Shown here: positions 1 to 64,000 of the stretch, in pieces
Layout: each line of letters opens with the position of its first letter
Numbering within the stretch: the first letter of the stretch is position 1
Assembly: GCA_021773795.1 (NCBI GenBank)
Contig: JAJFJT010000024.1
Coordinates: forward strand, 1 to 64,000
DNA length: 64,000 nucleotides
Source: Gammaproteobacteria bacterium
GTDB taxonomy: Bacteria; Pseudomonadota; Gammaproteobacteria; HK1
Reading direction: 5' to 3'
Translations under genes and position numbers: made by a program
The notes under the pieces: model-generated
What the model saw: only the letters and a program-made list of their open reading frames with translations
Databases searched by the model: none
Told to the model about the DNA's origin: nothing

Positions 1-152
1 GAGATCCGAGCCTCATGGCGCAAACCCTCCAGATCCGTGGCATAAAAATCAGCGCTGCCATTGAGGCCAACAAATTCACCACGAAACATCTCGATCTCAG
101 GGTCGTACTGAATCACGGCGCGATAGCCGTCGATATCCAAAGCATTCATCAT
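1..152 (-). CDS. HicB-like antitoxin, N-terminal part (cut by window edge)
   Basis: Only the first 50 codons are visible. The start is the first of two adjacent ATG codons (150-152), 10 bases after a GGAG ribosome site. The protein begins MMNALDIDGYRAVIQYDPE and continues with a short beta-rich segment ending in LEGLRHEARI. This pattern (a Y-x-A-x-I-x-Y-D strand, then G-x-V-G-x, then a Glu-rich helix) is typical of the HicB partial RNase-H fold, which neutralises the mRNA interferase HicA. No hicA fits in the 93 bases between it and hsdS, so it is either an orphan HicB or paired with something off the left edge. It lies downstream of hsdS in the same direction and may belong to the same defence operon. 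Confidence 0.7.
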   Translation of the reverse strand, partial: MMNALDIDGYRAVIQYDPEIEMFRGEFVGLNGSADFYATDLEGLRHEARI

Positions 153-245
153 GATGGGGTTACTCCGTGCAATTTCAGCCAGTAGGGATGCACTATACCG
201 TGAGCGCATGGATGTGCAGGAGCGGTCTTGCCGATAACTCGAATA

Positions 246-1550
246 TCAATTACTCGGTGGCCTCCAATTGCGCACATCGATTTTCCCGGTGACGGCGGCG
301 GAGATGAGGGCGGTGCGGCGTTCCTGGAGGAGTTCGACTGCGTCGGTCGCGCGGCGAGAGAGGGTCTCAAATCGTTGGAGTTTATCCGAGATGAAATTCG
401 CAATTGATTCTTGCTCCTCTCGCGGTGGTACCGGAAAAACAAACTCCACTGCGTCAGAGACGTTGAACTGCTTTTGGGCTGCCCCGTAGGCGACCAGTCC
501 AACCTGCTGTCTCCCGACCCACGAATTCATCGCGGAACAGAGCCAGTTTGAGTCAAAATCGCCCCGGCGCACGATAATGACCGACGCGCAGTTCGCCCCT
601 TCAAGTTCTGGCGGCACAACCGCGGTGATCCCGGGGTCTCCGACCCTGACACTCAGCAGATCGCGCGCGTTTAGTCTGGAAGGGATCAGGCGGTCACTAT
701 CTTCGGGAGAGATTCGGCGCGTATTTGTAAGATCAAAGCGATGCTTCTTCACGTCTCCACCGAAAATAAAGTAGACGCCTTCGTCTCGGGTATATGTTGA
801 TGGGTTGATTACGAGGCCGACACCGACCTTTGGCGAAATGTGCTTCAGTCGCTTCGCAATCCAATGCGCCGGGACCTCGCCCAGCCATTCGACACCGGAA
901 TCGCGCATGGGGGCGTTGGAGTTTAGGCCTTTGGTGACCGCATGACTGATGACGGCCTGACGTTTTTCTTTGAGCAATGCGATGAGCTGCTGCTGCTTTT
1001 CAATCAGCGCATCAATCTTCGCCGTCTCGTAGTCGAGGAACGCTCCGATGCTGCTCAGTTCCCTAGTAGAAGGCATCGCGAAGCGGGTCTTCAGGATGTC
1101 CGCATTGGACAAGTGCTTGACGGTCGTGAAGTAGGTCAGGTCGTTTGCGATCTGCATGCTGAATGGAAGCAAGTAGAAGAGGAATCGTTGGAGGGCTGGT
1201 GTGTCGGCTCGCAAACACGCTACTCGCTGGTTCAGGGCCGCTTCCCCAGCGTTCCACCATGCGACATTGAAATCCCCGTCCATTCCGACTAACACGTCGC
1301 CATCGCGAACGAGAGATTCTCTCGGAACGTGACCCTTGACCCGGACCTCGGTCTGCGAGGATGCGATGTCACGGATGCGAATCAGCGGGACACCCTCAAC
1401 GGGATCAAACTGCTTCGAGTCAAAGGGATACCCACTGAGAAGCTGCGCGAAATCCTTGACTCGGCACACGCGCCAAGTCCCAGGAATCCTCCCAAGCCAA
1501 CCTACGTTGCACTCTTGGTATTCGGGATGGACTGCATGTGCCTCAGTCAT
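246..1550 (-). CDS. hsdS: Type I restriction-modification specificity subunit HsdS
   Basis: A 434-residue DNA-recognition subunit of a type I R-M enzyme. It has two target-recognition domains (about residues 17-165 and 220-380), each followed by a conserved dimerising helix (about 172-205 and 385-425). The helices carry the family hallmarks LDYETAKID...LIALLKEKR and LLQERRTALISAAVTGKID. Each half starts with the usual WLG-x-IP-x-W motif (residues 18-26 and near 222-230). The start ATG (1550-1548) shares one base with the hsdM stop codon (TAATG), so the two genes should be translationally coupled. HsdS sets the bipartite recognition sequence; the two half-domains here are different, so an asymmetric target is expected. 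Confidence 0.95.
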   Translation of the reverse strand: MTEAHAVHPEYQECNVGWLGRIPGTWRVCRVKDFAQLLSGYPFDSKQFDPVEGVPLIRIRDIASSQTEVRVKGHVPRESLVRDGDVLVGMDGDFNVAWWNAGEAALNQRVACLRADTPALQRFLFYLLPFSMQIANDLTYFTTVKHLSNADILKTRFAMPSTRELSSIGAFLDYETAKIDALIEKQQQLIALLKEKRQAVISHAVTKGLNSNAPMRDSGVEWLGEVPAHWIAKRLKHISPKVGVGLVINPSTYTRDEGVYFIFGGDVKKHRFDLTNTRRISPEDSDRLIPSRLNARDLLSVRVGDPGITAVVPPELEGANCASVIIVRRGDFDSNWLCSAMNSWVGRQQVGLVAYGAAQKQFNVSDAVEFVFPVPPREEQESIANFISDKLQRFETLSRRATDAVELLQERRTALISAAVTGKIDVRNWRPPSN

Positions 1551-3886
1551 TACGAATGCGCCTCCCGCAGCATCTCCATGATCTCTGCGCTCAACACGTC
1601 CAGGTCGGCATCAATCTCCGCCAGATCCCGCGGCGGCTCGTACTGGTAGAAGTGGCGGTTGAAGGGGATCTCGTAGCCGATGACTCCTATCTGTTCATCC
1701 CGTTCGTCGCGCCTCCTCGCGTCGATCCAGGCGTCCTCGACGTGGGGTGCGACTTCCGTGTTGAAGTAGGCCTCATTCACGGCATTCACATTCGCACCCC
1801 GCGCGGTCTCGACGGTGAGGGGTACGTCTTCATTATCGCGCAGATTGCTGTCGGGCTGGAACTGGACGATGCGGCCCTGATACTCGAAGGCTCCATACAC
1901 CGGGTTGGCGGCTGTTTTCAGTCCCTTCTTGATAACGGGCTCAGCATCGGGGTTGGTCCAGCTGGCAGCGGCGATAAGCTGCTTTTTCTCCCTCGCTTCC
2001 AGTTTGATGCCGATCTGCTTGAGTGCCTTCTTCAGCGTTCCCTCGAAGACGTTGAAGTCATCGGTCTGCGCGGTGCTGATGATGGCCTGAAGCTGTCGGG
2101 CCTTGTCGAGCAGCGCCTTCTGCACATTCCAGGTCTTCGGGGCCAGCAGGCCCTTTATCTGGCCTTCCTTCAGCTCCTTGAAGTCGGCCTTGATGAGGGC
2201 GCGCACCTCGGGCTCGACCTGTGCGAGCTTGCCGTAGCTCTCGTCCGTCCATTCCTGGCCGTGCAGCTCGTAAACCTTCTGCATCACGGCGTTCAGAGGG
2301 CCGCTCGCGAAGCGCAGCCCAGCAAGGCGGTCCTCGGTGAACTGCACCGAGAGCCGCAGCGGGCGCTCCACGGTGATGCGTCGGTACCCGAACACATGGC
2401 TCTCGAAGATCTTGCTGCCGAAGGTCGTCTTCTCGGCCTTCTTCTTCGTGGCTGCCGGGCGGCCGCGCGCGCTCTTTTCCTCGGCTACCTTGTCGAGCTG
2501 ATAACTCTCTATCGCCTCGAACTTCCCGAAGGTACGGGTGATCAGTGCGATGTCATCGTCAGCTATGAGACGGCGCTTTGAGCCGAGGCTCTTGCGCATT
2601 GGCTGGTAGAGATGCACGCCGTTGATGAGCTGCACCTTGCCCTTGCGCTCTTTGACCTTCTTGTTGGACAGCACCCAGACGTAGGTGGCGATGCCGGTGT
2701 TGTAGAACATGTCCGTGGGCAGGGCGACGATGGCCTCCAGCAGGTCGCCCTCCAAAATGTGGCGGCGGATCTCGCTCTCGCCACTGCCCGCGCCGCCGGT
2801 GAACAGGGGCGAGCCATTGAGGATGATGCCGATGCGCCCGCCGCTCTTGTCGCTGTCATTGGCATCGTAATCGCGCATCTTGCTGAGCAGGTGCATCAGG
2901 AACAGCAGCGAGCCATCGCTGACCCGTGGCAGGCCCGGACCAAAGCGGCCATCGAAACCCTTGAGCTTGTGCTCGTTCTTGATCCCGCCCTCGACCTTCT
3001 TCCAGTCCACGCCGAAGGGTGGATTGGAAAGCATGTAGTCGAATTTATCGGCGTAGAGCTGATCTTCGCTGAGGGTGTTGCCGAGTTTGATGTGGCCGAC
3101 GTCCTGCCCCTTGATGAGCATATCGCCCTTGCAGATGGCGTAGCTCTCGGGGTTGAGTTCCTGGCCGAAGGCGCGCATGACAGCTCTGGGGTTGATCTCG
3201 TAGACGTACTCCATGCCCGCAGAGAGGAAGCCGCCGGTGCCCGCCGTGGGGTCATAAATGGTGCGGATAATGCCCTTTTCAGTCAGCGCGTCATTGTCTT
3301 CCATAAAGACCAGCGAGGTGGTGAGGCGCACGATGTCGCGCGGGGTGAAATGCTCCCCCGCTGTCTCGTTGGAGCTTTCCGCGAAGCGCCGAATCAACTC
3401 CTCGAAGACCAGTCCCATATCGTGGTTGCTGATGGCCCTGGGGCTTAGGTCCGTAGTGGCTACTTTCTGCACGACTTTGAACAACAGGTTGGCTTCCTGG
3501 AGCTGGCCAACGAATTCGCTGAACTTGAAGTGTTCGAAAATCTCCCGGGCATCCGGGGAAAAGCTGTCCACGTAGCTAAGCAGGTTGCTCTTGATGTCGG
3601 CACTGCCGAGCCTGGACAGATCCATAGGCGAGGTGTTGTAGAAGGACTGGCCCGCGGCCCGGAGCAGAAACTTCTCCCGCGCCTCCTGCTGTAGATGAGG
3701 CATCGCCTTGAGTTTCTCAACCTGCGTCAGCACCGCCGCCTTGTTTTGCTCCAGCACACACTCCAGACGGCGCAGGATGGTGAAGGGGAGGATCACACGA
3801 CCGTACTGGGATTGCTTGAAATCACCCCGCAGCAGGTCGGCGAGGGACCAGATGTAGGCGGCGGTTTGGGAGAAGCTGGTGGTCAT
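1550..3886 (-). CDS. hsdM: Type I restriction-modification methyltransferase subunit HsdM
   Basis: N6-adenine DNA methyltransferase subunit, 778 residues. An N-terminal helical domain (about 1-165) precedes the catalytic domain with the SAM-binding motif DPTAGTGGF (212-220) and the catalytic NPPF (288-291). It is longer than classical HsdM proteins (about 500-550 residues). The extra roughly 260 C-terminal residues include a basic Ala/Lys-rich linker (around 475-490) and a helical region rich in charged residues, as in the long-HsdM subgroup. The start ATG overlaps the abiEii stop in an ATGA arrangement, and the stop overlaps the hsdS start. Expected to act with HsdS as an M2S modification complex; the translocase/nuclease HsdR is not in the window. 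Confidence 0.95.
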
Positions 3887-4740
3887 TCATTTATACCCGT
3901 AACAAAATTAACCAGAAGATCAGCGTATTGAGCATCATCGGCCAATAGCCTGCTTGAATCCCGCATCATATCGGCTAGGAATTCGCTCTCGTCGCCACGG
4001 TCGATTTCCTCCTGAATAAATTTCTGCACGTTATCCAACGTTGCTCCTGGCACCAGAGATGTGAGATCACGACCTGCAAGGCGAGCGCCAATAGTTCCCA
4101 TGTCCAGGTTCCCCTCATAAAGATTCGGGTCGTCGTAGACCCGAATGTTGTTACCATCGAGGTCAACATAATGGTGCATCGCATAGGCGGTGTCCGGGGC
4201 ATCCGTTCGTTTGTAGTGCTTTCGATCACGCCAACTAATGATCTTGAGCATGATCAGTACGGCAGGGTGAGGTACTTTCAGGATGAGAACAGGATCGTCC
4301 GAGACCTGGCACGCTATCGCGGTATCGAGCGCTTCCTGAAAGCCAAGTATCGAGAGTTCTTTATCAGGCTCATCCGGCCAACGATACTTGCCGTTTTTGT
4401 CGGCGATTTCACCGAATGGAATGATATCGATCCAGAGCCGGGAGTCCGGCAGCTCAAGGCGGTGCTCGGATTTTGTCCGTGAGAACCCATGGTCTTCGAC
4501 CAGGGATTTGGTGATTATTTTGAAGGTATCCCAGCTGTCGACATGAATCGCGAAGTCGATATCAACAGTCGCGCGCTTGATCGGTAATCCGAATGCGGCG
4601 TGATAAACCATGTCTCGGGCGGTTGCTCCGACAATGAGCCAGTCAGCACCCACCGTGTTTGCGGCTGCCGAGATGTTGCTGTAAATGAATCGTGTAGCCG
4701 GATCAATCTTATTGGCGATCGATAGCGATGTACTTTTCAT
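3883..4740 (-). CDS. abiEii: AbiEii-like nucleotidyltransferase toxin (type IV toxin-antitoxin)
   Basis: A 285-residue protein of the AbiEii/AbiGii nucleotidyltransferase family. In studied members it is the toxin of a type IV toxin-antitoxin or abortive-infection pair. The DNA polymerase-beta-type signature is present: G-A-T-A-R-D (38-43), then the acidic pair D60-x-D62 in TVDIDFAI. The ATG at 4740 is preferred over longer frames because it gives the family N-terminus ([12 protein letters not shown]) and overlaps the upstream antitoxin gene by 32 bases. Its stop overlaps the hsdM start (ATGA). Expected partner: the AbiEi-like protein immediately upstream. Its position inside the hsd transcript suggests that loss or mis-expression of the R-M module could be linked to toxicity; that is inference. 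Confidence 0.85.
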
Positions 4741-5752
4741 ACAACATCCTCGCCGTTTCAATGGTTCGATCGTCACCGATGGCCAGCAAATCTGCGTAGA
4801 CCACGATAAAGGGGGCACAGCCTTCCCGAGTGGCATTTAACTCAGGGGGCCAAAAGGTCTTGAGCAACTCTATATTTCCATTGGGGTCTTTGCGTAATTT
4901 CAACTTGGCCTGAACCCGTCCCGCGGGTGGATTAACATAAATGGTCGTTGTTTCCGGTCTGAGATAGCCAGTTATTTTTGCCGCGGCTATTTCGCCACCC
5001 CACCAAGCGTCCAATTGCTCCAGGTTCATGTCCAGCCACTGGTCGGTGCCTGCCCCGGTGTATTTTCCGATGACCAACTTCTGGCGGGTTGTTTCTATGT
5101 ATGCATCTGCCCATTTGTGGACGAGCTCATCAAATTTTTTGAGCCGACGATGACGGCCAACTGTCTGCAAGAAGCCAAGTTCTTGAAGATCGTTGAAAAC
5201 GTTTGTGATGGTTCCTAGTGCGACGCCCGTTACGTCAGCAATCTGCCGATATTTGGCGTTTAGCAGGGGCTGATCGTTGAGCAGTGCCAGTATCAGTTTC
5301 AGGCCGGCGGTTCGGAACGCGCGTGTCGGGGCTTTAGCCTTCCTTTGGTTTACCGGGAGCTTTCGCCCCGTGATGTATACAAAAACATCTCCCAGGTTAA
5401 TCAATGCATTGCCAGCCGTGTCGATATAGGGAATGTTTCTCTCAAATAGTGTCTCTCCCATCTGCGGATTGACGTATTCGGTTGCGATTAGCGTTGGAAA
5501 CTCCGTCCTCTGCGTTTGAAAGATGACTTGTCCCAGGTGAGCGCGGTCTAATTGGTGTTTCACCTCGACCGCGAATGGGCCGACGGTGCGGCCGTTGGGC
5601 ATTCTCAGGTGCAGGAGGGCATCTGGAGCAGTTTTATCCATGGTGTGAGGGGCCATAGCGGGCCTTTCCAGCTCCAGCCGAATACGGGTGATTTGCTGAA
5701 AGGCCTCGATTGCCCGATCGAGGATAGTAGGCTCTGTTGCGGTTCTTTCCAT
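4709..5752 (-). CDS. abiEi: AbiEi-like antitoxin / transcriptional regulator
   Basis: A 347-residue protein and first gene of the abiEi-abiEii-hsdM-hsdS series. The middle (about 150-200) is a winged helix-turn-helix (IADVTGVALGTITNVFNDLQ), as expected of AbiEi antitoxins, which repress their own promoter and counteract AbiEii. The N-terminal 130 residues look like an endonuclease-type fold: P43-D44, then E63-x-K65 in FAVEVKH, i.e. the spacing of a PD-(D/E)xK core. The ATG at 5752 was chosen. A TTG 30 bases further upstream would place the start inside an inverted repeat (5773-5789) better read as an operator. The C-terminus (about 200-347) should carry the antitoxin function. Whether the nuclease-like residues are active is unknown. 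Confidence 0.8.
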   Translation of the reverse strand: MERTATEPTILDRAIEAFQQITRIRLELERPAMAPHTMDKTAPDALLHLRMPNGRTVGPFAVEVKHQLDRAHLGQVIFQTQRTEFPTLIATEYVNPQMGETLFERNIPYIDTAGNALINLGDVFVYITGRKLPVNQRKAKAPTRAFRTAGLKLILALLNDQPLLNAKYRQIADVTGVALGTITNVFNDLQELGFLQTVGRHRRLKKFDELVHKWADAYIETTRQKLVIGKYTGAGTDQWLDMNLEQLDAWWGGEIAAAKITGYLRPETTTIYVNPPAGRVQAKLKLRKDPNGNIELLKTFWPPELNATREGCAPFIVVYADLLAIGDDRTIETARMLYEKYIAIDRQ

Positions 5753-5772
5753 TGTATTCACAAATAATGAGT

Positions 5773-5808
5773 GTTCACTCAATGTGAACGTCTAATGATT
5801 GTGAACGT
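5773..5808. promoter_or_regulatory. Probable operator at the abiEi start
   Basis: gttcac (5773-5778), a 5-base spacer and gtgaac (5784-5789) form a perfect inverted repeat 20 bases before the abiEi ATG. A third half-site in attgtgaacgt (5798-5808) repeats aatgtgaacgt (5781-5791) at a 17-base offset. AbiEi proteins are known to bind inverted repeats in their own promoters, so negative autoregulation is the simplest reading. Confidence 0.55.
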
Positions 5809-5940
5809 TAGGTTATTGCGATAGGCCTTGTCAAGATGGGGGTGGAACAGAGGAGGTTTAACTTAATGCATTAAAAACGGTAAGTTATATCTATAGAGTT
5901 TTTAAAATGCAGTATTTTAAATTCCCCCATTCTCGTTTTT

Positions 5941-5995
5941 TTGTTCATTTATTCTTCATGTTCATTAAAAGTGAACATATTAAAATAATGAACAA
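5941..5995. promoter_or_regulatory. Second gttca/tgaac operator cluster upstream of abiEi
   Basis: atgttca (5958-5964) and tgaacat (5972-5978) form a 7-7-7 inverted repeat. It is nested inside an outer pair, ttgttcat (5941-5948) and atgaacaa (5988-5995). The half-sites match those at the abiEi start about 170 bases away. The region 5783-6061 is otherwise AT-rich and non-coding and lies between divergent genes, so the site could serve abiEi, the Mn exporter or both. Confidence 0.4.
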
Positions 5996-6061
5996 TGCCG
6001 GTTTTTTCGGGTGGCAAGCCAACCTCCGACTTAGGGCTGTAACAGCCGTGATTCACGGACC

Positions 6062-6685
6062 ATGTTGATTGATACACTCTCCCATATGAATTGGCTTGAC
6101 CTAACGACGGCATCGGGCGCTAGTTTTTTGCTCATATTTGCCGCTGAAATTGGAGACAAAAGTCAGTTGGTGTGCATGGCGCTTGCAGCCAGGTATAGGG
6201 CGTTGCCCGTCATGCTCGGTTCTGCTTTGGCGTTTGTCCTGCTCAATACCCTGGCTGTGGTCTTTGGAACAACTATCGCTAACTGGCTTCCTGAGGTTTA
6301 TGTTTTTTCCGCGGTGGCTATTTTGTTTGCTGTATTCGGGGTGCATGCCTTACGCATAGAAGAAGACGGAGCTGATGTGAAGGCGGCAATACGTAGCAAT
6401 GGCAGTATATTGGTGGGAACCTTCGTGCTGATTACCGTTGCCGAGTTTGGAGATAAAACGCAATTAGCCGTCGTTGCTTTAAGTAGCACCAGCCCCCCGG
6501 TTGCAGTTTGGTTAGGCTCTACTTTGGCCTTAATAACAACATCAGCTCTGGGGGTATGGGCGGGTCGAACGATATTGCAAAGGATGCCGATTACTATTCT
6601 TCATCGGGTCAGCGGCGTTATCTTTATTTCTCTTTCGGTATTTGCAGCCTACAAAACCTATTTGGCGTTTGTAGGGAAACTCTGA
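6062..6685 (+). CDS. mneA: TMEM165/GDT1 (UPF0016) family manganese exporter
   Basis: A 207-residue inner-membrane protein with six predicted membrane segments in two homologous halves. Each half carries the family ion-binding signature E-x-G-D-K-[ST]-Q: EIGDKSQ near residues 29-35 and EFGDKTQ near 130-136. Bacterial relatives (MneA) export Mn2+. The start is ATG 6062, or ATG 6086, which gives the more usual MNWLDL N-terminus. The last codons (GKL-stop) lie inside the left terminal repeat of a MITE-like element that starts at about 6675, so the native C-terminus may have been replaced. Two short overlapping hairpins precede the start (6035-6058). Divergent from the abiE-hsd operon. Confidence 0.85.
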   Translation: MLIDTLSHMNWLDLTTASGASFLLIFAAEIGDKSQLVCMALAARYRALPVMLGSALAFVLLNTLAVVFGTTIANWLPEVYVFSAVAILFAVFGVHALRIEEDGADVKAAIRSNGSILVGTFVLITVAEFGDKTQLAVVALSSTSPPVAVWLGSTLALITTSALGVWAGRTILQRMPITILHRVSGVIFISLSVFAAYKTYLAFVGKL

Positions 6686-6834
6686 TCGATTCGTGGACTC
6701 GTACCTTGCGCGCAAAATGTCCATCTTCATCGTTGCTGCTCTTCGCAATAGAACGACTATTACGCGTGAACAGCGCCTCAAAGCTGAATATTTTGCATCA
6801 CAATCTACTTTGCCCAGAATAAATCAGAGCTTCC
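6675..6834. repeat. MITE-like element, copy 1
   Basis: A 160-bp non-coding element bounded by ggaaactctgat and atcagagcttcc, an imperfect 12-bp terminal inverted repeat. Its reverse complement matches 57510-57670 along the whole length at roughly 85% identity by eye. It fills the gap exactly between the stop codons of the Mn exporter and the pseudouridine synthase gene. Flanking gtag/ttag is compatible with a 4-base YTAR-type target as used by IS5-family transposases, but no parent transposase is visible. Confidence 0.75.
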
Positions 6835-7713
6835 TTAGTTTTGCTGCCACACGCTGTGCTGTATTTCTGCCAGACAATTAGTCGGCAGCAGCGCCTCTTC
6901 CAAGCGGTATAGCCGGGCTTGCCCCGAGATGGGGCATATAAATGACAAGGAGACGGCGGCTAGCGCCAGGTCTTCACTTTGTTCCTTGTGGCCATACAGG
7001 CGATCCCCAATGACGCTGAAACCGGCGTCGGCGAGATGCTTTCTGATCTGATGCTTACGACCGGTTTCCGGATGGATGTCCAGCCAGGAGCGATTTTTAG
7101 TGGTCGAGTATTTGCGTAACCGGATGTGGGTGATGGCCGCTTTGTCCTGCACCGGTTGATTGATGGTGGTGACGGCGGGGTCCTGGGAAAATTGGCCCAT
7201 GACGCAGGCGCGGTAATGCTTTGTTATCTCATGCTGGCGGAACATACGTGACAGGGTGGCGGCCATGGTTTTGCTGTGCGCAATCAATATGAGCCCTGCT
7301 GTAGCGCGGTCCAGGCGGTGTACGGAAAAGGTGGGTCGTTGCGGTTGCAGATGTTGCTCTACCCAGCGCTGAATGGTGCAGTGATCGCCCCATTTTGAAC
7401 CCTGAGAGAGCATGCCTTGGGGTTTGCACCAGATGCTGTATTGACCTTCGTCAGCGATCAATTTGGCCTCTTCCGGGGTGGCTTCCAGAACTTGGGGGTT
7501 GTAGTAAAAATCGAGGACGTCACTGTCGGCCAGTACCTTGCTGGCACGCCGCAGACGCTGGCAGTGTTTTTCGTGAGTCAGCCAGACGGCGCCTTTTTGC
7601 ATCGCTGCCTTAACGCCCTGCCGGGACAAACCGCTGGCTGTTGCCAATAGCGCTACGGCCTTGGCGTTGTCTTCACTGACTTCAATATGGAAATGCTGTG
7701 GTGTTTCACTCAT
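6835..7713 (-). CDS. RluA-family RNA pseudouridine synthase
   Basis: A 292-residue enzyme that isomerises uridine to pseudouridine in rRNA or tRNA. The N-terminus (about 15-75) resembles an S4-type RNA-binding domain (SRQGVKAAMQKGAVWL). The catalytic domain carries the RluA-family motif HRLDRATAGL (around 133-142), whose Asp is the nucleophile, and the late family motif PETGRKHQIRKHL (around 217-229). Which position is modified cannot be told from sequence; the family includes RluA, RluC, RluD and TruC. It converges on the Mn exporter, and its stop codon abuts the MITE-like repeat. Confidence 0.88.
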   Translation of the reverse strand: MSETPQHFHIEVSEDNAKAVALLATASGLSRQGVKAAMQKGAVWLTHEKHCQRLRRASKVLADSDVLDFYYNPQVLEATPEEAKLIADEGQYSIWCKPQGMLSQGSKWGDHCTIQRWVEQHLQPQRPTFSVHRLDRATAGLILIAHSKTMAATLSRMFRQHEITKHYRACVMGQFSQDPAVTTINQPVQDKAAITHIRLRKYSTTKNRSWLDIHPETGRKHQIRKHLADAGFSVIGDRLYGHKEQSEDLALAAVSLSFICPISGQARLYRLEEALLPTNCLAEIQHSVWQQN

Positions 7714-7726
7714 GAGCTAAATCGGA

Positions 7727-8113
7727 TTAGGCGGGTGGCCGTATTTCCTCGATCAAGTCACGCATTAGCTGATTGTTGTGGTCGAGGACGATGAGCTGGG
7801 CGCGGAACAGGGCGTAGAGTTCCAGTGCGGTGATGGCGCCGATAACCGCAAAGCCCGGGGCGGTGAGGCCTGCCACCATCAGCGCAATGCCGCCGCCGAA
7901 GACCGCGAGATTTACCAGGCCACGAAACCACTTGCCGAGATAGAAGTGGTGCAGACCGGCGATGAACAGGTAGTTGAGTACCGCGTAGGTATCCGGGTCG
8001 CGGACGGACTTGCCAAAGCGGTGGTGGAAGCGCTGGCGCTGGTCGTCCGGCAGTTTCCGCACCTGCTGGCGCAGGGCTTCGGTTTCTGCCGCTATTTCGT
8101 CACGATCGAGCAT
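7727..8113 (-). CDS. TM2-domain-like small membrane protein
   Basis: A 128-residue protein. A charged N-terminal helix (about 1-40) is followed by two hydrophobic segments (about 45-65 and 70-105) separated by a short turn. It contains the TM2-like pattern Y-L-F-I-A-G-L-H-H-F-Y-L-G-K-W-x-R-G (about 48-65). TM2 proteins are of unknown function. It is in line with the DUF4177 gene 13 bases upstream and the pseudouridine synthase 13 bases downstream, so the three probably share a transcript. Confidence 0.65.
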   Translation of the reverse strand: MLDRDEIAAETEALRQQVRKLPDDQRQRFHHRFGKSVRDPDTYAVLNYLFIAGLHHFYLGKWFRGLVNLAVFGGGIALMVAGLTAPGFAVIGAITALELYALFRAQLIVLDHNNQLMRDLIEEIRPPA

Positions 8114-8126
8114 GAACGGCGTTGGG

Positions 8127-8342
8127 TTACTCGCGACCCAGGGTGATGATCACCGTTTCCCGGTTCCAGAACAGCCAGAAGCGCCGCCGTTCTATGACCT
8201 GGAACACCAGCTGCCAGCCCCCTGCCGCCTCTTCATTCAGGGTAGCCTCCAACTTCTGAATGGGCATGCCTGATGCACCGAGAAACAGGGTGCCGAGCGC
8301 CCCCTCGGAAACGATCATTACCTTGTATTCCTTGTACGCCAT
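8127..8342 (-). CDS. DUF4177-like small protein
   Basis: A 71-residue cytosolic protein (MAYKEYKVMIVSEGALG...). The pattern E-Y-K-V at the start, L-N-E-x-A-x-x-G-W-Q-L-V in the middle and a final strand (VIITLGRE) is that of DUF4177-type proteins, which are small alpha/beta domains of unknown function. A GGAG-type ribosome site (agagaagat) precedes the ATG. Confidence 0.6.
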   Translation of the reverse strand: MAYKEYKVMIVSEGALGTLFLGASGMPIQKLEATLNEEAAGGWQLVFQVIERRRFWLFWNRETVIITLGRE

Positions 8343-8361
8343 ATCTTCTCTCCTCTCGTAG

Positions 8362-8401
8362 CCGGCGGGAATGTTAACCGGCGGGAATGTTAACCGGCGG
8401 G
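8362..8401. repeat. 16-bp tandem repeat, 2.5 copies
   Basis: The unit ccggcgggaatgttaa occurs at 8362-8377 and 8378-8393, followed by a half copy at 8394-8401. It covers the stop codon and last codons of the downstream-facing MFS gene, so the repeat looks like slippage duplication of that gene's 3' end. Confidence 0.85.
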
Positions 8402-9598
8402 CAATTTTTCTGCCATGCGTCGCAGTAGCAGCGGGCCGAGGATGACCCCGGCTCCGAGGGTCAGGAAGGCTATTCCCCAGGAGGTGATGGTGGTGCCGCC
8501 ACCCGTGGCATCCAGTACCAGCCCCACGGCTAATGGTGCCAGCGATGCGCTGGCAAAACCAAACAGTGACTGGGCGGCCATGGCGCTGCCTTGTAATGAG
8601 GGCGGTGCGCTGAGGATCACCCCGGTATGGAGGGCGGCGGACTCCCCTTGGGCGAGAAACAGGTAAAACACGGCCAGTACCGCAACCCAGTGATAGGGGA
8701 GTCCCGCACTAAAACCGAAGCCGGTGGCCATCAGCGCCGAGGCGATCATGACGAAGGTGATGATCCGCCTGCGCCCGAAGCGTAGCGCTAGTTCCGCGCC
8801 CCCCACGCTGGCCCACATGGCGATTAGGCCCCCCACGGCCGCCACTGTGGCTGGTGGCCAGAAGTTCGTGCCCTCCGGTTGCAGGGTGATGCTAAAGGCG
8901 AGAAAGGCAACCAACCAAGAACGCAGGCCAAACAGTTCCCACATGTGGGCGGTGTAGGCGAGCGTGTAGGCCAGGGTGGTGGGATTGCGCAATATGGGTC
9001 GAAAGTCGAGCAGGTGAGCGGGCGTGGCACGGTGGCTGATACGGGGTAGTGGGCGAAGTATCCAGACAGCCATCAGTAGGGCGCCGCAGGAGCCTACGGC
9101 GGCAGTGGTGAAAGCAGCCTGCCAGCCATAGGCTTTCCCCAGCCAGCCGCTGATAAAAAAGGAAAGGCTCATGCCCAGGCTGAAGGTGGCGGTGTAGAAG
9201 GAGATAGCACGTGCCTTGGCGCTTCCATCCAGGCGATCCACCAGTGCCTTGAGTCCGGGGATGAAGGTGCCCGCAAGGGCCAGTCCGCCCAGGGCGCGAA
9301 AGCCGAGGGCGCTCCAGAAGCCATCGGCATAAAGCGCAAATCCAAGTGCTGCCAAGGCACTCAAGGCTGCAGAAATTAGATAGATGTAGCGCCCGTCCAC
9401 ACGATCGGTCAGGCTGGCGAGCACCGGTACCGCAAGGCTGTAACCACCGAAAAAGATGCCGTTGATCCAGCCGGCTTCGGTGTTACTAAGTTGCCACTCG
9501 CCGATGAATTGTGGCAACAGCGCCGGGAAGGTGAAGACGCTCACCATGCCGATAACCTGGGCGAGGCACATTAGTGCAATCAGGGGGAAAGGTGACAT
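8390..9598 (-). CDS. Major facilitator superfamily transporter
   Basis: About 402 residues with 12 predicted membrane helices in two six-helix halves. MFS signatures include D-R-V-D-G-R-Y in the loop after the second helix (motif A-like) and FGRRRI in the equivalent loop of the second half. The substrate is unknown; cyanate-, nitrate- and sugar-type MFS families share this layout. The ATG at 9598 (MSPFPLIALMCLAQ) was chosen because it begins directly at the first helix. A TTG frame reaches 9661 but adds a polar stretch and overlaps the typA upstream region. Divergent from typA. Confidence 0.8.
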   Translation of the reverse strand: MSPFPLIALMCLAQVIGMVSVFTFPALLPQFIGEWQLSNTEAGWINGIFFGGYSLAVPVLASLTDRVDGRYIYLISAALSALAALGFALYADGFWSALGFRALGGLALAGTFIPGLKALVDRLDGSAKARAISFYTATFSLGMSLSFFISGWLGKAYGWQAAFTTAAVGSCGALLMAVWILRPLPRISHRATPAHLLDFRPILRNPTTLAYTLAYTAHMWELFGLRSWLVAFLAFSITLQPEGTNFWPPATVAAVGGLIAMWASVGGAELALRFGRRRIITFVMIASALMATGFGFSAGLPYHWVAVLAVFYLFLAQGESAALHTGVILSAPPSLQGSAMAAQSLFGFASASLAPLAVGLVLDATGGGTTITSWGIAFLTLGAGVILGPLLLRRMAEKLPAG

Positions 9599-9729
9599 CG
9601 ACAGAGCATAGCCTTTATATCGGTCTCTATCCTGAACACAGGGCCTGTTAAAGATGTACAATGGCCGGTTCAGTTGTCTGTGTGGTGCGTAATAAATTGC
9701 GTGTTGCGCACTTTATGAGGAAAGCCAAG

Positions 9730-11547
9730 TTGTTGGAAAAATTGCGGAATATCGCCATCATCGCTCATGTGGATCATGGTAAAACCACGTTGGTAGATTG
9801 CCTGTTGCAGCAGTCGGGGATACTCGGCGAACGCGCGCGCCCAGTAGAGCGGGTGATGGATTCGGATGATCTGGAGCGCGAGCGCGGGATCACCATCTTC
9901 TCCAAGAACACCGCCATCACCTGGGGCGAGTACCGCATAAATATCGTTGATACCCCCGGCCATGCCGATTTTGGTGGTGAAGTGGAGCGCGTGTTGTCCA
10001 TGGTGGATGCGGTGCTGCTGCTGGTAGATGCCGTGGATGGGCCCATGCCCCAGACCCGTTTCGTTACCTCCAAGGCCTTTGCCCAAGGGCTGGTGCCCAT
10101 CGTGGTGATCAATAAGGTAGATCGTGAGGGCGCACGTCCGGATTGGGTGCACGATCAGGTTTTTGATCTCTTTGATCGCTTGGGGGCCACCGAAGAGCAG
10201 CTGGATTTCCCCGTGATCTATGCCTCCGCTACCGGCGGTTATGCCAGTGCAGACAGTGAGGTCAAGGGCAAGGACATGCAGCCGCTGTTCGAGGCCATTG
10301 TGAAATATGCCCCGGTGCCGCAGGTGGATCCGGATGGTCCGCTACAACTCCAGATCAGTACCCTCGATTATTCCAGTTATGTAGGCGCCATCGGTATTGG
10401 TCGCATCGCGCGCGGCAAGTTGGTGCGTAATGCTTCAGTTGTATTGGTGGATGGGGAGGGCAAAGAGCGCCGCGGTCGGGTACTCCAGGTCATGCGCTCG
10501 GAAGGCCTGGAGCGAGTTGAGGTGGCCGAGGCGGAAGCCGGAGATATCGTGGCCATCTCCGGGATCGAGGGTCTACGTATTTCGGACACGCTGTGTCACT
10601 CGGATCGGGTGGAGGCACTGCCCGCGCTGGTGGTGGATGAACCCACGGTACAGATGGGTTTCCAGGTGAATAATTCGCCCTTTGCCGGGCTGGACGGAAA
10701 ATTCGTCACCAGTCGTCAGATCCGCGAGCGCCTGCAGCGCGAGTTGATTCACAATGTCGCACTGCGGGTGGAGGACACTGCGGATCCGGATCGCTTCCTG
10801 GTCTCGGGTCGGGGTGAGTTACACCTCTCTATCCTTATCGAAAACATGCGCCGTGAGGGCTATGAACTGGCAGTTTCCCGCCCCCAGGTGGTGACCCGCC
10901 AAATTGATGGGAAGCTCTGTGAGCCCTACGAACAGCTCACCGTGGACGTGGACGTCAGCAACCAGGGTGGGGTGATGGAGCTGTTGGGGGCGCGTGGTGG
11001 AGAACTCCGTGGTATGGAGCCCGATGGGCGGGGCCGGGTGCGCCTGGATTACCGTATTCCTGCCCGTGGTTTGCTCGGCTTGCGCAGTGAGTTTCTCAGT
11101 ACCAGCTCCGGCAGCGGCCTGATGTATCACATCTTTGCCGATTACGCGCCATCGGCGGGCGGTGATCTGGGCGGGCGGCGTAATGGTGTGCTGATCTCCA
11201 ATGGCAAGGGTAAGGCGGTGGGTTTTGCACTATTTAACCTCCAGCCGCGCGGCAAGATGCTGGTAGGTCCGGGTGTGGAGATCTATGAGGGCATGCTGGT
11301 AGGCATCCATTCGCGTGGCAACGATCTGGTGGTAAACGCGCTAAAAGGCAAGCAGCTGACCAATGTTCGTGCCTCGGGTACCGACGAAGCCATCATCCTC
11401 ACACCGGCGACACGCATGAGTCTGGAGCAGGCGATGGAGTTCATCGCCGATGATGAGTTGGTGGAAATCACCCCGCAGCACATCCGTTTACGCAAAAGGC
11501 ATTTATCTGAGATCGATCGTAAGCGGCAGGCGCGCGCCGCCAGCTGA
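9730..11547 (+). CDS. typA: Ribosome-associated GTPase TypA/BipA
   Basis: Translational GTPase of the EF-G/LepA group, which binds 70S ribosomes and helps 50S assembly and stress adaptation. The G1 motif AHVDHGKT lies near residue 12 and is followed by the switch sequence [15 protein letters not shown] (G3) and NKVDR (G4), then the beta-barrel, EF-G III/V-like and BipA-specific C-terminal domains. The TTG at 9730 gives 605 residues beginning MLEKLRN, almost the E. coli N-terminus, and has a well-spaced AGGA site (9717-9721). Upstream ATGs at 9715 and 9661 would give 610 or 628 residues and are possible. Confidence 0.96.
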
Positions 11548-11565
11548 GCCCGGAAACAAGGTCTC

Positions 11566-12018
11566 ATGATCGGGTTATTGCAGCGCGTCAGTCGAGCGCG
11601 GGTGACGGTGGATAACAAGACCGTCGGCGCCATTGATGCCGGGCTGCTGGTGTTCCTGGGAGTGGAGAAGGGTGACAGCGAGGCCGAGGCCACACGCTTG
11701 CTAGAGCGCCTGCTGGCTTACCGCGTGTTTGCTGACGCCGATGGCAAGATGAATCTCAGTCTGCGGGATACCGATGGCGCTTTACTGCTAGTGCCGCAGT
11801 TCACCCTGGCGGCGGACACTCACAAGGGTCTGCGCCCAAGCTTTAGCCCGGCAGCTTCGCCAGAGCAGGGGCGGCGACTGTTCAACTTTGTACTGGATGC
11901 AGCGCGGGATACTCATCCACGCGTAGCGGCGGGTCGTTTTGGCGCCGATATGCAGGTGGAACTTATTAATGATGGCCCGGTCACTTTCTGGCTGCAGACG
12001 GTGGCTGCGGCGAGGTGA
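11566..12018 (+). CDS. dtd: D-aminoacyl-tRNA deacylase
   Basis: A 150-residue chiral-proofreading enzyme that hydrolyses D-aminoacyl-tRNAs and glycyl-tRNA-Ala. The Gly-cisPro motif NDGPVTFWL (about 134-142) is intact. The other active-site segment reads PQFTLAAD (about 76-83) where most members have SQFTL; the Ser-to-Pro change is a small oddity, but the Gln, Phe and Thr are kept. It starts 19 bases after typA on the same strand, so it is probably co-transcribed. Confidence 0.95.
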
Positions 12019-12103
12019 ATAGAACAGGGCGGATAGCAGTAAGGCCCTGACGTTACGTTATAATCAACCGTTTATATTCGGTTTTAGCAGTAGGACTATA
12101 GTT

Positions 12104-13009
12104 TTGAAAGCACACAATCTCACACACCTGAAGCAGCTCGAAGCAGAGAGCATCCACATCATGCGCGAGGTGGTTGCCGAGTGCGAGAAGCCAGTGATGA
12201 TGTACTCCGTCGGCAAGGATTCGGCGGTGATGGCTCATCTTGCGCAAAAGGCCTTTGCTCCGGGCAAGCTGCCCTTTCCGTTGCTGCACGTGGACACGAC
12301 CTTCAAATTCGGCGAGATGATCGAATTTCGTGACTGGTTTGCCAAGCATATCGGTGCGGAACTCATCGTTCACACCAACGAGAAGGCACTGGAGCAAATT
12401 GGTCCCTACGACGAATGGAGCTGCTCTTTGTGTGCGGATCTGCTGAAGACCCAGGCGCTGGTGGAAGTGCTGCAGGAGCACGGCTTTGATGCAGCCTTTG
12501 GCGGCGCACGGCGCGATGAGGAGAAGTCCCGCGCCAAGGAGCGGATCTTTTCCTTCCGTGATCGCTTTATGCAGTGGGACCCGAAAAATCAGCGTCCGGA
12601 ACTGTGGAATGTCTACAACACCCGCCATGCCGAGGGAGAATCCTTCCGGGTATTTCCCATTAGTAACTGGACTGAATTGGATATCTGGAATTATATCCAC
12701 GAGGAAAAAGTGCCGTTGCCGTCCCTCTACTTTGCCAAGGAACGTCCGGTGATTCGCCGTGACGGCATGCTGATATTTGCTGGTGAACTGAATCAGCCCC
12801 GCGAAGGCGAGAAGGTGGAGATGGTGACTTGCCGCTTCCGTACCCTGGGCTGTCAGCGTTGTACCGGTGCGGTGGAATCCGATGCCGACAATATCCTCAA
12901 GATCGTGGAAGAGACCATGGTGGCGCGCAACAGTGAGCGCGAGCACCGGGCAGTGGACAAAGATCGTGAAGGCTCCATGGAGGAGAAGAAGAGAGAGGGT
13001 TATTTTTAG
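12104..13009 (+). CDS. cysD: Sulfate adenylyltransferase subunit 2
   Basis: A 301-residue catalytic subunit of ATP sulfurylase, which makes adenosine 5'-phosphosulfate (APS) from sulfate and ATP. The PP-loop is SVGKDSAVM (about 35-43). Further family blocks are [13 protein letters not shown] (about 107-119), [15 protein letters not shown] and the C-terminal [12 protein letters not shown]. The start is TTG, preceded at 8-9 bases by TAGGA. A TATAAT-like box lies at 12057-12063. It is followed after 69 bases by its GTPase partner cysNC. Confidence 0.96.
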
Positions 13010-13078
13010 GAAAACCTTCATCCTCTCCCATGTTGTGTCTCGCATTCACCTGAAACTTTTTAATAGTTAGTAAACACC

Positions 13079-15016
13079 ATGACCCATACCACACCCGAAA
13101 ATATCATCAGCCTGCACGAGCAGGATGAGCACAAGGATCTGCTGCGCCTGGTTACCGCCGGCAGCGTCGATGACGGCAAGAGCACCCTCATTGGCCGCCT
13201 GCTGTTTGAATCCAAAGGTATCTACGAGGACCAGCTGGAGGCGGTGCGTTCGGCCTCCGGTCAAAAGGGATCTACCCAGGGTGATCTGGATCTGGCGCTG
13301 GTAACCGACGGGCTCAAGGCCGAGCGTGAGCAGGGCATTACTATTGATGTGGCCTATCGCTATTTCTCCACCCCGCGGCGCAAATTCATTATCGCCGATT
13401 CGCCGGGACACGAGCAGTACACCCGCAATATGGTGACCGGCGCCTCTACTGCCAACCTCGCCATCATTCTCATTGATGCCAGCCAGGGGGTGCTAACCCA
13501 ATCCCGCCGCCACGCCTTTCTTGCCTCACTGTTGGGCATTCCCCATGCGGTGATCACCATCAACAAGATGGACCTGGTGGATTACTCGGAGAAGATCTAT
13601 GACCAGATCGTGGCAGATTTCCGCGAATTCTCCGCCAAGCTGGATATCCAGGATCTCACCTTTATCCCCATCTCCGCATTGACCGGGGATAATGTGGTGG
13701 AACGGGGGGAGAACATGCCCTGGTACGAGGGCACCACGCTGCTAAATCATCTGGAGACGGTGCATATCGCCTCGGATCGCAACCTCATCGATTTACGCCT
13801 GCCGATTCAGTACGTCTCGCGTCCGCACTCGGGTTTCCGCGGCTATATGGGCACCTTGGCATCGGGCATCATCCGCGCCGGTGATGAGGTGATGACCCTG
13901 CCTTCGGGCAAGCGCTCTACGGTGACCCAGGTGATTGGCTCTGACGGGCCCTGTGAAGAGGGTTTTCCGCCCCAGCCAGTGACTGTGACTCTGGCTGACG
14001 AGATCGACATCAGTCGTGGCGACATGCTGGTGCATGTGCACAATACGCCGCAGGTGGATCGCAACTTTGAGGCGATGGTGGTGTGGATGGCGGAGGAGCC
14101 CATGGATACCCGCCGTCAGTACACCATCAAGCATACGAGCCGTCTCAGTCCGGGGCAGATCTCGAAGATTCGCTATCGCATCGATGTGAACACCCTGCAC
14201 CGTCTGGATGCTACGGCGCTGGAGTTAAACGAGATTGGTCGCTGCACGGTGGAGGTCGCTCGTCCTCTGGCTTTCGATCCCTACCGCGAGAATCGCACCA
14301 CCGGCGCTTTTATCATCATTGACCGGGTAACCCACAATACCGTGGGTGCGGGCATGATCCTCGATCGCAAGCCAGGTGAGCGGGAACTGGATGCGCACCA
14401 TCGGGTCACCGAGACCCGGGCCCGCCATCTGCAGCTTGATCGTAGCCTGGTGTCACTGGAAGAACGCAATGCACGCAGCGGCCAGCGGCCGGTTACGGTA
14501 TGGCTCACGGGCCTCATGGGTTCGGGCAAGAGCACCATCGGTTGTGCCCTGGAGCGTCGGCTATTTGATGAGGGCCGGTTGGTGACCCTGTATGACGGCG
14601 AGAACACCCGTCTTGGGCTCAACAAGGACCTGGATTTTACGGCCGATGATCGCGCGGAGAATGCCCGCCGTGCCGCAGAGGTGGCCAAGCTATTTAACGA
14701 GGCGGGCATTATCAGCGTCTCTACCCTGTTGTCGCCAAGCGATGAGGACCGCGGTATAGCCTGCTCCATCATCGGCGAGGATCGTTTCCTGCTGATCTAT
14801 CTGTCGGCTCCGGTGGAAGTCTGCAAGGAGCGGGCACCACACCGCATCTATGAGAAGGCGGAAGATGGTGAGATTAAGGTCTTCCCGGGCGTGAATGCCC
14901 CTTATGATGTGCCAGGGTCGCCGGATCTGGTATTGCCGACTCACGAGATTTCAGTGGCAGAAAGCGTTGATCGAATTATGGAGCTGCTGGAAGGGCGCGG
15001 AGTTTTTAAGGCGTAA
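13079..15016 (+). CDS. cysNC: Bifunctional sulfate adenylyltransferase GTPase subunit / APS kinase
   Basis: A 645-residue fusion. Residues 1 to about 450 are CysN, an EF-Tu-like GTPase that drives APS synthesis (GSVDDGKST near 28-36, [12 protein letters not shown] near 108, NKMDLVDY near 161). Residues about 465-645 are APS kinase (CysC), which makes PAPS: P-loop GLMGSGKST (about 477-485), [10 protein letters not shown] (about 505), [10 protein letters not shown] and [13 protein letters not shown]. Two kinase motifs differ from the usual form: DGDN reads DGEN, and the I-S-P-[FY]-R block reads LLSPSDEDR. The pathway is PAPS-type; cysQ, which clears its by-product PAP, lies at 51.3 kb. Confidence 0.95.
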
Positions 15017-15037
15017 TGGGTTGAAACGCCTCGCGTA

Positions 15038-15062
15038 CTAAATCTGACAGCCTCCTGGCTAC
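15038..15062. repeat. Copy of the ctgtcggattt dispersed repeat
   Basis: ctaaatctgacagcctcct at 15038-15056 matches the right arm of the inverted repeat at 16214-16288 (ctaaatccgacagactccta) with few changes. It sits between convergent genes, at the 3' end of the DUF2782 gene. Confidence 0.5.
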
Positions 15063-15406
15063 CAGCGAAATAAAACCCAGCGGTTGATGAGGAAATCCGG
15101 GCTTATTTCGCTCTGTCGGGTTTCCAGTTCACCATCTCCGTCCGCGTCCACCAGGTAATAGATCGGGGCGTTCTTCGGTACTACCTTGACGGCTCGCAGG
15201 CGGCCATTGACCCGATATTCGTGGACGGTTTCTTCCTTGCGCTGGATGATGATGACATCGGGTTCCATCACCTCGCCGCTCTGTACGCGTTGCGGAAGGG
15301 GGGGCGGTTCCGGTGCCGCCTCCAGGGTACTGCCATCGCCTGCATAGGCCTGTAGAGAAAAAAGCATGCCGGCGGTAAGGGATAGAAATGTCTTGTTTTT
15401 CAACAT
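15059..15406 (-). CDS. DUF2782 periplasmic protein
   Basis: About 115 residues. The N-terminus is a signal peptide (MLKNKTFLSLTAGMLFSLQ, cleavage after AYA). The mature part has a proline-rich stretch and the DUF2782 core: VIIIQRKEETVHEYRVNGRL, then VPKNAPIYYLVD and a D-x-D-G-D-G-E-L turn that resembles a Ca2+-binding loop, ending in INRWVLFRW. The function is unknown; the family is common beside polA in gammaproteobacteria, as here. A longer frame to 15517 overlaps the next gene and lacks a signal peptide at its start. Confidence 0.8.
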   Translation of the reverse strand: MLKNKTFLSLTAGMLFSLQAYAGDGSTLEAAPEPPPLPQRVQSGEVMEPDVIIIQRKEETVHEYRVNGRLRAVKVVPKNAPIYYLVDADGDGELETRQSEISPDFLINRWVLFRW

Positions 15407-15440
15407 GATCCAGTCTTTGGTTTTGACCACCAGGTGGCCA

Positions 15441-16172
15441 TTAAAGTTGTAGCAGAATTTTGCGTTCCGCGGCCGAAGGTTCGAAGCCGCGGCCTTCATA
15501 GTGCGAAAAGATAGCATCCACGACTTGCTGGGGTTTGTCTACCAACTGAAACAGATCCAGGTCCTCGGGGGCAACGGTGCCTTGTGCCACCAAGGTGTGC
15601 TTGAACCAGTGGAGCAGGCCTTCCCAGAATTCTGTGCCCACCAGGATAATGGGGATGCGGCGGGTCTTGCCAGTTTGTACCAGAGTCAGGATCTCGGCCA
15701 TTTCATCCAGGGTGCCAAAGCCACCCGGTAGCACCACATAAGCTGAGGCATATTTTACAAACATTACCTTACGCGAAAAGAAATGGCGGAAGCTCAGAGC
15801 AATGTCCTGATAGGGGTTCCCTTGTTGCTCCTGGGGAAGCAGGATATTAAGCCCGATGCTCAGCGACTTGCCGGCATGGGCGCCGCGATTGGCGGCCTCC
15901 ATAATACCTGGACCGCCGCCACTAACCACCGAGAAGCCGGCGTCGGAAAGTAATCGGGTAATCTTTTCGGTGAGCTGATAATAAGGGTGTTCGGGGGCGA
16001 TGCGTGCGGAGCCAAACACACTCACCGAGGGGCGAATGCAGGCGAGGCGCTCGAAACCTTCGACAAACTCCGCCATGATCTGGAACACTTTCCATGATTC
16101 CAGGGTGAGACTCTTGTCGTCCATGGCCTTCAAGCGGGGGCGCGGCGGCGTGGGATGCTCCGTTGATTTCAT
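15441..16172 (-). CDS. LOG-family (TIGR00730) nucleotide phosphoribohydrolase-like protein
   Basis: A 243-residue Rossmann-type protein. The two family motifs are GGGPGIMEAANRGA (about 82-95) and PGGFGTLDE (about 150-158), the latter holding the catalytic and binding residues of LOG enzymes. These hydrolyse nucleoside 5'-monophosphates to a base and ribose 5-phosphate. Older annotation as 'lysine decarboxylase' is not supported by these motifs. It is upstream of the DUF2782 gene on the same strand (35 bases between them) and divergent from polA. Confidence 0.88.
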   Translation of the reverse strand: MKSTEHPTPPRPRLKAMDDKSLTLESWKVFQIMAEFVEGFERLACIRPSVSVFGSARIAPEHPYYQLTEKITRLLSDAGFSVVSGGGPGIMEAANRGAHAGKSLSIGLNILLPQEQQGNPYQDIALSFRHFFSRKVMFVKYASAYVVLPGGFGTLDEMAEILTLVQTGKTRRIPIILVGTEFWEGLLHWFKHTLVAQGTVAPEDLDLFQLVDKPQQVVDAIFSHYEGRGFEPSAAERKILLQL

Positions 16173-16213
16173 AATGACCTCGGTCCAGGGGAGGCGGAAA
16201 CGCCCCCTAATTT

Positions 16214-16288
16214 TAGGAGTCCGTCGGACTTAGCACTGTTCTACTCGGCTTTCCCTCGCTACGAGCGCCTAAATCCGACAGACTCCTA
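16214..16288. repeat. REP-like inverted repeat between the LOG gene and polA
   Basis: The left arm taggagtccgtcggacttag (16214-16233) and right arm ctaaatccgacagactccta (16269-16288) are complementary at 18 of 20 positions around a 35-base loop. Related single arms occur at 15038-15056 and 33808-33829, always between genes. The arrangement resembles bacterial REP/BIME sequences. It could fold into a long hairpin in the polA leader. Confidence 0.75.
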
Positions 16289-16322
16289 GCCCCTCTTTTT
16301 AGCACACTTCAAGTTCATTGCC

Positions 16323-19016
16323 ATGGCCAAATGTTTCATTCTCGTTGACGGTTCTTCCTTTCTCTACCGGGCTTTTCACGCCTTGCCGGCACTCGCCAAC
16401 TCCAAGGGTCAGCCTACCGGGGCAATCTATGGGGTGGTAAATATGTTGCGCCGCCTGTTGGCCGACTATGAACCGGATTATGTGGCAGTGATCTTCGATG
16501 CCAAGGGTAAGACCTTTCGCAGTGATCTGTACCCGGAATACAAGGCACAGCGTCCACCAATGCCCGAGGAACTGGTTTCCCAGATAGAGCCACTGCACGC
16601 CATCGTCCGTGCTATGGGCTTGCCCTTGCTACAGGTGACGGGGGTGGAAGCGGATGATGTGATCGGCACGCTGAGCCGTCAGGCAGAAGCCGCGGGCCTT
16701 GATACCTTAATGGCCACCAACGACAAGGATATGGCGCAGTTGGTGAGTCCCCGTATCCGCATGCTCAACGCCATGAACGGCGGGTTGATGGATATTGCGG
16801 GGGTGGAGGCCAAGTTTGGAGTGTCACCGGAGCAGATCATCGATTATCTCAGCCTCATGGGGGATACCGTGGACAATGTGCCCGGGGTACCCAAGGTAGG
16901 GCCGAAGACCGCGGCCAAATGGCTACAGAGTTGGGGATCTCTCGATGCAGTAATTGCTAATGCTGGTGAGATTCCGGGCAAGGTGGGAGAGTCCTTGCGG
17001 GAGACTCTGAATCAGTTGCCTTTGTCGCGGGAGCTGGTGACCATCAAGTGTGACGTGCCGCTGGACCTCGCACCGTTGGAGTGTGTACGTCAGGCGGCAG
17101 ATTTAGCGGTACTGAGGCAACGTTATGCCGAGCTGGAGTTTAATACCTGGCTTGCGGATTTGCCTGAGGACGATGGTGAACTCCCGGAGCCGATAGCCGA
17201 GCCGCTTGAGGTTGATTATGAAGTGGTGCTTGATGGGCCGGCCCTGGAACGCTGGATCTTGCGCCTGCAGGATGCCGAGTATTTTGCCTTTGATACCGAA
17301 ACCACGGGCCTTGATTATATGTCGGCGGAGATTGTCGGACTCTCCTTCTCAGTGGCAGATGGCGAGGCGGCCTATGTGCCGCTTGCTCACGATTATCCCG
17401 GGGCACCGGTACAACTGGATCGAGATATCGTGTTGGAGCGCATGCGGCCCTTGCTGGAGGACCCTGCGGTGGCCAAGGTGGGCCAAAATCTGAAATACGA
17501 TATGAGTGTGCTGGCACGTTATGGTATTGAACTGCGCGGCATCCGCCACGATTCCATGCTGGAGTCCTACGTGCTCGACAGCATCGCTACCCGCCACAAT
17601 ATGGATGCCCTGGCCCTCAAGTATCTTAGCCATGCCACCATCCATTTCGAAGATATCGCCGGCAAGGGCAAGAAGCAGCTTGGTTTCAATGAGATCGATC
17701 TGGAGATCGCTGCACCCTATGCCGCCGAGGATGCTGATGTCACCGGTCGTTTACACCGTCATCTGTGGCCACGGCTGCAACAGACCGCCTCCCTGCAAAA
17801 CCTCTATGAGGAACTGGAGATTCCCCTTATCCCGGTACTTTCATGCATAGAGCGTACCGGGGTTATGGTGGATGCGGATGCCTTGCGGGAGCAAAGTGCC
17901 GCGCTTTCACGCCGTATCCTGGCCTTTGAGGAGCAGGCCTTCGAGTTGGCGGGTCAGCGCTTTAATCTGGGCTCTCCCAAGCAGATTCAGGGGGTGCTTT
18001 ACGAGGGCATGGGTTTGCCAGTGCTGTCGCGTACTCCCAAGGGCCAGCCCTCCACCGCTGAGTCGGTACTGCAGCAGCTGGCCGAAGATTTTCCCCTGCC
18101 CAAACTGATCCTCGAACACCGTAGTTTGAGCAAACTGAAATCTACCTATACGGATGCCCTGCCGGCACGCATCCATCCGCTCACCGGTCGGGTCCACACC
18201 AATTATCACCAGGCAGTGACCGCCACCGGGCGGCTCTCCTCCTCGGAGCCGAATCTGCAGAACATCCCCATTCGTACCGCTGAGGGGCGGCAGATTCGCC
18301 AGGCTTTCATTGCCCCCCCCGGCTATCGGTTGCTGGCAGCGGACTATTCCCAGATCGAGCTGCGCATCATGGCCCATTTGTCTAAGGACCCGGGTTTGTG
18401 CACGGCCTTTGCTGCGGGGGCGGATATTCATCGGGCCACTGCCGCTGAGGTCTTTGCGATCCCCTCAGAAGCTGTCTCTACCGAGCAGCGGAGGCGCGCC
18501 AAGGCCATCAACTTCGGCCTTATTTACGGCATGTCTGCTTTTGGCCTCGCACGTCAGTTGGATATTGAGCGGCGCGAGGCGCAGGCCTACATCGATCTTT
18601 ATTTCGCTCGCTATCCCGGGGTGCAGGACTTTATGGATCGCACCCGCGAGGCCGCACGCGAGCAGGGCTACGTGGAAACCCTTTATGGACGACGCCTTTA
18701 TCTGCCGGAAATCCGCGCACGCAATGCCCAGCGCCGCCAGTATGCTGAACGCACCGCCATCAATGCGCCAATGCAAGGCACCGCTGCAGATATCATCAAG
18801 CGGGCGATGATCGGGTTGGACCATTGGCTGGCGGAGGGTGCCATCGATGCACGGATGATCATGCAGGTGCACGATGAGCTGGTGTTTGAGGTAGCCGAGG
18901 GCGATCTGGAGCGGGCTCGGAAGAGCATTGCCAGCCGTATGGAAGCCGCTGGTGATCTATCGGTGCCGTTGCTGGTGGATGTGGGCACCGGGGTGAACTG
19001 GGACGAGGCCCATTGA
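16323..19016 (+). CDS. polA: DNA polymerase I
   Basis: An 897-residue repair and replication polymerase with all three activities. The 5'-3' exonuclease (flap nuclease) domain spans about residues 1-290 (VDGSSFLYRAFHAL at the start, EADDVIGTL, TNDKDMAQLV). The 3'-5' proofreading domain (about 310-490) keeps the DEDD start DTETTGLD (about 323). The polymerase domain (about 500-897) has motif A DYSQIELR (about 673), motif B RRRAKAINFGLIYG (about 722) and motif C VHDELVFEV (about 848). Length and domain order match E. coli Pol I. No anomalies seen. Confidence 0.98.
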   Translation: MAKCFILVDGSSFLYRAFHALPALANSKGQPTGAIYGVVNMLRRLLADYEPDYVAVIFDAKGKTFRSDLYPEYKAQRPPMPEELVSQIEPLHAIVRAMGLPLLQVTGVEADDVIGTLSRQAEAAGLDTLMATNDKDMAQLVSPRIRMLNAMNGGLMDIAGVEAKFGVSPEQIIDYLSLMGDTVDNVPGVPKVGPKTAAKWLQSWGSLDAVIANAGEIPGKVGESLRETLNQLPLSRELVTIKCDVPLDLAPLECVRQAADLAVLRQRYAELEFNTWLADLPEDDGELPEPIAEPLEVDYEVVLDGPALERWILRLQDAEYFAFDTETTGLDYMSAEIVGLSFSVADGEAAYVPLAHDYPGAPVQLDRDIVLERMRPLLEDPAVAKVGQNLKYDMSVLARYGIELRGIRHDSMLESYVLDSIATRHNMDALALKYLSHATIHFEDIAGKGKKQLGFNEIDLEIAAPYAAEDADVTGRLHRHLWPRLQQTASLQNLYEELEIPLIPVLSCIERTGVMVDADALREQSAALSRRILAFEEQAFELAGQRFNLGSPKQIQGVLYEGMGLPVLSRTPKGQPSTAESVLQQLAEDFPLPKLILEHRSLSKLKSTYTDALPARIHPLTGRVHTNYHQAVTATGRLSSSEPNLQNIPIRTAEGRQIRQAFIAPPGYRLLAADYSQIELRIMAHLSKDPGLCTAFAAGADIHRATAAEVFAIPSEAVSTEQRRRAKAINFGLIYGMSAFGLARQLDIERREAQAYIDLYFARYPGVQDFMDRTREAAREQGYVETLYGRRLYLPEIRARNAQRRQYAERTAINAPMQGTAADIIKRAMIGLDHWLAEGAIDARMIMQVHDELVFEVAEGDLERARKSIASRMEAAGDLSVPLLVDVGTGVNWDEAH

Positions 19017-19075
19017 GAGTGGTAGCATAAGTTCCTACTCATACTCCCGTTGTCTCACGCAATCAGGATCCTGAC

Positions 19076-19813
19076 ATGTTGTTAATACCAGCTATCGACC
19101 TTAAGGGTGGAAAGTGTGTGCGCCTGCGCCAGGGGTGCATGGAGGATGAAACAATTTTCTCGGATGATCCGCTGGAGGTTGCCCAGCGCTGGGTGGATGC
19201 CGGGGCCAAACGACTGCATATTGTGGACCTCGACGGTGCTTTCAAGGGTGAGCCGAGAAATGCCGCGGCGGTGCATGAGATCGTTGAGCAATTTCCCGAT
19301 ATCCCGGTGCAGATAGGGGGTGGGATTCGTGACGAGGAAACCATCGAGACGTATCTCAATGCCGGTGTACGCTACGTGATCATTGGTACCCGGGCGGTGA
19401 CCGCGCCCCATTTTGTAGCCGATGTGTGTGCCGAATTTCCCAGCCACATCATCGTTGGTCTGGATGCCCGGGACGGAAAAGTGGCGACTGACGGTTGGTC
19501 CAAGCTCTCTCACCACGACGTGGTGGATATCGCCCAACACTTCGAGCATGACGGGGTCGAGGCCATTATCTACACCGACATTCATCGTGACGGCATGATG
19601 CAGGGAGTTAATGTCGAGGCCACCGTGGAACTGGCGCGCGCCATCCACATTCCAGTCATCGCCGCTGGTGGTGTCACTAGCCTGGACGACGTACGGGAAC
19701 TGCTGGCAGTGGCAGATGAGGGTATCGAGGGTGTGATTACCGGTCGGGCCATTTACGAGGGCACGCTGGATTACGCCGAGGGCCAGAAGCTGGTACTTGG
19801 CACCAAGGCTTAG
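19076..19813 (+). CDS. hisA: Phosphoribosylformimino-AICAR phosphate isomerase
   Basis: A 245-residue (beta/alpha)8 barrel of histidine biosynthesis that converts ProFAR to PRFAR. The N-terminal phosphate and catalytic strand [15 protein letters not shown] (Asp8) and the second catalytic Asp in GLDARDGK (about 131) are present, as are the repeated phosphate-binding glycines (IGGGIRD, AAGGV). It is followed directly by hisF. The rest of the late his genes (hisI, hisE) lie 35 kb away beside tatABC, so the usual hisBHAFIE run is split. Confidence 0.97.
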
Positions 19814-19817
19814 AATT

Positions 19818-20600
19818 TTGAGTCTGGCAAAACGAATTATCCCCTGTCTGGATGTGGATGCCGGGCGGGTGGTGAAAGGGGTGCAGTTCGTTAACATCCG
19901 TGACGCCGGCAACCCGGTAGAGATCGCCCGTCGCTACGATGCTCAGGGCGCCGACGAAATTACCTTTCTCGATATCACCGCCTCCTCCGATGACCGTGAA
20001 ACCATGGTCCACATGGTGGAGGAGGTGGCCAGCGAGGTCTTCATTCCGCTCACCGTGGGTGGCGGCATCCGGTGCGTTGAGGACATTCGCCGTATGCTCA
20101 ATGCTGGTGCCGACAAGGTGGGGATTAATACCGCGGCAGTGCACCGCCCGGAATTGGTAAGTGAGGCTGCGGATCGAGTGGGCGCCCAATGTATCGTGGT
20201 TGCCATCGATGCCAAGCAGGTGGAGAGCGGGCCGACGCCACGGTGGGAGGTGTTCACCCACGGTGGGCGCAAACGTACCGGCATTGATGCGGTGATTTGG
20301 GCGACGCGCATGGCCGATTTGGGAGCAGGAGAAATTCTGTTGACCAGCATGGACCGGGACGGCACTCGGGATGGTTTTGATCTTGCCCTGACCCGAGCGG
20401 TGGTGGATGCAGTGCCAGTGCCGGTGATCGCCTCGGGTGGCGTGGGCAATCTCGGGCATTTGGTGGACGGCGTCAAAGAGGCGGGTGCCGATGCCGTTCT
20501 GGCTGCCAGTATCTTTCACTTTGGTGAGTTCACCGTGGGGCAGGCCAAGGCGGAGATGGCCAGGGCGGGTATTGAGGTGCGTGCTCTGGCAAGTGGCTGA
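19818..20600 (+). CDS. hisF: Imidazole glycerol phosphate synthase cyclase subunit
   Basis: A 260-residue barrel that joins ammonia (from HisH) to PRFAR, giving imidazole glycerol phosphate and AICAR. The catalytic residues are Asp11 in [12 protein letters not shown] and Asp130 in [11 protein letters not shown]. The TTG at 19818 gives the family N-terminus [14 protein letters not shown]. The frame extends to a TTG at 19797, but that would overlap hisA. Only 4 bases separate the hisA stop and this start. hisH is not in the window. Confidence 0.96.
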
Positions 20601-20720
20601 AAAAGTTTCCTATGGCCAAAAATGCTCACTTACTACCCGTAAGCTCCGTTCTTTCGCCGATTTTTGCCTTGTCTTGCAATCGCCTGAAACTTCCTCAACA
20701 GTCTGCTGGTCAATTTCCTG
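20601..20720. repeat. Dispersed-repeat-like sequence after hisF
   Basis: On the minus strand it reads gattgcaagacaaggcaaaa followed by ggagcttacgggtagtaagtgagc, an imperfect stem-loop. The same 'caagacaaggcaa' core followed by a palindromic segment occurs in the element at 52176-52320. It has the look of a common intergenic repeat and holds no gene. The rest of the 237-base gap shows nothing else I can name. Confidence 0.35.
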
Positions 20721-20837
20721 ACAGGGGGCCATCAAGGCTAGGCCTTCTATATTGCGGAACACTTCTTTAACATTGGCAATGGTTCGTGGGCATAAATTTT
20801 GCCCCGGGCCTTAGCCCCGTCGCTGCAAGGATAAGCT

Positions 20838-22757
20838 TTGGAACTCTACCTTGAAATCGCTGGTAACCAGACAGACGGTGCCCGGGATTATCAGGAAGAC
20901 GCTTTTCTAACCACCTTCCTGGATGAGGAGGAGGGTGGCGCCAATTCAGCTGCTCTGATCATCATGGCAGATGGCATGGGCGGGCACGCTGCGGGCAACA
21001 TTGCCAGCAATCTGGTCGTTTCCACTTTCAACAAAGCCTTCACCGGAAGCTTCGGCACCGAATCGGTGGTGGCCAACCTGCGTGCGTCTCTCGACAAGGC
21101 CAATGACGCTATCGGGGCATCGGTACGGGAAACGCCCGCGCTCGATGGCATGGGTTGTACTTTAGTGTCTGCCTCCATCCAGCGCGGAAAACTGCGCTGG
21201 ACCAGCGTAGGTGACAGCCATCTTTATTTGTTGCGTGACAAAGAGTTGGTCAAGAAAAATGATGACCACAGTTACGGTGGTTATCTGGATCGGATGAAGG
21301 CACAAGGTATGGAGGTCGCCGCCGAGGCGGGGCTTTCACGCAATATGTTGATGAGCGCTATGACCGGTCAGGAGATTGCGGAGATCGACTCTCCCAACAA
21401 GCCGACACAGTTGTTGGCGGGTGATCGTCTGATTATCGCCAGCGATGGTCTGGATACATTGAATTTGGCCACCATTGCCGAGATGTCTGCCTGGTCTTCT
21501 TCCGCAAAGGAATGCGTGGATGCCCTGCTCAAGGCGGTGGAAGATGCGGGTAGGCCACGCCAGGACAATACCACCGTCATTGTGGTTGATGTGTTGGAGC
21601 GGGCGGCTGCGGAGCCGGCCCACGAAGCCACTCAGCCTTTTCAGCTGGATGAATTAGCGGCAGAAGCCGGACTTGAGAAGGTAGATTTTAATGCCGTCTC
21701 AGAGTCTGCGCCGCCGAGCATGAACAAGGCCGTTATGGGCGCAGTTGCCGCGGCCGTTGTGGTCGCTTTAGGCGCCGCCGCATTTTTTATGCTCCCGAGG
21801 GGGGAGGAATCAACCGTGGTAGCTCCGGTTGAGGCACCGAGTTCAGCGCCACCCGTAGTGGTTACACCTCCGCCCCCACTTTTGGCTCCTGAACCAGAGA
21901 TTTCAACTCCCGCGGCCATCACTCCGGCGCCGGTGATTGCGACTCCCGCACCCGTGCAAAAGAAGGTGACGGTAGCCCCGGTCGCCAAGCCGGTACCAAA
22001 GGCCCAGCCAGTGCCGGTGACAACGGTGGTGCAAGAATTTAGTGACGCGCTGGCGAGTGGTGGGCGTGGTCCGCAGATGGTGAAGATTCCTGCCGGCCGG
22101 TTCCAGATGGGTAGCGGTGGGCTTTCTACCAATACCGATGAACGCCCGCGCCACACGGTTAGCGTGCCCGCCTTTGCCATAAGCAAACACGAAATTACCT
22201 TTGCGGAATACGCGCGTTTTGCTAAGGCCAAGAAGCGCTCACTGCCCGACAATCTTTATCTTGACCAGGAGACCCATCCGGTTATCTTCACCAGCTGGGA
22301 TGATGCCCATTACTACAGCCAATGGTTGTCCCGCGAGACCGGAAAAACTTATCGTCTGCCCACCGAGGCGGAGTGGGAATATGCTGCCTCCGGAGGCAGC
22401 GATACCCCCTATTGGTGGGGCTTTGAATTCAAGCAGAAAATGGCACATTGCTTTGGTTGTGGCACCGAGTTCGATCCCCGCAAGCCAACGCGTATTGCCC
22501 GCTTTTCCGCTAATTCCTTCGGGCTCTACGATACTGCCGGCAACGTGGCGGAATGGGTGCAAGACTGTTATCACACCAGCTACAAGAATGCCCCTGTTGA
22601 TGGCAGCAAGTGGGAAGGGGGGGAGTGTTCATATAGAATTGCTCGCGGTGGTTCTTATGATAGCCCACCAAAATCCCTGCGGCATGCAAAGCGAAGCAAG
22701 CTGAAGGCGATGAATACTTATAGCAGCGTGGGTATTCGGTTGGTTCGCGAGCTGTGA
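20838..22757 (+). CDS. PP2C-type Ser/Thr phosphatase fused to a formylglycine-generating-enzyme-like domain
   Basis: A 639-residue membrane protein in three parts. Residues 1 to about 255 are a PP2C metal-dependent phosphatase with RDYQEDAF (16-23), ADGMGGHAAG (about 44-53), GDSHLYL, ASDGLDTL and DNTTVIVVDV. A single membrane segment (about 299-317) and a Pro/Ala/Val-rich linker (about 318-405) follow. Residues about 410-639 are an FGE-sulfatase (SUMF1-like) domain: MVKIPAGRFQMGS, RLPTEAEWEYAASGG, AGNVAEWVQDCYH, RGGSYDS and GIRLVRE. The phosphatase should be cytosolic and the FGE-like domain periplasmic. FGE-like domains mostly act as ligand-binding modules in such fusions. Start TTG with AAGGA 7 bases upstream. 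Its counterpart kinase may be the one at 26.1-27.4 kb. Confidence 0.9.
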   Translation: MELYLEIAGNQTDGARDYQEDAFLTTFLDEEEGGANSAALIIMADGMGGHAAGNIASNLVVSTFNKAFTGSFGTESVVANLRASLDKANDAIGASVRETPALDGMGCTLVSASIQRGKLRWTSVGDSHLYLLRDKELVKKNDDHSYGGYLDRMKAQGMEVAAEAGLSRNMLMSAMTGQEIAEIDSPNKPTQLLAGDRLIIASDGLDTLNLATIAEMSAWSSSAKECVDALLKAVEDAGRPRQDNTTVIVVDVLERAAAEPAHEATQPFQLDELAAEAGLEKVDFNAVSESAPPSMNKAVMGAVAAAVVVALGAAAFFMLPRGEESTVVAPVEAPSSAPPVVVTPPPPLLAPEPEISTPAAITPAPVIATPAPVQKKVTVAPVAKPVPKAQPVPVTTVVQEFSDALASGGRGPQMVKIPAGRFQMGSGGLSTNTDERPRHTVSVPAFAISKHEITFAEYARFAKAKKRSLPDNLYLDQETHPVIFTSWDDAHYYSQWLSRETGKTYRLPTEAEWEYAASGGSDTPYWWGFEFKQKMAHCFGCGTEFDPRKPTRIARFSANSFGLYDTAGNVAEWVQDCYHTSYKNAPVDGSKWEGGECSYRIARGGSYDSPPKSLRHAKRSKLKAMNTYSSVGIRLVREL

Positions 22758-22836
22758 GCTGGCTGGTTTGAAATTTGTGCGGCCCGGGCGCGAGCTCGGT
22801 AGTTTTGGATATCAATCGTAATGTGGAGTATTAGCA

Positions 22837-23055
22837 ATGTCTGAGCGGGAAAGCGGAACCGTAAAATGGTTCAATAACTCAAAGGGTTTTGGCTTTATCG
22901 AGCGTAGTGAAGGGGATGACGTATTCGTTCATTTCCGTGCTATTCGGGATGATGGTAGCGATGGTTACCGCAGCCTCACCGATGGTCAGCAGGTGGAATT
23001 CACTGTGACCCAGGGAGAGAAGGGGTTGCAGGCCGAGGACGTAGTCGGTATTTAG
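22837..23055 (+). CDS. Cold-shock domain protein
   Basis: A 72-residue single cold-shock domain of the CspA type, an RNA/DNA chaperone. The RNP motifs are KGFGFIER (about 16-23) and VFVHFRAI (about 28-35). A GGAG site precedes the ATG. A strong hairpin follows 7 bases after the stop. Confidence 0.95.
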
Positions 23056-23062
23056 TGATGTG

Positions 23063-23088
23063 CACGGGGTGGCTCTAGCCACCCCGTG
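23063..23088 (+). terminator. Terminator-like hairpin after the cold-shock gene
   Basis: cacggggtggc (23063-23073) and gccaccccgtg (23078-23088) form a perfect 11-bp stem with a tcta loop. A short T run follows about 10 bases later. It lies between convergent genes, so it may work in both directions. Confidence 0.65.
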
Positions 23089-23139
23089 AGTGCCATCATT
23101 TTTACCACTGTTTCGCGTGCACGACATGTGGGATAGCGG

Positions 23140-25029
23140 TCAGTGTTTTTTATTGCCCGGTGTTTTCCACTTGAGCCGTAGCCGTAGCTGGGATGCATAG
23201 CTAAAAGGGGCAGTTGATAGTGCCTCGGTGCCAGTGTCCAGGGCTCGTAGTGCCAGGGCCCGAAGTTCGGGAACGGGGATCAAGCGGGCGAGTTCCAGCG
23301 TGCTGTCTATCAGTACGGCCGAGGGCGAGGGGCTGGCCCCATCCGCAAGTACAGCTTCTCCCGAACCAAGCTTAATCAGCAGATCTTCTCCGCGTTGCCA
23401 GTTGCCTGCCACATAAAAGCGCTGCCACGCCCTTTCCAGTATTGCTTTCACCACTTGCGTATCCCGGGCCTGTGCCTGGTCCCAGGACAACAGCCCGTGG
23501 GCGATATAGGCGTAGTCTTCAAGGCTGGCGACGCCGTAGGGCACGCCCTTTTTAGTCTGAGCTCTGAACAGTTCACCATCCCGGGTTATATGTGCGAGGA
23601 GTTGTGTCCGCAGTGCCTCACCGGCTTGTCGATAGGTGGCTCCATTTGGTCCCTCGGAACCGTGCGCCAGAGCGGTTAGTACCAGGCCATTCCAGCCACT
23701 GATCACCTTGTCATCCCGCGGCAAGCTGCGTTGGCTACGGGCCACACGCAAGCGATTATGCGCCGAATTTAGTCGTGCCCTGGCCTCTGCTGGCGAGAGT
23801 CCCAGAGCCGCCGTTGCCTCACGGAGGGGGTGGAGCTGCAAGGGTAGAAAGCCCGCGGTGAAGGGGGGCTTGCCACGGCTGTCCCACAGCCACTCCAGCA
23901 GGACCTGTTCCTCGGGGGGTAAAATGCGCTGGAGTTCCTGTTTGTCCCACAGATAGTAGGCTCCCTCCCGGTTGCTGTCGTCCACCGCCGAGAGGCTGGC
24001 GATAAAAGCGCCCTCCGGACTGCGCATATCGGCGAGCAGGAAACCCAGGGTGTCCTCGCCGATTGCGGCAAATTCCGGTTCTTTCAAAATCGTGGCTGCC
24101 TCCAGATAAAGTTGGGCGAGCAAGGCGTTGGTGTAGAGCATTTTTTCAAAATGCGGGGTGCGCCAGTAGCGATCAGTGGTGTAGCGGAAAAACCCGCCTC
24201 CCACCTGATCTCGTAAACCGAGACGTGCCATTTTTCTCAGGGTGGTGCGCAGAAAAAGCGCCAGTTCAGGAACCGGGTGCTTGTCCTGGCTGTGGAGCAG
24301 CAGCCGCAATTGGGGTATGGGGGGGAATTTTGTCCCATGGCCAAAGCCACCGAATTCCATATCCGCAGCCCCCAGTAGGCTTGAGCGGGTAAGGCGGTGC
24401 AATTTCTCTGCACTCTTTGGAAGAGGCCGCCCACTCACCGGCGGTCGTTTTAGCCGCATCAGCCGGCTATGTTCGGCTGCGGTATTTTTGAGCGCTGCAC
24501 GGTCCTTTTCCCAGCCATTTGCTACCTGATTCAGCAACCGGGAAAAGCGCACCTTTGGCAGGTAGGTCGTGCCAAACAGGGGGTCACCAGAGGGAGTGAG
24601 AAAGACGTGCAACGGCCAGCCTGCCTGCCCTCGGGTTTGACGCACAAACTCGAGCAGATAGTTGTCCAGTGCAGGCCGCAATTCACGGTCGATCTTCACC
24701 GTTACGAAATGCTTGTTAAGTTTGTCGGCGATGCTGGCGTCCTGATAGCTTTCTCGCTGAATCACGTGACACCAGTGGCAGGAAAAATAGCCTATGGAAA
24801 GGAACAGCAGCTTGTCTTCGCGGTGAGCCACCGTCACCGCCTCCCGATCCCAGGGCTGCCAGTGCACCGGGTCTTGGGCGTGTAGCAGCAGGTAGGGGGA
24901 TGTCTGGCCTGCGAGCCGGTTGGCAGCGGATGTCGGGCTGTTCGGGACAAAGAGCAGCAAGGCTATAAATAATCGCCATGAAAGCTGCCGATGATTGCTC
25001 ACAGCTTGGACTATTCCATGAGCAATCAT
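23140..25029 (-). CDS. DUF255 thioredoxin-domain protein (YyaL/SPATA20 family)
   Basis: A 629-residue protein. A hydrophobic segment (about 18-30) suggests export or a membrane anchor. A thioredoxin-like domain follows (about 40-160) with the family motif SCHWCHVI (83-90), here CHWC instead of CGPC. The rest is a long alpha-toroid like that of N-acylglucosamine epimerases and cellulases. The family is widespread but the reaction is not established. The first codons form one arm of a perfect 12-bp inverted repeat (24990-25030), so the start codon could be occluded in the mRNA. Confidence 0.8.
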   Translation of the reverse strand: MIAHGIVQAVSNHRQLSWRLFIALLLFVPNSPTSAANRLAGQTSPYLLLHAQDPVHWQPWDREAVTVAHREDKLLFLSIGYFSCHWCHVIQRESYQDASIADKLNKHFVTVKIDRELRPALDNYLLEFVRQTRGQAGWPLHVFLTPSGDPLFGTTYLPKVRFSRLLNQVANGWEKDRAALKNTAAEHSRLMRLKRPPVSGRPLPKSAEKLHRLTRSSLLGAADMEFGGFGHGTKFPPIPQLRLLLHSQDKHPVPELALFLRTTLRKMARLGLRDQVGGGFFRYTTDRYWRTPHFEKMLYTNALLAQLYLEAATILKEPEFAAIGEDTLGFLLADMRSPEGAFIASLSAVDDSNREGAYYLWDKQELQRILPPEEQVLLEWLWDSRGKPPFTAGFLPLQLHPLREATAALGLSPAEARARLNSAHNRLRVARSQRSLPRDDKVISGWNGLVLTALAHGSEGPNGATYRQAGEALRTQLLAHITRDGELFRAQTKKGVPYGVASLEDYAYIAHGLLSWDQAQARDTQVVKAILERAWQRFYVAGNWQRGEDLLIKLGSGEAVLADGASPSPSAVLIDSTLELARLIPVPELRALALRALDTGTEALSTAPFSYASQLRLRLKWKTPGNKKH

Positions 25030-25030
25030 C
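24990..25030 (-). promoter_or_regulatory. Perfect inverted repeat over the start codon of the DUF255 gene
   Basis: gatgattgctca (24990-25001) and tgagcaatcatc (25019-25030) are exact reverse complements, 17 bases apart. On the minus-strand transcript the first arm contains the ATG and codons 1-4. It could be a translation-blocking hairpin or a palindromic protein site. Confidence 0.45.
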
Positions 25031-25099
25031 CCTTGTCAGCCACTGGAGTGTTTGGTTTTTGAATGGGTGATTTCATAGCTTCCCTGTATCGTAGACAGC

Positions 25100-26122
25100 A
25101 TGAGTCCGAAGATAAGCATTGTTCTTCCGCTGCGAGATAGCGCGACCACGCTTGATGAATGTTTGGCCTCGATTCGCGCCCAGAGTTTCACGGATTACGA
25201 GGTGCTGGCGATTGATGACGGCTCGGTCGATTCTACGCCATCAATGCTACGCCGTTACGCTCTCCAGGAGCCGCGTTTACGGGTATTGGGAAATTATGGG
25301 AGGGGCTTGATTGCCGGCCTGAACCTGGGGCTGCAGGAGGCGCGTGGCGCGGTGGTGGCGCGTATGGACGGGGATGACCGCATGCACCGCAGGAGGCTGG
25401 CGGCCCAGTACCGTTTTCTTGAGCGTAATGCCGGAATAGCGATCCTGGGTTCTCGGGCCTATGCCTTTTCCAGCGAGCCCTTGCGCCGCGGGACCCATGC
25501 CTATATGCACTGGCAAAATAGCTGCCTGACACCGACTGACATGTATGCCGAGGCCTACGTGGAATCGCCCCTCACCCACCCCACGGTAAGCTTTCGGCGG
25601 GATGCTATCCGTGCGTTGGGTGGCTATCGTGACGGTGATTTTCCAGAGGATTATGAGCTTTGGTTGCGGGCGCTCAGGGCGGGCCTGGGGTTGGCAAAGT
25701 TATCGCGTGTGTTGCTTGATTGGCGTCAGGGCCCACAGAGCTTTTCACGCACCGATCCCCGTTATGCGCGTAGCGCCTTTGATCGTCTGCGTGCCACTTA
25801 TCTGGCTCGGGATCCACGTCTAAATGGGGGTCGCAAGCTGGTGTTCTGGGGTGCCGGGCGCAGAACCCGGATGCGTTGTCGGCACCTCATGGATTTGGGT
25901 TTTCAACCCTCCACCTGGATCGATATTGATCCTCGTAAGGTAGGGAATTATCTGCAGGGGGTTCCGGTGATGGAACCGGCATGCTTGCGGGGCTCATGGG
26001 CGCCTGATGAGCGCCCTCTGGTGCTGGTTTACGTTGCCGTGCACGGTGCCCGCAAGGACATAGCCCGGGCCCTGGAAGAGATGGGTTATGACCGTGGTAA
26101 GGATTATCTGATGGTGGGCTAG
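25100..26122 (+). CDS. Family 2 glycosyltransferase with a C-terminal nucleotide-binding-like domain
   Basis: A 340-residue protein. Residues 1 to about 235 form a GT-A fold: ISIVLPLRDSATTLDECLASI, D39-D40 in AIDDGS (UDP-sugar), the metal-binding M-D-G-D-D at 89-93, and the later ED motif in FPEDYELWLRA (about 182-192). Residues about 245-340 begin KLVFWGAGRRTRM, a G-x-G-x-x-x Rossmann-like start often appended to GT2 enzymes. The sugar and acceptor are unknown. No polysaccharide cluster surrounds it. Its last four bases overlap the convergent kinase gene. Confidence 0.85.
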   Translation: MSPKISIVLPLRDSATTLDECLASIRAQSFTDYEVLAIDDGSVDSTPSMLRRYALQEPRLRVLGNYGRGLIAGLNLGLQEARGAVVARMDGDDRMHRRRLAAQYRFLERNAGIAILGSRAYAFSSEPLRRGTHAYMHWQNSCLTPTDMYAEAYVESPLTHPTVSFRRDAIRALGGYRDGDFPEDYELWLRALRAGLGLAKLSRVLLDWRQGPQSFSRTDPRYARSAFDRLRATYLARDPRLNGGRKLVFWGAGRRTRMRCRHLMDLGFQPSTWIDIDPRKVGNYLQGVPVMEPACLRGSWAPDERPLVLVYVAVHGARKDIARALEEMGYDRGKDYLMVG

Positions 26123-27402
26123 GAGGCCTGTTCCGAGGTGAGAGACAGGCGCTCCACAAGGTTATTGAGAAATACTTTGTGAAAGCGCAATTGGCAGGCC
26201 AATGAGGTGCGTTCCATGAGCGAGGTGCGGACTTTCATTACCGTGACTTCCGTTTTGGCCATGATGCCCACTGGCCGGACTTTGCCTGCGATAAAACCAC
26301 TTTCACCGAAGCAATCGCCGCGTTGCAGGGAATCCACCACGCGTTCTCCTTTTTGAACCGCCACCGTGCCGGAGACGATGATATAGAAGGAGTTATCCAG
26401 TTCACCGGCTTGAAAAATCTCTGCTCCCGCTGGATATTCCTCCCAGCTTGTGGCGGTGATGACCTCCCAAATCTCGGCAACGTCAAACTCACCAAAAAAT
26501 TTCAGCTCCTTGATGAGATTGAATTTCTCACGATTGGAAATCTCCTCTTCCGGCAGGTTCATTTCATCGAATACCAGACTCAAATCGCCAACCAGATCCA
26601 TACCGGTTTGGTAGCGTTTTGCCGGATCTTTCCGCAGCGCGCGGTCGAGAATGGATTGGAGTACGCGAGGGATATCGGGTCGGATTTCCCGCAATGGGGT
26701 ATGGGGAATCTGGGTGATCTGATGGATGATGGCCGGCAGACTGCGGGCGGCGAAGGGATGGCGGCCAGTGAGCATTTCATACATCACCACGCCGATGGAG
26801 AAGATATCACTGCGATTGGTAATGGCGCCCTCCAGCATCTGCTCGGGAGACATATAAAGTGGAGAACCAACGTAGCCATGGACCTGGGTTTCGGTGACGT
26901 CCAGATGGGTAAGCAGGGCGATACCAAAGTCGCCGATCTTTACCTCACGCTCCCGAGTGAGAAGGATGTTTTTTGGTTTAATATCCCGATGTATGACGCC
27001 CTTGCGATGTGCGTGATCCAGAGCCTTGGCGCATTTGAAAATGATGCGGACCACATCATGGATGGGTAGCAGCACATCGGGTCGGCAGAAACTGTGGAGG
27101 GTTTTTCTACCCGCCACATATTCCATAACGATGTACCAGACCTCACCCTCGACGTTGGCATCGTAGACCTCGATAATGTTGGGATGCCGCAGCATGCCTG
27201 CCACCTTGGCCTCGTTAAAGAACAACTTGCGGCTGCGTGTGCCGTGCTGGCTATCTGCCAGCTTGTCTTCGCGGGCCACTTTGATGGCAACTTCTCGCTC
27301 AGCGAAAGGGTCGTAGCCGAGATAGACATCACTCATGGCGCCCTTGCCAATTTTGCGCAGGACTTCGTATTTTCCTAGTGTTTTGTCTTTCAAGTTTTCC
27401 AT
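26119..27402 (-). CDS. Ser/Thr protein kinase with a C-terminal cyclic-nucleotide-binding-like domain
   Basis: A 427-residue cytosolic protein with no membrane segment. The Hanks-type kinase domain spans about 10-275: glycine loop IGKGAMSDV (18-26), Lys41 in VAIKV, HRDIKPKN (138-145) and DFG (158-160). A linker precedes a cNMP-binding fold (about 300-415). In the phosphate-binding cassette the usual GE-[LI]-A followed by R-[AS]-A reads GESGFIAGKVRPVG, so cyclic-nucleotide binding is uncertain. Divergent from nnrS. It may work with the PP2C protein at 20.8-22.8 kb. Confidence 0.93.
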   Translation of the reverse strand: MENLKDKTLGKYEVLRKIGKGAMSDVYLGYDPFAEREVAIKVAREDKLADSQHGTRSRKLFFNEAKVAGMLRHPNIIEVYDANVEGEVWYIVMEYVAGRKTLHSFCRPDVLLPIHDVVRIIFKCAKALDHAHRKGVIHRDIKPKNILLTREREVKIGDFGIALLTHLDVTETQVHGYVGSPLYMSPEQMLEGAITNRSDIFSIGVVMYEMLTGRHPFAARSLPAIIHQITQIPHTPLREIRPDIPRVLQSILDRALRKDPAKRYQTGMDLVGDLSLVFDEMNLPEEEISNREKFNLIKELKFFGEFDVAEIWEVITATSWEEYPAGAEIFQAGELDNSFYIIVSGTVAVQKGERVVDSLQRGDCFGESGFIAGKVRPVGIMAKTEVTVMKVRTSLMERTSLACQLRFHKVFLNNLVERLSLTSEQAS

Positions 27403-27560
27403 GATAGTGCCGCTGTTGTAGTACGGTGAGGCGCTGGCAATATAGGTGATATTCTTGGGCTAGGCCACCATACCGTTTTAAGGATTCTCTGAATATTCCA
27501 TCCTCAAATTTTCAGAGAGCGGCCGTGTGGCGTCTTCATAAGCCCGGAGTCCGGAGTTAC

Positions 27561-28766
27561 ATGCAACCAAAAGTAAGTCTTAACGTATCTGGCCCGGGAG
27601 CATCTGCCCCGGCACCCCGTTTTCGCCCCTTTGCCCTTGGTTTTCGCCCCTTCTTTCTGCTCGCCGGGCTGGCTGCCGTTCTATTGCTGGCTTATTGGCT
27701 GGGGGTACTGGCCCTGGGGCTGGAAGCACCCGCCTACTACGGCGGAGTGGGCTGGCACGCCCACGAGATGGTTTTCGGTTTTGCGGCGGCGGCCATTTCC
27801 GGCTTCCTGCTCACCGCGGTACGCAACTGGACCGGACGGGATACGGTCAGCGGTTGGCCACTGGCGGCGCTGGTGGTGGTCTGGCTGGCTGCCCGGTTGA
27901 TGCCCCTCTGTCCGTGGTCACCGGCCTGGTTGCTTGCCGGTACGGATCTCGCATTTTTACCGCTGGTAGCACTCTGCATTGCCCCGGCGCTGTTTAGTGG
28001 CAAGGCAAACAATCTCGTTTTTCTCCTGCTACTTGCCGTATTTACCGGTGCCAATGCCATGGTGCATGCGGATGCCCTTGGATTTGCTACGGATACCGCG
28101 GCGGTGGGCAGCCAGCTTGGGGTTAATCTGGTAGTGTTTTTTGTGGTGGTTATCGGTGGACGGGTGATTCCCTTCTTTACCGAAAAGGCGGTTGCCGGCT
28201 TTCAGGCACCGGTACACCCGCGCCTCGAGGCGGCGGTCATTATTTCCCTGATCGCGCTGATTGCAGCGGAAGCGTTGTATCCCCAACCACTGATGATAGC
28301 CGTTCTGGCGGCTCTTGTGGTTTTCATGCAGGCAGCTCGTCTTGCGGGCTGGCAGCATCGTGGGCTGTGGTCATTGCCGATACTCTGGGTGCTGCATCTG
28401 GCCTACGGCTGGCTGATCCTGGGTTTTGCATTAAAGGTGGTGGCTGCGATGGGTGGAGGGTCTGAATTTGTCGCTATCCACGCACTCACCGTGGGTGGTG
28501 TGGGCACCATGGTCGTGGGGATGATGTCGCGGGTTGCGTTGGGTCATACCGGACGCGAGATAGTCGTCTTGCCGGGGATGGGAATTGCCTTCGTACTGAT
28601 TAATCTGGCGGCCCTGTCACGCGTGTTTGGCCCGCTGGTTTTCCCCGCTGCCTATAGCCACTGGCTACTGATTTCCGGCGGCTTATGGATGGCCGCTTTT
28701 GGCCTGTTTGTCTATATCTACACCCCCATCCTCCTGCGTGCGCGGGTGGATGGGCGGCCGGGTTAG
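27561..28766 (+). CDS. nnrS: NnrS family membrane protein
   Basis: About 401 residues with 12 hydrophobic segments. NnrS proteins are haem- and copper-containing membrane proteins linked to denitrification and nitric-oxide stress. Histidines typical of the family are present (GVGWHAHEMVFGFAAAAI about 62-79, IHALTVGGVGTMVVGMMSR late in the protein). The ATG at 27561 follows a well-spaced CGGAG; an in-frame GTG at 27525 is less likely. No FNR or NnrR box was obvious upstream. A small gene of unknown function follows 8 bases after the stop. Confidence 0.9.
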   Translation: MQPKVSLNVSGPGASAPAPRFRPFALGFRPFFLLAGLAAVLLLAYWLGVLALGLEAPAYYGGVGWHAHEMVFGFAAAAISGFLLTAVRNWTGRDTVSGWPLAALVVVWLAARLMPLCPWSPAWLLAGTDLAFLPLVALCIAPALFSGKANNLVFLLLLAVFTGANAMVHADALGFATDTAAVGSQLGVNLVVFFVVVIGGRVIPFFTEKAVAGFQAPVHPRLEAAVIISLIALIAAEALYPQPLMIAVLAALVVFMQAARLAGWQHRGLWSLPILWVLHLAYGWLILGFALKVVAAMGGGSEFVAIHALTVGGVGTMVVGMMSRVALGHTGREIVVLPGMGIAFVLINLAALSRVFGPLVFPAAYSHWLLISGGLWMAAFGLFVYIYTPILLRARVDGRPG

Positions 28767-28774
28767 GGGGGCGT

Positions 28775-29218
28775 GTGGCACTAGAACGTCTGTTGCGCCG
28801 GTACTCGGCCTATTATCGGGGTTGGTGCCAGGCCTTTGGGGACCATGAGATTTCCTCGGAGTCCGATGAGGATATCAACTGGATATTTGGTGAGGGGAAT
28901 ATCGGGCTCATTTTGAGCCCACAGCTCCGCAAGCGCTTTTTTCGCGAGTTAATGGTCGGGGTTCATGGCGCTCCTACCCTGGAGCTTGCCGAGGACTACG
29001 CCCAGATCAATGAATTCAGGCACCCGGTTGATGCCGGGGCAAGCCGATTGGGGCTTGGCCGGTTGATCGCCCTGTTGGAACAAGACCAGGATATCTACCT
29101 GTTCCAGACTTACCATTTCTGTTACCCGGAAGGCACCCGTATTCTGACCTTTTCGATCCGTAAGCCGCTGATGATTATGTATAAGGAGGTGGGCCCGATG
29201 CAGGCCCGCATCTTGTAA
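28775..29218 (+). CDS. Conserved-looking protein of unknown function behind nnrS
   Basis: About 147 residues, starting at GTG 28775 right after an AGGGGGG ribosome site and 8 bases after nnrS. It is soluble, with no membrane segments or signal peptide. It contains a basic N-terminus (LERLLRRYSAYYRGW), an acidic patch (SSESDEDINWIFGEGN), and a C-terminal half with several Tyr/Phe-rich strands (YLFQTYHFCYPEGTRIL). I do not recognise the family. The tight spacing implies co-expression with nnrS. Confidence 0.65.
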   Translation: MALERLLRRYSAYYRGWCQAFGDHEISSESDEDINWIFGEGNIGLILSPQLRKRFFRELMVGVHGAPTLELAEDYAQINEFRHPVDAGASRLGLGRLIALLEQDQDIYLFQTYHFCYPEGTRILTFSIRKPLMIMYKEVGPMQARIL

Positions 29219-29226
29219 GCAGGCTC

Positions 29227-30063
29227 CTAGCAGGCGCTAAAACTGGCGAGCAATTCCCCCACTTCGTTCCGCTTGCTGCCATTGCAGCTGATCTGGCGTC
29301 GCACGGAAAAATGTGTCAGCTGGGCCGTGGCATAGAGATTCCGGGTAAAGGGTGTGTCGTGGTTGGAAATTAGCGTGCTGACGCCACGCGTGGCCATACG
29401 CTCCGCACAACGGGCAAGATCTGCCTGATCCTCGTTAGAAAAGTTTCGTCCGTTGTAGCCGGTGAAGCAGGCTGTGCTGCTGAGCGGTACATAGGGGGGA
29501 TCGGCATACACCACCGCACCACGTCTCGCCCGGGTCAGGGTCTTGCGGAAATCTTCACAGACGAATTTGGTTCGCCGAGAGCGATGATGGAAGATGCGCA
29601 TTATGTCGGCGGGAAAAAGCGGGCGTTTGTAGCGACCAAAAGGCACATTGAATCCGCCCTTGACGCTGTAGCGCATGAGGCCGTTGTAGCCATGGCGATT
29701 CAGGTACACAAATAAAGCTGACCGTAGAAAAGGATCCTGTTCGGCATTGAAGGCCTCTCGTAGCCGGTAGTAGAACTCCCGGTTGTTAGTCTCCGCGGTG
29801 AAGAGTGTCTCCACATGGTTGATGAAGCGCTCGCCGTGTTGCTGGAGCACCTGGTAGAGGGTGACCAGGTCCGGGTTGGCGTCGGCAATCAGGTTGTCTT
29901 TAAATCCGGCATTCAGAAACACGGCACCGGAGCCCGCAAAGGGCTCAATAAGGCGTTTTCCAGCTGGCAGGCTATTGATGATGCGTGGCAACAGGCGGTA
30001 TTTTCCCCCGGCCCATTTCAGGAAAGGACGGATGAAGTTTTGTGAGGAGGCGGGTGGACTCAT
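29227..30063 (-). CDS. dam: DNA adenine methylase (Dam)
   Basis: A 278-residue D12-class N6-adenine methyltransferase. The SAM motif FLKWAGGK lies at 14-21, FAGSGAVF at about 42-49, and the catalytic DPPY at about 182-185. Its length equals that of E. coli Dam, and the target is expected to be GATC. It acts in mismatch repair strand choice and replication timing. It stands alone here, without a restriction enzyme gene beside it, which fits a housekeeping role. Confidence 0.92.
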   Translation of the reverse strand: MSPPASSQNFIRPFLKWAGGKYRLLPRIINSLPAGKRLIEPFAGSGAVFLNAGFKDNLIADANPDLVTLYQVLQQHGERFINHVETLFTAETNNREFYYRLREAFNAEQDPFLRSALFVYLNRHGYNGLMRYSVKGGFNVPFGRYKRPLFPADIMRIFHHRSRRTKFVCEDFRKTLTRARRGAVVYADPPYVPLSSTACFTGYNGRNFSNEDQADLARCAERMATRGVSTLISNHDTPFTRNLYATAQLTHFSVRRQISCNGSKRNEVGELLASFSAC

Positions 30064-30224
30064 GAAGGGGACAGGGTGTCTTCTGAAGGTCTGGTTGTCT
30101 ACGCTTTTTCAACGGCTAATCAGGGCGGTCCTGGTTTAATACTACGGGTTATTTTGACGCCATTACGGTATGTTGTCCGCCGTAGTTGTGACGCAAACGG
30201 ACATACTCTTCAAGGGAGAAAATA

Positions 30225-30968
30225 ATGAAAAAGCTGCTGATTTCCGGCGCCGTCGTTATCGTGGTGATTGTGGTGGCGGCATTTGTCCTGTTGGGGAATA
30301 TCAATGCCCTGGTAAAAGAGGGTGTGGAGCAAACTGCCCCACTGGTGTTGAAGGCCCCGGTAGCATTGGAAAGTGTTGATATATCGGTATTTTCCGGTTC
30401 CGGCACGTTAAATAGCTTTCGTGTCGGGAATCCAAAAGGCTATAAGACTGATTATGCATTCAACATGGGGCGTTTGCAGGTGGAGCTGGACACTGCCTCC
30501 GTCACCTCCGATAAAATCCATATCAAGAGTGTACTCATCGATGCCCCGGAGATTGTCTTTGAAGGTGGTTTCAAAAAGAGCAATCTGAGCCAACTGCAAG
30601 CCAATGCCGAGGCCTTCTCCGGCGGTGGTGGCGATAAGGGGAATAGCGCTGATGATGGTGCGGCCAAGAAGCTTCAGATCGATCGTCTGGTCATTCGCAA
30701 TGGCACCATCAGTGTCAGCATGGGGCTGCTGCAAGGAAAAAAATTGAGCGTTCCCTTGCCTACGCTGGAACTGACGGACATCGGCAAGGATAAAGACGCC
30801 AGTATCTCGGATGTCTTGAAGGAGGTGCTTGCCAAGGTGAATGGCGCGGCCATTCCTGCCGTACAACAAGGTATCAGCAAGTTGGGTGATGTCGGCAAGG
30901 TGCGTGATGTCGTCGAGGGCGGCGTGAAGCAGGGGATGGGGAAGATTAAAGGACTGTTTGGTAAATAG
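30225..30968 (+). CDS. AsmA/DUF748-like periplasmic protein
   Basis: A 247-residue protein with one N-terminal membrane segment (MKKLLISGAVVIVVIVVAAF). The periplasmic beta-rich body has the AsmA-like pattern of short repeats (SVDISVFSGSGTLNSFRVGNPKGY, LDTASVTSDKIHIKSVLIDAPEI, QIDRLVIRNGTISV). A Gly/Asp-rich loop (about 131-145) splits it. The C-terminus is an amphipathic helix with repeated G-x-x-x-V and K residues. Small relatives of AsmA are thought to act in envelope lipid transport. Monocistronic, with good spacing to a weak GGGAG site. Confidence 0.65.
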   Translation: MKKLLISGAVVIVVIVVAAFVLLGNINALVKEGVEQTAPLVLKAPVALESVDISVFSGSGTLNSFRVGNPKGYKTDYAFNMGRLQVELDTASVTSDKIHIKSVLIDAPEIVFEGGFKKSNLSQLQANAEAFSGGGGDKGNSADDGAAKKLQIDRLVIRNGTISVSMGLLQGKKLSVPLPTLELTDIGKDKDASISDVLKEVLAKVNGAAIPAVQQGISKLGDVGKVRDVVEGGVKQGMGKIKGLFGK

Positions 30969-31317
30969 GGCCGCGGGGTCCCGGCAGGGCTTTACTTGCT
31001 TGTCTGGATCCCGGCACTTTTCCCTGCAGCCAGTTAGTTGGCAGATGAAAAGCGCAGCTACCGTTTAGGCGTGATCATCTATGATGATCGGCCCAATACC
31101 CGGTAAAGGGCAGCATCCCGGGCTGATCGATAGCATCTATACTTTGGATGTCTCCCGCCCCATATCAAGGGGCAGGCACGAAAGAATCAGCGCGGTATTT
31201 GACTCTTGGGGAAGGTGGCGCCCTGCGGGTAGTGTGGGGTGGTGACGCCATGAAGGATAAGCAAGGCGGCTAATAAGCAAATCCGGTTTCCCGGTAAATT
31301 TCGAGGATAGAGCCATC
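30969..31317. other. 349-base intergenic region
   Basis: No gene seen. One perfect 7-bp hairpin, gatcatc-tat-gatgatc (31071-31087), and GC-rich patches; otherwise nothing I can name. The promoter of the CHAD-parA operon should be in the last 150 bases. Confidence 0.5.
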
Positions 31318-32907
31318 ATGGCCCCAAAGCCAAATCTGCCGGTTGCCTACGAAATCAAGTCCGAGACGGATCTTCAGCGTGTCTTGAAAAGGCTCGCTGA
31401 GTGCTTTCCGCTTGAGCGTAGCCCAGCTTCTGTGCAGAAGCGGGTTTGTCTGGATACCTTCGACTGGCGCCTCCACGAGGGTGGTGCACGGCTCACCGCC
31501 TCGACTCGGGAACAGGAGACCTTTCTGAGGCTCGAAGTCAATGGCGGCCGGATCGAATGCCCGCTCCATGGCCCGGCGCTGCCCGCCTTTGCCTGGGACC
31601 TGCCCGCTGGCCGCCTGCATGACTTGATCACCCCGCTCATCGATGTGCGCTGCCTTTTGCAACTGGCACATCTGGAGGTTCGGGAGCAGGCTCTGCGGAT
31701 CCTGAATAGCGACCAGAAGACCGTGGTGCGTTTGACCGTTGAACGCACGAGCGTCACTATGCCGGAGGAGGAGGACCGGCCCCTCAAGAGCGTCCACCCG
31801 ATGCTGAGGTTGTCGCCGGTGACGGGTTATAAAAGGGCGACTCGTGCGGTGATGGATTTTCTCGAGTCGGAATTGAAACTGGTCCGTACCAGGCCTGATC
31901 CCATGGTGCGAGCCCTCGCGGCCATCGGCCGCTCCCCGGGGGACCGCCGCGCCAGGTTCACATTCGAACTCGATCCCGCCATGCGCTGCGATGCCGCGCT
32001 CAGGACTATCCACCGTACTCTGCTCGATACCATGCGCCTCAACGAGGACGGCGTGCGCCAGAATCTGGATTCAGAGTTTCTGCACGAATTCAGGGTTGCG
32101 GTGCGTCGCACGCGCGCGGCGCTTGCCCAAGTGAGGGGAGTTTATCCTCGAGATGTGGTGGCGCATTTCAAGGTCGAGTTCAAGTGGCTGGGTAGCGTCA
32201 CGGGCCCGGTTAGAGATCTGGATGTCTATCTTTTCATGATGGATGACTACCGGGCCGAGTTGCCCGAGGCGCTTGGCAATGAACTGACCCCCCTGCACAA
32301 GCACCTGCGCCGCCACCATCGTAGCGAACATCTCCAACTGGCCCGGGCGCTTGAGTCAGAGCGTTACCAAGCCCTGCTTCGCGATTGGCAGCAGTTTCTC
32401 GACAAGGCCGATGAATGTGATCCCGAATGTTGCCCGAACGCCGCCCGGCCTCTTGCCGAGGTCGCCTCGAAGCGCATCTGGAGGACCTTCCGTGGGGTCA
32501 TCAATCAGGGCCGCGCCATCACCGCCGAGACCCCCGCTGAAGCCCTGCATCGGCTGCGGATCGAGTGCAAGAAGCTGCGATATCTGATGGAGTTCTTCCG
32601 CAGTATCCATGACCCCAAACAGATCGGGCGGCTGATCCGCGTGCTCAAGGGGCTTCAGGTTAATCTCGGGGACTTCAACGATCTGGAGGTACAGCAGGGA
32701 TCGCTGGAGCGGTTCGCGATAGAAATGTCCGAGGAAGGAGAGGCACCGGTCAGGTGTCTGATGGCCATGGGCCGTCTGGTTGATCATTTGTACGAGCGTC
32801 AGAAGACCGAGCGGACCCGCTTCTCGCGCTGCTTCACGAGGTTCTCGACGTCTGCCAACGAAAAGAGGTTTCGACGCTTGTTCAAGCGCCGGTCATCCCG
32901 CCTATGA
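31318..32907 (+). CDS. CYTH-like / CHAD domain protein
   Basis: A 529-residue protein. The N-terminal about 205 residues look like a diverged CYTH (triphosphate tunnel) domain: it starts with AYEIKSETD where an E-x-E-x-K motif is usual, and later has FLRLEVNGG and VVRLTVERT. Residues about 215-505 are a CHAD domain, an all-helical histidine- and arginine-rich fold that binds polyphosphate. It has HEFRVAVRR (256-264), VRDLDV (298-303), HRLRIECKKLR and GDFNDL. It shares 4 bases with the following parA gene, so the two are coupled. Several CHAD proteins localise to polyphosphate granules. Confidence 0.88.
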   Translation: MAPKPNLPVAYEIKSETDLQRVLKRLAECFPLERSPASVQKRVCLDTFDWRLHEGGARLTASTREQETFLRLEVNGGRIECPLHGPALPAFAWDLPAGRLHDLITPLIDVRCLLQLAHLEVREQALRILNSDQKTVVRLTVERTSVTMPEEEDRPLKSVHPMLRLSPVTGYKRATRAVMDFLESELKLVRTRPDPMVRALAAIGRSPGDRRARFTFELDPAMRCDAALRTIHRTLLDTMRLNEDGVRQNLDSEFLHEFRVAVRRTRAALAQVRGVYPRDVVAHFKVEFKWLGSVTGPVRDLDVYLFMMDDYRAELPEALGNELTPLHKHLRRHHRSEHLQLARALESERYQALLRDWQQFLDKADECDPECCPNAARPLAEVASKRIWRTFRGVINQGRAITAETPAEALHRLRIECKKLRYLMEFFRSIHDPKQIGRLIRVLKGLQVNLGDFNDLEVQQGSLERFAIEMSEEGEAPVRCLMAMGRLVDHLYERQKTERTRFSRCFTRFSTSANEKRFRRLFKRRSSRL

Positions 32908-33638
32908 AGATTCTGGCTACTTACAATATCAAGGGGGGTGTGGGCAAGACCGCAGCCGCGGTGAACCTGGCATACCTTGCAGCCAGAGAGGGCGCCAGAA
33001 CACTGGTTGTCGATCTGGACCCCCAGGGCGCCTCCACCTTTTACTTTCGTATAAAGGCCAAGCGCAAAGGGGGTAAGCAGCTGATTCAGGGCAAGCGGAA
33101 TATTCACGCCTTCATTCGCGGTACCGACTACGAGGGGCTGGATCTGCTGCGTGCCCGCTTCTCGTTCAGGAATATGGATCTGCAGCTCTCCGATTTCAGC
33201 AAGCCCGCTCGGCGTCTGGCACGCATCATCAAGCCGCTGGCGAAGGACTATGATCTGATCTTTCTGGACTGTCCGCCCAGCATATCCCTGGTCTCCGAGA
33301 GCGTATTCGTCGCCGCCGATACGCTGCTGGTGCCGACCATCCCCACCACGCTGTCGGTGCGTACCCTTCAGCAACTCGGCAAACACCTCCACGGTGGGGG
33401 CCACAAAAAGCTGCAGGTGCGGCCGTTCTTCAGCATGGTGGACCGGCGCAAATCCCTCCACCGACAAATATGCGAACAGCCTGGTACCAAGAGCCACACT
33501 TTCATGGAGGCGCATATCCCCTACGCCAGCGTAGTGGAGCAGATGGGCATACGCCGCGCACCGTTGGCCACTTACGCGCGCAGCACTCCGGCGGCACGGG
33601 CATTTGAGGCGCTATGGGATGAAATCAAGGAGGGCTGA
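32904..33638 (+). CDS. ParA-family ATPase coupled to the CHAD gene
   Basis: A 244-residue MinD/ParA-type ATPase. It has the deviant Walker A KGGVGKTAAAVN (10-21), the A' motif DLDPQGAST and Walker B DLIFLDCPPS (about 117-126). There is no N-terminal DNA-binding domain, so it is of the small ParA type that positions cargo over the nucleoid. No parB is nearby, and the chromosomal parAB locus is usually elsewhere. Its start overlaps the CHAD stop (ATGA). This suggests its cargo is what the CHAD protein binds; that is inference. Confidence 0.9.
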   Translation: MKILATYNIKGGVGKTAAAVNLAYLAAREGARTLVVDLDPQGASTFYFRIKAKRKGGKQLIQGKRNIHAFIRGTDYEGLDLLRARFSFRNMDLQLSDFSKPARRLARIIKPLAKDYDLIFLDCPPSISLVSESVFVAADTLLVPTIPTTLSVRTLQQLGKHLHGGGHKKLQVRPFFSMVDRRKSLHRQICEQPGTKSHTFMEAHIPYASVVEQMGIRRAPLATYARSTPAARAFEALWDEIKEG

Positions 33639-33807
33639 TTGTTACGAGTCAGCAGTTGCCTGAAAGTGGCGGACAGGTGACTGTAACTGTGCCCTGGTGG
33701 GACGCCATCCAAGCCAGTGCCCGGAACCCCCACATCTAGACCACCTTTCGGAAGACTACGGCCCGACGATTTTCTGCCTTCAGACTAGCGCGGCCCGATT
33801 AGAGACC

Positions 33808-33829
33808 AGGAATCTGTCGGATTTGGTAG
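33808..33829. repeat. Copy of the ctgtcggattt dispersed repeat
   Basis: aggaatctgtcggatttggt at 33808-33827 matches the arm taggagtctgtcggatttag deduced at 16214-16288. It lies in the 200-base gap between the convergent parA and GGDEF-EAL genes, which holds nothing else recognisable. Confidence 0.5.
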
Positions 33830-33838
33830 GCTGCTTCA

Positions 33839-36022
33839 CTACATTTCGGAACGGCTATTTAGCATCGTACTGAACTCACCGGCCGGCAATGGTTTGCTGA
33901 AATAGTACCCTTGGACCAATTCGCAGCCTGCACCTTTGAGAAAATTGAGTTGGCCCTCAGTTTCTACGCCTTCGGCAATTACCTGCATACCCAGACCGCG
34001 AGCCATCGCAATAATGGTATTAACCAGCACCGCATCCCCTGGATCGTCAACCACGTCCCTTATGAAAGACTGATCTATTTTTAGCACATCGATGGGAAAC
34101 TGTTTGAGATAGCTCAGTGCCGAATAACCAGTGCCAAAATCATCAATGGCAATGCGTACACCCAGTTGGTGTAACTGCTCTAGTTTGGCAAGGACATTCG
34201 CTTCCTCGCGCAACAACAGGCTTTCAGTTATTTCCATTTCCAACAGTTGGGTGGGCAAGCCCGAATCTCTCAGGATTCGTGCCACCTGTTCGACGATATC
34301 TACATGCTGAAACTGTTGTGATGAGAAATTTACCGCGATGCGCAACGGCCGGTCCGGTCCGGTTTGCCATTGCTGTGCCTGCCTGATCGCTGTATCCAAC
34401 ACCCACAGGCCTATCTCATCGATAAGACCGATGCTTTCCGCCAAGTGAATAAACTTGTCCGAGGGTACCAGACCCAGTCGTGGATTCTGCCAGTGTAGTA
34501 ACGCCTCAGCACCCACAATTTTGTTACTGCCGGTTTCCAGTTGCGGCTGGTAACAAAGGAAAAATTCTCCTTTTGCCAATGCCTGACGCAACTGGTTTTC
34601 CATATCCAGGCGTTTGACTGCATGCTCATTCAACTCCTGGATAAAAAAGCGATAGGTATTTCGCCCCGCATGCTTTGCCCGGTACATGGCGGCCTCGGCA
34701 TTACGAATCAGGATGTGAGGATCCTTGCTGTCGGCAAGCAGGTGGGTTATCCCGATACTGGCGGTGATGACAATCACCTGACCCAAGATTTCAAACGGGG
34801 TTGAGAAGGACTCCAGTATTTTCTCGGCAACTACTTGACTACCGGTGACCTCCTCCAGCGCAGGCAGGATAAGCAGAAATTCGTCCCCGCCCAGCCTGGC
34901 TACCGTGTCCAGGTCGCGCACTACATTGCTCAGTCGGCGTGCCGCTTCTATCAGGATTTGATCACCCGCCGGATGTCCCAGGGTGTCGTTGACTTTCTTG
35001 AAGTCATCCAGATCGACCATCATCACCGCCATATCGCGTTTCTGGCGTTGGCTACTGGCTATCGCCTGGGCGAGTCGATCCATCACCAGAATTCGGTTGG
35101 GCAGGCCGGTAATGTCATCGAAGTTGGCCTGGCGCAAGAGGCGTTTCTCATACTCTTTACGCACCGAGATATCTTCCTGGGTGGCCAGATAATGGGTAAT
35201 GGAGCCATCATCTCCCAGGATCGGTGAGATGGTTGCGTAGGCCCAGTACAATTCTCCATCCCTTTTTTTATTCTGCAATTCACCGCGCCATTCCCTGCCT
35301 GTGCTGATGGTCAGCCACAAATTGTCATAGACGTGCGGTGGGGTATTTTCAGACTTCCACAGACTTGGCTTGTGGCCCAGTACCTCTTTCCTGGAGTAGC
35401 CGCTGATCTGCTCAAAGGCGTTATTGACGAATTCGATGTTGCCATGGATATCGGAAATGATGACCGCAGCAGGAGACTGTTCCACTGCCCGCGACAGTTT
35501 GTGCAGGTTTACCTGGCTTTCCTGTAATGCCTCACGTTCCTTTTCCAGTGCGCGTACCTTCTGGTTCAGCTTGTGCTCCAGGCGGTTCGCATGCATCTGT
35601 TCCAGCTCATGATTCTCCCTGTTGGGATGGTCTGGAACGGGAAGTTTGTGCGCACTGTGTTCTTCCAGTACCGCGGCAATGATCTTGAGAAACTCCACCA
35701 TTTCCATGGGTTTGATGATGTAGCGGGATGCCCCCAGAGACAGGGCAAGCTGTTTATCCTTGGCCTCTGTATAGGTGGCGCTATAGAAAATGAAGGGAAT
35801 CTTCCGCAACCGCTCGTCTTCCTTAACCATGCGGCACAGGTCAAAACCGTCCATCTCAGGCATCAGGATGTCCGAAATGATCATGTCCGGGGGTGTGCGT
35901 CGCGCCAGTTCCAGCGCCTGCGCACCGTTGACAGCACTATCTACTGTATAACCCTGGGCTTGCAGGGCGGATTCCAGCAGAACCCTGGAGTTTTCGTCAT
36001 CCTCAGCAATCAGAAATCTCAC
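33839..36022 (-). CDS. Response regulator with PAS, GGDEF and EAL domains
   Basis: A 727-residue c-di-GMP enzyme. The receiver domain (about 1-120) has the acidic pocket EDDE and the phospho-acceptor Asp in ISDILMPEMDG. A coiled-coil linker and a PAS domain (about 178-295; WKSENTPPHVYDNLW) follow. The GGDEF domain (about 305-465) has an intact LGGDEF near residue 377, so diguanylate cyclase activity is possible. The EAL domain (about 480-727) has GAEALLHW (usual EALxRW, here H for R), DDFGTGYSAL and LKIDQSFIRD. The start is GTG, sharing one base with the stop of the preceding receiver gene. Last gene of the sensor-kinase operon. Confidence 0.94.
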   Translation of the reverse strand: MRFLIAEDDENSRVLLESALQAQGYTVDSAVNGAQALELARRTPPDMIISDILMPEMDGFDLCRMVKEDERLRKIPFIFYSATYTEAKDKQLALSLGASRYIIKPMEMVEFLKIIAAVLEEHSAHKLPVPDHPNRENHELEQMHANRLEHKLNQKVRALEKEREALQESQVNLHKLSRAVEQSPAAVIISDIHGNIEFVNNAFEQISGYSRKEVLGHKPSLWKSENTPPHVYDNLWLTISTGREWRGELQNKKRDGELYWAYATISPILGDDGSITHYLATQEDISVRKEYEKRLLRQANFDDITGLPNRILVMDRLAQAIASSQRQKRDMAVMMVDLDDFKKVNDTLGHPAGDQILIEAARRLSNVVRDLDTVARLGGDEFLLILPALEEVTGSQVVAEKILESFSTPFEILGQVIVITASIGITHLLADSKDPHILIRNAEAAMYRAKHAGRNTYRFFIQELNEHAVKRLDMENQLRQALAKGEFFLCYQPQLETGSNKIVGAEALLHWQNPRLGLVPSDKFIHLAESIGLIDEIGLWVLDTAIRQAQQWQTGPDRPLRIAVNFSSQQFQHVDIVEQVARILRDSGLPTQLLEMEITESLLLREEANVLAKLEQLHQLGVRIAIDDFGTGYSALSYLKQFPIDVLKIDQSFIRDVVDDPGDAVLVNTIIAMARGLGMQVIAEGVETEGQLNFLKGAGCELVQGYYFSKPLPAGEFSTMLNSRSEM

Positions 36023-36387
36023 TATTCATCTCCAATAACCTGTTTGATCTGGCGGATAACCCGTTTTGGATCGATGGGTTTTTCGATATAGCCCGTACAG
36101 CCAGCAGCCAGCAGTTTTTCCCGGTCGCCAGCCATCGCGTAAGAGGTCATGGCTATAATCGGGGTGGTCGTATCACCTGAGCCACGTACCTGGCGCAGCA
36201 CCTCTTTCCCATTCATATCCGGTAGCTGGATATCGAGAATTATGAAGTCAGGGTGCTGGGCCACTGCTATCTCAATACCCATCCGTCCACTATCGGCCCG
36301 CAGAGTCTGGTAGCCGCTACTCTCCAGAATAAAGGTGATCAGTTCCATATTATTCTCGTTGTCTTCCACCACCAGGGCTGTTTTCAT
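36022..36387 (-). CDS. Single-domain response regulator (CheY/DivK-like)
   Basis: A 121-residue receiver domain with no output domain. The acidic pair is in VVEDNENN, the phospho-acceptor Asp in IILDIQLPDMNG (about Asp53), Thr/Ser in AMTSYAM and Lys in YIEKPIDP. It lies between the large sensor kinase (13 bases upstream) and the REC-GGDEF-EAL gene (1-base overlap), so it probably relays or competes for phosphate in the same circuit. Confidence 0.92.
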   Translation of the reverse strand: MKTALVVEDNENNMELITFILESSGYQTLRADSGRMGIEIAVAQHPDFIILDIQLPDMNGKEVLRQVRGSGDTTTPIIAMTSYAMAGDREKLLAAGCTGYIEKPIDPKRVIRQIKQVIGDE

Positions 36388-36400
36388 TTAATATTCTCCA

Positions 36401-39400
36401 TTAAACATTGTTAACAGAAAGTATTTTCGCCACCCTGAGACAAAAGGTACTTCCTTTTCCAACCTGGCTTTCCACCGATACTGCTCCCTGCAATAATTCG
36501 GTGGCTATCTTTTTGGTGAGGTACAGTCCAAGGCCTGTACCACCGGCTTTTACGCTCATATAGGATTGCAGTCGCTCAAAGGGCCGAAAGAGCTTTTTCA
36601 GTGCCACCTCAGGGATGCCGATACCGTTATCAGCGATGGTAATTTCCACTTCTCCATCCGTGGAACGTGCGCTTATCTTGATCAGTCCTTCATCCGAGTA
36701 TTTAACTGCATTACTCAGAAAGTTGAGAATACATTGCAGCAGCCGCTTTCTGTCGGTCACCAGGCTCATTCCCTGGGGAACATCTACCGTCAAGGTCAAG
36801 CCTTTACCCTCAAGTTGGGTCTGCACGGTTCCGACCGCCTCTTCTATAAGCTCATTCAGGATCAGGGGCTCCGGGAATACATCGATTCTTTGTGCTTCTA
36901 TCTTCGAGATATCGATAACATCGTTGATCAGGTTTAGCAGATGATGTGCGGCGCCATTTACTCTGCCCAACTGATCTTTTTGCCGCTCATTAAGATCCCC
37001 AGACATGCCTTCCAGAATGATCCCGGTAAAACCGATGATGGAGTTTAGGGGTGTGCGCAGTTCGTGGGACATGGAGGCGATGAACATGGACTTGAGCTGA
37101 TCGAGTTTCTTCAGTTCAAGATTGGCGGCCTCGGTGATCTCGTTGGCCGCATGTAGTTTCTCCTCGGCCCGTTTCCGTTCGCTGATATCTTCGTAGGTAC
37201 TGACAAATCCACCGCCGGGTATTGGGCCTCCAAGAATTTCAATGACATTTCCATCGGGCCGTTGGCGTTCAAGATGATGCGTTTCAAATTCCATTGCCCG
37301 TCCGAGCAGCTGATCCAGGGTGATTCCAGGGTCGCTGTGGCGGAATTCATCATTGTCGAGATCAAAACGCATGAAATCGGCAAAGCCCTTGCCCACCGTC
37401 AACATCTCGGGTGGATAGCCCCGGATTTCCGTCAATTTCCGGTTCCAGGCCAGAAGTCTAAGGTCTTTATCGAATGCAACCAGACCTTGGGAGATACTGT
37501 TCAGAACCGTGGTGAGTACGTTGGTCTGCTGCTCTAGAATTTGTTGGTTTTCCTTGAGATTTACCTCCACTCGTTTGCGCCAGGCTACCTCCCGATGAAG
37601 GCGACGGTTCCAGATCAAGATAATAGCCAGGATGGTGCCGGCCACCAGAAGTACAATTCCTGTTGCTAGGAATACCAGCTGCCAGTCAGTTTTTGTTTCC
37701 ACCCGAAAATTCAACCAGCTTTGGGTAACAGCCCGTTTTTCAGTTTGAGGGATGGTATCGATCAACTTGTCCAGTATCCCGACCAGCTCATTCCAATCCT
37801 TGCGGATGCCGAAGGCCAGATCAAAGCTGTAGGGTGTGGGGGCTGCTACCCGGAGATCTTCCAGGCCCAGTTTCTGAATGGCGTAGGTGATGGCTGGAAT
37901 ATTATCGATATAAGCATCGACCTCTCTCTCGGACAGGGCTTTGAGTGCCTGATGGATATTCTCAAAGCGGACAGGCTGCAACTCGGGATGGTTAGCAGCC
38001 ACTAACTCCTCGGTGATGTATCCCTTGATCAAGGCGACTCGTTTACCCGCCAGGCCCTCAATGCCACTGATCAGCGGGGCATTCTTGTGGGTCAGAATGA
38101 CCATCGGAAAGCTGAGATAGGGTTGGGTAAAATTCAGGTGGCGGGCCCGCTCCTCGCTTCTCATCACCGCTGGCAGCACATCGATCTCTCCGTTGCGTGC
38201 TTGCTCCATGACCTGTGACCAGTTCAGGCCCTTGACTGGCTGCATATCGATGCCGAGGCGCTCATTGAACAGTTTCACGAAGTCGAGGACCATGCCGTGA
38301 TAGACCCCGGCGGAGTCAAGGAACTCAAATGGTGGCCAAGAGGAATCAATGCCAATTCGCATCTTCCTGTGTTTAGCCAGCCAGGTCTTTTCTTTTGCAG
38401 TGAATAGAGGCTCGACAATGGGCGTTATGTTTTCGGAAATCACCCATTTCCTCAGGATGGCCCTCATTTCCTTCTCGGTCAGGCTGTCCAGTGCCTTTTG
38501 CAGAATGTCACGCAGGATGGGCCAGTCTTTACGCACGCCGATGGCGTTGATGGAAGCGGTTTCCCTGATCTTGTTGTGTTGCACAAGATTGCCAATCAAT
38601 TCACGCTCGATAAGGAACATGGCTACAGCCCGGTTGCCAACATAGGCATCGGCATCTCCCTTGGAGACAGCATCCAGGGCATCGCTGGTCGACTCATATT
38701 CCTGGACCTGTATTCCGGGATATTTGCTGCCCAAGACATTGACTATGAAAAAGCCACGTTCCACGGCAACTATCCGGTCTTTGAGCTCTTTGAGCCCCGT
38801 ATAATAGGGGCCGTCCTTACGGGCGAATATTACGTGCGGGACAGTGACGTAGGGTTTGGTGAAGTGAAAATATTGTTCCCTCTCGGGGCGCGGGGTGATA
38901 CCGAAAAGTACATCAAGGCGTTTTTCCTGGACATCGGTATAGATTTTTTTCCAGGTTCCCGGAACAATCTTCAAGCTATTGTTGAGGCGTTCATTAAGCG
39001 CCGCGATAAAACTTGCCCCGATCCCGCGAGCTTTCCCTTCGCTATCTACATAATCCATCGGTGGCCAGGCATTCATGGTTCCGACCCGTATCTCTCGATG
39101 CTTGGCTAACCAGGCCTTTTCTTTGGCCGTGAGTTTGATAGCTCGATCAGATTCGTATGTGATCCATTTCGATAGAATCTTTCGCCTTTCCTGTTGGCTT
39201 ATATCATCCATTCCTTGTTGCAGGATATCGCGCAGAATGGGCCAGTCTTTTCGTGTTCCGATGGCAAGCACTGAACCCGGTTTTCTCAATCTTCCGTGCG
39301 CCTTGAGATTGAGCATCACCTCCTCTTCGGCAAGGTACAGTGCCACACCACGGTTGCCGGCATAGGCGTCGGCCTCACCGCGTGCTACCGCACCAAGTGC

Positions 39401-40006
39401 GTGGGAAGTATCACGGTACTGCCTGATTCGGACCTGTGGGTAGTGTTTTTCAAAGTACTTCACATTTCCAAAGCCGCGTTCAAGTGCCAGTATTTTGCCC
39501 TTGAGATCGTCCTCATTACGTAGATAGGGAGTGTCTTTGGGTGCGACGATTACATGCGGTACGTTGAGGTAGGGAGTGGTGAAGTTAAAGTGTTCTTCCC
39601 GGGCAGGCTTGGGCGTAATATCCATCAGGGCATCGAGATGCTTGCCTTTAACCTGTTCGTAGAGATCGCTCCATGGGGCGGGCACGATCTTCAACAAACC
39701 ACCCAGACGTTGATTGAGCGCGGCGATGTAGTCACGGCCTATGCCGCTAGGATTACCTCGCTTATCGAGAAAGTTGAACGGTGGCCAGGCATCCATGACA
39801 CCTATACGGATCTCTGGATGTTTCTCGATCCACTGCAGTTCTTCCTTGGTCAGTGCTATTTTTGTCGGTGCTGCTTTGCCGACAACAGTATCTAACGTAC
39901 TGACAGCAGTGGATATGACAGGGATGGGAGCACCGGTGTCCACGCTCCAGCTTGGCTGGAAGGCGGTGAGTAAAAACAAACAGAAGATTTGCCGGAATTG
40001 CCTCAT
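36401..40006 (-). CDS. Sensor histidine kinase with three periplasmic solute-binding domains
   Basis: A 1201-residue BvgS/EvgS-like sensor. A signal peptide (1 to about 21) precedes three tandem family-3 solute-binding domains (about 50-285, 290-525, 535-765). Each starts with a similar block, such as ELQWIEKHPEIRIGVMDAWP and AKEKAWLAKHREIRVGTMNA. A membrane segment (about 778-800) and a PAS domain (about 825-945) lead to the HisKA domain with ASMSHELRTPLN (His near 978). The ATPase domain has N-box, DNGIGIP and GGTGLGLYL. Unlike BvgS it has no attached receiver or Hpt domain; separate receivers follow in the operon. Such domains usually sense amino acids or related small molecules; the ligand is unknown. 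Confidence 0.93.
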   Translation of the reverse strand: MRQFRQIFCLFLLTAFQPSWSVDTGAPIPVISTAVSTLDTVVGKAAPTKIALTKEELQWIEKHPEIRIGVMDAWPPFNFLDKRGNPSGIGRDYIAALNQRLGGLLKIVPAPWSDLYEQVKGKHLDALMDITPKPAREEHFNFTTPYLNVPHVIVAPKDTPYLRNEDDLKGKILALERGFGNVKYFEKHYPQVRIRQYRDTSHALGAVARGEADAYAGNRGVALYLAEEEVMLNLKAHGRLRKPGSVLAIGTRKDWPILRDILQQGMDDISQQERRKILSKWITYESDRAIKLTAKEKAWLAKHREIRVGTMNAWPPMDYVDSEGKARGIGASFIAALNERLNNSLKIVPGTWKKIYTDVQEKRLDVLFGITPRPEREQYFHFTKPYVTVPHVIFARKDGPYYTGLKELKDRIVAVERGFFIVNVLGSKYPGIQVQEYESTSDALDAVSKGDADAYVGNRAVAMFLIERELIGNLVQHNKIRETASINAIGVRKDWPILRDILQKALDSLTEKEMRAILRKWVISENITPIVEPLFTAKEKTWLAKHRKMRIGIDSSWPPFEFLDSAGVYHGMVLDFVKLFNERLGIDMQPVKGLNWSQVMEQARNGEIDVLPAVMRSEERARHLNFTQPYLSFPMVILTHKNAPLISGIEGLAGKRVALIKGYITEELVAANHPELQPVRFENIHQALKALSEREVDAYIDNIPAITYAIQKLGLEDLRVAAPTPYSFDLAFGIRKDWNELVGILDKLIDTIPQTEKRAVTQSWLNFRVETKTDWQLVFLATGIVLLVAGTILAIILIWNRRLHREVAWRKRVEVNLKENQQILEQQTNVLTTVLNSISQGLVAFDKDLRLLAWNRKLTEIRGYPPEMLTVGKGFADFMRFDLDNDEFRHSDPGITLDQLLGRAMEFETHHLERQRPDGNVIEILGGPIPGGGFVSTYEDISERKRAEEKLHAANEITEAANLELKKLDQLKSMFIASMSHELRTPLNSIIGFTGIILEGMSGDLNERQKDQLGRVNGAAHHLLNLINDVIDISKIEAQRIDVFPEPLILNELIEEAVGTVQTQLEGKGLTLTVDVPQGMSLVTDRKRLLQCILNFLSNAVKYSDEGLIKISARSTDGEVEITIADNGIGIPEVALKKLFRPFERLQSYMSVKAGGTGLGLYLTKKIATELLQGAVSVESQVGKGSTFCLRVAKILSVNNV

Positions 40007-40266
40007 TACGGGGTAAACCTACAGCGTAGGAATAATTGTAAGTTGTTCGTATTCTGTTGAGGCAAACGGAACGAACACGATGATAACTGCTTGTATCCTG
40101 CTCTTCATAACCCTTCCTGGACTTAGACTGTATCCACTTGGTGGAACCATATATCAGAGCATATTCTGGAGTGTTTAGCTTGCCATATTGCTGGCCATGG
40201 GTCATGCCGCTTGAGCGTCGGTGGGAGCATTTATCCACAACCAGCTGTTTTTCTACCTAAAACTGC

Positions 40267-40309
40267 TTGGTGGGCCGTGCAGGGTTCGAACCTGTGACTA
40301 CCTGATTAA
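40267..40309 (-). other. Partial tRNA-Lys 3' half: far attachment-site repeat of a small island
   Basis: These 43 bases copy 44035-44077, from the CCA end through the T arm to the anticodon loop of tRNA-Lys, with 2 mismatches (40295 and 40300). The rest of the tRNA is missing, so it is not a gene. Such a copy is what integration of a tyrosine-recombinase element into a tRNA 3' end leaves behind. Confidence 0.8.
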
Positions 40310-40367
40310 GCGTCGTGCATATCAACAACAAACTGCTCCGGATGGTCGTGCTTTCCGGTACCAACAT

Positions 40368-40904
40368 TTAAACAAACTTTTTGAATGCCTCATCAATGGG
40401 TGTTTGCGCCAGATGGTTGGTATAGTTGCTAATGATCTTCTGAGAGACACCGAGCACAATTTCAAGCAACTGCCTATTTTCATAGCCGGCCTCAAAAAAT
40501 GCTGTTTGCTCGTCGCTGCTCAATTTCCCACGATTGCGAACCAGCGCCAACGTTGTTAAGTGCAGGAGCTGAAGTTTGTTTGTGGGCAACTCGGTGTGAC
40601 TACGCAGTGCATCTGTAATGGCACTGTCGACCTTCATCATGTGGGCGATAGCTGTGTGTGCGGGGATACAGTAGTGACATTGGTGCTCGATGTTGATGGT
40701 CTGCCAGACTACGGTTAACTCTTCTGTGTTAAAACTGGCTTTCTGGAACAGCTGATGCAGTTCTTGATAAGCCTCGAGCACTGCCGGTGCCTCGGCCAAT
40801 ACGGCATGCAAATTCGGAATCACGCCAAACTCGTTAAGTGACTTGTCCAGCAATGGCTGGGCGTCGGCGGGGGCGGTTTCTTTGGTGTGCAACTGGAATT
40901 TCAT
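40368..40904 (-). CDS. AhpD/carboxymuconolactone decarboxylase family protein
   Basis: A 178-residue all-helical protein of the alkylhydroperoxidase-like fold. The redox motif is C76-H-Y-C79 followed by H83 (CHYCIPAHT), matching the E...C-x-x-C-x-x-x-H arrangement of AhpD-type enzymes. It is probably a thiol peroxidase or a related stress protein; the substrate is unknown. It lies just inside the tRNA-Lys-flanked island, with no partner gene adjacent. Confidence 0.85.
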   Translation of the reverse strand: MKFQLHTKETAPADAQPLLDKSLNEFGVIPNLHAVLAEAPAVLEAYQELHQLFQKASFNTEELTVVWQTINIEHQCHYCIPAHTAIAHMMKVDSAITDALRSHTELPTNKLQLLHLTTLALVRNRGKLSSDEQTAFFEAGYENRQLLEIVLGVSQKIISNYTNHLAQTPIDEAFKKFV

Positions 40905-41323
40905 GGTATTGATTCCCGAACTTTTAATGGATAGTAGGCCCCGACAAACTCAGATGGCGCTGCCAGTAATCCTTTAACTTGTTAGTTATGCGGAGAGACC
41001 GGCAATCGGGGCCACACTGATAAAAAGCACATTTTTTGGGCTCTTATTTGTCAGTACGCCGGAAGTACGACATTTTTGGATGTGAGGCGTTCACTAATCC
41101 GGAAAGCGGTGATTGGGCGCTATACGTAGAACTGATGGGTGGCCCTACGGCTTCGCGGAGTGATCAGCCCATAACGTTATTGACGGCATGGAGTGACAAG
41201 CCAGGCCGTTACGGTGAGCCAGTGGGAGAACAGATATTCGGGGTAGCTTGTGGGCCGCTGGTGGTTCCAACCCGCTGGCACGAGTGGACGATAGAGCGCA
41301 AATCAAATTCTCAGGAGGAGGAT
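40905..41323. other. 419-base region without a recognised gene
   Basis: Contains an open frame from 41036 that runs on into the IS3 copy and so is not a normal gene. Its first about 95 codons (SYLSVRRKYDIFGCEAF...) match nothing I recognise and could be a remnant cut by the insertion sequence. The right end of the IS3 copy should lie near 41300-41323. Confidence 0.4.
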
Positions 41324-42223
41324 TCATCCTCCCCTTGGAGTTCTGTCAATAACTGTACGGTTGGGGGAATCAGCAGCCGCCTCCTCGAATATCAGTGGTG
41401 CCATCTGCCCAGTATGGGAATGACGTCGCTGACGATTATAAAATACTTCAATGTACTCAAAGATGCTGGCCTTTGCCTCAGCGCGATAGTGATAGTCTTC
41501 GTGGTGCACCAGCTCCGTTTTCAGCGTGTGGAAGAAGCTCTCTGCTACCGCATTGTCCCAGCAGTTACCTTTGCGACTCATCGAACACTCGATGCCATTT
41601 GCGGCAAGTATCGCTCGATAATCTGCTGCCGCATACTGGCTGCCCTGGTCTGAGTGCAACAGCAGCGGGCTCCGCAATTTCCGGCGCATCAGCGCCATCT
41701 TCAAAGCATCTGTGACCAACGTAGCCTTCATGCGCTTATCCATGGACCAGCCGATCACCGCTCGGGAATACAGATCGATAATCACCGCCAGATACAACCA
41801 ACCGGCTCGGGTGGGTATGAACGCGATGTCCGATACCCAGCGCTCATTCGGTTGTGCCGCCGTGAACTGCTGCTTCAATAGGTTTGGGGCCGGCACCGTC
41901 TTGCGTGAGTCCGTGGTCACCCGGAACTTGCGTACCATCTTCGGCACAATGGCTGCGCGCCGCATTAACAGCGCGACCGTGTTCTCTCCAATCCGTTCGC
42001 CTGACTCCAGTAGAGCCTTTCGAATACGCGGCGCACCGTAGGTGTCTCGGCTGGCTTGGTGGAAGTATCGGATCTTCTCAGTCAGTTCCTGGTGACGCTG
42101 TGCACGCGGGCTCTCAGGCCGATCTCGCCAGTCGTAATAGCCACTCCGAGACACACTCATCGCCCGACACATCATTCGAACCGGGTATTGATGACGATGC
42201 CGATGGATCACTGCGTATCTCAT
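41324..42223 (-). CDS. IS3-family transposase OrfB
   Basis: A 299-residue DDE transposase (rve integrase core). An N-terminal helix-turn-helix-like part (CRAMSVSRSGYYDW) is followed by the catalytic triad D132 (RWVSDIAFIP), D192 (HSDQGSQY) and E228 (CWDNAVAESFF), with the D-x(35)-E spacing of IS3 elements. This frame is intact. It would normally be made by frameshifting from orfA, and the A6G slippery run is present upstream. orfA is broken (next entry), so the copy is probably immobile. Confidence 0.92.
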   Translation of the reverse strand: MRYAVIHRHRHQYPVRMMCRAMSVSRSGYYDWRDRPESPRAQRHQELTEKIRYFHQASRDTYGAPRIRKALLESGERIGENTVALLMRRAAIVPKMVRKFRVTTDSRKTVPAPNLLKQQFTAAQPNERWVSDIAFIPTRAGWLYLAVIIDLYSRAVIGWSMDKRMKATLVTDALKMALMRRKLRSPLLLHSDQGSQYAAADYRAILAANGIECSMSRKGNCWDNAVAESFFHTLKTELVHHEDYHYRAEAKASIFEYIEVFYNRQRRHSHTGQMAPLIFEEAAADSPNRTVIDRTPRGG

Positions 42224-42342
42224 GGCTGGTTCTTCGCGAAGAACACCGCCGCTTTTTTAGAAACTCATTCTCTTCCTGGCTAGCGGCCAGCGCCTTCTTT
42301 CAGCGCCGAATTTCTGCGTCCTTATCTCTTTCCTTAAATCCA
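42224..42342 (-). pseudogene. Truncated, frameshifted IS3 OrfA remnant
   Basis: Read on the minus strand it gives RDKDAEIRR, then a one-base deletion, then KKALAASQEENEFLKK and, after a shift at the A6G run, AAVFFAKNQP. That is the usual C-terminal end of IS3 OrfA. The 5' two thirds of orfA and the left IS end are missing. The remnant abuts the stop codon of the Fic gene. Confidence 0.75.
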
Positions 42343-43494
42343 TTACGTACTTGCAAAGTTTCTGTTAAATATTAGAAAGTATTCCCTAAATAGAAATGTT
42401 CTGTTTCTCCGGTTTCCTGTCAATTCATGTAGAACGTCATGTTTAACGAAATCGGTTACCAATGCTGATGCTGTATTGGTTTTTAAGCTTAGCAAATTAG
42501 ATACCGATTTAATGTTTATTATTGGCGACTGATATAGGTGCATCATTAAGTTTTGAGCATTTGCCTGCCTGCGTGTACTGAAGTGAGGCAATACTACTCG
42601 TTCCAAGTTCTCTTTTAATGCAATTATGTCTTTGAATACTTGGATGGAATTCTCTGCCGTTTCATGTACACCATATAAAAAGAACACCAACCATTCTTTC
42701 ATCCTATTTGATTCGCGAACGGCCATTAATCGATCTACATATTCTGTTTTGTTGCGTTCAAAATAATCAGACAAATATAAGGCAGGTTTGTGTAATAGAC
42801 CATGGCTGGCTAAATATAGAGATATCATTAAGCGTCCAAGCCTACCATTGCCGTCTGAAAACGGATGGATTGTTTCGAATTGATAATGGGCAATGGCGAT
42901 TTTTATTAGATGAGGTACATGCAACTCATTGTTATGTAGGAATTTCTCTAAATCGCTCATTAACTCATTAACTTCATTTTGATGTGGAGGAATAAATACA
43001 GCATGTTTTAGACTGACGCCAATCCAATTTTGGCTATTTCTAAACTCTCCTGGCTGCCTTTTTTTGCCACGCACTCCTTGCATTAAAATTCTATGTGTGT
43101 CGCGAAGTAAGCGATTAGAAAGAGGAAAAGTTTGTAACCGTGTGATAGCTGTATTTATAGCGCTTATATAATTTTGTACTGCTTCCCAGTCATCTTTCTT
43201 TTCAGATTCAATGCTATTTTCATCTAGCAGTGCTTCTTCCATGTTAGTCCTAGTGCCTTCTATACGGCTGGACTGAGTGGCTTCTTTTGTTATATGCATC
43301 CGTATAAAAAAATCCACGTCGGGGACTAGCTGAGAAAAGGCATTTAATTCTCCTAATGTTCTATCTGTGTCACTAAGTAATTTCAGGATTTCGCCATCCG
43401 CTATTTCCCAATCTCGATTAATGTTGATTGGTGAAAAGCTTTTGTACTTATATTGTTGTTTGTATATGCCGGCTGAAAAATCGAGGATATTCAT
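42343..43494 (-). CDS. Fic family protein (AMP-transferase type, self-inhibited class)
   Basis: A 383-residue protein. The catalytic loop HPFSDGNGRLGR (210-221) matches the full Fic motif HPFx[DE]GNGRxxR, so adenylylation of a target is expected. The inhibitory helix motif [ST]xxxE[GN] is present in the N-terminal part as SSRIEG (75-80), which marks class II Fic proteins that hold themselves inactive. An N-terminal Fic_N-like domain (about 1-110) and a C-terminal winged-helix-like region (about 315-370) flank it. Codon use is clearly more AT-rich than the neighbours, a sign of transfer. Its 3' end abuts IS3 debris. Confidence 0.92.
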   Translation of the reverse strand: MNILDFSAGIYKQQYKYKSFSPININRDWEIADGEILKLLSDTDRTLGELNAFSQLVPDVDFFIRMHITKEATQSSRIEGTRTNMEEALLDENSIESEKKDDWEAVQNYISAINTAITRLQTFPLSNRLLRDTHRILMQGVRGKKRQPGEFRNSQNWIGVSLKHAVFIPPHQNEVNELMSDLEKFLHNNELHVPHLIKIAIAHYQFETIHPFSDGNGRLGRLMISLYLASHGLLHKPALYLSDYFERNKTEYVDRLMAVRESNRMKEWLVFFLYGVHETAENSIQVFKDIIALKENLERVVLPHFSTRRQANAQNLMMHLYQSPIINIKSVSNLLSLKTNTASALVTDFVKHDVLHELTGNRRNRTFLFREYFLIFNRNFAST

Positions 43495-43517
43495 GTCTGA
43501 ATCAGATTAGCGCCATG

Positions 43518-43620
43518 TTTTTGATATAAGGAATAGCTTATGTCAGAAATATAGCTATGTTTTAATTATATGTTAAAATAATGCTGGGTTTTCGATATAT
43601 GGGGTTTTTAATGTCAGAAA
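43518..43620. promoter_or_regulatory. Duplicated 32-bp sites upstream of fic
   Basis: Two 32-base stretches, 43518-43549 and 43589-43620, share tttt-n-gatata-n-gg and end in atgtcagaaa. They are 71 bases apart in an AT-rich, gene-free stretch just upstream of the fic start. Candidate binding sites for a regulator, possibly Fic's own winged-helix region. Confidence 0.4.
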
Positions 43621-43783
43621 GTGAAATGATAGCGGAAGGCCCTAATTAAAATTGGGCGACAGATATGCTGCGCTGTAACACGACATCTCAGCGGTATAGC
43701 CTTCCCGGCAACCTGTAAGCCCCTGATCTATAGGTATCTGTGACGTGCAAACGCAAGGTGTAACCTGGGGAGGAAACAAGGCC

Positions 43784-43960
43784 ATGGTACCCCAGAAGCA
43801 ACCTCGTCTACTTGACAAGGTTTCGCTCATGCCGCCGATCATATTGGAGTTTACGGACGGCTCAGATCTTGCGTCTCGCATCAAGCCTCCTAGCTACATG
43901 ATTACTAGAGGCACCCCCAATATGGAGGTTACTGCGCTGTGGAAGTTAATGCTGATATGA
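43784..43960 (+). pseudogene. Possible 5' remnant of an integron/phage-type tyrosine integrase
   Basis: An ATG with a good GAGGAAAC ribosome site opens a 59-codon frame beginning MVPQKQPRLLDKV. The block Q-x-x-P-[RK]-L-L-D-[QK]-V is how many integron-type integrases begin, normally followed by R-x-x-I-R-x-x-H-Y-S. Here the match stops after V, and the remaining codons (SLMPPIILEFTDG...) look unrelated. The match is short, so this is a suggestion only. Two gtctacat repeats (43971-43978, 43982-43989) follow before the tRNA. Confidence 0.3.
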
Positions 43961-44035
43961 GCGCCTAACTGTCTACATAACGTCTACATGGAGAGTTCTG
44001 GCATCAGGCGAATGTTCGTAACTATTTGATATTGT

Positions 44036-44111
44036 TGGTGGGCCGTGCAGGGTTCGAACCTGCGACCACCTGATTAAAAGTCAGATGCTCTACCAACTGA
44101 GCTAACGGCCC
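44036..44111 (-). tRNA. tRNA-Lys (anticodon TTT)
   Basis: The minus strand starts GGGCCGTTAGCTCAGTTGG, has the anticodon stem-loop around CTTTTAA, the T arm GGTTCGAACC and an encoded CCA end (76 bases). Its 3' half (44035-44077) is repeated at 40267-40309, marking it as an integration site. Confidence 0.97.
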
Positions 44112-44310
44112 GGAGGGGTTATGCGCTGCGGGGGGCGATGATACCGTACTTTGGTCTCCGAGAAAGCCCCCGTGGGACACCGTATTTCTTTCTCCAGGCG
44201 GGAATTTTGTGGTCGCTGATACGGCCAAGTGGTGCGCTAAAGACTTGAAATCCTGCGTGATCGCCCTTATCTTCCGAGGGTTCCAAAGTCCAAATGGTAT
44301 TTTTGACGTT

Positions 44311-44580
44311 ATGCCGATTTACGAATATGAGTGCGACAGTTGTGGTGAGCGCAAGGAAGTTATCCAGAAGTTGAGTGATCCGCTGTTGGTGGACTGCCCT
44401 TCATGCGGTGAGGCTGCGTTGAGAAAGCTGGTGTCGGCCGCGGGGTTTCGTCTTAAGGGAAGTGGCTGGTATGAGACTGATTTCAAGAATAAACCCAAGC
44501 CGCCTGCCGATTGTCCTGCGGGGGGTGATGCGAAGACCTCACCTTGTTCGTCCGGGGCTTGTAAGGCAAGTGGTTCGTAG
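44311..44580 (+). CDS. FmdB-family zinc-ribbon protein
   Basis: About 89 residues. The ATG at 44311 gives MPIYEYECDSCGE, the standard FmdB start, with CxxC pairs at residues 8/11 and about 28/31 forming a zinc ribbon. The C-terminal tail is Gly/Pro/Cys-rich. The function is unclear; it is often found upstream of DUF502 and aspS, as here. Confidence 0.85.
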   Translation: MPIYEYECDSCGERKEVIQKLSDPLLVDCPSCGEAALRKLVSAAGFRLKGSGWYETDFKNKPKPPADCPAGGDAKTSPCSSGACKASGS

Positions 44581-44655
44581 CCGCCCATCTTTTCAGGCTT
44601 TATATCATTAGCTTGGGCGCGATGGCTTTGAGTTGGCCTTACGCCCGGAACCTGC

Positions 44656-45300
44656 ATGCGTAAATATCTGATTGCCGGATTGTTAATCTGGATTCCCCTC
44701 GGCGTGACCGTGATGGTGGTCAAGCTGCTGGTGGACATCATGGATCGCACGCTCTTGCTGCTGCCCGCAAAGTGGCAGCCAGATGCCTTACTGGGTATCC
44801 ATATTCCTGGCCTGGGGGTGGTGCTGTCGGTGGTGGTAGTGCTGGTGACCGGTATCGTTGTGGCCAATTTTCTCGGCCGCAGGCTGGTTGCGATGTGGGA
44901 GTACCTACTGTCGCATATCCCCTTTGTGGCTGGCGTTTATCGTGCTGCAAAGCAGGTGATGGAGGCGGTTTTAAGCACCGGTGGTCAGTCTTTCCGCAAG
45001 GTGATGTTGATTGAGTATCCGCGCAAGGGGATCTGGTGTTTGAGTTTCCTTACCGGTAGCGACTTTGCCGAGATCGATGCGCGTACTGGCAAGCAGATGG
45101 TCAGTGTCTTCGTGCCCACCACCCCCAATCCGACCTCCGGCTTCGTTATTCTGATGCCGAGAGAAGATGTGATCGAGCTCGACATGAGCGTGGATGACGG
45201 CCTGAAAATGATTATTTCCCTGGGTGTTGCGGTGCCTGTCTGGGAGCAACAAGATGCTCCGGACGTGGCGGAGATTGCGGCGGCGCAACGCGACACGTAA
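44656..45300 (+). CDS. DUF502 membrane protein
   Basis: A 214-residue protein with two N-terminal membrane segments (about 4-27 and 48-72). The conserved soluble part carries the family blocks [36 protein letters not shown] and [20 protein letters not shown]. The function is unknown. It lies 34 bases upstream of aspS on the same strand, a conserved gene order. Confidence 0.88.
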
Positions 45301-45334
45301 TATCCCCGCCTTTCCTTTTCTGCTCGGATTTCAA

Positions 45335-47119
45335 ATGCGTACACACTATTGCGGACAGCTCAGCGAGGCACTCGTGGGCAAGACGGTCGCGCTCTGCGGC
45401 TGGGTCAATCGCCGTCGCGATCATGGCGGCGTTATCTTTATCGATTTGCGTGACCGCGAAGGTCTGGCCCAAGTGGTGTTTGACCCTGATGAGCCGGAGT
45501 CCTTTGCCATCGCCGAGCAGGTCAGGAGTGAGTACGTACTTCAGGTGGAGGGCGTGGTGCGCTTGCGTCCGGAGGGCACCCGCAATGACGATTTGCCTAC
45601 CGGTCAGGTAGAGGTGGCGATTACCTCAATTACCGTGCTCAATGCCGCCGAAACGCCCCCTTTTCAGCTTGATGACACCGATGTCCATGAGGATAACCGG
45701 TTGCGTCACCGCTATATCGACCTGCGCCGGCCGGTAATGCAGCAGCGGCTTCGGTTGCGCGCGCAAATTACCCGCTCTATTCGCACTTATATGGACAGCG
45801 AGGGTTTCATCGACATCGAGACGCCTATGCTGACCCGGGCGACCCCTGAGGGTGCTCGCGATTATATGGTGCCGAGTCGGACCTATCCCGGCAGCTTTTT
45901 TGCCTTGCCCCAGTCACCGCAGATCTTCAAGCAGTTGCTGATGGTTTCGGGCTTTGATCGTTATTACCAGATTGTGCGTTGTTTCCGTGACGAGGATCTG
46001 CGTGCCGATCGCCAGCCAGAATTCACCCAGATCGATGTGGAAACCTCCTTTCTCGATGAGAATGGGATCATGGGGCTCATGGAGACCATGATTCGCCAGG
46101 TTTTTCGTGAAGTGCTGGATGTTGCTCTGCCCGATCCCTTTCCGCGTATCAGCTATCACGAGGCGATGGAGCGCTATGGCAGTGACCGTCCGGATATGCG
46201 TATCGCGCTGGAGCTTACGGAGGTGAGTGACCTGGTCGAGGATGCTGAATTCAAGGTGTTCTCGGCACCGGCCAAGGACCCCAAAGGACGGGTCGCGGCA
46301 TTGCGCCTGCCCGGCGGCGCCAGCCTGCCACGTCGGGTCATTGACGAGTACACGCGTTTTGTGGGGATTTACGGTGCCCGCGGACTGGCTTATATCAAGG
46401 TTAACGATGTGGCCGCCGGGCGCGAGGGCTTGCAGTCACCCATCGTGAAATTCCTATCCGATGAGGCGCTGGAAAAGATCATGGCGCGGACCGGTGCCGC
46501 GGATGGCGACCTGGTGTTCTTTGGTGCCGACAAGGCGCGCATCGTGAATGATGCATTGGGTGCCTTGCGCGTGCGCTTGGGCGAGGACCTCGAGCTCATG
46601 GAAGGCGAATGGCAGCCCATTTGGGTGGTGGATTTTCCCATGTTTGAATGGGATGAGAAGGAAAATCGCTGGAGTGCCTTGCATCATCCCTTCACCGCCC
46701 CGGATGCCGACGGTGCGGAGATGCTGGAGGCGGACCCGGGTGCCTGCCTCTCCCGTGCCTACGATATGGTGCTCAACGGCTCCGAAATCGGTGGTGGTTC
46801 CATTCGTATCCACCGCCAGGAACTGCAAAAAGCGGTATTCCGCGTGCTCGGTATCGGCGATGAGGAGGCGCGCCACAAGTTTGGCTTCCTGCTGGATGCC
46901 CTCCAGTACGGCTGCCCGCCACACGGTGGTCTCGCCTTTGGACTGGATCGCCTGGCCATGTTGATGTCCGGGGCCAATTCCATCCGCGAGGTCATCGCCT
47001 TTCCCAAGACCCAGACCGCCAGTTGCCCGCTTACCGAGGCGCCGGCACCGGCAGAGGCCGACCAATTGGTGCAATTGGGTCTACGCCTGCGTCCACGGGT
47101 GGAAAAGAAGTCTGACTAA
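45335..47119 (+). CDS. aspS: Aspartyl-tRNA synthetase
   Basis: A 594-residue class II enzyme charging tRNA-Asp (or tRNA-Asp/Asn). An OB-fold anticodon-binding domain (about 1-105; [20 protein letters not shown]) precedes the catalytic core. The core has motif 2 [18 protein letters not shown] (about 217-234), a GAD insertion domain (about 285-415) and motif 3 [13 protein letters not shown] (about 529-541), all of bacterial type. The ATG at 45335 is chosen because it gives the family N-terminus; a longer frame overlaps the DUF502 gene. Confidence 0.97.
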
Positions 47120-47185
47120 TATTTCCAGGCAGATTTCTGCTAAAGGCCCCTCGCGGGGCCGGATCTACCCTTTGCCCGATGCTTG

Positions 47186-48028
47186 ATGCAACATACAAGC
47201 ATGCTGGACAAGCACCACAAACTTGAGGCGGTTGGTGCGCCTCTACTGGCTCCAGAAGAGCCCCCTGCCTTTGACCTTATCAATCCTGAGGGCAGTGCGC
47301 CCTATCTGCTGATTTGCGACCATGCCAGCCCCCGAATTCCGGCATCACTGGACAAGCTCGGCCTGGATGAAGCTGCTTTGGCTGAGCATATTGCCTGGGA
47401 TATTGGTATCCGGGATGTGGCTCGGCGCCTGGTTGAGCGTTATGACGTTACCCTGGTGCAATCGGCCTACAGCCGTCTGGTGATTGATCTCAATCGCTAT
47501 CCCAATCACCCCTCGGCGACCTCTGAGCAAAGTGGCGATGTCTTCATTCCGGGAAATCATGACCTTGGCCCAGCAGATGTTCTGCATCGGGCAGATGCTT
47601 TATTTTGGCCCTATCACAATGCGGTTTCTGCCACTCTGCAGCGCTTTCTTGCCCGCGGGCGGGTGCCGGCAATCATTTCGCTGCACAGCTTCACCCCGGA
47701 GTATCGGGGTTTTCGCCGGCCCTGGCATGTGGGTGTGTTGTGGCATCGGGATGGCCGTATGGCGGCGCCCCTGCTGGCTGGCCTGGAGGCGATCCCCGGG
47801 CTGTGCGTGGGCGATAACGAGCCCTACTCGGCAAAGAGCCCACTCGGTTACAGCATGGATGTGCACGGCATGGGAATGGGGCTTCCCCATGTGTTGGTGG
47901 AGATCCGGCAGGATTTAATTGGCCAGGGTGATGGCGCCATCCAGTGGGCGGACCGGCTCGGCGCCTTGTTTGCCGGAATCCTCGCTCAACCGGGCCTGCT
48001 GAAGGTGGATCATCATGCCGCTGGTTAA
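47186..48028 (+). CDS. N-formylglutamate amidohydrolase family protein
   Basis: About 280 residues. Family blocks are LLICDHASPRIPASL (about 42-56), HIAWDIGIRDVARRL (about 68-82), SRLVIDLNRYP (about 95-105), ISLHSFTPEY and the C-terminal VLVEIRQDLI. These match FGase-type zinc amidohydrolases. No hut genes are nearby, so a role in histidine breakdown is unlikely. Its end overlaps the ybdK-like gene by 14 bases; the two families are often paired, which suggests a shared amide or peptide pathway. Several start codons are possible (47183, 47186, 47201). Confidence 0.85.
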   Translation: MQHTSMLDKHHKLEAVGAPLLAPEEPPAFDLINPEGSAPYLLICDHASPRIPASLDKLGLDEAALAEHIAWDIGIRDVARRLVERYDVTLVQSAYSRLVIDLNRYPNHPSATSEQSGDVFIPGNHDLGPADVLHRADALFWPYHNAVSATLQRFLARGRVPAIISLHSFTPEYRGFRRPWHVGVLWHRDGRMAAPLLAGLEAIPGLCVGDNEPYSAKSPLGYSMDVHGMGMGLPHVLVEIRQDLIGQGDGAIQWADRLGALFAGILAQPGLLKVDHHAAG

Positions 48029-49154
48029 GGAGCCCAGCTTCAGTGTGGGCATGGAGGAGGAATACCTGTTGGTAGATCGCGAGACTCGCGATCTTATCAG
48101 TGAGGCGCCGCCACAAATGTTCGCCGAATGCGAGGCCTTGCTGGAAGGGCAGGTGGCGCCAGAGTTTCTGCAGTGCCAGATCGAGGTGGGAACACGTCCC
48201 TTTTCCACCATCCAGGAGGCACGCGCCGATCTGGCTCATCTGCGTGCCACCGTGGCGGGGGTGGCAGAGAAATACGGACTGGGCCTGATTGCCGCTTCCA
48301 CCCATCCCTTCGCCCGCTTTGGTGCCCAGAAGCACACCCGCCGGGCGCGTTACGATGTGCTTGCCCAGGATCTTCAGGAGGTGGCTCGGCGCCTGATGAT
48401 CAGCGGCATGCACGTGCATGTGGGTATAGATGATGACGATCTGCGTGTCGATCTGATGAGCCAGACCGCCTACGTACTGCCACATCTGTTGGCACTCAGT
48501 ACCTCCTCGCCCTTTTGGCAGGGGCGGGAAACCGGCCTGATGTCTTATCGCGTTGCTGTATGGGATGAGATGCCACGTACCGGTTTGCCCGAGCGTTTTT
48601 CCAGCTTTTCCGAATACCAGCGGCATATCGCCGTACTCGTCAATGCGGGCGTGATCGAGGATGCCACCATGCTGTGGTGGGATGTGCGGGTAAGTGCACG
48701 TTATCCCACCCTGGAGATGCGCATCAGTGATGTGTGTACTCACCTGGATGATGCCATTTGCATCGCCTCACTCTATCGTTGCTGGCTACGCATGCTCTAT
48801 CGTCTGCGGGTAGCGAACCAGCGTTGGCGGGAATATTCCTCGCTGCTCATCAACGAAAATCGTTGGCGGGCCCACCGCTATGGTTTGGACAAGGGGCTGA
48901 TCGACTTTGGTCGTGGCGACATCGTGCCCTACGATAAATTACTCGATGAGATGCTGAGCCTGATCAGCGAGGATGCCGAGGCTCTGGATTGTGTTGCCGA
49001 GGTGGAGCATGCCCGTGATATTGTGCGTCGAGGTACCAGCGCCCATCGCCAGCTGGCCCAGTATCATGCGGCACTGGCCGATGGAAAAAATCCAGAGGAT
49101 GCGATGAAAACTGTAGTGGATGCCCTCATAGAAGAAACCGTGCGCGACCTGTAA
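48015..49154 (+). CDS. YbdK-type carboxylate-amine ligase (GCS2 family)
   Basis: A 379-residue ATP-dependent ligase of the glutamate-cysteine ligase 2 family. The Mg/ATP-binding start SFSVGMEEEYLLVD (8-21), the block QIEVGTRPF, GMHVHVGI (about 131-138) and the later WWDVRVSARYPTLEMRISD (about 221-239) are all present. E. coli YbdK has weak glutamate-cysteine ligase activity; the true substrate is unknown. It overlaps the upstream FGase-like gene by 14 bases. Confidence 0.9.
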   Translation: MPLVKEPSFSVGMEEEYLLVDRETRDLISEAPPQMFAECEALLEGQVAPEFLQCQIEVGTRPFSTIQEARADLAHLRATVAGVAEKYGLGLIAASTHPFARFGAQKHTRRARYDVLAQDLQEVARRLMISGMHVHVGIDDDDLRVDLMSQTAYVLPHLLALSTSSPFWQGRETGLMSYRVAVWDEMPRTGLPERFSSFSEYQRHIAVLVNAGVIEDATMLWWDVRVSARYPTLEMRISDVCTHLDDAICIASLYRCWLRMLYRLRVANQRWREYSSLLINENRWRAHRYGLDKGLIDFGRGDIVPYDKLLDEMLSLISEDAEALDCVAEVEHARDIVRRGTSAHRQLAQYHAALADGKNPEDAMKTVVDALIEETVRDL

Positions 49155-49184
49155 CCCTCTTTAACCTTGGTAAAGGACAGCACT

Positions 49185-50387
49185 ATGTCTGATTTTTTCG
49201 CCCACGCCTCCGCCGGCACTTCCTTTAACTGGCAGGACCCCCTGTTGCTGGAGGAACAACTGGAGGAAGACGAGCGTCTGGTACGAGACAGTGTGCGCAG
49301 CTACTGCCAGGATAAACTCATGCCGCGCATTATTGAGGCTAATCGGGAAGAGCGTTTCGACCCGGAGATCATGATCGAGATGGGAGCCATGGGTATGCTC
49401 GGCGCTACCCTTGAGGGTTACGGTTGTCCCGGGGTGAGCTATGTCGCCTATGGGCTCATTGCCCGTGAGGTGGAGATGGTAGATAGCAGCTACCGTTCGG
49501 CACTTAGCGTGCAGTCCAGCCTGGTGATGTATCCCATCTATGCCTATGGCAGCGAGGCTCAGAAAGAGCGCTTTTTGCCAAAGCTGGCCAGTGGTGAAGC
49601 CATTGGTTGCTTTGGTCTCACTGAGCCTGATGCCGGCTCGGACCCGGCCAGCATGCGTACCCGTGCCCGCAAGGTGGAAGGGGGGTTTCGCATCTCCGGG
49701 GCCAAGACCTGGATCACCAATGCCCCTTACGCCGATGTGTTGCTGATATGGGCCAAGGGTGATGATGGCCGGGTGCGTGGATTTGTGCTGGAAAAAGGCA
49801 TGGAGGGCCTGAGCACGCCGCCGATCAAGGGTAAATTTGCCCTGCGCGCCTCCAGTACCGGGCAGATCCTCATGGATGAAGTATTTGTGCCGGATGAGAA
49901 TTTATTGGCTGGAATTACCGGCCTTGGTGGGCCCTTTGGTGCGCTCACCCGTGCCCGCTACGGTATCTCTTGGGGGGCATTGGGTGCCGCTGAGTTTTGC
50001 TGGTTCGCGGCGCGCAACTACGCGCTTGAACGGCATCAGTTTGGCCGCCCACTGGCCGCAAACCAGCTGGTACAGAAAAAATTGGCCGACATGCAGACCG
50101 AGATTGCCCTTGGCCTTCAGGCCTGTTTGCGGCTCGGTCGTTTATTCGATCAGGGGCAGGTGTTTCCCGAGATGGTTTCCATGCTCAAACGCAACAATGT
50201 GGGCAAGGCGCTTGGCATTGCACGGGAGGCGCGAGATATTCATGGGGGCAATGGTGTGTCCGAGGAGTTCCACGTCATCCGCCACGTCATGAATCTGGAG
50301 GCGGTGAATACCTACGAGGGCACCCACGACATCCACGCCCTCATTCTAGGTCGAGCACAGACCGGCATCGCCGCCTTCGGCGATTAG
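49185..50387 (+). CDS. gcdH: Glutaryl-CoA dehydrogenase
   Basis: A 400-residue FAD enzyme of the acyl-CoA dehydrogenase family that oxidises and decarboxylates glutaryl-CoA to crotonyl-CoA in lysine/tryptophan breakdown. Diagnostic blocks are the FAD/substrate region [32 protein letters not shown] and the catalytic Glu in [20 protein letters not shown] near the C-terminus (written here in parts: [13 protein letters not shown] and LGRAQTG). The ATG at 49185 follows AAAGGA. No other glutaryl-CoA genes are adjacent. Confidence 0.93.
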
Positions 50388-50840
50388 TTAGTCCGCTGCT
50401 TCTGGGCGTGGTGGCACATACAGCAGGGCCTCTCCCTCTAGCACTACGGTATCTCCCACGCTGCATACGGTCTCCATGCTGACGTGCTGCCGGCGTGGTT
50501 TGAGTGCGGTGACCGTAGCTCGCGTTACCACGGTGTCTCCGATATGAACTGGGGCACGAAAGGAGAGGTTCTGGCTGAGATAGATGCAGCCGGGTCCTGG
50601 CAAGCGCGTGCCAAACACCGCCGAGATAAAACTGGCGGTGAGCATGCCGTGGGCAATGCGTTCACCGAAACGGGTCTGGGCGGCAAACTCGGCATCCAGA
50701 TGAACCGGGTTGGTATCTCCGGAGACACCGGAGAAAAGCACAATATCCGCCTCGGTGACGGTTTTTGCATAGACTGCGCTCATGTTTACCTCGAGGTCTT
50801 CGAAGTAATAGCCGTGCTGCTCGGCATGGATATTTATCAC
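50388..50840 (-). CDS. MaoC-like (R)-specific enoyl-CoA hydratase
   Basis: A 150-residue hot-dog-fold protein. The hydratase motif is intact: FSGVSGDTNPVHLDAEFA (about 36-53, with the catalytic D and H) and the following FGERIAHGMLTAS (about 58-70). Related enzymes (PhaJ) supply (R)-3-hydroxyacyl-CoA for polyhydroxyalkanoate synthesis. The start is GTG with GGAG 8 bases upstream. It converges with gcdH (adjacent stops) and lies downstream of the HIT gene. Confidence 0.88.
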   Translation of the reverse strand: MINIHAEQHGYYFEDLEVNMSAVYAKTVTEADIVLFSGVSGDTNPVHLDAEFAAQTRFGERIAHGMLTASFISAVFGTRLPGPGCIYLSQNLSFRAPVHIGDTVVTRATVTALKPRRQHVSMETVCSVGDTVVLEGEALLYVPPRPEAAD

Positions 50841-50858
50841 AGTTTCTCCTTCAGTTTT

Positions 50859-51284
50859 CTAACCATTCAGCCTTGTACGCAGGCGCGCGGCCAGTCCGGC
50901 GACGGCGTCCATGTCTCCCGGGGAAATGGGCCAGCCGAGGGCCAGGCCGTCGCCCTTGGATCTGGGGATGACGTGGAGATGGAAGTGAAAGACGGTCTGA
51001 CCAGCGGCGGGCTCGTTGCACTGGAGTAAGTTGATACCGTCCGGAGTAAGGGTGTCGCGTACCGCAGTTGCCACCTTCTGGGCACTCAAGGCAGTGGCGG
51101 CCAGGGCCTCGGGTGAGAGCTCGTGGATGGTGCGTGCATGTTCCCTGGGGATGATCAGTGCGTGCCCCGTGCTGGCAGGATTGATATCCATAAAGGCAAA
51201 AGTATGTTCGTCCTCGTAGATTCGCTGGCAGGGAATATCTCCAGCGATGATGCGGCAGAACAGGCAGTCTTTATCGGCGGGCAT
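50859..51284 (-). CDS. HIT family nucleotide-binding hydrolase
   Basis: A 141-residue histidine-triad protein. A zinc-type start CLFCRIIAGDIPC (7-19) and the triad HFHLHVIPR (about 99-107) are both present; the middle His region attacks the alpha-phosphate of nucleotide substrates such as AMP-amines. On the same strand, 30 bases downstream of cysQ. Confidence 0.92.
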   Translation of the reverse strand: MPADKDCLFCRIIAGDIPCQRIYEDEHTFAFMDINPASTGHALIIPREHARTIHELSPEALAATALSAQKVATAVRDTLTPDGINLLQCNEPAAGQTVFHFHLHVIPRSKGDGLALGWPISPGDMDAVAGLAARLRTRLNG

Positions 51285-51313
51285 GGGCTTTTACCTTGCG
51301 TTTTTTCAAACTC

Positions 51314-52141
51314 TTAGGTGGGTACTTCTACGCCGTCTGGATAATAATCCTGCCAAGGTTCTTTGGTATCGCCAAAGACCAGGAAATGTGGATTGAGCAG
51401 GGAGTCCTTGGTGTTATAGCGCAGCGGTCGCAAGGCCGTATCCGTGAGCAAACCACCGGCTTGCTCCACCACGGCCTGGGCAGCGGCGGTATCCCATTCC
51501 GAGGTGAGGCCAAAGCGGGGATAGATATCCATCTGGCCTTCCGCCACCAGACACGATTTGAGGGAGCTGCCAACGGAGATGACCTCGGTTTCTCCCAGGT
51601 TGTCGATAAAGGCCAGGGTCAGGGCATTGCCGTAGGAACGACTGCCAGCTACCCGCACTGGCGACGGTTTTCTGGCCTGTGCCTGAATAGTCACCGCAGT
51701 TGCGCCTGTTTTCTGCTTCCAGGCACCCAGACCGCGGGCGGCGTAATAGCAGTCACCGGTAACCGGGGCCAGCACTACCCCAAGTGTAGGCTGATGGTTG
51801 TTGATGAGGGCGATGTTGACGGTGAACTCGCCGTTGCGTTTGACGAATTCCCGGGTACCGTCCAGCGGGTCTACCAGCCAGTAGCAGCTCCAGCTAGAGC
51901 GTTCTGAAAAGGGAATGCTGGTGGACTCTTCTGAGAGCACCGGTATCTCGGGTGTGAGTGCCGCCAACCCCCGTAAAATGGTCTCATGGGCGGCCAGATC
52001 CGCCGCGGTGAGTGGCGACTTGTCGCCTTTGTGTTGCACCGCAAAGTCAGTTTGGTAGATCTCCATGATGCGCTCACCGGCCTCGGTGGCGATGGCGATA
52101 ATGGCGTCTATCAGTTGTTGGTTAAGGTTCGGTGTGTTCAT
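51314..52141 (-). CDS. cysQ: 3'(2'),5'-bisphosphate nucleotidase CysQ
   Basis: A 275-residue Mg2+- and Li+-sensitive phosphatase of the inositol monophosphatase family. It has the metal-binding motifs LSEESTS (about 69-75) and LVDPLDGTREF (about 88-98), and the late motif SEWDTAAAQAVVEQAGG (about 214-230). It removes PAP, a by-product of PAPS use, which fits the PAPS-forming cysNC at 13 kb. Confidence 0.94.
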   Translation of the reverse strand: MNTPNLNQQLIDAIIAIATEAGERIMEIYQTDFAVQHKGDKSPLTAADLAAHETILRGLAALTPEIPVLSEESTSIPFSERSSWSCYWLVDPLDGTREFVKRNGEFTVNIALINNHQPTLGVVLAPVTGDCYYAARGLGAWKQKTGATAVTIQAQARKPSPVRVAGSRSYGNALTLAFIDNLGETEVISVGSSLKSCLVAEGQMDIYPRFGLTSEWDTAAAQAVVEQAGGLLTDTALRPLRYNTKDSLLNPHFLVFGDTKEPWQDYYPDGVEVPT

Positions 52142-52175
52142 GCGTATTCCATTCCGATGTCTCTATGATTAGCTT

Positions 52176-52320
52176 AAGGGTGCCTCTAAAAACTCAAGTT
52201 TCCAAGCAAGACAAGGCAAGAGTAAAAAAGTTAAGTGCAGCATATGGCTTATATGTAAGCGAGACTTTTTTGCGAGAAACGCCGTATTGCGATGAAAATG
52301 GTGTTTTTAGAGGTACCCTT
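52176..52320. repeat. MITE-like inverted-repeat element in front of yrfG
   Basis: A 145-bp segment bounded by aagggtgcctctaaaaac (52176-52193) and gtttttagaggtaccctt (52303-52320), inverted with one or two mismatches. The interior is AT-rich and contains the caagacaaggcaa core also seen after hisF. It leaves the yrfG frame open upstream, creating a spurious N-terminal extension. Confidence 0.7.
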
Positions 52321-52326
52321 TATCCC

Positions 52327-52998
52327 ATGCTCCCTTGGGAAGACATTGATACGGTGCTGCTGGATATGGATGGCACCCTGCTGGATCTTCATTTCGACAA
52401 TCATTTCTGGCGCGAGCATATCCCGCGGCGTTACGCGGAGATCCACGGTGTGGATCTTGATGACGCCCGCCAGGATCTCTACGCGCGCATGACCCGTATA
52501 GAGGGCACCATGGATTGGTATTGTCTCGACTATTGGAGTCGCGAACTCGGTCTTGATGTAGCTGTATTGAAGGAGGAAGTGGACCATCTCATCGCCGTAC
52601 ATCCCTTCGTGCCCGAGTTTTTGGATGGCCTCAAGGCCGCGGGCAAGCGTCGCGTATTGGTGACCAATGCACATACCCGTAGCCTGGCCTTGAAGATGGA
52701 GCGTACGGACCTCGCAGGCCGCCTGGATGCGGTGATCTGTGCCCACGATCTTGGCCTTCCCAAGGAGGATGTGGGCTTTTGGGAGCGCCTGCAAACACGA
52801 GAGCCTTTTGACCCAGCTCGCAGTCTGTTGGTGGATGACAATCTGGATATCTTACGTTCAGCCCGTGGTTACGGTATTGCCCATCTGCTGGGCGTCTATC
52901 AACCGGATAGTCAGGCCGCCCCACGGGATGGGGCCGAGTTTGAGGTGGTACGCAGTTTTTGCGATTTACTGCCTTCGTTCCCTGGATTATTCGCTTAG
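52327..52998 (+). CDS. yrfG: GMP/IMP 5'-nucleotidase (YrfG-like HAD hydrolase)
   Basis: A 223-residue HAD phosphatase. Motif I is LLDMDGTLLDLHFDN (10-24), motif II is in VTNAHTRSLALK (about 116-127) and the acidic motif IV is in LLVDDNLDILRSA (about 169-181). The YrfG-like start MLPWEDIDTVLLDMDGTL fixes the ATG at 52327. The frame extends upstream to 52132 only because it reads through the inverted-repeat element. In relatives this gene neighbours cysQ and nudE; nudE is not seen here. Confidence 0.9.
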   Translation: MLPWEDIDTVLLDMDGTLLDLHFDNHFWREHIPRRYAEIHGVDLDDARQDLYARMTRIEGTMDWYCLDYWSRELGLDVAVLKEEVDHLIAVHPFVPEFLDGLKAAGKRRVLVTNAHTRSLALKMERTDLAGRLDAVICAHDLGLPKEDVGFWERLQTREPFDPARSLLVDDNLDILRSARGYGIAHLLGVYQPDSQAAPRDGAEFEVVRSFCDLLPSFPGLFA

Positions 52999-53056
52999 CC
53001 CGCCCTTGTACTATAAATCTGCAGTTGCTGTACTCGAGCTTGCCCAAGCCGGAAGA

Positions 53057-53083
53057 CCGGACGCGCTGCGCGTTATTGTCCGG
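53057..53083. terminator. GC-rich hairpin between yrfG and tatC
   Basis: ccggac (53057-53062) and gtccgg (53078-53083) enclose a further small palindrome (gcgctgcgc). No T run follows. A weak candidate for transcription end between convergent genes. Confidence 0.3.
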
Positions 53084-53135
53084 CTCGCGCTGCGCTTGGC
53101 CGGGATGACGGAAAGGGATCTATGTTTGCCGCCCC

Positions 53136-53903
53136 CTAATCGGAACCCTTTTCCTCCGCCGGAACATCCTGCCTCACATAAAAGCGTGACAGTTGTGCGC
53201 CCAGTTCAAACAACAGCCACATGGGGATGGCCAGCAGGGTCTGGGAGATGAGGTCTGGTGGGGTCAGCAGCATGCCAACGACAAAGGCCCCGACAATCAC
53301 ATAGCTACGTTTGGCGGTCAGTGCCTCGGGAGTAGTGAGTCCGGCCCAGACTGCGAGGATGGTGGCGATGGGGATCTCGAAGGCGAAGCCGAAGGCGAAG
53401 AAGATCTTGAGCACGAAATCCAGGTAACGGCTGATGTCGGTCATCACCGCGACCCCTTGGGGAGCGACACCCACAAGGAAGGCAAATACCAGCGGAAATA
53501 CCACGAAGTAGGCGAAGGCGATACCAAGATAGAAAAGGATACTGCTGGTGACCACCAATGGAATCATTAACCGTCGTTCGTGGTCATAAAGTCCCGGTGC
53601 CACGAAACCCCAGAGCTGATAGAGCATCATCGGCATGGAGATAAAGACTGCGCTCACCAGGGTGAGTTTGAAGGGAATGAGAAAGGGCGAAGCCACTTCC
53701 GTGGCAATCATGCTCGCGCCCTCGGGCAACAGGCGCAGTAGCGGGGTGGCGAGCAGGGTATAGAGTTCGTTGCTAAAGGGCAGCAGCACCAGCAGCACTG
53801 CAAGCACGGTGAGTACGTAACGTAGCAGGCGGTCCCGAAGTTCCGTGAGGTGGGCAACGAGGCTCATTTCGGCCCCGCTTTGTTCAGGCTGGGGTGCCGC
53901 CAT
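53136..53903 (-). CDS. tatC: Sec-independent translocase subunit TatC
   Basis: About 255 residues, six membrane helices; the receptor that binds twin-arginine signal peptides with TatB. Family blocks are MSLVAHLTELRDRLLR (near the start), PFLIPFKLTLVSAVFISMP, LWGFVAPGLYDHERR and FAFGFAFEIPIATI. The ATG at 53903 overlaps tatB by 20 bases. A later ATG at 53867 (MSLVAHL) is equally good by family alignment; a frame to 54017 is too long. Confidence 0.96.
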   Translation of the reverse strand: MAAPQPEQSGAEMSLVAHLTELRDRLLRYVLTVLAVLLVLLPFSNELYTLLATPLLRLLPEGASMIATEVASPFLIPFKLTLVSAVFISMPMMLYQLWGFVAPGLYDHERRLMIPLVVTSSILFYLGIAFAYFVVFPLVFAFLVGVAPQGVAVMTDISRYLDFVLKIFFAFGFAFEIPIATILAVWAGLTTPEALTAKRSYVIVGAFVVGMLLTPPDLISQTLLAIPMWLLFELGAQLSRFYVRQDVPAEEKGSD

Positions 53904-54243
53904 CTTTTTTGTCCGGGGGTGTGCTGGTTTCGGCGCCCGTATTGCTGGTGTCCATTTCGTCAGGTGTGTCGGCGAGCTCTCGGGACGCCTCACTGAAGGC
54001 TTCACGGGTCTCGTCAATCATCTCGTAAACGTCGTTGAGGGCATCGGGCTTTTCCTGCAGGTCGTCAAGCTCGTCTGCGGGAAATTCATTTTCCAGGTCG
54101 CTTTTTACCGTGCTGACAAAGCCACGCAGTTTACGTACCCAGCCACTGGTGGTACGCACCATGCCGGGCAGGCGCTCAGGGCCCACCACCAGCAGTGCGA
54201 TGACGCCGATCATTGCCAGTTCCCAGAAGCCGATATCAAACAT
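53884..54243 (-). CDS. tatB: Sec-independent translocase subunit TatB
   Basis: A 119-residue protein. One N-terminal membrane helix with the TatB-typical Glu (MFDIGFWELAMIGVIALLVV), then GPERLP, an amphipathic helix and a long acidic tail (about 55-119). It forms the signal-peptide receptor complex with TatC. Same-strand neighbours tatA upstream and tatC downstream. Confidence 0.95.
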   Translation of the reverse strand: MFDIGFWELAMIGVIALLVVGPERLPGMVRTTSGWVRKLRGFVSTVKSDLENEFPADELDDLQEKPDALNDVYEMIDETREAFSEASRELADTPDEMDTSNTGAETSTPPDKKDGGTPA

Positions 54244-54279
54244 GCGGGGGTAAAGAGAGCGAGGTTCGTGTAGTGCGGA

Positions 54280-54519
54280 TTAGCTGGCCGCCGTTTTGTC
54301 TTTTTCCTCGGCGTGTGCTTCGCTTTTACTCGTGGTTGAATTCTCCCCGGTCAATTTTTCCGAGTCAGGTTCTTCCGGTGTTGCCTGGCCTTTCATGGAG
54401 GAGCGAAAGCCACGAATTGCGCCACCCAGATCGCCGCCAATATTTCGCAGTCGCTTGGTTCCGAACAGCAACAGGACGATAACCAGGACAATTAATAACT
54501 GCCAGATACTCGGTGCCAT
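54280..54519 (-). CDS. tatA: Sec-independent translocase subunit TatA
   Basis: About 79 residues. [20 protein letters not shown] is the membrane helix, followed by the hinge FGTKRLRN and the amphipathic helix ([15 protein letters not shown]). The start at 54519 is fixed by this family N-terminus. TatA rings form the translocation pore. Confidence 0.95.
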
Positions 54520-54544
54520 AGATCTTCTCCGTTGATTGTTTGGG

Positions 54545-54868
54545 TTAGCAAGATGCTGGGCGTGAGGCCTTTTCCTCAATGCCCGAGAGACCGAAACGCC
54601 GGTCCAGTTCTGCCAGCACATCGGCGGGGCTGAGACCACGTTCGCTCAGCATCACCAGGGTGTGAAACCAGAGGTCAGCAGTTTCATAGATGACCGCTTG
54701 CTGATCATCATCTTTACCGGCGATGACTACCTCAACGGCCTCTTCGCCGACCTTCTTGAGAATCGTGTCACGCCCGCGGGCGTAGAGTGAGGCGACGTAG
54801 GAGGATTTTGGATCCGCGCCTTTGCGGGCCTCCAGTACCTTTGCCAGTCGCTCCAGGGTATCGCTCAT
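54545..54868 (-). CDS. hisE: Phosphoribosyl-ATP pyrophosphatase HisE
   Basis: A 107-residue MazG-like all-helical protein for the second step of histidine synthesis. Family blocks are [28 protein letters not shown] (in parts: [25 protein letters not shown]) and [13 protein letters not shown]. It is separated from hisI by a SYLF-domain gene, which is unusual. tatA follows 25 bases downstream. Confidence 0.95.
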
Positions 54869-54877
54869 AATGCTCTC

Positions 54878-55570
54878 TCACCTTGCCTGGGTATGTTTGC
54901 TGACCAATTTCATCAGTCGCTTCATGCTATCAGGAACTTTGAGTATTTTATTCCCGCTAAAAATATCCTGGGCACTAATTGCCGGTGCCGCATAGTAGTC
55001 GCCATTAGCGCCATGATCTATCTCCAGCGCCGAGCCCTCGACCGATACCCCGGCGAACAGTCCGCGACTACGCGAATAGGAATAGATTTCCGCCTTTAAC
55101 TGCAGGTCAGTCGCCGCCTCTACACTGCGTCCTACGGGGCCGGCCGCTACTGCGGCATCGGCACCGAGGGTGAACTTGCCGTTGACCAGGCCATCTACTC
55201 CGCGAGCGCTCTTGAATACCAGTATGACATCGCTGGACTGGGCGCCGAACTGAAAGCCGATACTGCCCCCGGTGAGCTTCATCAGGGCGCCATGGCTCCA
55301 GGCGCTACCCTTGCCTTTACGCACCAGCAGCACGCCCTTGCCCATGCGCCCGCCGATAACGAATCCCACTTTGATTACCTCGGGAATAATCGCAATGGCA
55401 TAGCTGTCAGCCAGCAGACTCGGTGGCACGCTTTGCTCCGGAATCGCCATGATTTCCTTGAGCACATCGGTGGCGGTGCTTACCGTCTGCTGCGGACTGG
55501 CCGATGTCGCTGCGCTGAACAGCCACAGCGCAAGCAGCGCATATTGCATCTTGCCATGAGCCCGGGTCAT
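54878..55570 (-). CDS. SYLF-domain (Ysc84-like) lipid-binding protein, exported
   Basis: A 230-residue protein. An N-terminal signal-peptide-like stretch ([19 protein letters not shown], from residue 8) indicates export. The SYLF domain follows (about 50-215): [52 protein letters not shown] and [20 protein letters not shown]. The eukaryotic Ysc84/SH3YL1 SYLF domains bind phosphoinositides; the bacterial role is unclear. Its ATG overlaps the hisI stop (ATGA) and hisE starts 9 bases after it, so it is embedded in a histidine operon. Confidence 0.88.
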
Positions 55571-55953
55571 TTACTTTTCCCATAGATGGTGGCCGGGTCT
55601 TTGATGACCGGGTCGACAGCAATCCATGTCTGGCCTTCAAGACGCTGATAAAAACAACTTCGGCGTCCGGTATGACAAGCAATATCACCCAATTGCTCAA
55701 CCCGAAGCAGCAGCACATCGTTATCACAATCGAGACGGATTTCTTTTATTCGTTGTACGTGTCCGGATTCCTCACCCTTGTACCAGAGACGTTTGCGGGA
55801 GCGCGACCAGTACACTGCACGGCCTTCCTGGGCAGTCAGGGTGAGGGCTTCGTGGTTCATCCACGCCAGCATCAATATCTCGCCACTTTCCGCATCCTGG
55901 GCGATGGCGGGTATCAGCCCCTGTTCATTCCAGCGTATGTCATCCTGCCACAT
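55567..55953 (-). CDS. hisI: Phosphoribosyl-AMP cyclohydrolase HisI
   Basis: A 128-residue zinc enzyme for the third step of histidine synthesis. Family blocks are [33 protein letters not shown], and the metal-binding [15 protein letters not shown] with C and H in [10 protein letters not shown]. It is a stand-alone cyclohydrolase, not the HisIE fusion of enteric bacteria. First gene of the hisI-SYLF-hisE-tatABC run. Confidence 0.95.
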
Positions 55954-56043
55954 GGTTTATCCAACTGTTTTTCGTGAGTCTCTGAATCGGGGCCATAATA
56001 CACCCAAACTTTAGCAATGCCTGTGCCCGCGAAGGGGTGAATA

Positions 56044-57276
56044 ATGACCGTACAAACACCAGAGGATGCCTTGTCTGGCCTACAGATCTATCTGGTGGGT
56101 GGGGCGGTGCGTGATCGCCTGTTGGGGCGCGCCGACGCGGATCGGGACTGGGTGGTATTGGGTTCCACCGTAGAGCAGATGAAGGCTCGGGGTTTCCGCC
56201 AGGTAGGGCGGGATTTTCCGGTTTTTCTCCACCCCAATAGCCATGAGCAATACGCCCTGGCTCAGGGGGTGGGCGGTGTGGCGAGTGTGGATATGACGCT
56301 GGAGGAGGATCTGGGACGTCGTGATCTGACCATCAACGCCATGGCGATGGATGCGGAAGGGGTGCTGGTGGACCTCTTCGGCGGTCGTGAGGACCTGGAG
56401 GCTGGCGTATTACGCCATGTGTCGTCGGAATCCTTTGCCGAGGACCCCCTGCGGGTATTGCGAGTGGCGCGTTTCGCCGCGCGCTACGATTTTGCTATCG
56501 CGCCAGAGACCGAGGCGTTGATGCAAAGCCTTGCGGCTAGCGACGAATTTATGGAATTACCGGCGGAGCGTCTGTGGTCGGAGATTGAGGGCGCACTTGG
56601 CGAGCCACAACCTCGGCGCTTTATCGACACTCTGCGTGCCTGCGGTGCCCTGGCCCGGGTATTACCAGAGGTGGATGCGATGTTCGGGGTGCCCCAGACC
56701 CCCCGTTATCACCCGGAGGTAGATACGGGGGTCCACGTGATGCTGGTGCTGGAGATGGCAGTGCGTTTGCAGGCCGATACCCCGACCCGCTTCGCGGCTT
56801 TAGTGCACGATCTTGGCAAAGGCACCACCCCGCGCGCTATCTGGCCTCACCATTACGGACACGAAGGCCGTAGCATCGCCCTGGTACGGGCGCTGTGCCA
56901 GCGCCTGCGAGTGCCGCGAGCCTATCGTGATATCGGTATCCTCACCGCCCGCTATCACACCCATTGTCATCGCCTCAGCCAGTTACGAGCGAAAACCATT
57001 TTGAAACTGCTGGAGGCCATGCGAGTGGTGCATGGTGACGAACAGTTGCAGCGCTTTCTGCTGGTCTGTGAGGCGGATTCTCGCGGTCGTGAGGGGCACG
57101 CCGAAGGCAATTATCCCCAAGCGAAACTACTGGCCGCAGCCGGCGCGGCAGTCAGTGCCATCCGGGCACAGGATTGCACCCCAGAGGGTGAGGGCAAGAT
57201 GGCGGTGGCCAAGGCCCTGCGCAGTGCCCGATTGGCGGCGATTTCCGAAGTGATGGCGGGGTCCAGAAAAAACTAG
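56044..57276 (+). CDS. cca: CCA-adding tRNA nucleotidyltransferase
   Basis: A 410-residue class II nucleotidyltransferase that builds or repairs the 3' CCA of tRNAs. It has LVGGAVRDRLLGR (about 16-28), the metal-binding pair in DADRDWVV (about 30-37), RRDLTINAMAMD (about 95-106) and EDPLRVLRVARFAARYDF, then an HD domain with LVHDLGKG (about 254-261), as in the E. coli type with extra phosphatase activity. The length is complete. A decayed second copy of its last codons lies at 61312-61378, on the far side of the cassette array. Confidence 0.96.
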   Translation: MTVQTPEDALSGLQIYLVGGAVRDRLLGRADADRDWVVLGSTVEQMKARGFRQVGRDFPVFLHPNSHEQYALAQGVGGVASVDMTLEEDLGRRDLTINAMAMDAEGVLVDLFGGREDLEAGVLRHVSSESFAEDPLRVLRVARFAARYDFAIAPETEALMQSLAASDEFMELPAERLWSEIEGALGEPQPRRFIDTLRACGALARVLPEVDAMFGVPQTPRYHPEVDTGVHVMLVLEMAVRLQADTPTRFAALVHDLGKGTTPRAIWPHHYGHEGRSIALVRALCQRLRVPRAYRDIGILTARYHTHCHRLSQLRAKTILKLLEAMRVVHGDEQLQRFLLVCEADSRGREGHAEGNYPQAKLLAAAGAAVSAIRAQDCTPEGEGKMAVAKALRSARLAAISEVMAGSRKN

Positions 57277-57308
57277 CTGCCAACCCGTAGCCCGGATGGA
57301 GTGTTAAC

Positions 57309-57494
57309 GGAATCCGGGGAATGAAGGGAAGCAAAAGGCGGCCACGAGCCACCCTACCCCCGTCATTACCCGTGGAAACGGGTAATCCAGGGAACAAAGG
57401 CAGTGGAAAAGGGCGCTCTCTGGACTGGCGACCCCCACTTGATTATCAAGAACAGGAGGGTGGGTTTTCCCGGCGCCTTCGTTTCCCGGATTCC
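57309..57494. repeat. Inverted-repeat element after cca
   Basis: ggaatccggggaatgaaggg (57309-57328) and gccttcgtttcccggattcc (57475-57494) are inverted copies with about 16 of 20 matches. Near its left arm is a perfect hairpin, attacccgt-ggaa-acgggtaat (57365-57386). The motif 'gtagcccggat...aatccggg' is of a type often repeated between genes in gammaproteobacteria. No gene inside. Confidence 0.6.
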
Positions 57495-57509
57495 ACTGCA
57501 TTTCATTCA

Positions 57510-57670
57510 GGAAAGCTCTGATTTATTCTGAACGAAGTAGATTGTGATTCAAAATGTTCAGCTTTGAGGCACTGCTCGCACGTAATAGTCGTTCTATTGC
57601 GAAGAGCAGCAACGATAAAGATGGATGTTTTGGGCGCAAGGTGCGAGTTCACGAATAGATCAGAGCTTCC
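57510..57670. repeat. MITE-like element, copy 2
   Basis: A 161-bp element from ggaaagctctgat to atcagagcttcc, in opposite orientation to the copy at 6675-6834 and similar along its full length. Right flank ctag fits a YTAR-type target. It lies directly before the cassette region. Confidence 0.75.
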
Positions 57671-57876
57671 CTAGGCTAAAAAGCTGAATAAACAGTACCT
57701 TATTACCGCAAAAAGACAGCCTCCAGGATATGGGCTAGGCTATCTGTTAACTCGCCAACGGTTTCACGGAATGAACCGCCCATGATATCCATCCTTCATC
57801 GTCCGTTCATGACGCCCGACCCGGCTCATGAAATGCCATACACAATCAACAATTATCAGGCTTGGCTATGTCAATC

Positions 57877-58082
57877 GGATTATGTGGAAAGATGGCGACA
57901 TAATACGGGAGAGACCAAAATACCGATCACCGAAAAGTACAGTGGGTTGGGTTATAACCTGTTGATAAATAAAAGGAAGTATTGTCATGGAGAAAATCAT
58001 GAATCCTTCGGGCGTATGCACTAGTCCGTTTATTGCCGAATCGGTATTAATCATTAAACGAGCCAACTTTCCACATAAATCC
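57877..58082. repeat. Inverted-repeat element at the left edge of the cassette array
   Basis: ggattatgtggaaag (57877-57891) and ctttccacataaatcc (58067-58082) are inverted copies differing by one inserted base. The left end also contains attatgt/acataat (57879-57885, 57898-57904) and tatgtc/gacata (57868-57873, 57897-57902), a nested palindrome resembling a recombinase core site. The 80-codon frame at 57782-58024 crosses it and has no recognisable content. Confidence 0.5.
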
Positions 58083-58083
58083 T

Positions 58084-58090
58084 GTTAAGT
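58084..58090 (+). other. Left core site of the cassette array
   Basis: gttaagt matches the cassette core consensus GTTRRRY exactly and lies 11 bases before the first cassette gene. It would be the insertion point of the first cassette (an attI or the end of a lost earlier cassette). Confidence 0.5.
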
Positions 58091-58100
58091 TCTTAGAGTT

Positions 58101-58460
58101 ATGAATAAATCTCGGATAAAATTTAGTCATTCTGCTTTCATGATCATCGGCATTCTTGTCTGGGGTGCTGTGACTCTCAGTTTATTGGACGTATTTGGAT
58201 TAAAGAACGTAAAATCAGAAGATCTGACAACCCTTGAGAATGTCATCGTTTTCGTAGTCATGGTGGCGGGTTTTCTTTCTGTTTTATTGCTCTCAAACTT
58301 AATTAGCTACATTATTCTCGCAAGAGTTTTGAAAGCGCAGCGAACTGATTTGGAACACGTTATCGCAGAACATGCGAAATTGGATTCAAGGGATAACAAT
58401 CCGACAATACAAAGGTTTTATGTGTGGTGTCTTGATATTGCATATAGGGATAAAACTTAA
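58101..58460 (+). CDS. Cassette A: small membrane protein of unknown function
   Basis: A 119-residue protein with two membrane helices (about 12-34 and 46-74) and a cytosolic, charged C-terminal tail (KAQRTDLEHVIAEHAKLDSRD). No family recognised. Base composition is much more AT-rich than the surrounding core genes. It starts 11 bases after a GTTAAGT core and stops inside the next attC-like site, the tight packing expected of an integron gene cassette. Confidence 0.65.
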   Translation: MNKSRIKFSHSAFMIIGILVWGAVTLSLLDVFGLKNVKSEDLTTLENVIVFVVMVAGFLSVLLLSNLISYIILARVLKAQRTDLEHVIAEHAKLDSRDNNPTIQRFYVWCLDIAYRDKT

Positions 58461-58567
58461 CAAATTTGTGAACTCGGACAAATTTAAAGCGCGGCTTTTT
58501 GTGGTGGCTGCGCCACTTTATCACAAAAATCCACACTTTAAATTTGCCGGTTACAAAGGCGTTAGAG
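58455..58567 (+). other. attC-like site 1
   Basis: The left core acttaac (58455-58461, RYYYAAC) and right core gttagag (58561-58567) enclose a long imperfect palindrome: caaatttaaag near the left pairs with ctttaaatttg near the right. 113 bases. It follows the cassette A gene, whose stop overlaps the left core. Confidence 0.75.
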
Positions 58568-58580
58568 CGCAATCAATATT

Positions 58581-59207
58581 ATGGACGAATCAGAACTAGC
58601 ATTAAAAACAGCCGAAACTGCACTGAGCAAATCAAGAGCAGAGCTGTATAGCGACCTTGTTAAAATCGGCATACCCTCTCTCATTGCAATCGCTGGTATT
58701 GTGAGCACATATCTTTTGACGAAAGCCAGTCATGCAAAAGACCTCGTAATAGAAAATCTTCGTGATTCACACAACACAAAAAATGAAATTAATGAACGAA
58801 CCGGAGAACTGATTAAAGAAATCACTACAGATATATCAAAACTGAACAAAACCATGTTGCTATATTCAAATGGCCTTCATGCAAAAATCACAATGGACAG
58901 GGATCGTTTATTGTTCCCTGAAGAAAACAAAAAGGAACTATCAAATAAATATCATGATTTCGTAGAAATGCTCCACGATATTTTTTCAACAGAAGCGAAA
59001 GTAATGTTACTTGGCAGAGAAAACATCAATGAAAACTTTTTCAATTACCAAATCGAGCTAACTAGATTATCAACAAACTTAAATCCATTTGTAGGCCCTG
59101 ACAAGATTGATGAGCTTGATCAAAGGCTGTTCCGGACACGGGACTTGCATAAAGCGCTAATTCAATCTCTAAGCACAGTATTCTTACTTGATGAACAAGT
59201 TGACTAA
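58581..59207 (+). CDS. Cassette B: membrane-anchored coiled-coil protein of unknown function
   Basis: A 208-residue protein. A charged helix (1 to about 25) precedes a single membrane segment (about 29-48, IGIPSLIAIAGIVSTYLLTK), then a long charged helical body with coiled-coil character (about 55-205). No catalytic motif recognised. AT-rich. It starts 19 bases after core site 1 and is followed after 14 bases by attC-like site 2. Confidence 0.65.
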   Translation: MDESELALKTAETALSKSRAELYSDLVKIGIPSLIAIAGIVSTYLLTKASHAKDLVIENLRDSHNTKNEINERTGELIKEITTDISKLNKTMLLYSNGLHAKITMDRDRLLFPEENKKELSNKYHDFVEMLHDIFSTEAKVMLLGRENINENFFNYQIELTRLSTNLNPFVGPDKIDELDQRLFRTRDLHKALIQSLSTVFLLDEQVD

Positions 59208-59221
59208 CATCGCGATCAAGC

Positions 59222-59294
59222 GCTCTAACAAGGGCATGCAACGGACTGCCAAACCGCTACGCGCTTTGTCAGCCGCTGATGCCGGGCGTTATGT
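59222..59294 (+). other. attC-like site 2
   Basis: Left core gctctaac (59222-59229), right core gttatgt (59288-59294), 73 bases. The inner sequence forms an imperfect hairpin (agcggctgac/gtcagccgct type pairing around the centre), more GC-rich than the flanking genes, as usual for attC. Confidence 0.8.
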
Positions 59295-59307
59295 GTACTA
59301 GTGCAAT

Positions 59308-59607
59308 ATGCAACAACGTGCTGATATCTACGTCCAGTTTCTAAATGCACAGGGAGCTGCTGTGCTTTGGATATGTGCTGCTTTTGTGCCGTTCTTTCTT
59401 GTGCCGCCGAGCGAGGATGATATTGCAGTGGCAAATTTCGTAGCTCTGGTTGTAGTTTGTCTTGGCGTATTCGTGGCATATCGAGATCTTTCAGGCCTTA
59501 AGCGCTCTGGTAAGCTTTCTCTATCAGATATTGTAGTTATGGCGGTTGTGCCGGTCGTGTTATTCGCAGGATCAACCACGTATGTGTTGTGGAGTACGTA
59601 CACATAA
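59308..59607 (+). CDS. Cassette C: three-helix membrane protein of unknown function
   Basis: A 99-residue hydrophobic protein with three predicted membrane segments (about 12-32, 39-57, 73-93) and short loops (VPPSEDDIAVANF; RDLSGLKRSGKLSLSD). No family recognised. It starts 20 bases after core site 2. Its stop codon lies inside the left core of attC-like site 3. Confidence 0.65.
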   Translation: MQQRADIYVQFLNAQGAAVLWICAAFVPFFLVPPSEDDIAVANFVALVVVCLGVFVAYRDLSGLKRSGKLSLSDIVVMAVVPVVLFAGSTTYVLWSTYT

Positions 59608-59697
59608 CCAGCATAGGCAAGGGACGCTTGACCCGTCAGCCGTTTTGCTTCCGCAAAACGCCAGCCGCGTCAAGCGCCCCTGCTATGGGCGTTATAC
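59602..59697 (+). other. attC-like site 3
   Basis: Left core acataac (59602-59608), right core gttatac (59691-59697), 96 bases. The interior has a strong stem: gacgcttgac pairs with gtcaagcg, and cgttttgc pairs with gcaaaacg around a short loop. Confidence 0.85.
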
Positions 59698-59710
59698 CTA
59701 AGAGAAAGAA

Positions 59711-60124
59711 ATGGATGTACTCGAAGAAAGTGACGAACTTAACGAAGTGTATCGCTTGTACGGGATTGCTGCGCACAATTGTAGCAACATTGAATATCGA
59801 ATTGCGCACCTACTGCTAGGTCCAAAGTGGGCTGCTACTAAAGAGCTGGATGCTGAGAAGGTAACTAAAATAGCTGATGCACTATATTCAAAACCCTTGG
59901 GTGCGCTTCTCAAGGAGTACAAGCAGCATTATGAATTCTCTGAACAAACTATAAAGGCAATGGATACTATATTAGATAAAAGGAACTATCTGATTCATAG
60001 GTTTTTTGGGGCGTATGGAAAAAGAATGCACAACAAGGAAGTACCAAGAGAAATGATAAAAGAACTAACCGATATAATTGGCATGTTTCAAGCGGCATCT
60101 CATTCGCTTGATGAGGGTATCTAG
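59711..60124 (+). CDS. Cassette D: HEPN-like small protein
   Basis: A 137-residue, all-helical soluble protein. LDKRNYLIHRFFG (about 91-103) contains R-N-x-x-x-H, the R-[polar]-x(3-5)-H signature of HEPN domains, many of which are metal-independent RNases in toxin-antitoxin and defence systems. Preceding helices are amphipathic, as in HEPN folds. A GAGAAAGA ribosome site precedes the ATG. No second gene in the cassette could be an antitoxin. Assigning activity is inference; the motif is visible. Confidence 0.6.
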   Translation: MDVLEESDELNEVYRLYGIAAHNCSNIEYRIAHLLLGPKWAATKELDAEKVTKIADALYSKPLGALLKEYKQHYEFSEQTIKAMDTILDKRNYLIHRFFGAYGKRMHNKEVPREMIKELTDIIGMFQAASHSLDEGI

Positions 60125-60130
60125 AAAAAT

Positions 60131-60213
60131 GTATAACAAGGCAATTGCAGCAGATCCACAAAAGCGCCGCTATCGCTTTGCTTTTGCGGTCGGCTGAATT
60201 GCGGCGTTATGTG
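60131..60213 (+). other. attC-like site 4
   Basis: Left core gtataac (60131-60137), right core gttatgt (60206-60212), about 82 bases. Inner pairs caattgcagc/gctgaattg and aaaagc/gctttt give the imperfect palindrome. Confidence 0.85.
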
Positions 60214-60231
60214 CAATAAGGAGAATGCCAA

Positions 60232-60693
60232 ATGGTAAACATAGGAAGCAATAAATTTGAAAATGTCGCATTTCCGTTGGCATTTGAAAATAGATATTTC
60301 ATGCTGGAGCCTTCTGCAGGTGAGGACGTATGGACAGTCTTTACTGTGCAGGATGGAAAGCCTGTTATCGAGATATTAAAAAACAATCCACAAGAAAATA
60401 GTATTTCTAAGTCGGAAACTAATCCTACCGGAATAATTACTGTATCTGATCCAAAAACAGGAGCATTTCTCTATAAGCTTCGCCCAGGAAATAAAAATAG
60501 CTCTATCTTTGGGCGCATCAATGGAGAGGAAACAGAAATAAAGATAACTGATAGAGAGATACTAATTGGCACAAATAAATTCCAAAGCAACCTCGTATCA
60601 GGCTTTGCTGTCGGTATTATTGTTGACAGTAATGGTGGTATTGGAATGGGTGCGGGTTTACCCCCTGAGTTGCAGAGTTTATTTCGCACATAA
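60232..60693 (+). CDS. Cassette E: soluble beta-rich protein of unknown function
   Basis: A 153-residue protein with no membrane segment or signal. It shows alternating strand-like stretches (ENVAFPLAFENRYFML, DVWTVFTVQDGKPVIEIL, GIITVSDPKTGAFLYKL, EIKITDREILIGTNKF) and a glycine-rich end (FAVGIIVDSNGGIGMGAG). No family recognised. An excellent AAGGAG site lies 8 bases before the ATG. Its stop overlaps the left core of attC-like site 5. Confidence 0.68.
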   Translation: MVNIGSNKFENVAFPLAFENRYFMLEPSAGEDVWTVFTVQDGKPVIEILKNNPQENSISKSETNPTGIITVSDPKTGAFLYKLRPGNKNSSIFGRINGEETEIKITDREILIGTNKFQSNLVSGFAVGIIVDSNGGIGMGAGLPPELQSLFRT

Positions 60694-60758
60694 CCAGGCG
60701 CTTCACCCGACCAAAAACCGCGATGCGGTTTTGGTCGGGTGAGCTTGGTCGTTATGTG
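60688..60758 (+). other. attC-like site 5
   Basis: Left core acataac (60688-60694), right core gttatgt (60751-60757). The interior is a near-perfect hairpin: tcacccgaccaaaaaccgc (60702-60720) pairs with gcggttttggtcgggtga (60725-60742). Confidence 0.9.
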
Positions 60759-60793
60759 GCAAGTAAGATCGTGATAATGGAGCATGAACTGCG

Positions 60794-61150
60794 ATGATAT
60801 TCAGAATATTGATTGAAATCGCTGTAGTTCTGCTTTTACTCGGTATTGGGGGGCTTTACGTAAAGGATTCCGCGACAGTTAAGCAAGCGCTCCTTGTAGA
60901 GAAGTTTTTCAAAGACTACTGCCGACAGCACAATAACTATCCTGAACTAGAAGCTGTGGAGAAGAAATTTCCTGGATTGTATCCCGACCGAGAATGGTAT
61001 TACTGGCCCAACGAGAGACGAACCGTTGCATCCTTTCAATACCCCATGACGTTGCCAATGACTTCAGCTCCTGGCCGCTCAAAGGTCTCGGAATTCATTC
61101 CCATCATCTATTCTTACGTCGTCCATCATCCCTGCCAAGATATATTTTGA
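60794..61150 (+). CDS. Cassette F: membrane-anchored extracytoplasmic protein of unknown function
   Basis: A 118-residue protein. One N-terminal membrane helix (about 4-24, LIEIAVVLLLLGIGGLYV) and a soluble part with two cysteines (near 44 and 114) and many aromatics (YPDREWYYWPNERR). No family recognised. Starts 42 bases after core site 5. Followed by a weaker attC-like end. Confidence 0.62.
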   Translation: MIFRILIEIAVVLLLLGIGGLYVKDSATVKQALLVEKFFKDYCRQHNNYPELEAVEKKFPGLYPDREWYYWPNERRTVASFQYPMTLPMTSAPGRSKVSEFIPIIYSYVVHHPCQDIF

Positions 61151-61207
61151 TCGCATTGCACTTATACTTCGAGAATGTGCAAATGCCACATAAGCGAGGC
61201 GTTACGA
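61151..61207 (+). other. attC-like site 6, degenerate, and right end of the array
   Basis: The right core gttacga (61201-61207) is preceded by a palindrome, gcattgcac (61153-61161) with gtgcaaatgc (61176-61185). A left core with AAC is not seen, so the site may be eroded. Confidence 0.5.
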
Positions 61208-61311
61208 GTCTTAAGTACGAATGAGCCCACACAATCGGGGAACACAATGCCTATATAGAAGCCTGGACCAGAAAAAGAAAGCGTAGTTTAAGTATTGCGC
61301 CTTCTGATTTT

Positions 61312-61378
61312 CTACGAGCACAGGATTGTATCCTGGAGGGCGACGGCAAGATGGCGCGGGCCAGAAAGACTAAATAAA
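61312..61378 (+). pseudogene. Decayed copy of the cca 3' end
   Basis: gcacaggattg...ggcaagatggcg (61316-61354) matches cca 57170-57208 at about 32 of 39 positions. It is then joined, after a gap of about 60 bases, to ccagaaagactaa, which matches the last cca codons. Translation gives RAQDCILEGDGKMA-RARKTK-stop against cca RAQDCTPEGEGKMA...GSRKN. It lies just before the uppP stop codon. The rest of 61208-61311 shows nothing I can name. Confidence 0.75.
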
Positions 61379-62167
61379 CAGGATCAGGAGCCCAACGCCC
61401 AAAGCCAGGCGGTAGAGTATGAAGGGCAGCATGCCGACCCGTTCCAGCAGGCGCAGGAAGGCATGGATGCAGGCGTAGGCGCTGACCCCCGCGAGTACGA
61501 TGCCGAGTACCAGTGCGCTCCAATCGACCCCCGCTCCGAGTTGAATCAGTTCCAGAGTTTTCAGCCCACCGGCCAGTACGATGACCGGAATGGATAGCAG
61601 GAAGGAAAAACGTGCGGCGGCCTGTCGGTCCAGGCCCAGGGCCAGCCCCGCAGTGATGGTAATACCGGAACGCGAGGTGCCAGGAATCAGTGCCAGCGCC
61701 TGGGCACAACCGATCACCACTACATCCCGCCAACCCAGACTGTGCTCATCGCGTTTACGTGCGCCACTGAAATCGCTCCACCACAGCAGCAATCCAAAAA
61801 ACAAGGTGGCGCCTGCAATGACCAGGGGGCCGCGCAGGGCAGTTTCCACCCAATCCCCCAGTAACAAGCCGGCAAGCCCTACCGGTATGGTGCCCCAGAG
61901 TATGGCCCAGGCCAGGCGACTGTTACCCACCCGTTGTCGCCGGATGACGGATTGGCTCCAGTCACACGCCATTTCCACCAGCTCGCGGCAAAAATAGCCA
62001 AGCACCGCACTCAGCGTGCCCACGTGCACGGCCACATCAAAGGCAAGGCCCTGGTCGGGCCAGCCCAGTAACCTCGGCACCAGAATCAGGTGGGCAGAAC
62101 TGGAGATCGGAAGAAATTCTGTGAGGCCCTGCACCAGGGCGAGTACGACGGTTTGTAACCAGTCCAA
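61370..62167 (-). CDS. uppP: Undecaprenyl-diphosphatase
   Basis: A 265-residue integral membrane enzyme that recycles the undecaprenyl carrier for cell-wall synthesis and gives bacitracin tolerance. The two active-site motifs are EFLPISSSAHLIL (17-29, Glu-rich first motif) and PGTSRSGITI (about 161-170). About eight membrane segments. The start is TTG with GGAG 8 bases upstream. It normally neighbours cca, from which it is now separated by the cassette region. Confidence 0.95.
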   Translation of the reverse strand: MDWLQTVVLALVQGLTEFLPISSSAHLILVPRLLGWPDQGLAFDVAVHVGTLSAVLGYFCRELVEMACDWSQSVIRRQRVGNSRLAWAILWGTIPVGLAGLLLGDWVETALRGPLVIAGATLFFGLLLWWSDFSGARKRDEHSLGWRDVVVIGCAQALALIPGTSRSGITITAGLALGLDRQAAARFSFLLSIPVIVLAGGLKTLELIQLGAGVDWSALVLGIVLAGVSAYACIHAFLRLLERVGMLPFILYRLALGVGLLILFI

Positions 62168-62190
62168 TGTTATTTCTCCGTGATAGCCTG

Positions 62191-63405
62191 CTAGAGGCGG
62201 TTGCGCAGATCCTGTCCAGTAAATCCGCGTAGCGGTTGTTCAAGATTTCGCCCCAGTGCAATGGCCTTGAAGCGTTCGCCCATTTCGCTAGGCAGAGTAA
62301 GAGTTTTCAGTTCCTGGATGCGTTTCAGATAGGCCATTTGATCGTCAGGGTCGGTGCGGGCCAGTTGCTGTTCCAGTCCGGTTCCCATGAGAAACCAGGC
62401 TTGGGTGGTGTAGCCTGCGAGTTCCAATCCCGCGTTGGTACCAGCTTGTGCCACGGCGCTGAAATCGACGCTGGCGGTAATGTCCTGCAAGCCGGGCAGT
62501 AGCAGTGGGTCAAAATGTGCGCGGTGGCGATAGTGGCAGACCAGGGTGCCTTGGCGGCGTTCGGGGTGATAGTACTCAGCACGGGTGTAGCCGTAATCAA
62601 ACAGCAAAATCGCTCCGGCCGAGAGGCAATCTGCCAGGGAATTGATCCAGGCACCAAGATGGGGGCAAAGCTCGCTGCGGTAGCCGGGTTGGAATGGCTG
62701 GTCCAGAGATTCTTCAATGCGAGTGATAGTCTTGGATAGGGCTGCTGTTGGTTCTCCGCGCTGCCAGCTGAAATTATCATTATCGCTACATACTTCCAGA
62801 GAATGCGCGCTGTTATCGTCTATTTCGAAGCAGTTTACCGTGAGGGCATCAAGTACTTCATTGCCCAGGATGACGCCTTGGAGTGGCTGAGCGGGTAGTT
62901 GATCGAGCCATACCATGCGCTCGTATAAATGGGGCAGGCGTTCCTTGAGGGCGTGTTGTTGGCGTGCCCGCAGGCCACCGCTTAGCTCCAGGATAAGGTA
63001 GCGCTGCGGTAGTTGCCCCAGCCTTTCCAGTTCCTCCAGCAAATCCGCAGCGAGACGGCCCGTGCCAGCACCCAGTTCCAGGATCTCGCCGGCTTTCCCA
63101 AAAGGCTCCAGCAGTTCAGCGACCTGGGTGGCAACACAGCGCCCGAATAGGGATGAAATCTCTGGTGCGGTGACAAAATCACCCGTCGCCCCCAGTTGAT
63201 TGGCACCCGCACTGTAGTAACCGAGGGCGGGGTTATAGAGGGCGTGTTCCATGAAGCGTGAAAAAGGCAGCGAGCCGCCGCTGGCTGCGATTTCTGCATG
63301 GATATGATTAGCGAGCTCCCCGCTGCGGGCGCTGGCCTCGGCATCCGGCGAGGGTAGTCCAGACATGGTGTTGTGTGCTGCTTTCTTGGGGTTATAGTTT
63401 GGCAT
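62191..63405 (-). CDS. MidA/NDUFAF7-family SAM-dependent methyltransferase
   Basis: A 404-residue class I methyltransferase (COG1565). Family blocks are GSLPFSRFMEHALYNPALGYY (in parts: LPFSRFMEHALYNP and LGYYS), GDFVTAPEISSLFG (about 73-86), the SAM motif ILELGAGTGRLAADLL (about 108-123) and FDYGYTRAEYYHPER (about 271-285). The mitochondrial relative methylates an arginine of complex I; the bacterial target is not known. A later ATG (63366, MSGLPSP) is an alternative start. Confidence 0.9.
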   Translation of the reverse strand: MPNYNPKKAAHNTMSGLPSPDAEASARSGELANHIHAEIAASGGSLPFSRFMEHALYNPALGYYSAGANQLGATGDFVTAPEISSLFGRCVATQVAELLEPFGKAGEILELGAGTGRLAADLLEELERLGQLPQRYLILELSGGLRARQQHALKERLPHLYERMVWLDQLPAQPLQGVILGNEVLDALTVNCFEIDDNSAHSLEVCSDNDNFSWQRGEPTAALSKTITRIEESLDQPFQPGYRSELCPHLGAWINSLADCLSAGAILLFDYGYTRAEYYHPERRQGTLVCHYRHRAHFDPLLLPGLQDITASVDFSAVAQAGTNAGLELAGYTTQAWFLMGTGLEQQLARTDPDDQMAYLKRIQELKTLTLPSEMGERFKAIALGRNLEQPLRGFTGQDLRNRL

Positions 63406-63455
63406 GGTGCTCGTTGGGCCTTATCCTGCCGTGATGGACCCGACAGGAGATATAA

Positions 63456-64000
63456 ATGGCGGATTATAACGCTGGATTGAGTGGCAAGGTGGCGTTGGTG
63501 ACGGGTGGTGGGCGCCGTGTGGGTGCGGGCATTGTGCGTCATCTTCATGCCCGTGGTATGAGCATTGCCTTGCATTACCGCCATTCGCTGGAGCAGGCTC
63601 AAGCGCTCGCCGCAGAGCTCAATGAGGCGACGCCGGATTCAGTTTATTTGCTCCACGGTAATTTGTTGCATCTCGATGTGCTTGGCAAGATGGTGGATGA
63701 GGTACTAGCCCGCAGCGGGCGGCTGGATGCCGTGGTTAATAATGCCTCCAGCTTCTTTCCCTCACCCATGGGTGGGGTTACCGAGGCCCAGTGGGACGAT
63801 CTCATGGGTACCAATCTGCGCGCTCCCTTTTTTCTCGCTCAGGCAGCGGCGCCGCACCTCGCGGCTTGCGATGGTTGCATCATCAATATCGCGGATATCC
63901 ACGGTTTTCGTCCGCTCAAGGGTTACCCGGTATACAGCATGGCCAAGGCCGGTTTGATCATGCTAACCCACGCCCTGGCCCGGGAACTGGGTCCCAGCGT
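63456..64000 (+). CDS. Pteridine reductase (SDR family), cut by the window edge
   Basis: The first 181 codons are visible. It is a Rossmann-fold short-chain dehydrogenase. The coenzyme motif is TGGGRRVGAG (about 16-25); an Arg pair in this place marks NADPH-using pteridine reductases (PTR1/FolM-like). NNAS (about 93-96) and the active-site Y-x-x-x-K (YSMAK, about 160-164) are present. AGGAG precedes the ATG by 7 bases. Divergent from the methyltransferase gene. Confidence 0.88.
   Translation, partial: MADYNAGLSGKVALVTGGGRRVGAGIVRHLHARGMSIALHYRHSLEQAQALAAELNEATPDSVYLLHGNLLHLDVLGKMVDEVLARSGRLDAVVNNASSFFPSPMGGVTEAQWDDLMGTNLRAPFFLAQAAAPHLAACDGCIINIADIHGFRPLKGYPVYSMAKAGLIMLTHALARELGPS

Follow-up and report, generated by a model that had tools for sequence, protein, structure and literature searches.

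The question raised by this locus is how a partial copy of a tRNA gene came to lie close to the intact gene. In the 64-kb stretch of DNA analyzed here (the window, from genome G000), tRNA-Lys(UUU) is the sole tRNA gene, and its 3' half occurs a second time. The first-pass annotation had read the two sequences as the att pair of a trapped integrative-element remnant. This reading is supported by the polarity of a motif beside the tRNA, which matches that of an island in a genome of the same family (G010), and by the absence of the copy from relatives. We think it probable that 40267-44077 is the leftover of a tRNA-Lys integrative element, with 44035-44077 as attL and 40267-40309 as attR, that entered before the split of the three species compared below (Table 1).

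The claim that 40267-40309 repeats the tRNA 3' half with two mismatches was confirmed. The copy is identical to the 3' half of tRNA-Lys(UUU), including the CCA, at 41 of 43 bases, far above the best ungapped matches in shuffled windows (about 24-27/43), and the extended direct repeat (40267-40314 and 44035-44082) is 92% identical over 48 nt (44/48). Both copies are in the same orientation, with a start-to-start spacing of 3768 bp, and no third copy of the tRNA-Lys 3' half was found in the window. The 40267 copy begins at the CCA end and ends within the anticodon loop; one of its two mismatches opens the first base pair of the T stem, as would be expected if no selection acts on the copy. Island ends are known to be marked by a tRNA gene and its displaced fragment (Islander, PMC4383910), and the arrangement of a tRNA-integrated island is found here: an intact tRNA, a 3' fragment displaced from it in direct orientation, and the element between them on the 3' side of the gene. 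Searches for a donor of the partial copy together with its flank returned 0 matches in viral contigs and the self match only in 369 genomes of the class.

Table 1. Features of the tRNA-Lys locus in window coordinates, and the putative integrase site of the G010 island
Feature	Position	Strand	Basis
Proposed attR core, displaced and decayed tRNA-Lys 3' half	40267..40309	-	41/43 repeat; no attP motif within 60 nt
AhpD-like/peroxidase-related protein, 178 aa	40368..40904	-	weak NCBIfam matches; homologues
IS3-family copy	41324..42345	-	NCBIfam transpos_IS3, 352 bits; translation
Fic protein, 383 aa, SoFic-like AMPylase candidate	42343..43494	-	Pfam Fic and Fic_N; PADLOC SoFic
Non-coding inner end	43495..43928	.	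43636-43787 resembles intergenic stretch on another contig
Proposed attL arm common to two congeners	43929..44035	-	local alignments, z 10-19; BLAST
Putative integrase arm-type motif ATCAAATAGTTACGA, 6 nt past CCA	44016..44030	-	15.2 bits, viral attP matrix
Proposed attL core, tRNA 3' half, anticodon loop to CCA	44035..44077	-	direct repeat with 40267-40309, 41/43
tRNA-Lys(UUU), target gene	44036..44111	-	ARAGORN; Rfam tRNA, 76.5 bits
Putative integrase site at G010 attL: ATCAGTGACTTAC			

Between the att cores lies a 3.77-kb mosaic of a SoFic-like Fic gene, an IS3 copy with a truncated orfA and an AhpD-like gene, and no phage genes were recognized in this interior. The first-pass annotation had described the same contents, an AT-rich Fic gene, an IS3 remnant and an AhpD-like gene, and all three hold, the AhpD family scores being weak. 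The Fic gene has a GC content of 37%, compared to 55% for the window. Its product, in which the motifs HPFSDGNGRLGR and SSRIEG can be read, matches the PADLOC SoFic model with 389 bits over 365 residues and the NCBIfam SoFic equivalog with 177 bits, below the 550-bit cut-off of the latter. Judged from its sequence, the gene appears to encode a full-length SoFic-type class II Fic protein with catalytic and inhibitory motifs; among the 369 class genomes, its nearest relative comes from outside the family and shares 80% identity. Action as an anti-phage toxin has been reported for SoFic, a class 2 Fic (PMC12249575), and the gene is a candidate single-gene anti-phage defense of the SoFic type. In the IS3 copy, orfB is open (41324-42223) and orfA is present only as a fragment of ~120 nt with stops; a plasmid search returned mostly short IS3 pieces of low identity. 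The closest homologues of the AhpD-like protein are 60-67% identical and scattered across several phyla. Within the non-coding inner end, 43636-43787 resembles G000:C4:40355-40506, an intergenic stretch following an mscS-like gene (72% similarity). We would refine the first-pass reading in that the 3.8 kb need not all be original cargo.

No match to the integrase domain PF00589 was found on the whole contig, in agreement with the first-pass claim that the element has no working integrase. The five PF00589 integrases of the genome are all on other contigs, where a search of the 1.5 kb around their integrase-domain matches revealed no tRNA gene. Queries with two family integrases likewise produced no convincing integrase remnant inside the 3.77 kb. 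An integron-integrase start was suspected at 43782 (MVPQKQPRLLDKV); this is a 20-residue piece with no Pfam match, and the assignment is not claimed. Islander requires a tyrosine integrase inside an active island, and none lies in this interior; activity is not part of our proposal, which concerns a remnant.

The locus was compared with those of two congeners, G001 and G002. Element-free relatives that also carry the partial tRNA copy, which the first-pass annotation had named as evidence against its reading, were looked for, and the copy is absent from both congeners. The empty-site comparison that it suggested came out in part: the congeners lack the copy, yet they keep the proposed attL stub (~67 bp shared in G001 and ~107 bp in G002) and so would not be true empty sites. 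The flank of the 40267 copy resembles neither congener's sequence. The left flank, a histidine kinase module, has no counterpart in G001 or G002, and no relative among the 369 class genomes has the sequence left of 40267 flanking an intact tRNA-Lys on its downstream side.

In the window, asmA, CHAD and ParA-like genes (to 33640) are followed by a 6.2-kb GGDEF-EAL/response-regulator/histidine-kinase block, the partial tRNA, the AhpD-like gene, IS3, Fic and tRNA-Lys. G001 has an AsmA-like gene, ~67 bp and tRNA-Lys. Two G002 contigs that end at the locus overlap by 39 identical bases, which allows the order asmA, CHAD, ParA-like gene, unknown gene and tRNA-Lys to be read across them. Because G000 and G001 are the closer pair by identity of the aspS-side DNA (88% against 84%), yet CHAD and ParA are common to G000 and G002, the compact G001 locus is probably a deletion. 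G002 has the IS3 3' tail near tRNA-Lys as well (38/42, same orientation). As G001 and G002 contain related tails at other places too, this is weak evidence of shared ancestry. The signaling genes themselves (33839-40006) encode a GGDEF-EAL regulator, a response regulator and a histidine kinase with three solute-binding domains; the DNA of this block has no counterpart in either congener.

The stretch adjoining the tRNA is common to three species, as native sequence would be, which counts against an att pair: in such a pair, the tRNA-adjacent sequence should be the element's and the native flank should lie beyond the fragment. Taken by itself, this seemed to refute the att pair. The explanation that we rank second holds that the tRNA-adjacent sequence is native, and that the partial tRNA is a ready-made att site within a 10.3-kb foreign block (33641-43928) that came in by another route, with the ParA-like gene on one side and the tRNA on the other, so that the pair bounds no element. 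Homology between G000 and its congeners does continue through the tRNA into the flank, and the whole block lacks a G002 counterpart at the locus except for the 42-bp IS3 tail. No target-site duplication was found at the block's edges. We nevertheless regard this explanation as unlikely, as it would require a tRNA-Lys att relic to have landed by chance in the same orientation as tRNA-Lys and 3.7 kb away, and as the shared flank bears an attP-type motif, positioned as in viral attP and in the attL of G010; it is the motif evidence that tips the balance to the att pair.

The motif, ATCAAnnACTTACG, lies in the stretch common to the three species, six bases past the CCA end. On a scoring matrix derived from 12 distinct viral attP-type sequences, the flank of the intact tRNA-Lys reaches 15.2 bits here, 15.7 in G001, 10.8 in G002 and 14.4 at the G010 attL, while scores are -0.6 beside the 40267 copy, -0.5 beside the G010 attR and -4.0 beside the tRNA-Lys(CUU) of this genome. 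Position 44016-44030 is the top-scoring motif site of the window on both strands. We assign the attL and attR polarity on the basis that the attP-type motif adjoins the intact tRNA and not the partial copy, as in G010.

Viral sequences were searched with the pattern CACGGCCCACCA-N(2-12)-TCA-N(3-6)-TTAC, using the same pattern with the motif part reversed as a control. The pattern was found in 25 contigs and the reversed control in 2, neither of them at a tRNA end. In 17 of the 25 contigs the pattern lies at a true tRNA-Lys 3' end, and 14 of these 17 lack a complete tRNA-Lys, as attP should. Of the 17, 12 had integrase matches in the examined 3 kb downstream; L229 and L230, both among these 12, do contain a complete tRNA-Lys. 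Three more viral contigs with a UUU-type half carry looser versions of the motif. Among 85 tRNA genes of other loci examined, the strict motif was found at nine, eight of them tRNA-Lys. From these data we infer that the motif is an integrase arm-type site. A literature search for the motif string together with integrases gave no relevant paper among the matches listed. Because G012 and G015 carry the motif beside tRNA-Lys with no integrase recognized in 2-4 kb (ORFs read), the link between the motif and a visible element is not strict, and a native role at tRNA-Lys is possible given these two genomes.

Within the family, several tRNA-Lys genes have a similar motif a few bases past the CCA. In G010, tRNA-Lys and a fragment bound an intact-looking 30.8-kb island with a matching attR (L196/L197, C45:27589-58404); an integrase with Arm-DNA-bind_3, Phage_int_M and Phage_integrase (PF00589) domains directly follows the tRNA, and the motif is present at attL and absent at attR. 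In G009, too, an integrase directly follows tRNA-Lys. Fragments of the same tRNA-Lys 3' half recur in G008, G010 and G012, and the orphan halves in G008 and G012 (L198:1804-1850, L199:14766-14818 and L200:2585-2637) suggest that tRNA-Lys is a repeated integration target in the family. In G003, an OLD-like ATPase gene and then a UvrD-like helicase gene lie directly downstream of tRNA-Lys (L204:4414-7001), an arrangement that is Gabija-like by eye.

Tandem accretion would involve at least two elements at tRNA-Lys, with the 40267 copy as an internal junction and the histidine kinase/response-regulator block (33641-40266) in an older element whose far end has been deleted. The absence of this block from both congeners, and of any match to the kinase at E<=1e-200 in the 369 class genomes, would fit, as would a weak motif-like site (9.7 bits) 218 nt past the 40267 copy; however, the window has nine motif sites of 10 bits or more, so that sites near 9.7 bits arise by chance, and it holds no third tRNA fragment. 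We consider this history improbable. In a non-integrative origin, a cleaved tRNA might, for instance, have been reverse-transcribed and its 3' half copied in this way into the chromosome. Such an origin would account for a copy that extends almost exactly from the anticodon loop to the CCA, but is very hard to credit given that phage attP cores have the same extent and that integration explains the orientation and position without new machinery.

Elsewhere in the window, a dispersed intergenic repeat of ~165 bp (6669-6838 and 57513-57673), with copies roughly 80-92% alike and dozens of them across the G000 and G002 genomes, folds as one long hairpin (z -4.3) and has no Rfam match; it looks like a MITE. 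The GC content of 58001-61000 is 38-45%, against about 52-61% around it, and this is possibly another acquired segment. Type I restriction-modification specificity and methyltransferase genes are found at 246-3886.

Returning to the integrative element, the repeat, the motif polarity, the stub shared with the congeners and the lack of an integrase are observed directly, and the order of events and the choice of interior genes that came with the element are reconstructed from them as follows. A prophage, satellite or ICE would have entered by recombination, catalyzed by its tyrosine integrase, between attP and the 3' half of tRNA-Lys(UUU). The tRNA would thereby have been rebuilt with the element's own 3' half, forming attL with the arm-type site next to it, while the 3' half that had belonged to the tRNA was moved to the opposite end as attR (40267-40309) and could decay there freely. 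This insertion would predate the separation of G000, G001 and G002; an age close to the species split would fit the two substitutions in the 43-bp copy, which are too few for dating. Later loss of the integrase and of most of the element would have left the rest unable to excise, and the gap may have gathered or retained the Fic gene, the IS3 copy and the AhpD-like gene. The sister species would have deleted more, keeping the attL stub alone. As a refinement of the first-pass reading, the element would thus be older than the known species of the genus, and the congeners would be deletion derivatives with an attL stub.

The locus offers a clean case of an integrative element reduced to its ends, although genomic fossils of this kind are ordinary. 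It also indicates that species comparison alone can mislead, as seemingly empty sisters may still hold an attL stub. Whether such stubs form a general fossil record, with the arm-type end tending to persist for the life of a genus after the element is lost, is a speculative suggestion that we hold to be doubtful. If it is true, ATCAAnnACTTACG past the CCA would mark past integrations that have left no integrase, attR or cargo, as in G001, G002, G012 and G015. If the motif holds, scans of tRNA flanks would reveal old integrations missed by island finders that need an integrase or a fragment.

Among the closest known systems, the 30.8-kb island of G010 shares the target gene, the tRNA half and the motif polarity at attL and attR but retains its integrase and matching att cores. 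TRNA islands found by Islander (PMC4383910) similarly have a regenerated tRNA, a displaced direct 3' fragment and an island of >2 kb on the 3' side of the tRNA; the remnant described here differs in lacking an integrase, in its non-identical att sites and in an interior of a few unrelated genes. In the KplE1 prophage at argW, attL has arm-type sites in the interval from the tRNA 3' end to the integrase gene, and attL regions span 80-170 nt in KplE1 and related tRNA prophages (PMC2951348). KplE1 uses another tRNA and integrase, and binding has been established there by experiment, while here it is predicted. Grounded (cryptic) prophages (PMC6379469) are trapped in a comparable way, through integrase loss and att decay, and gather insertions and deletions; they are defined by recognizable phage genes, whereas none was recognized here. 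With no integrase and one decayed att site, the remnant is a grounded element in the sense of that work.
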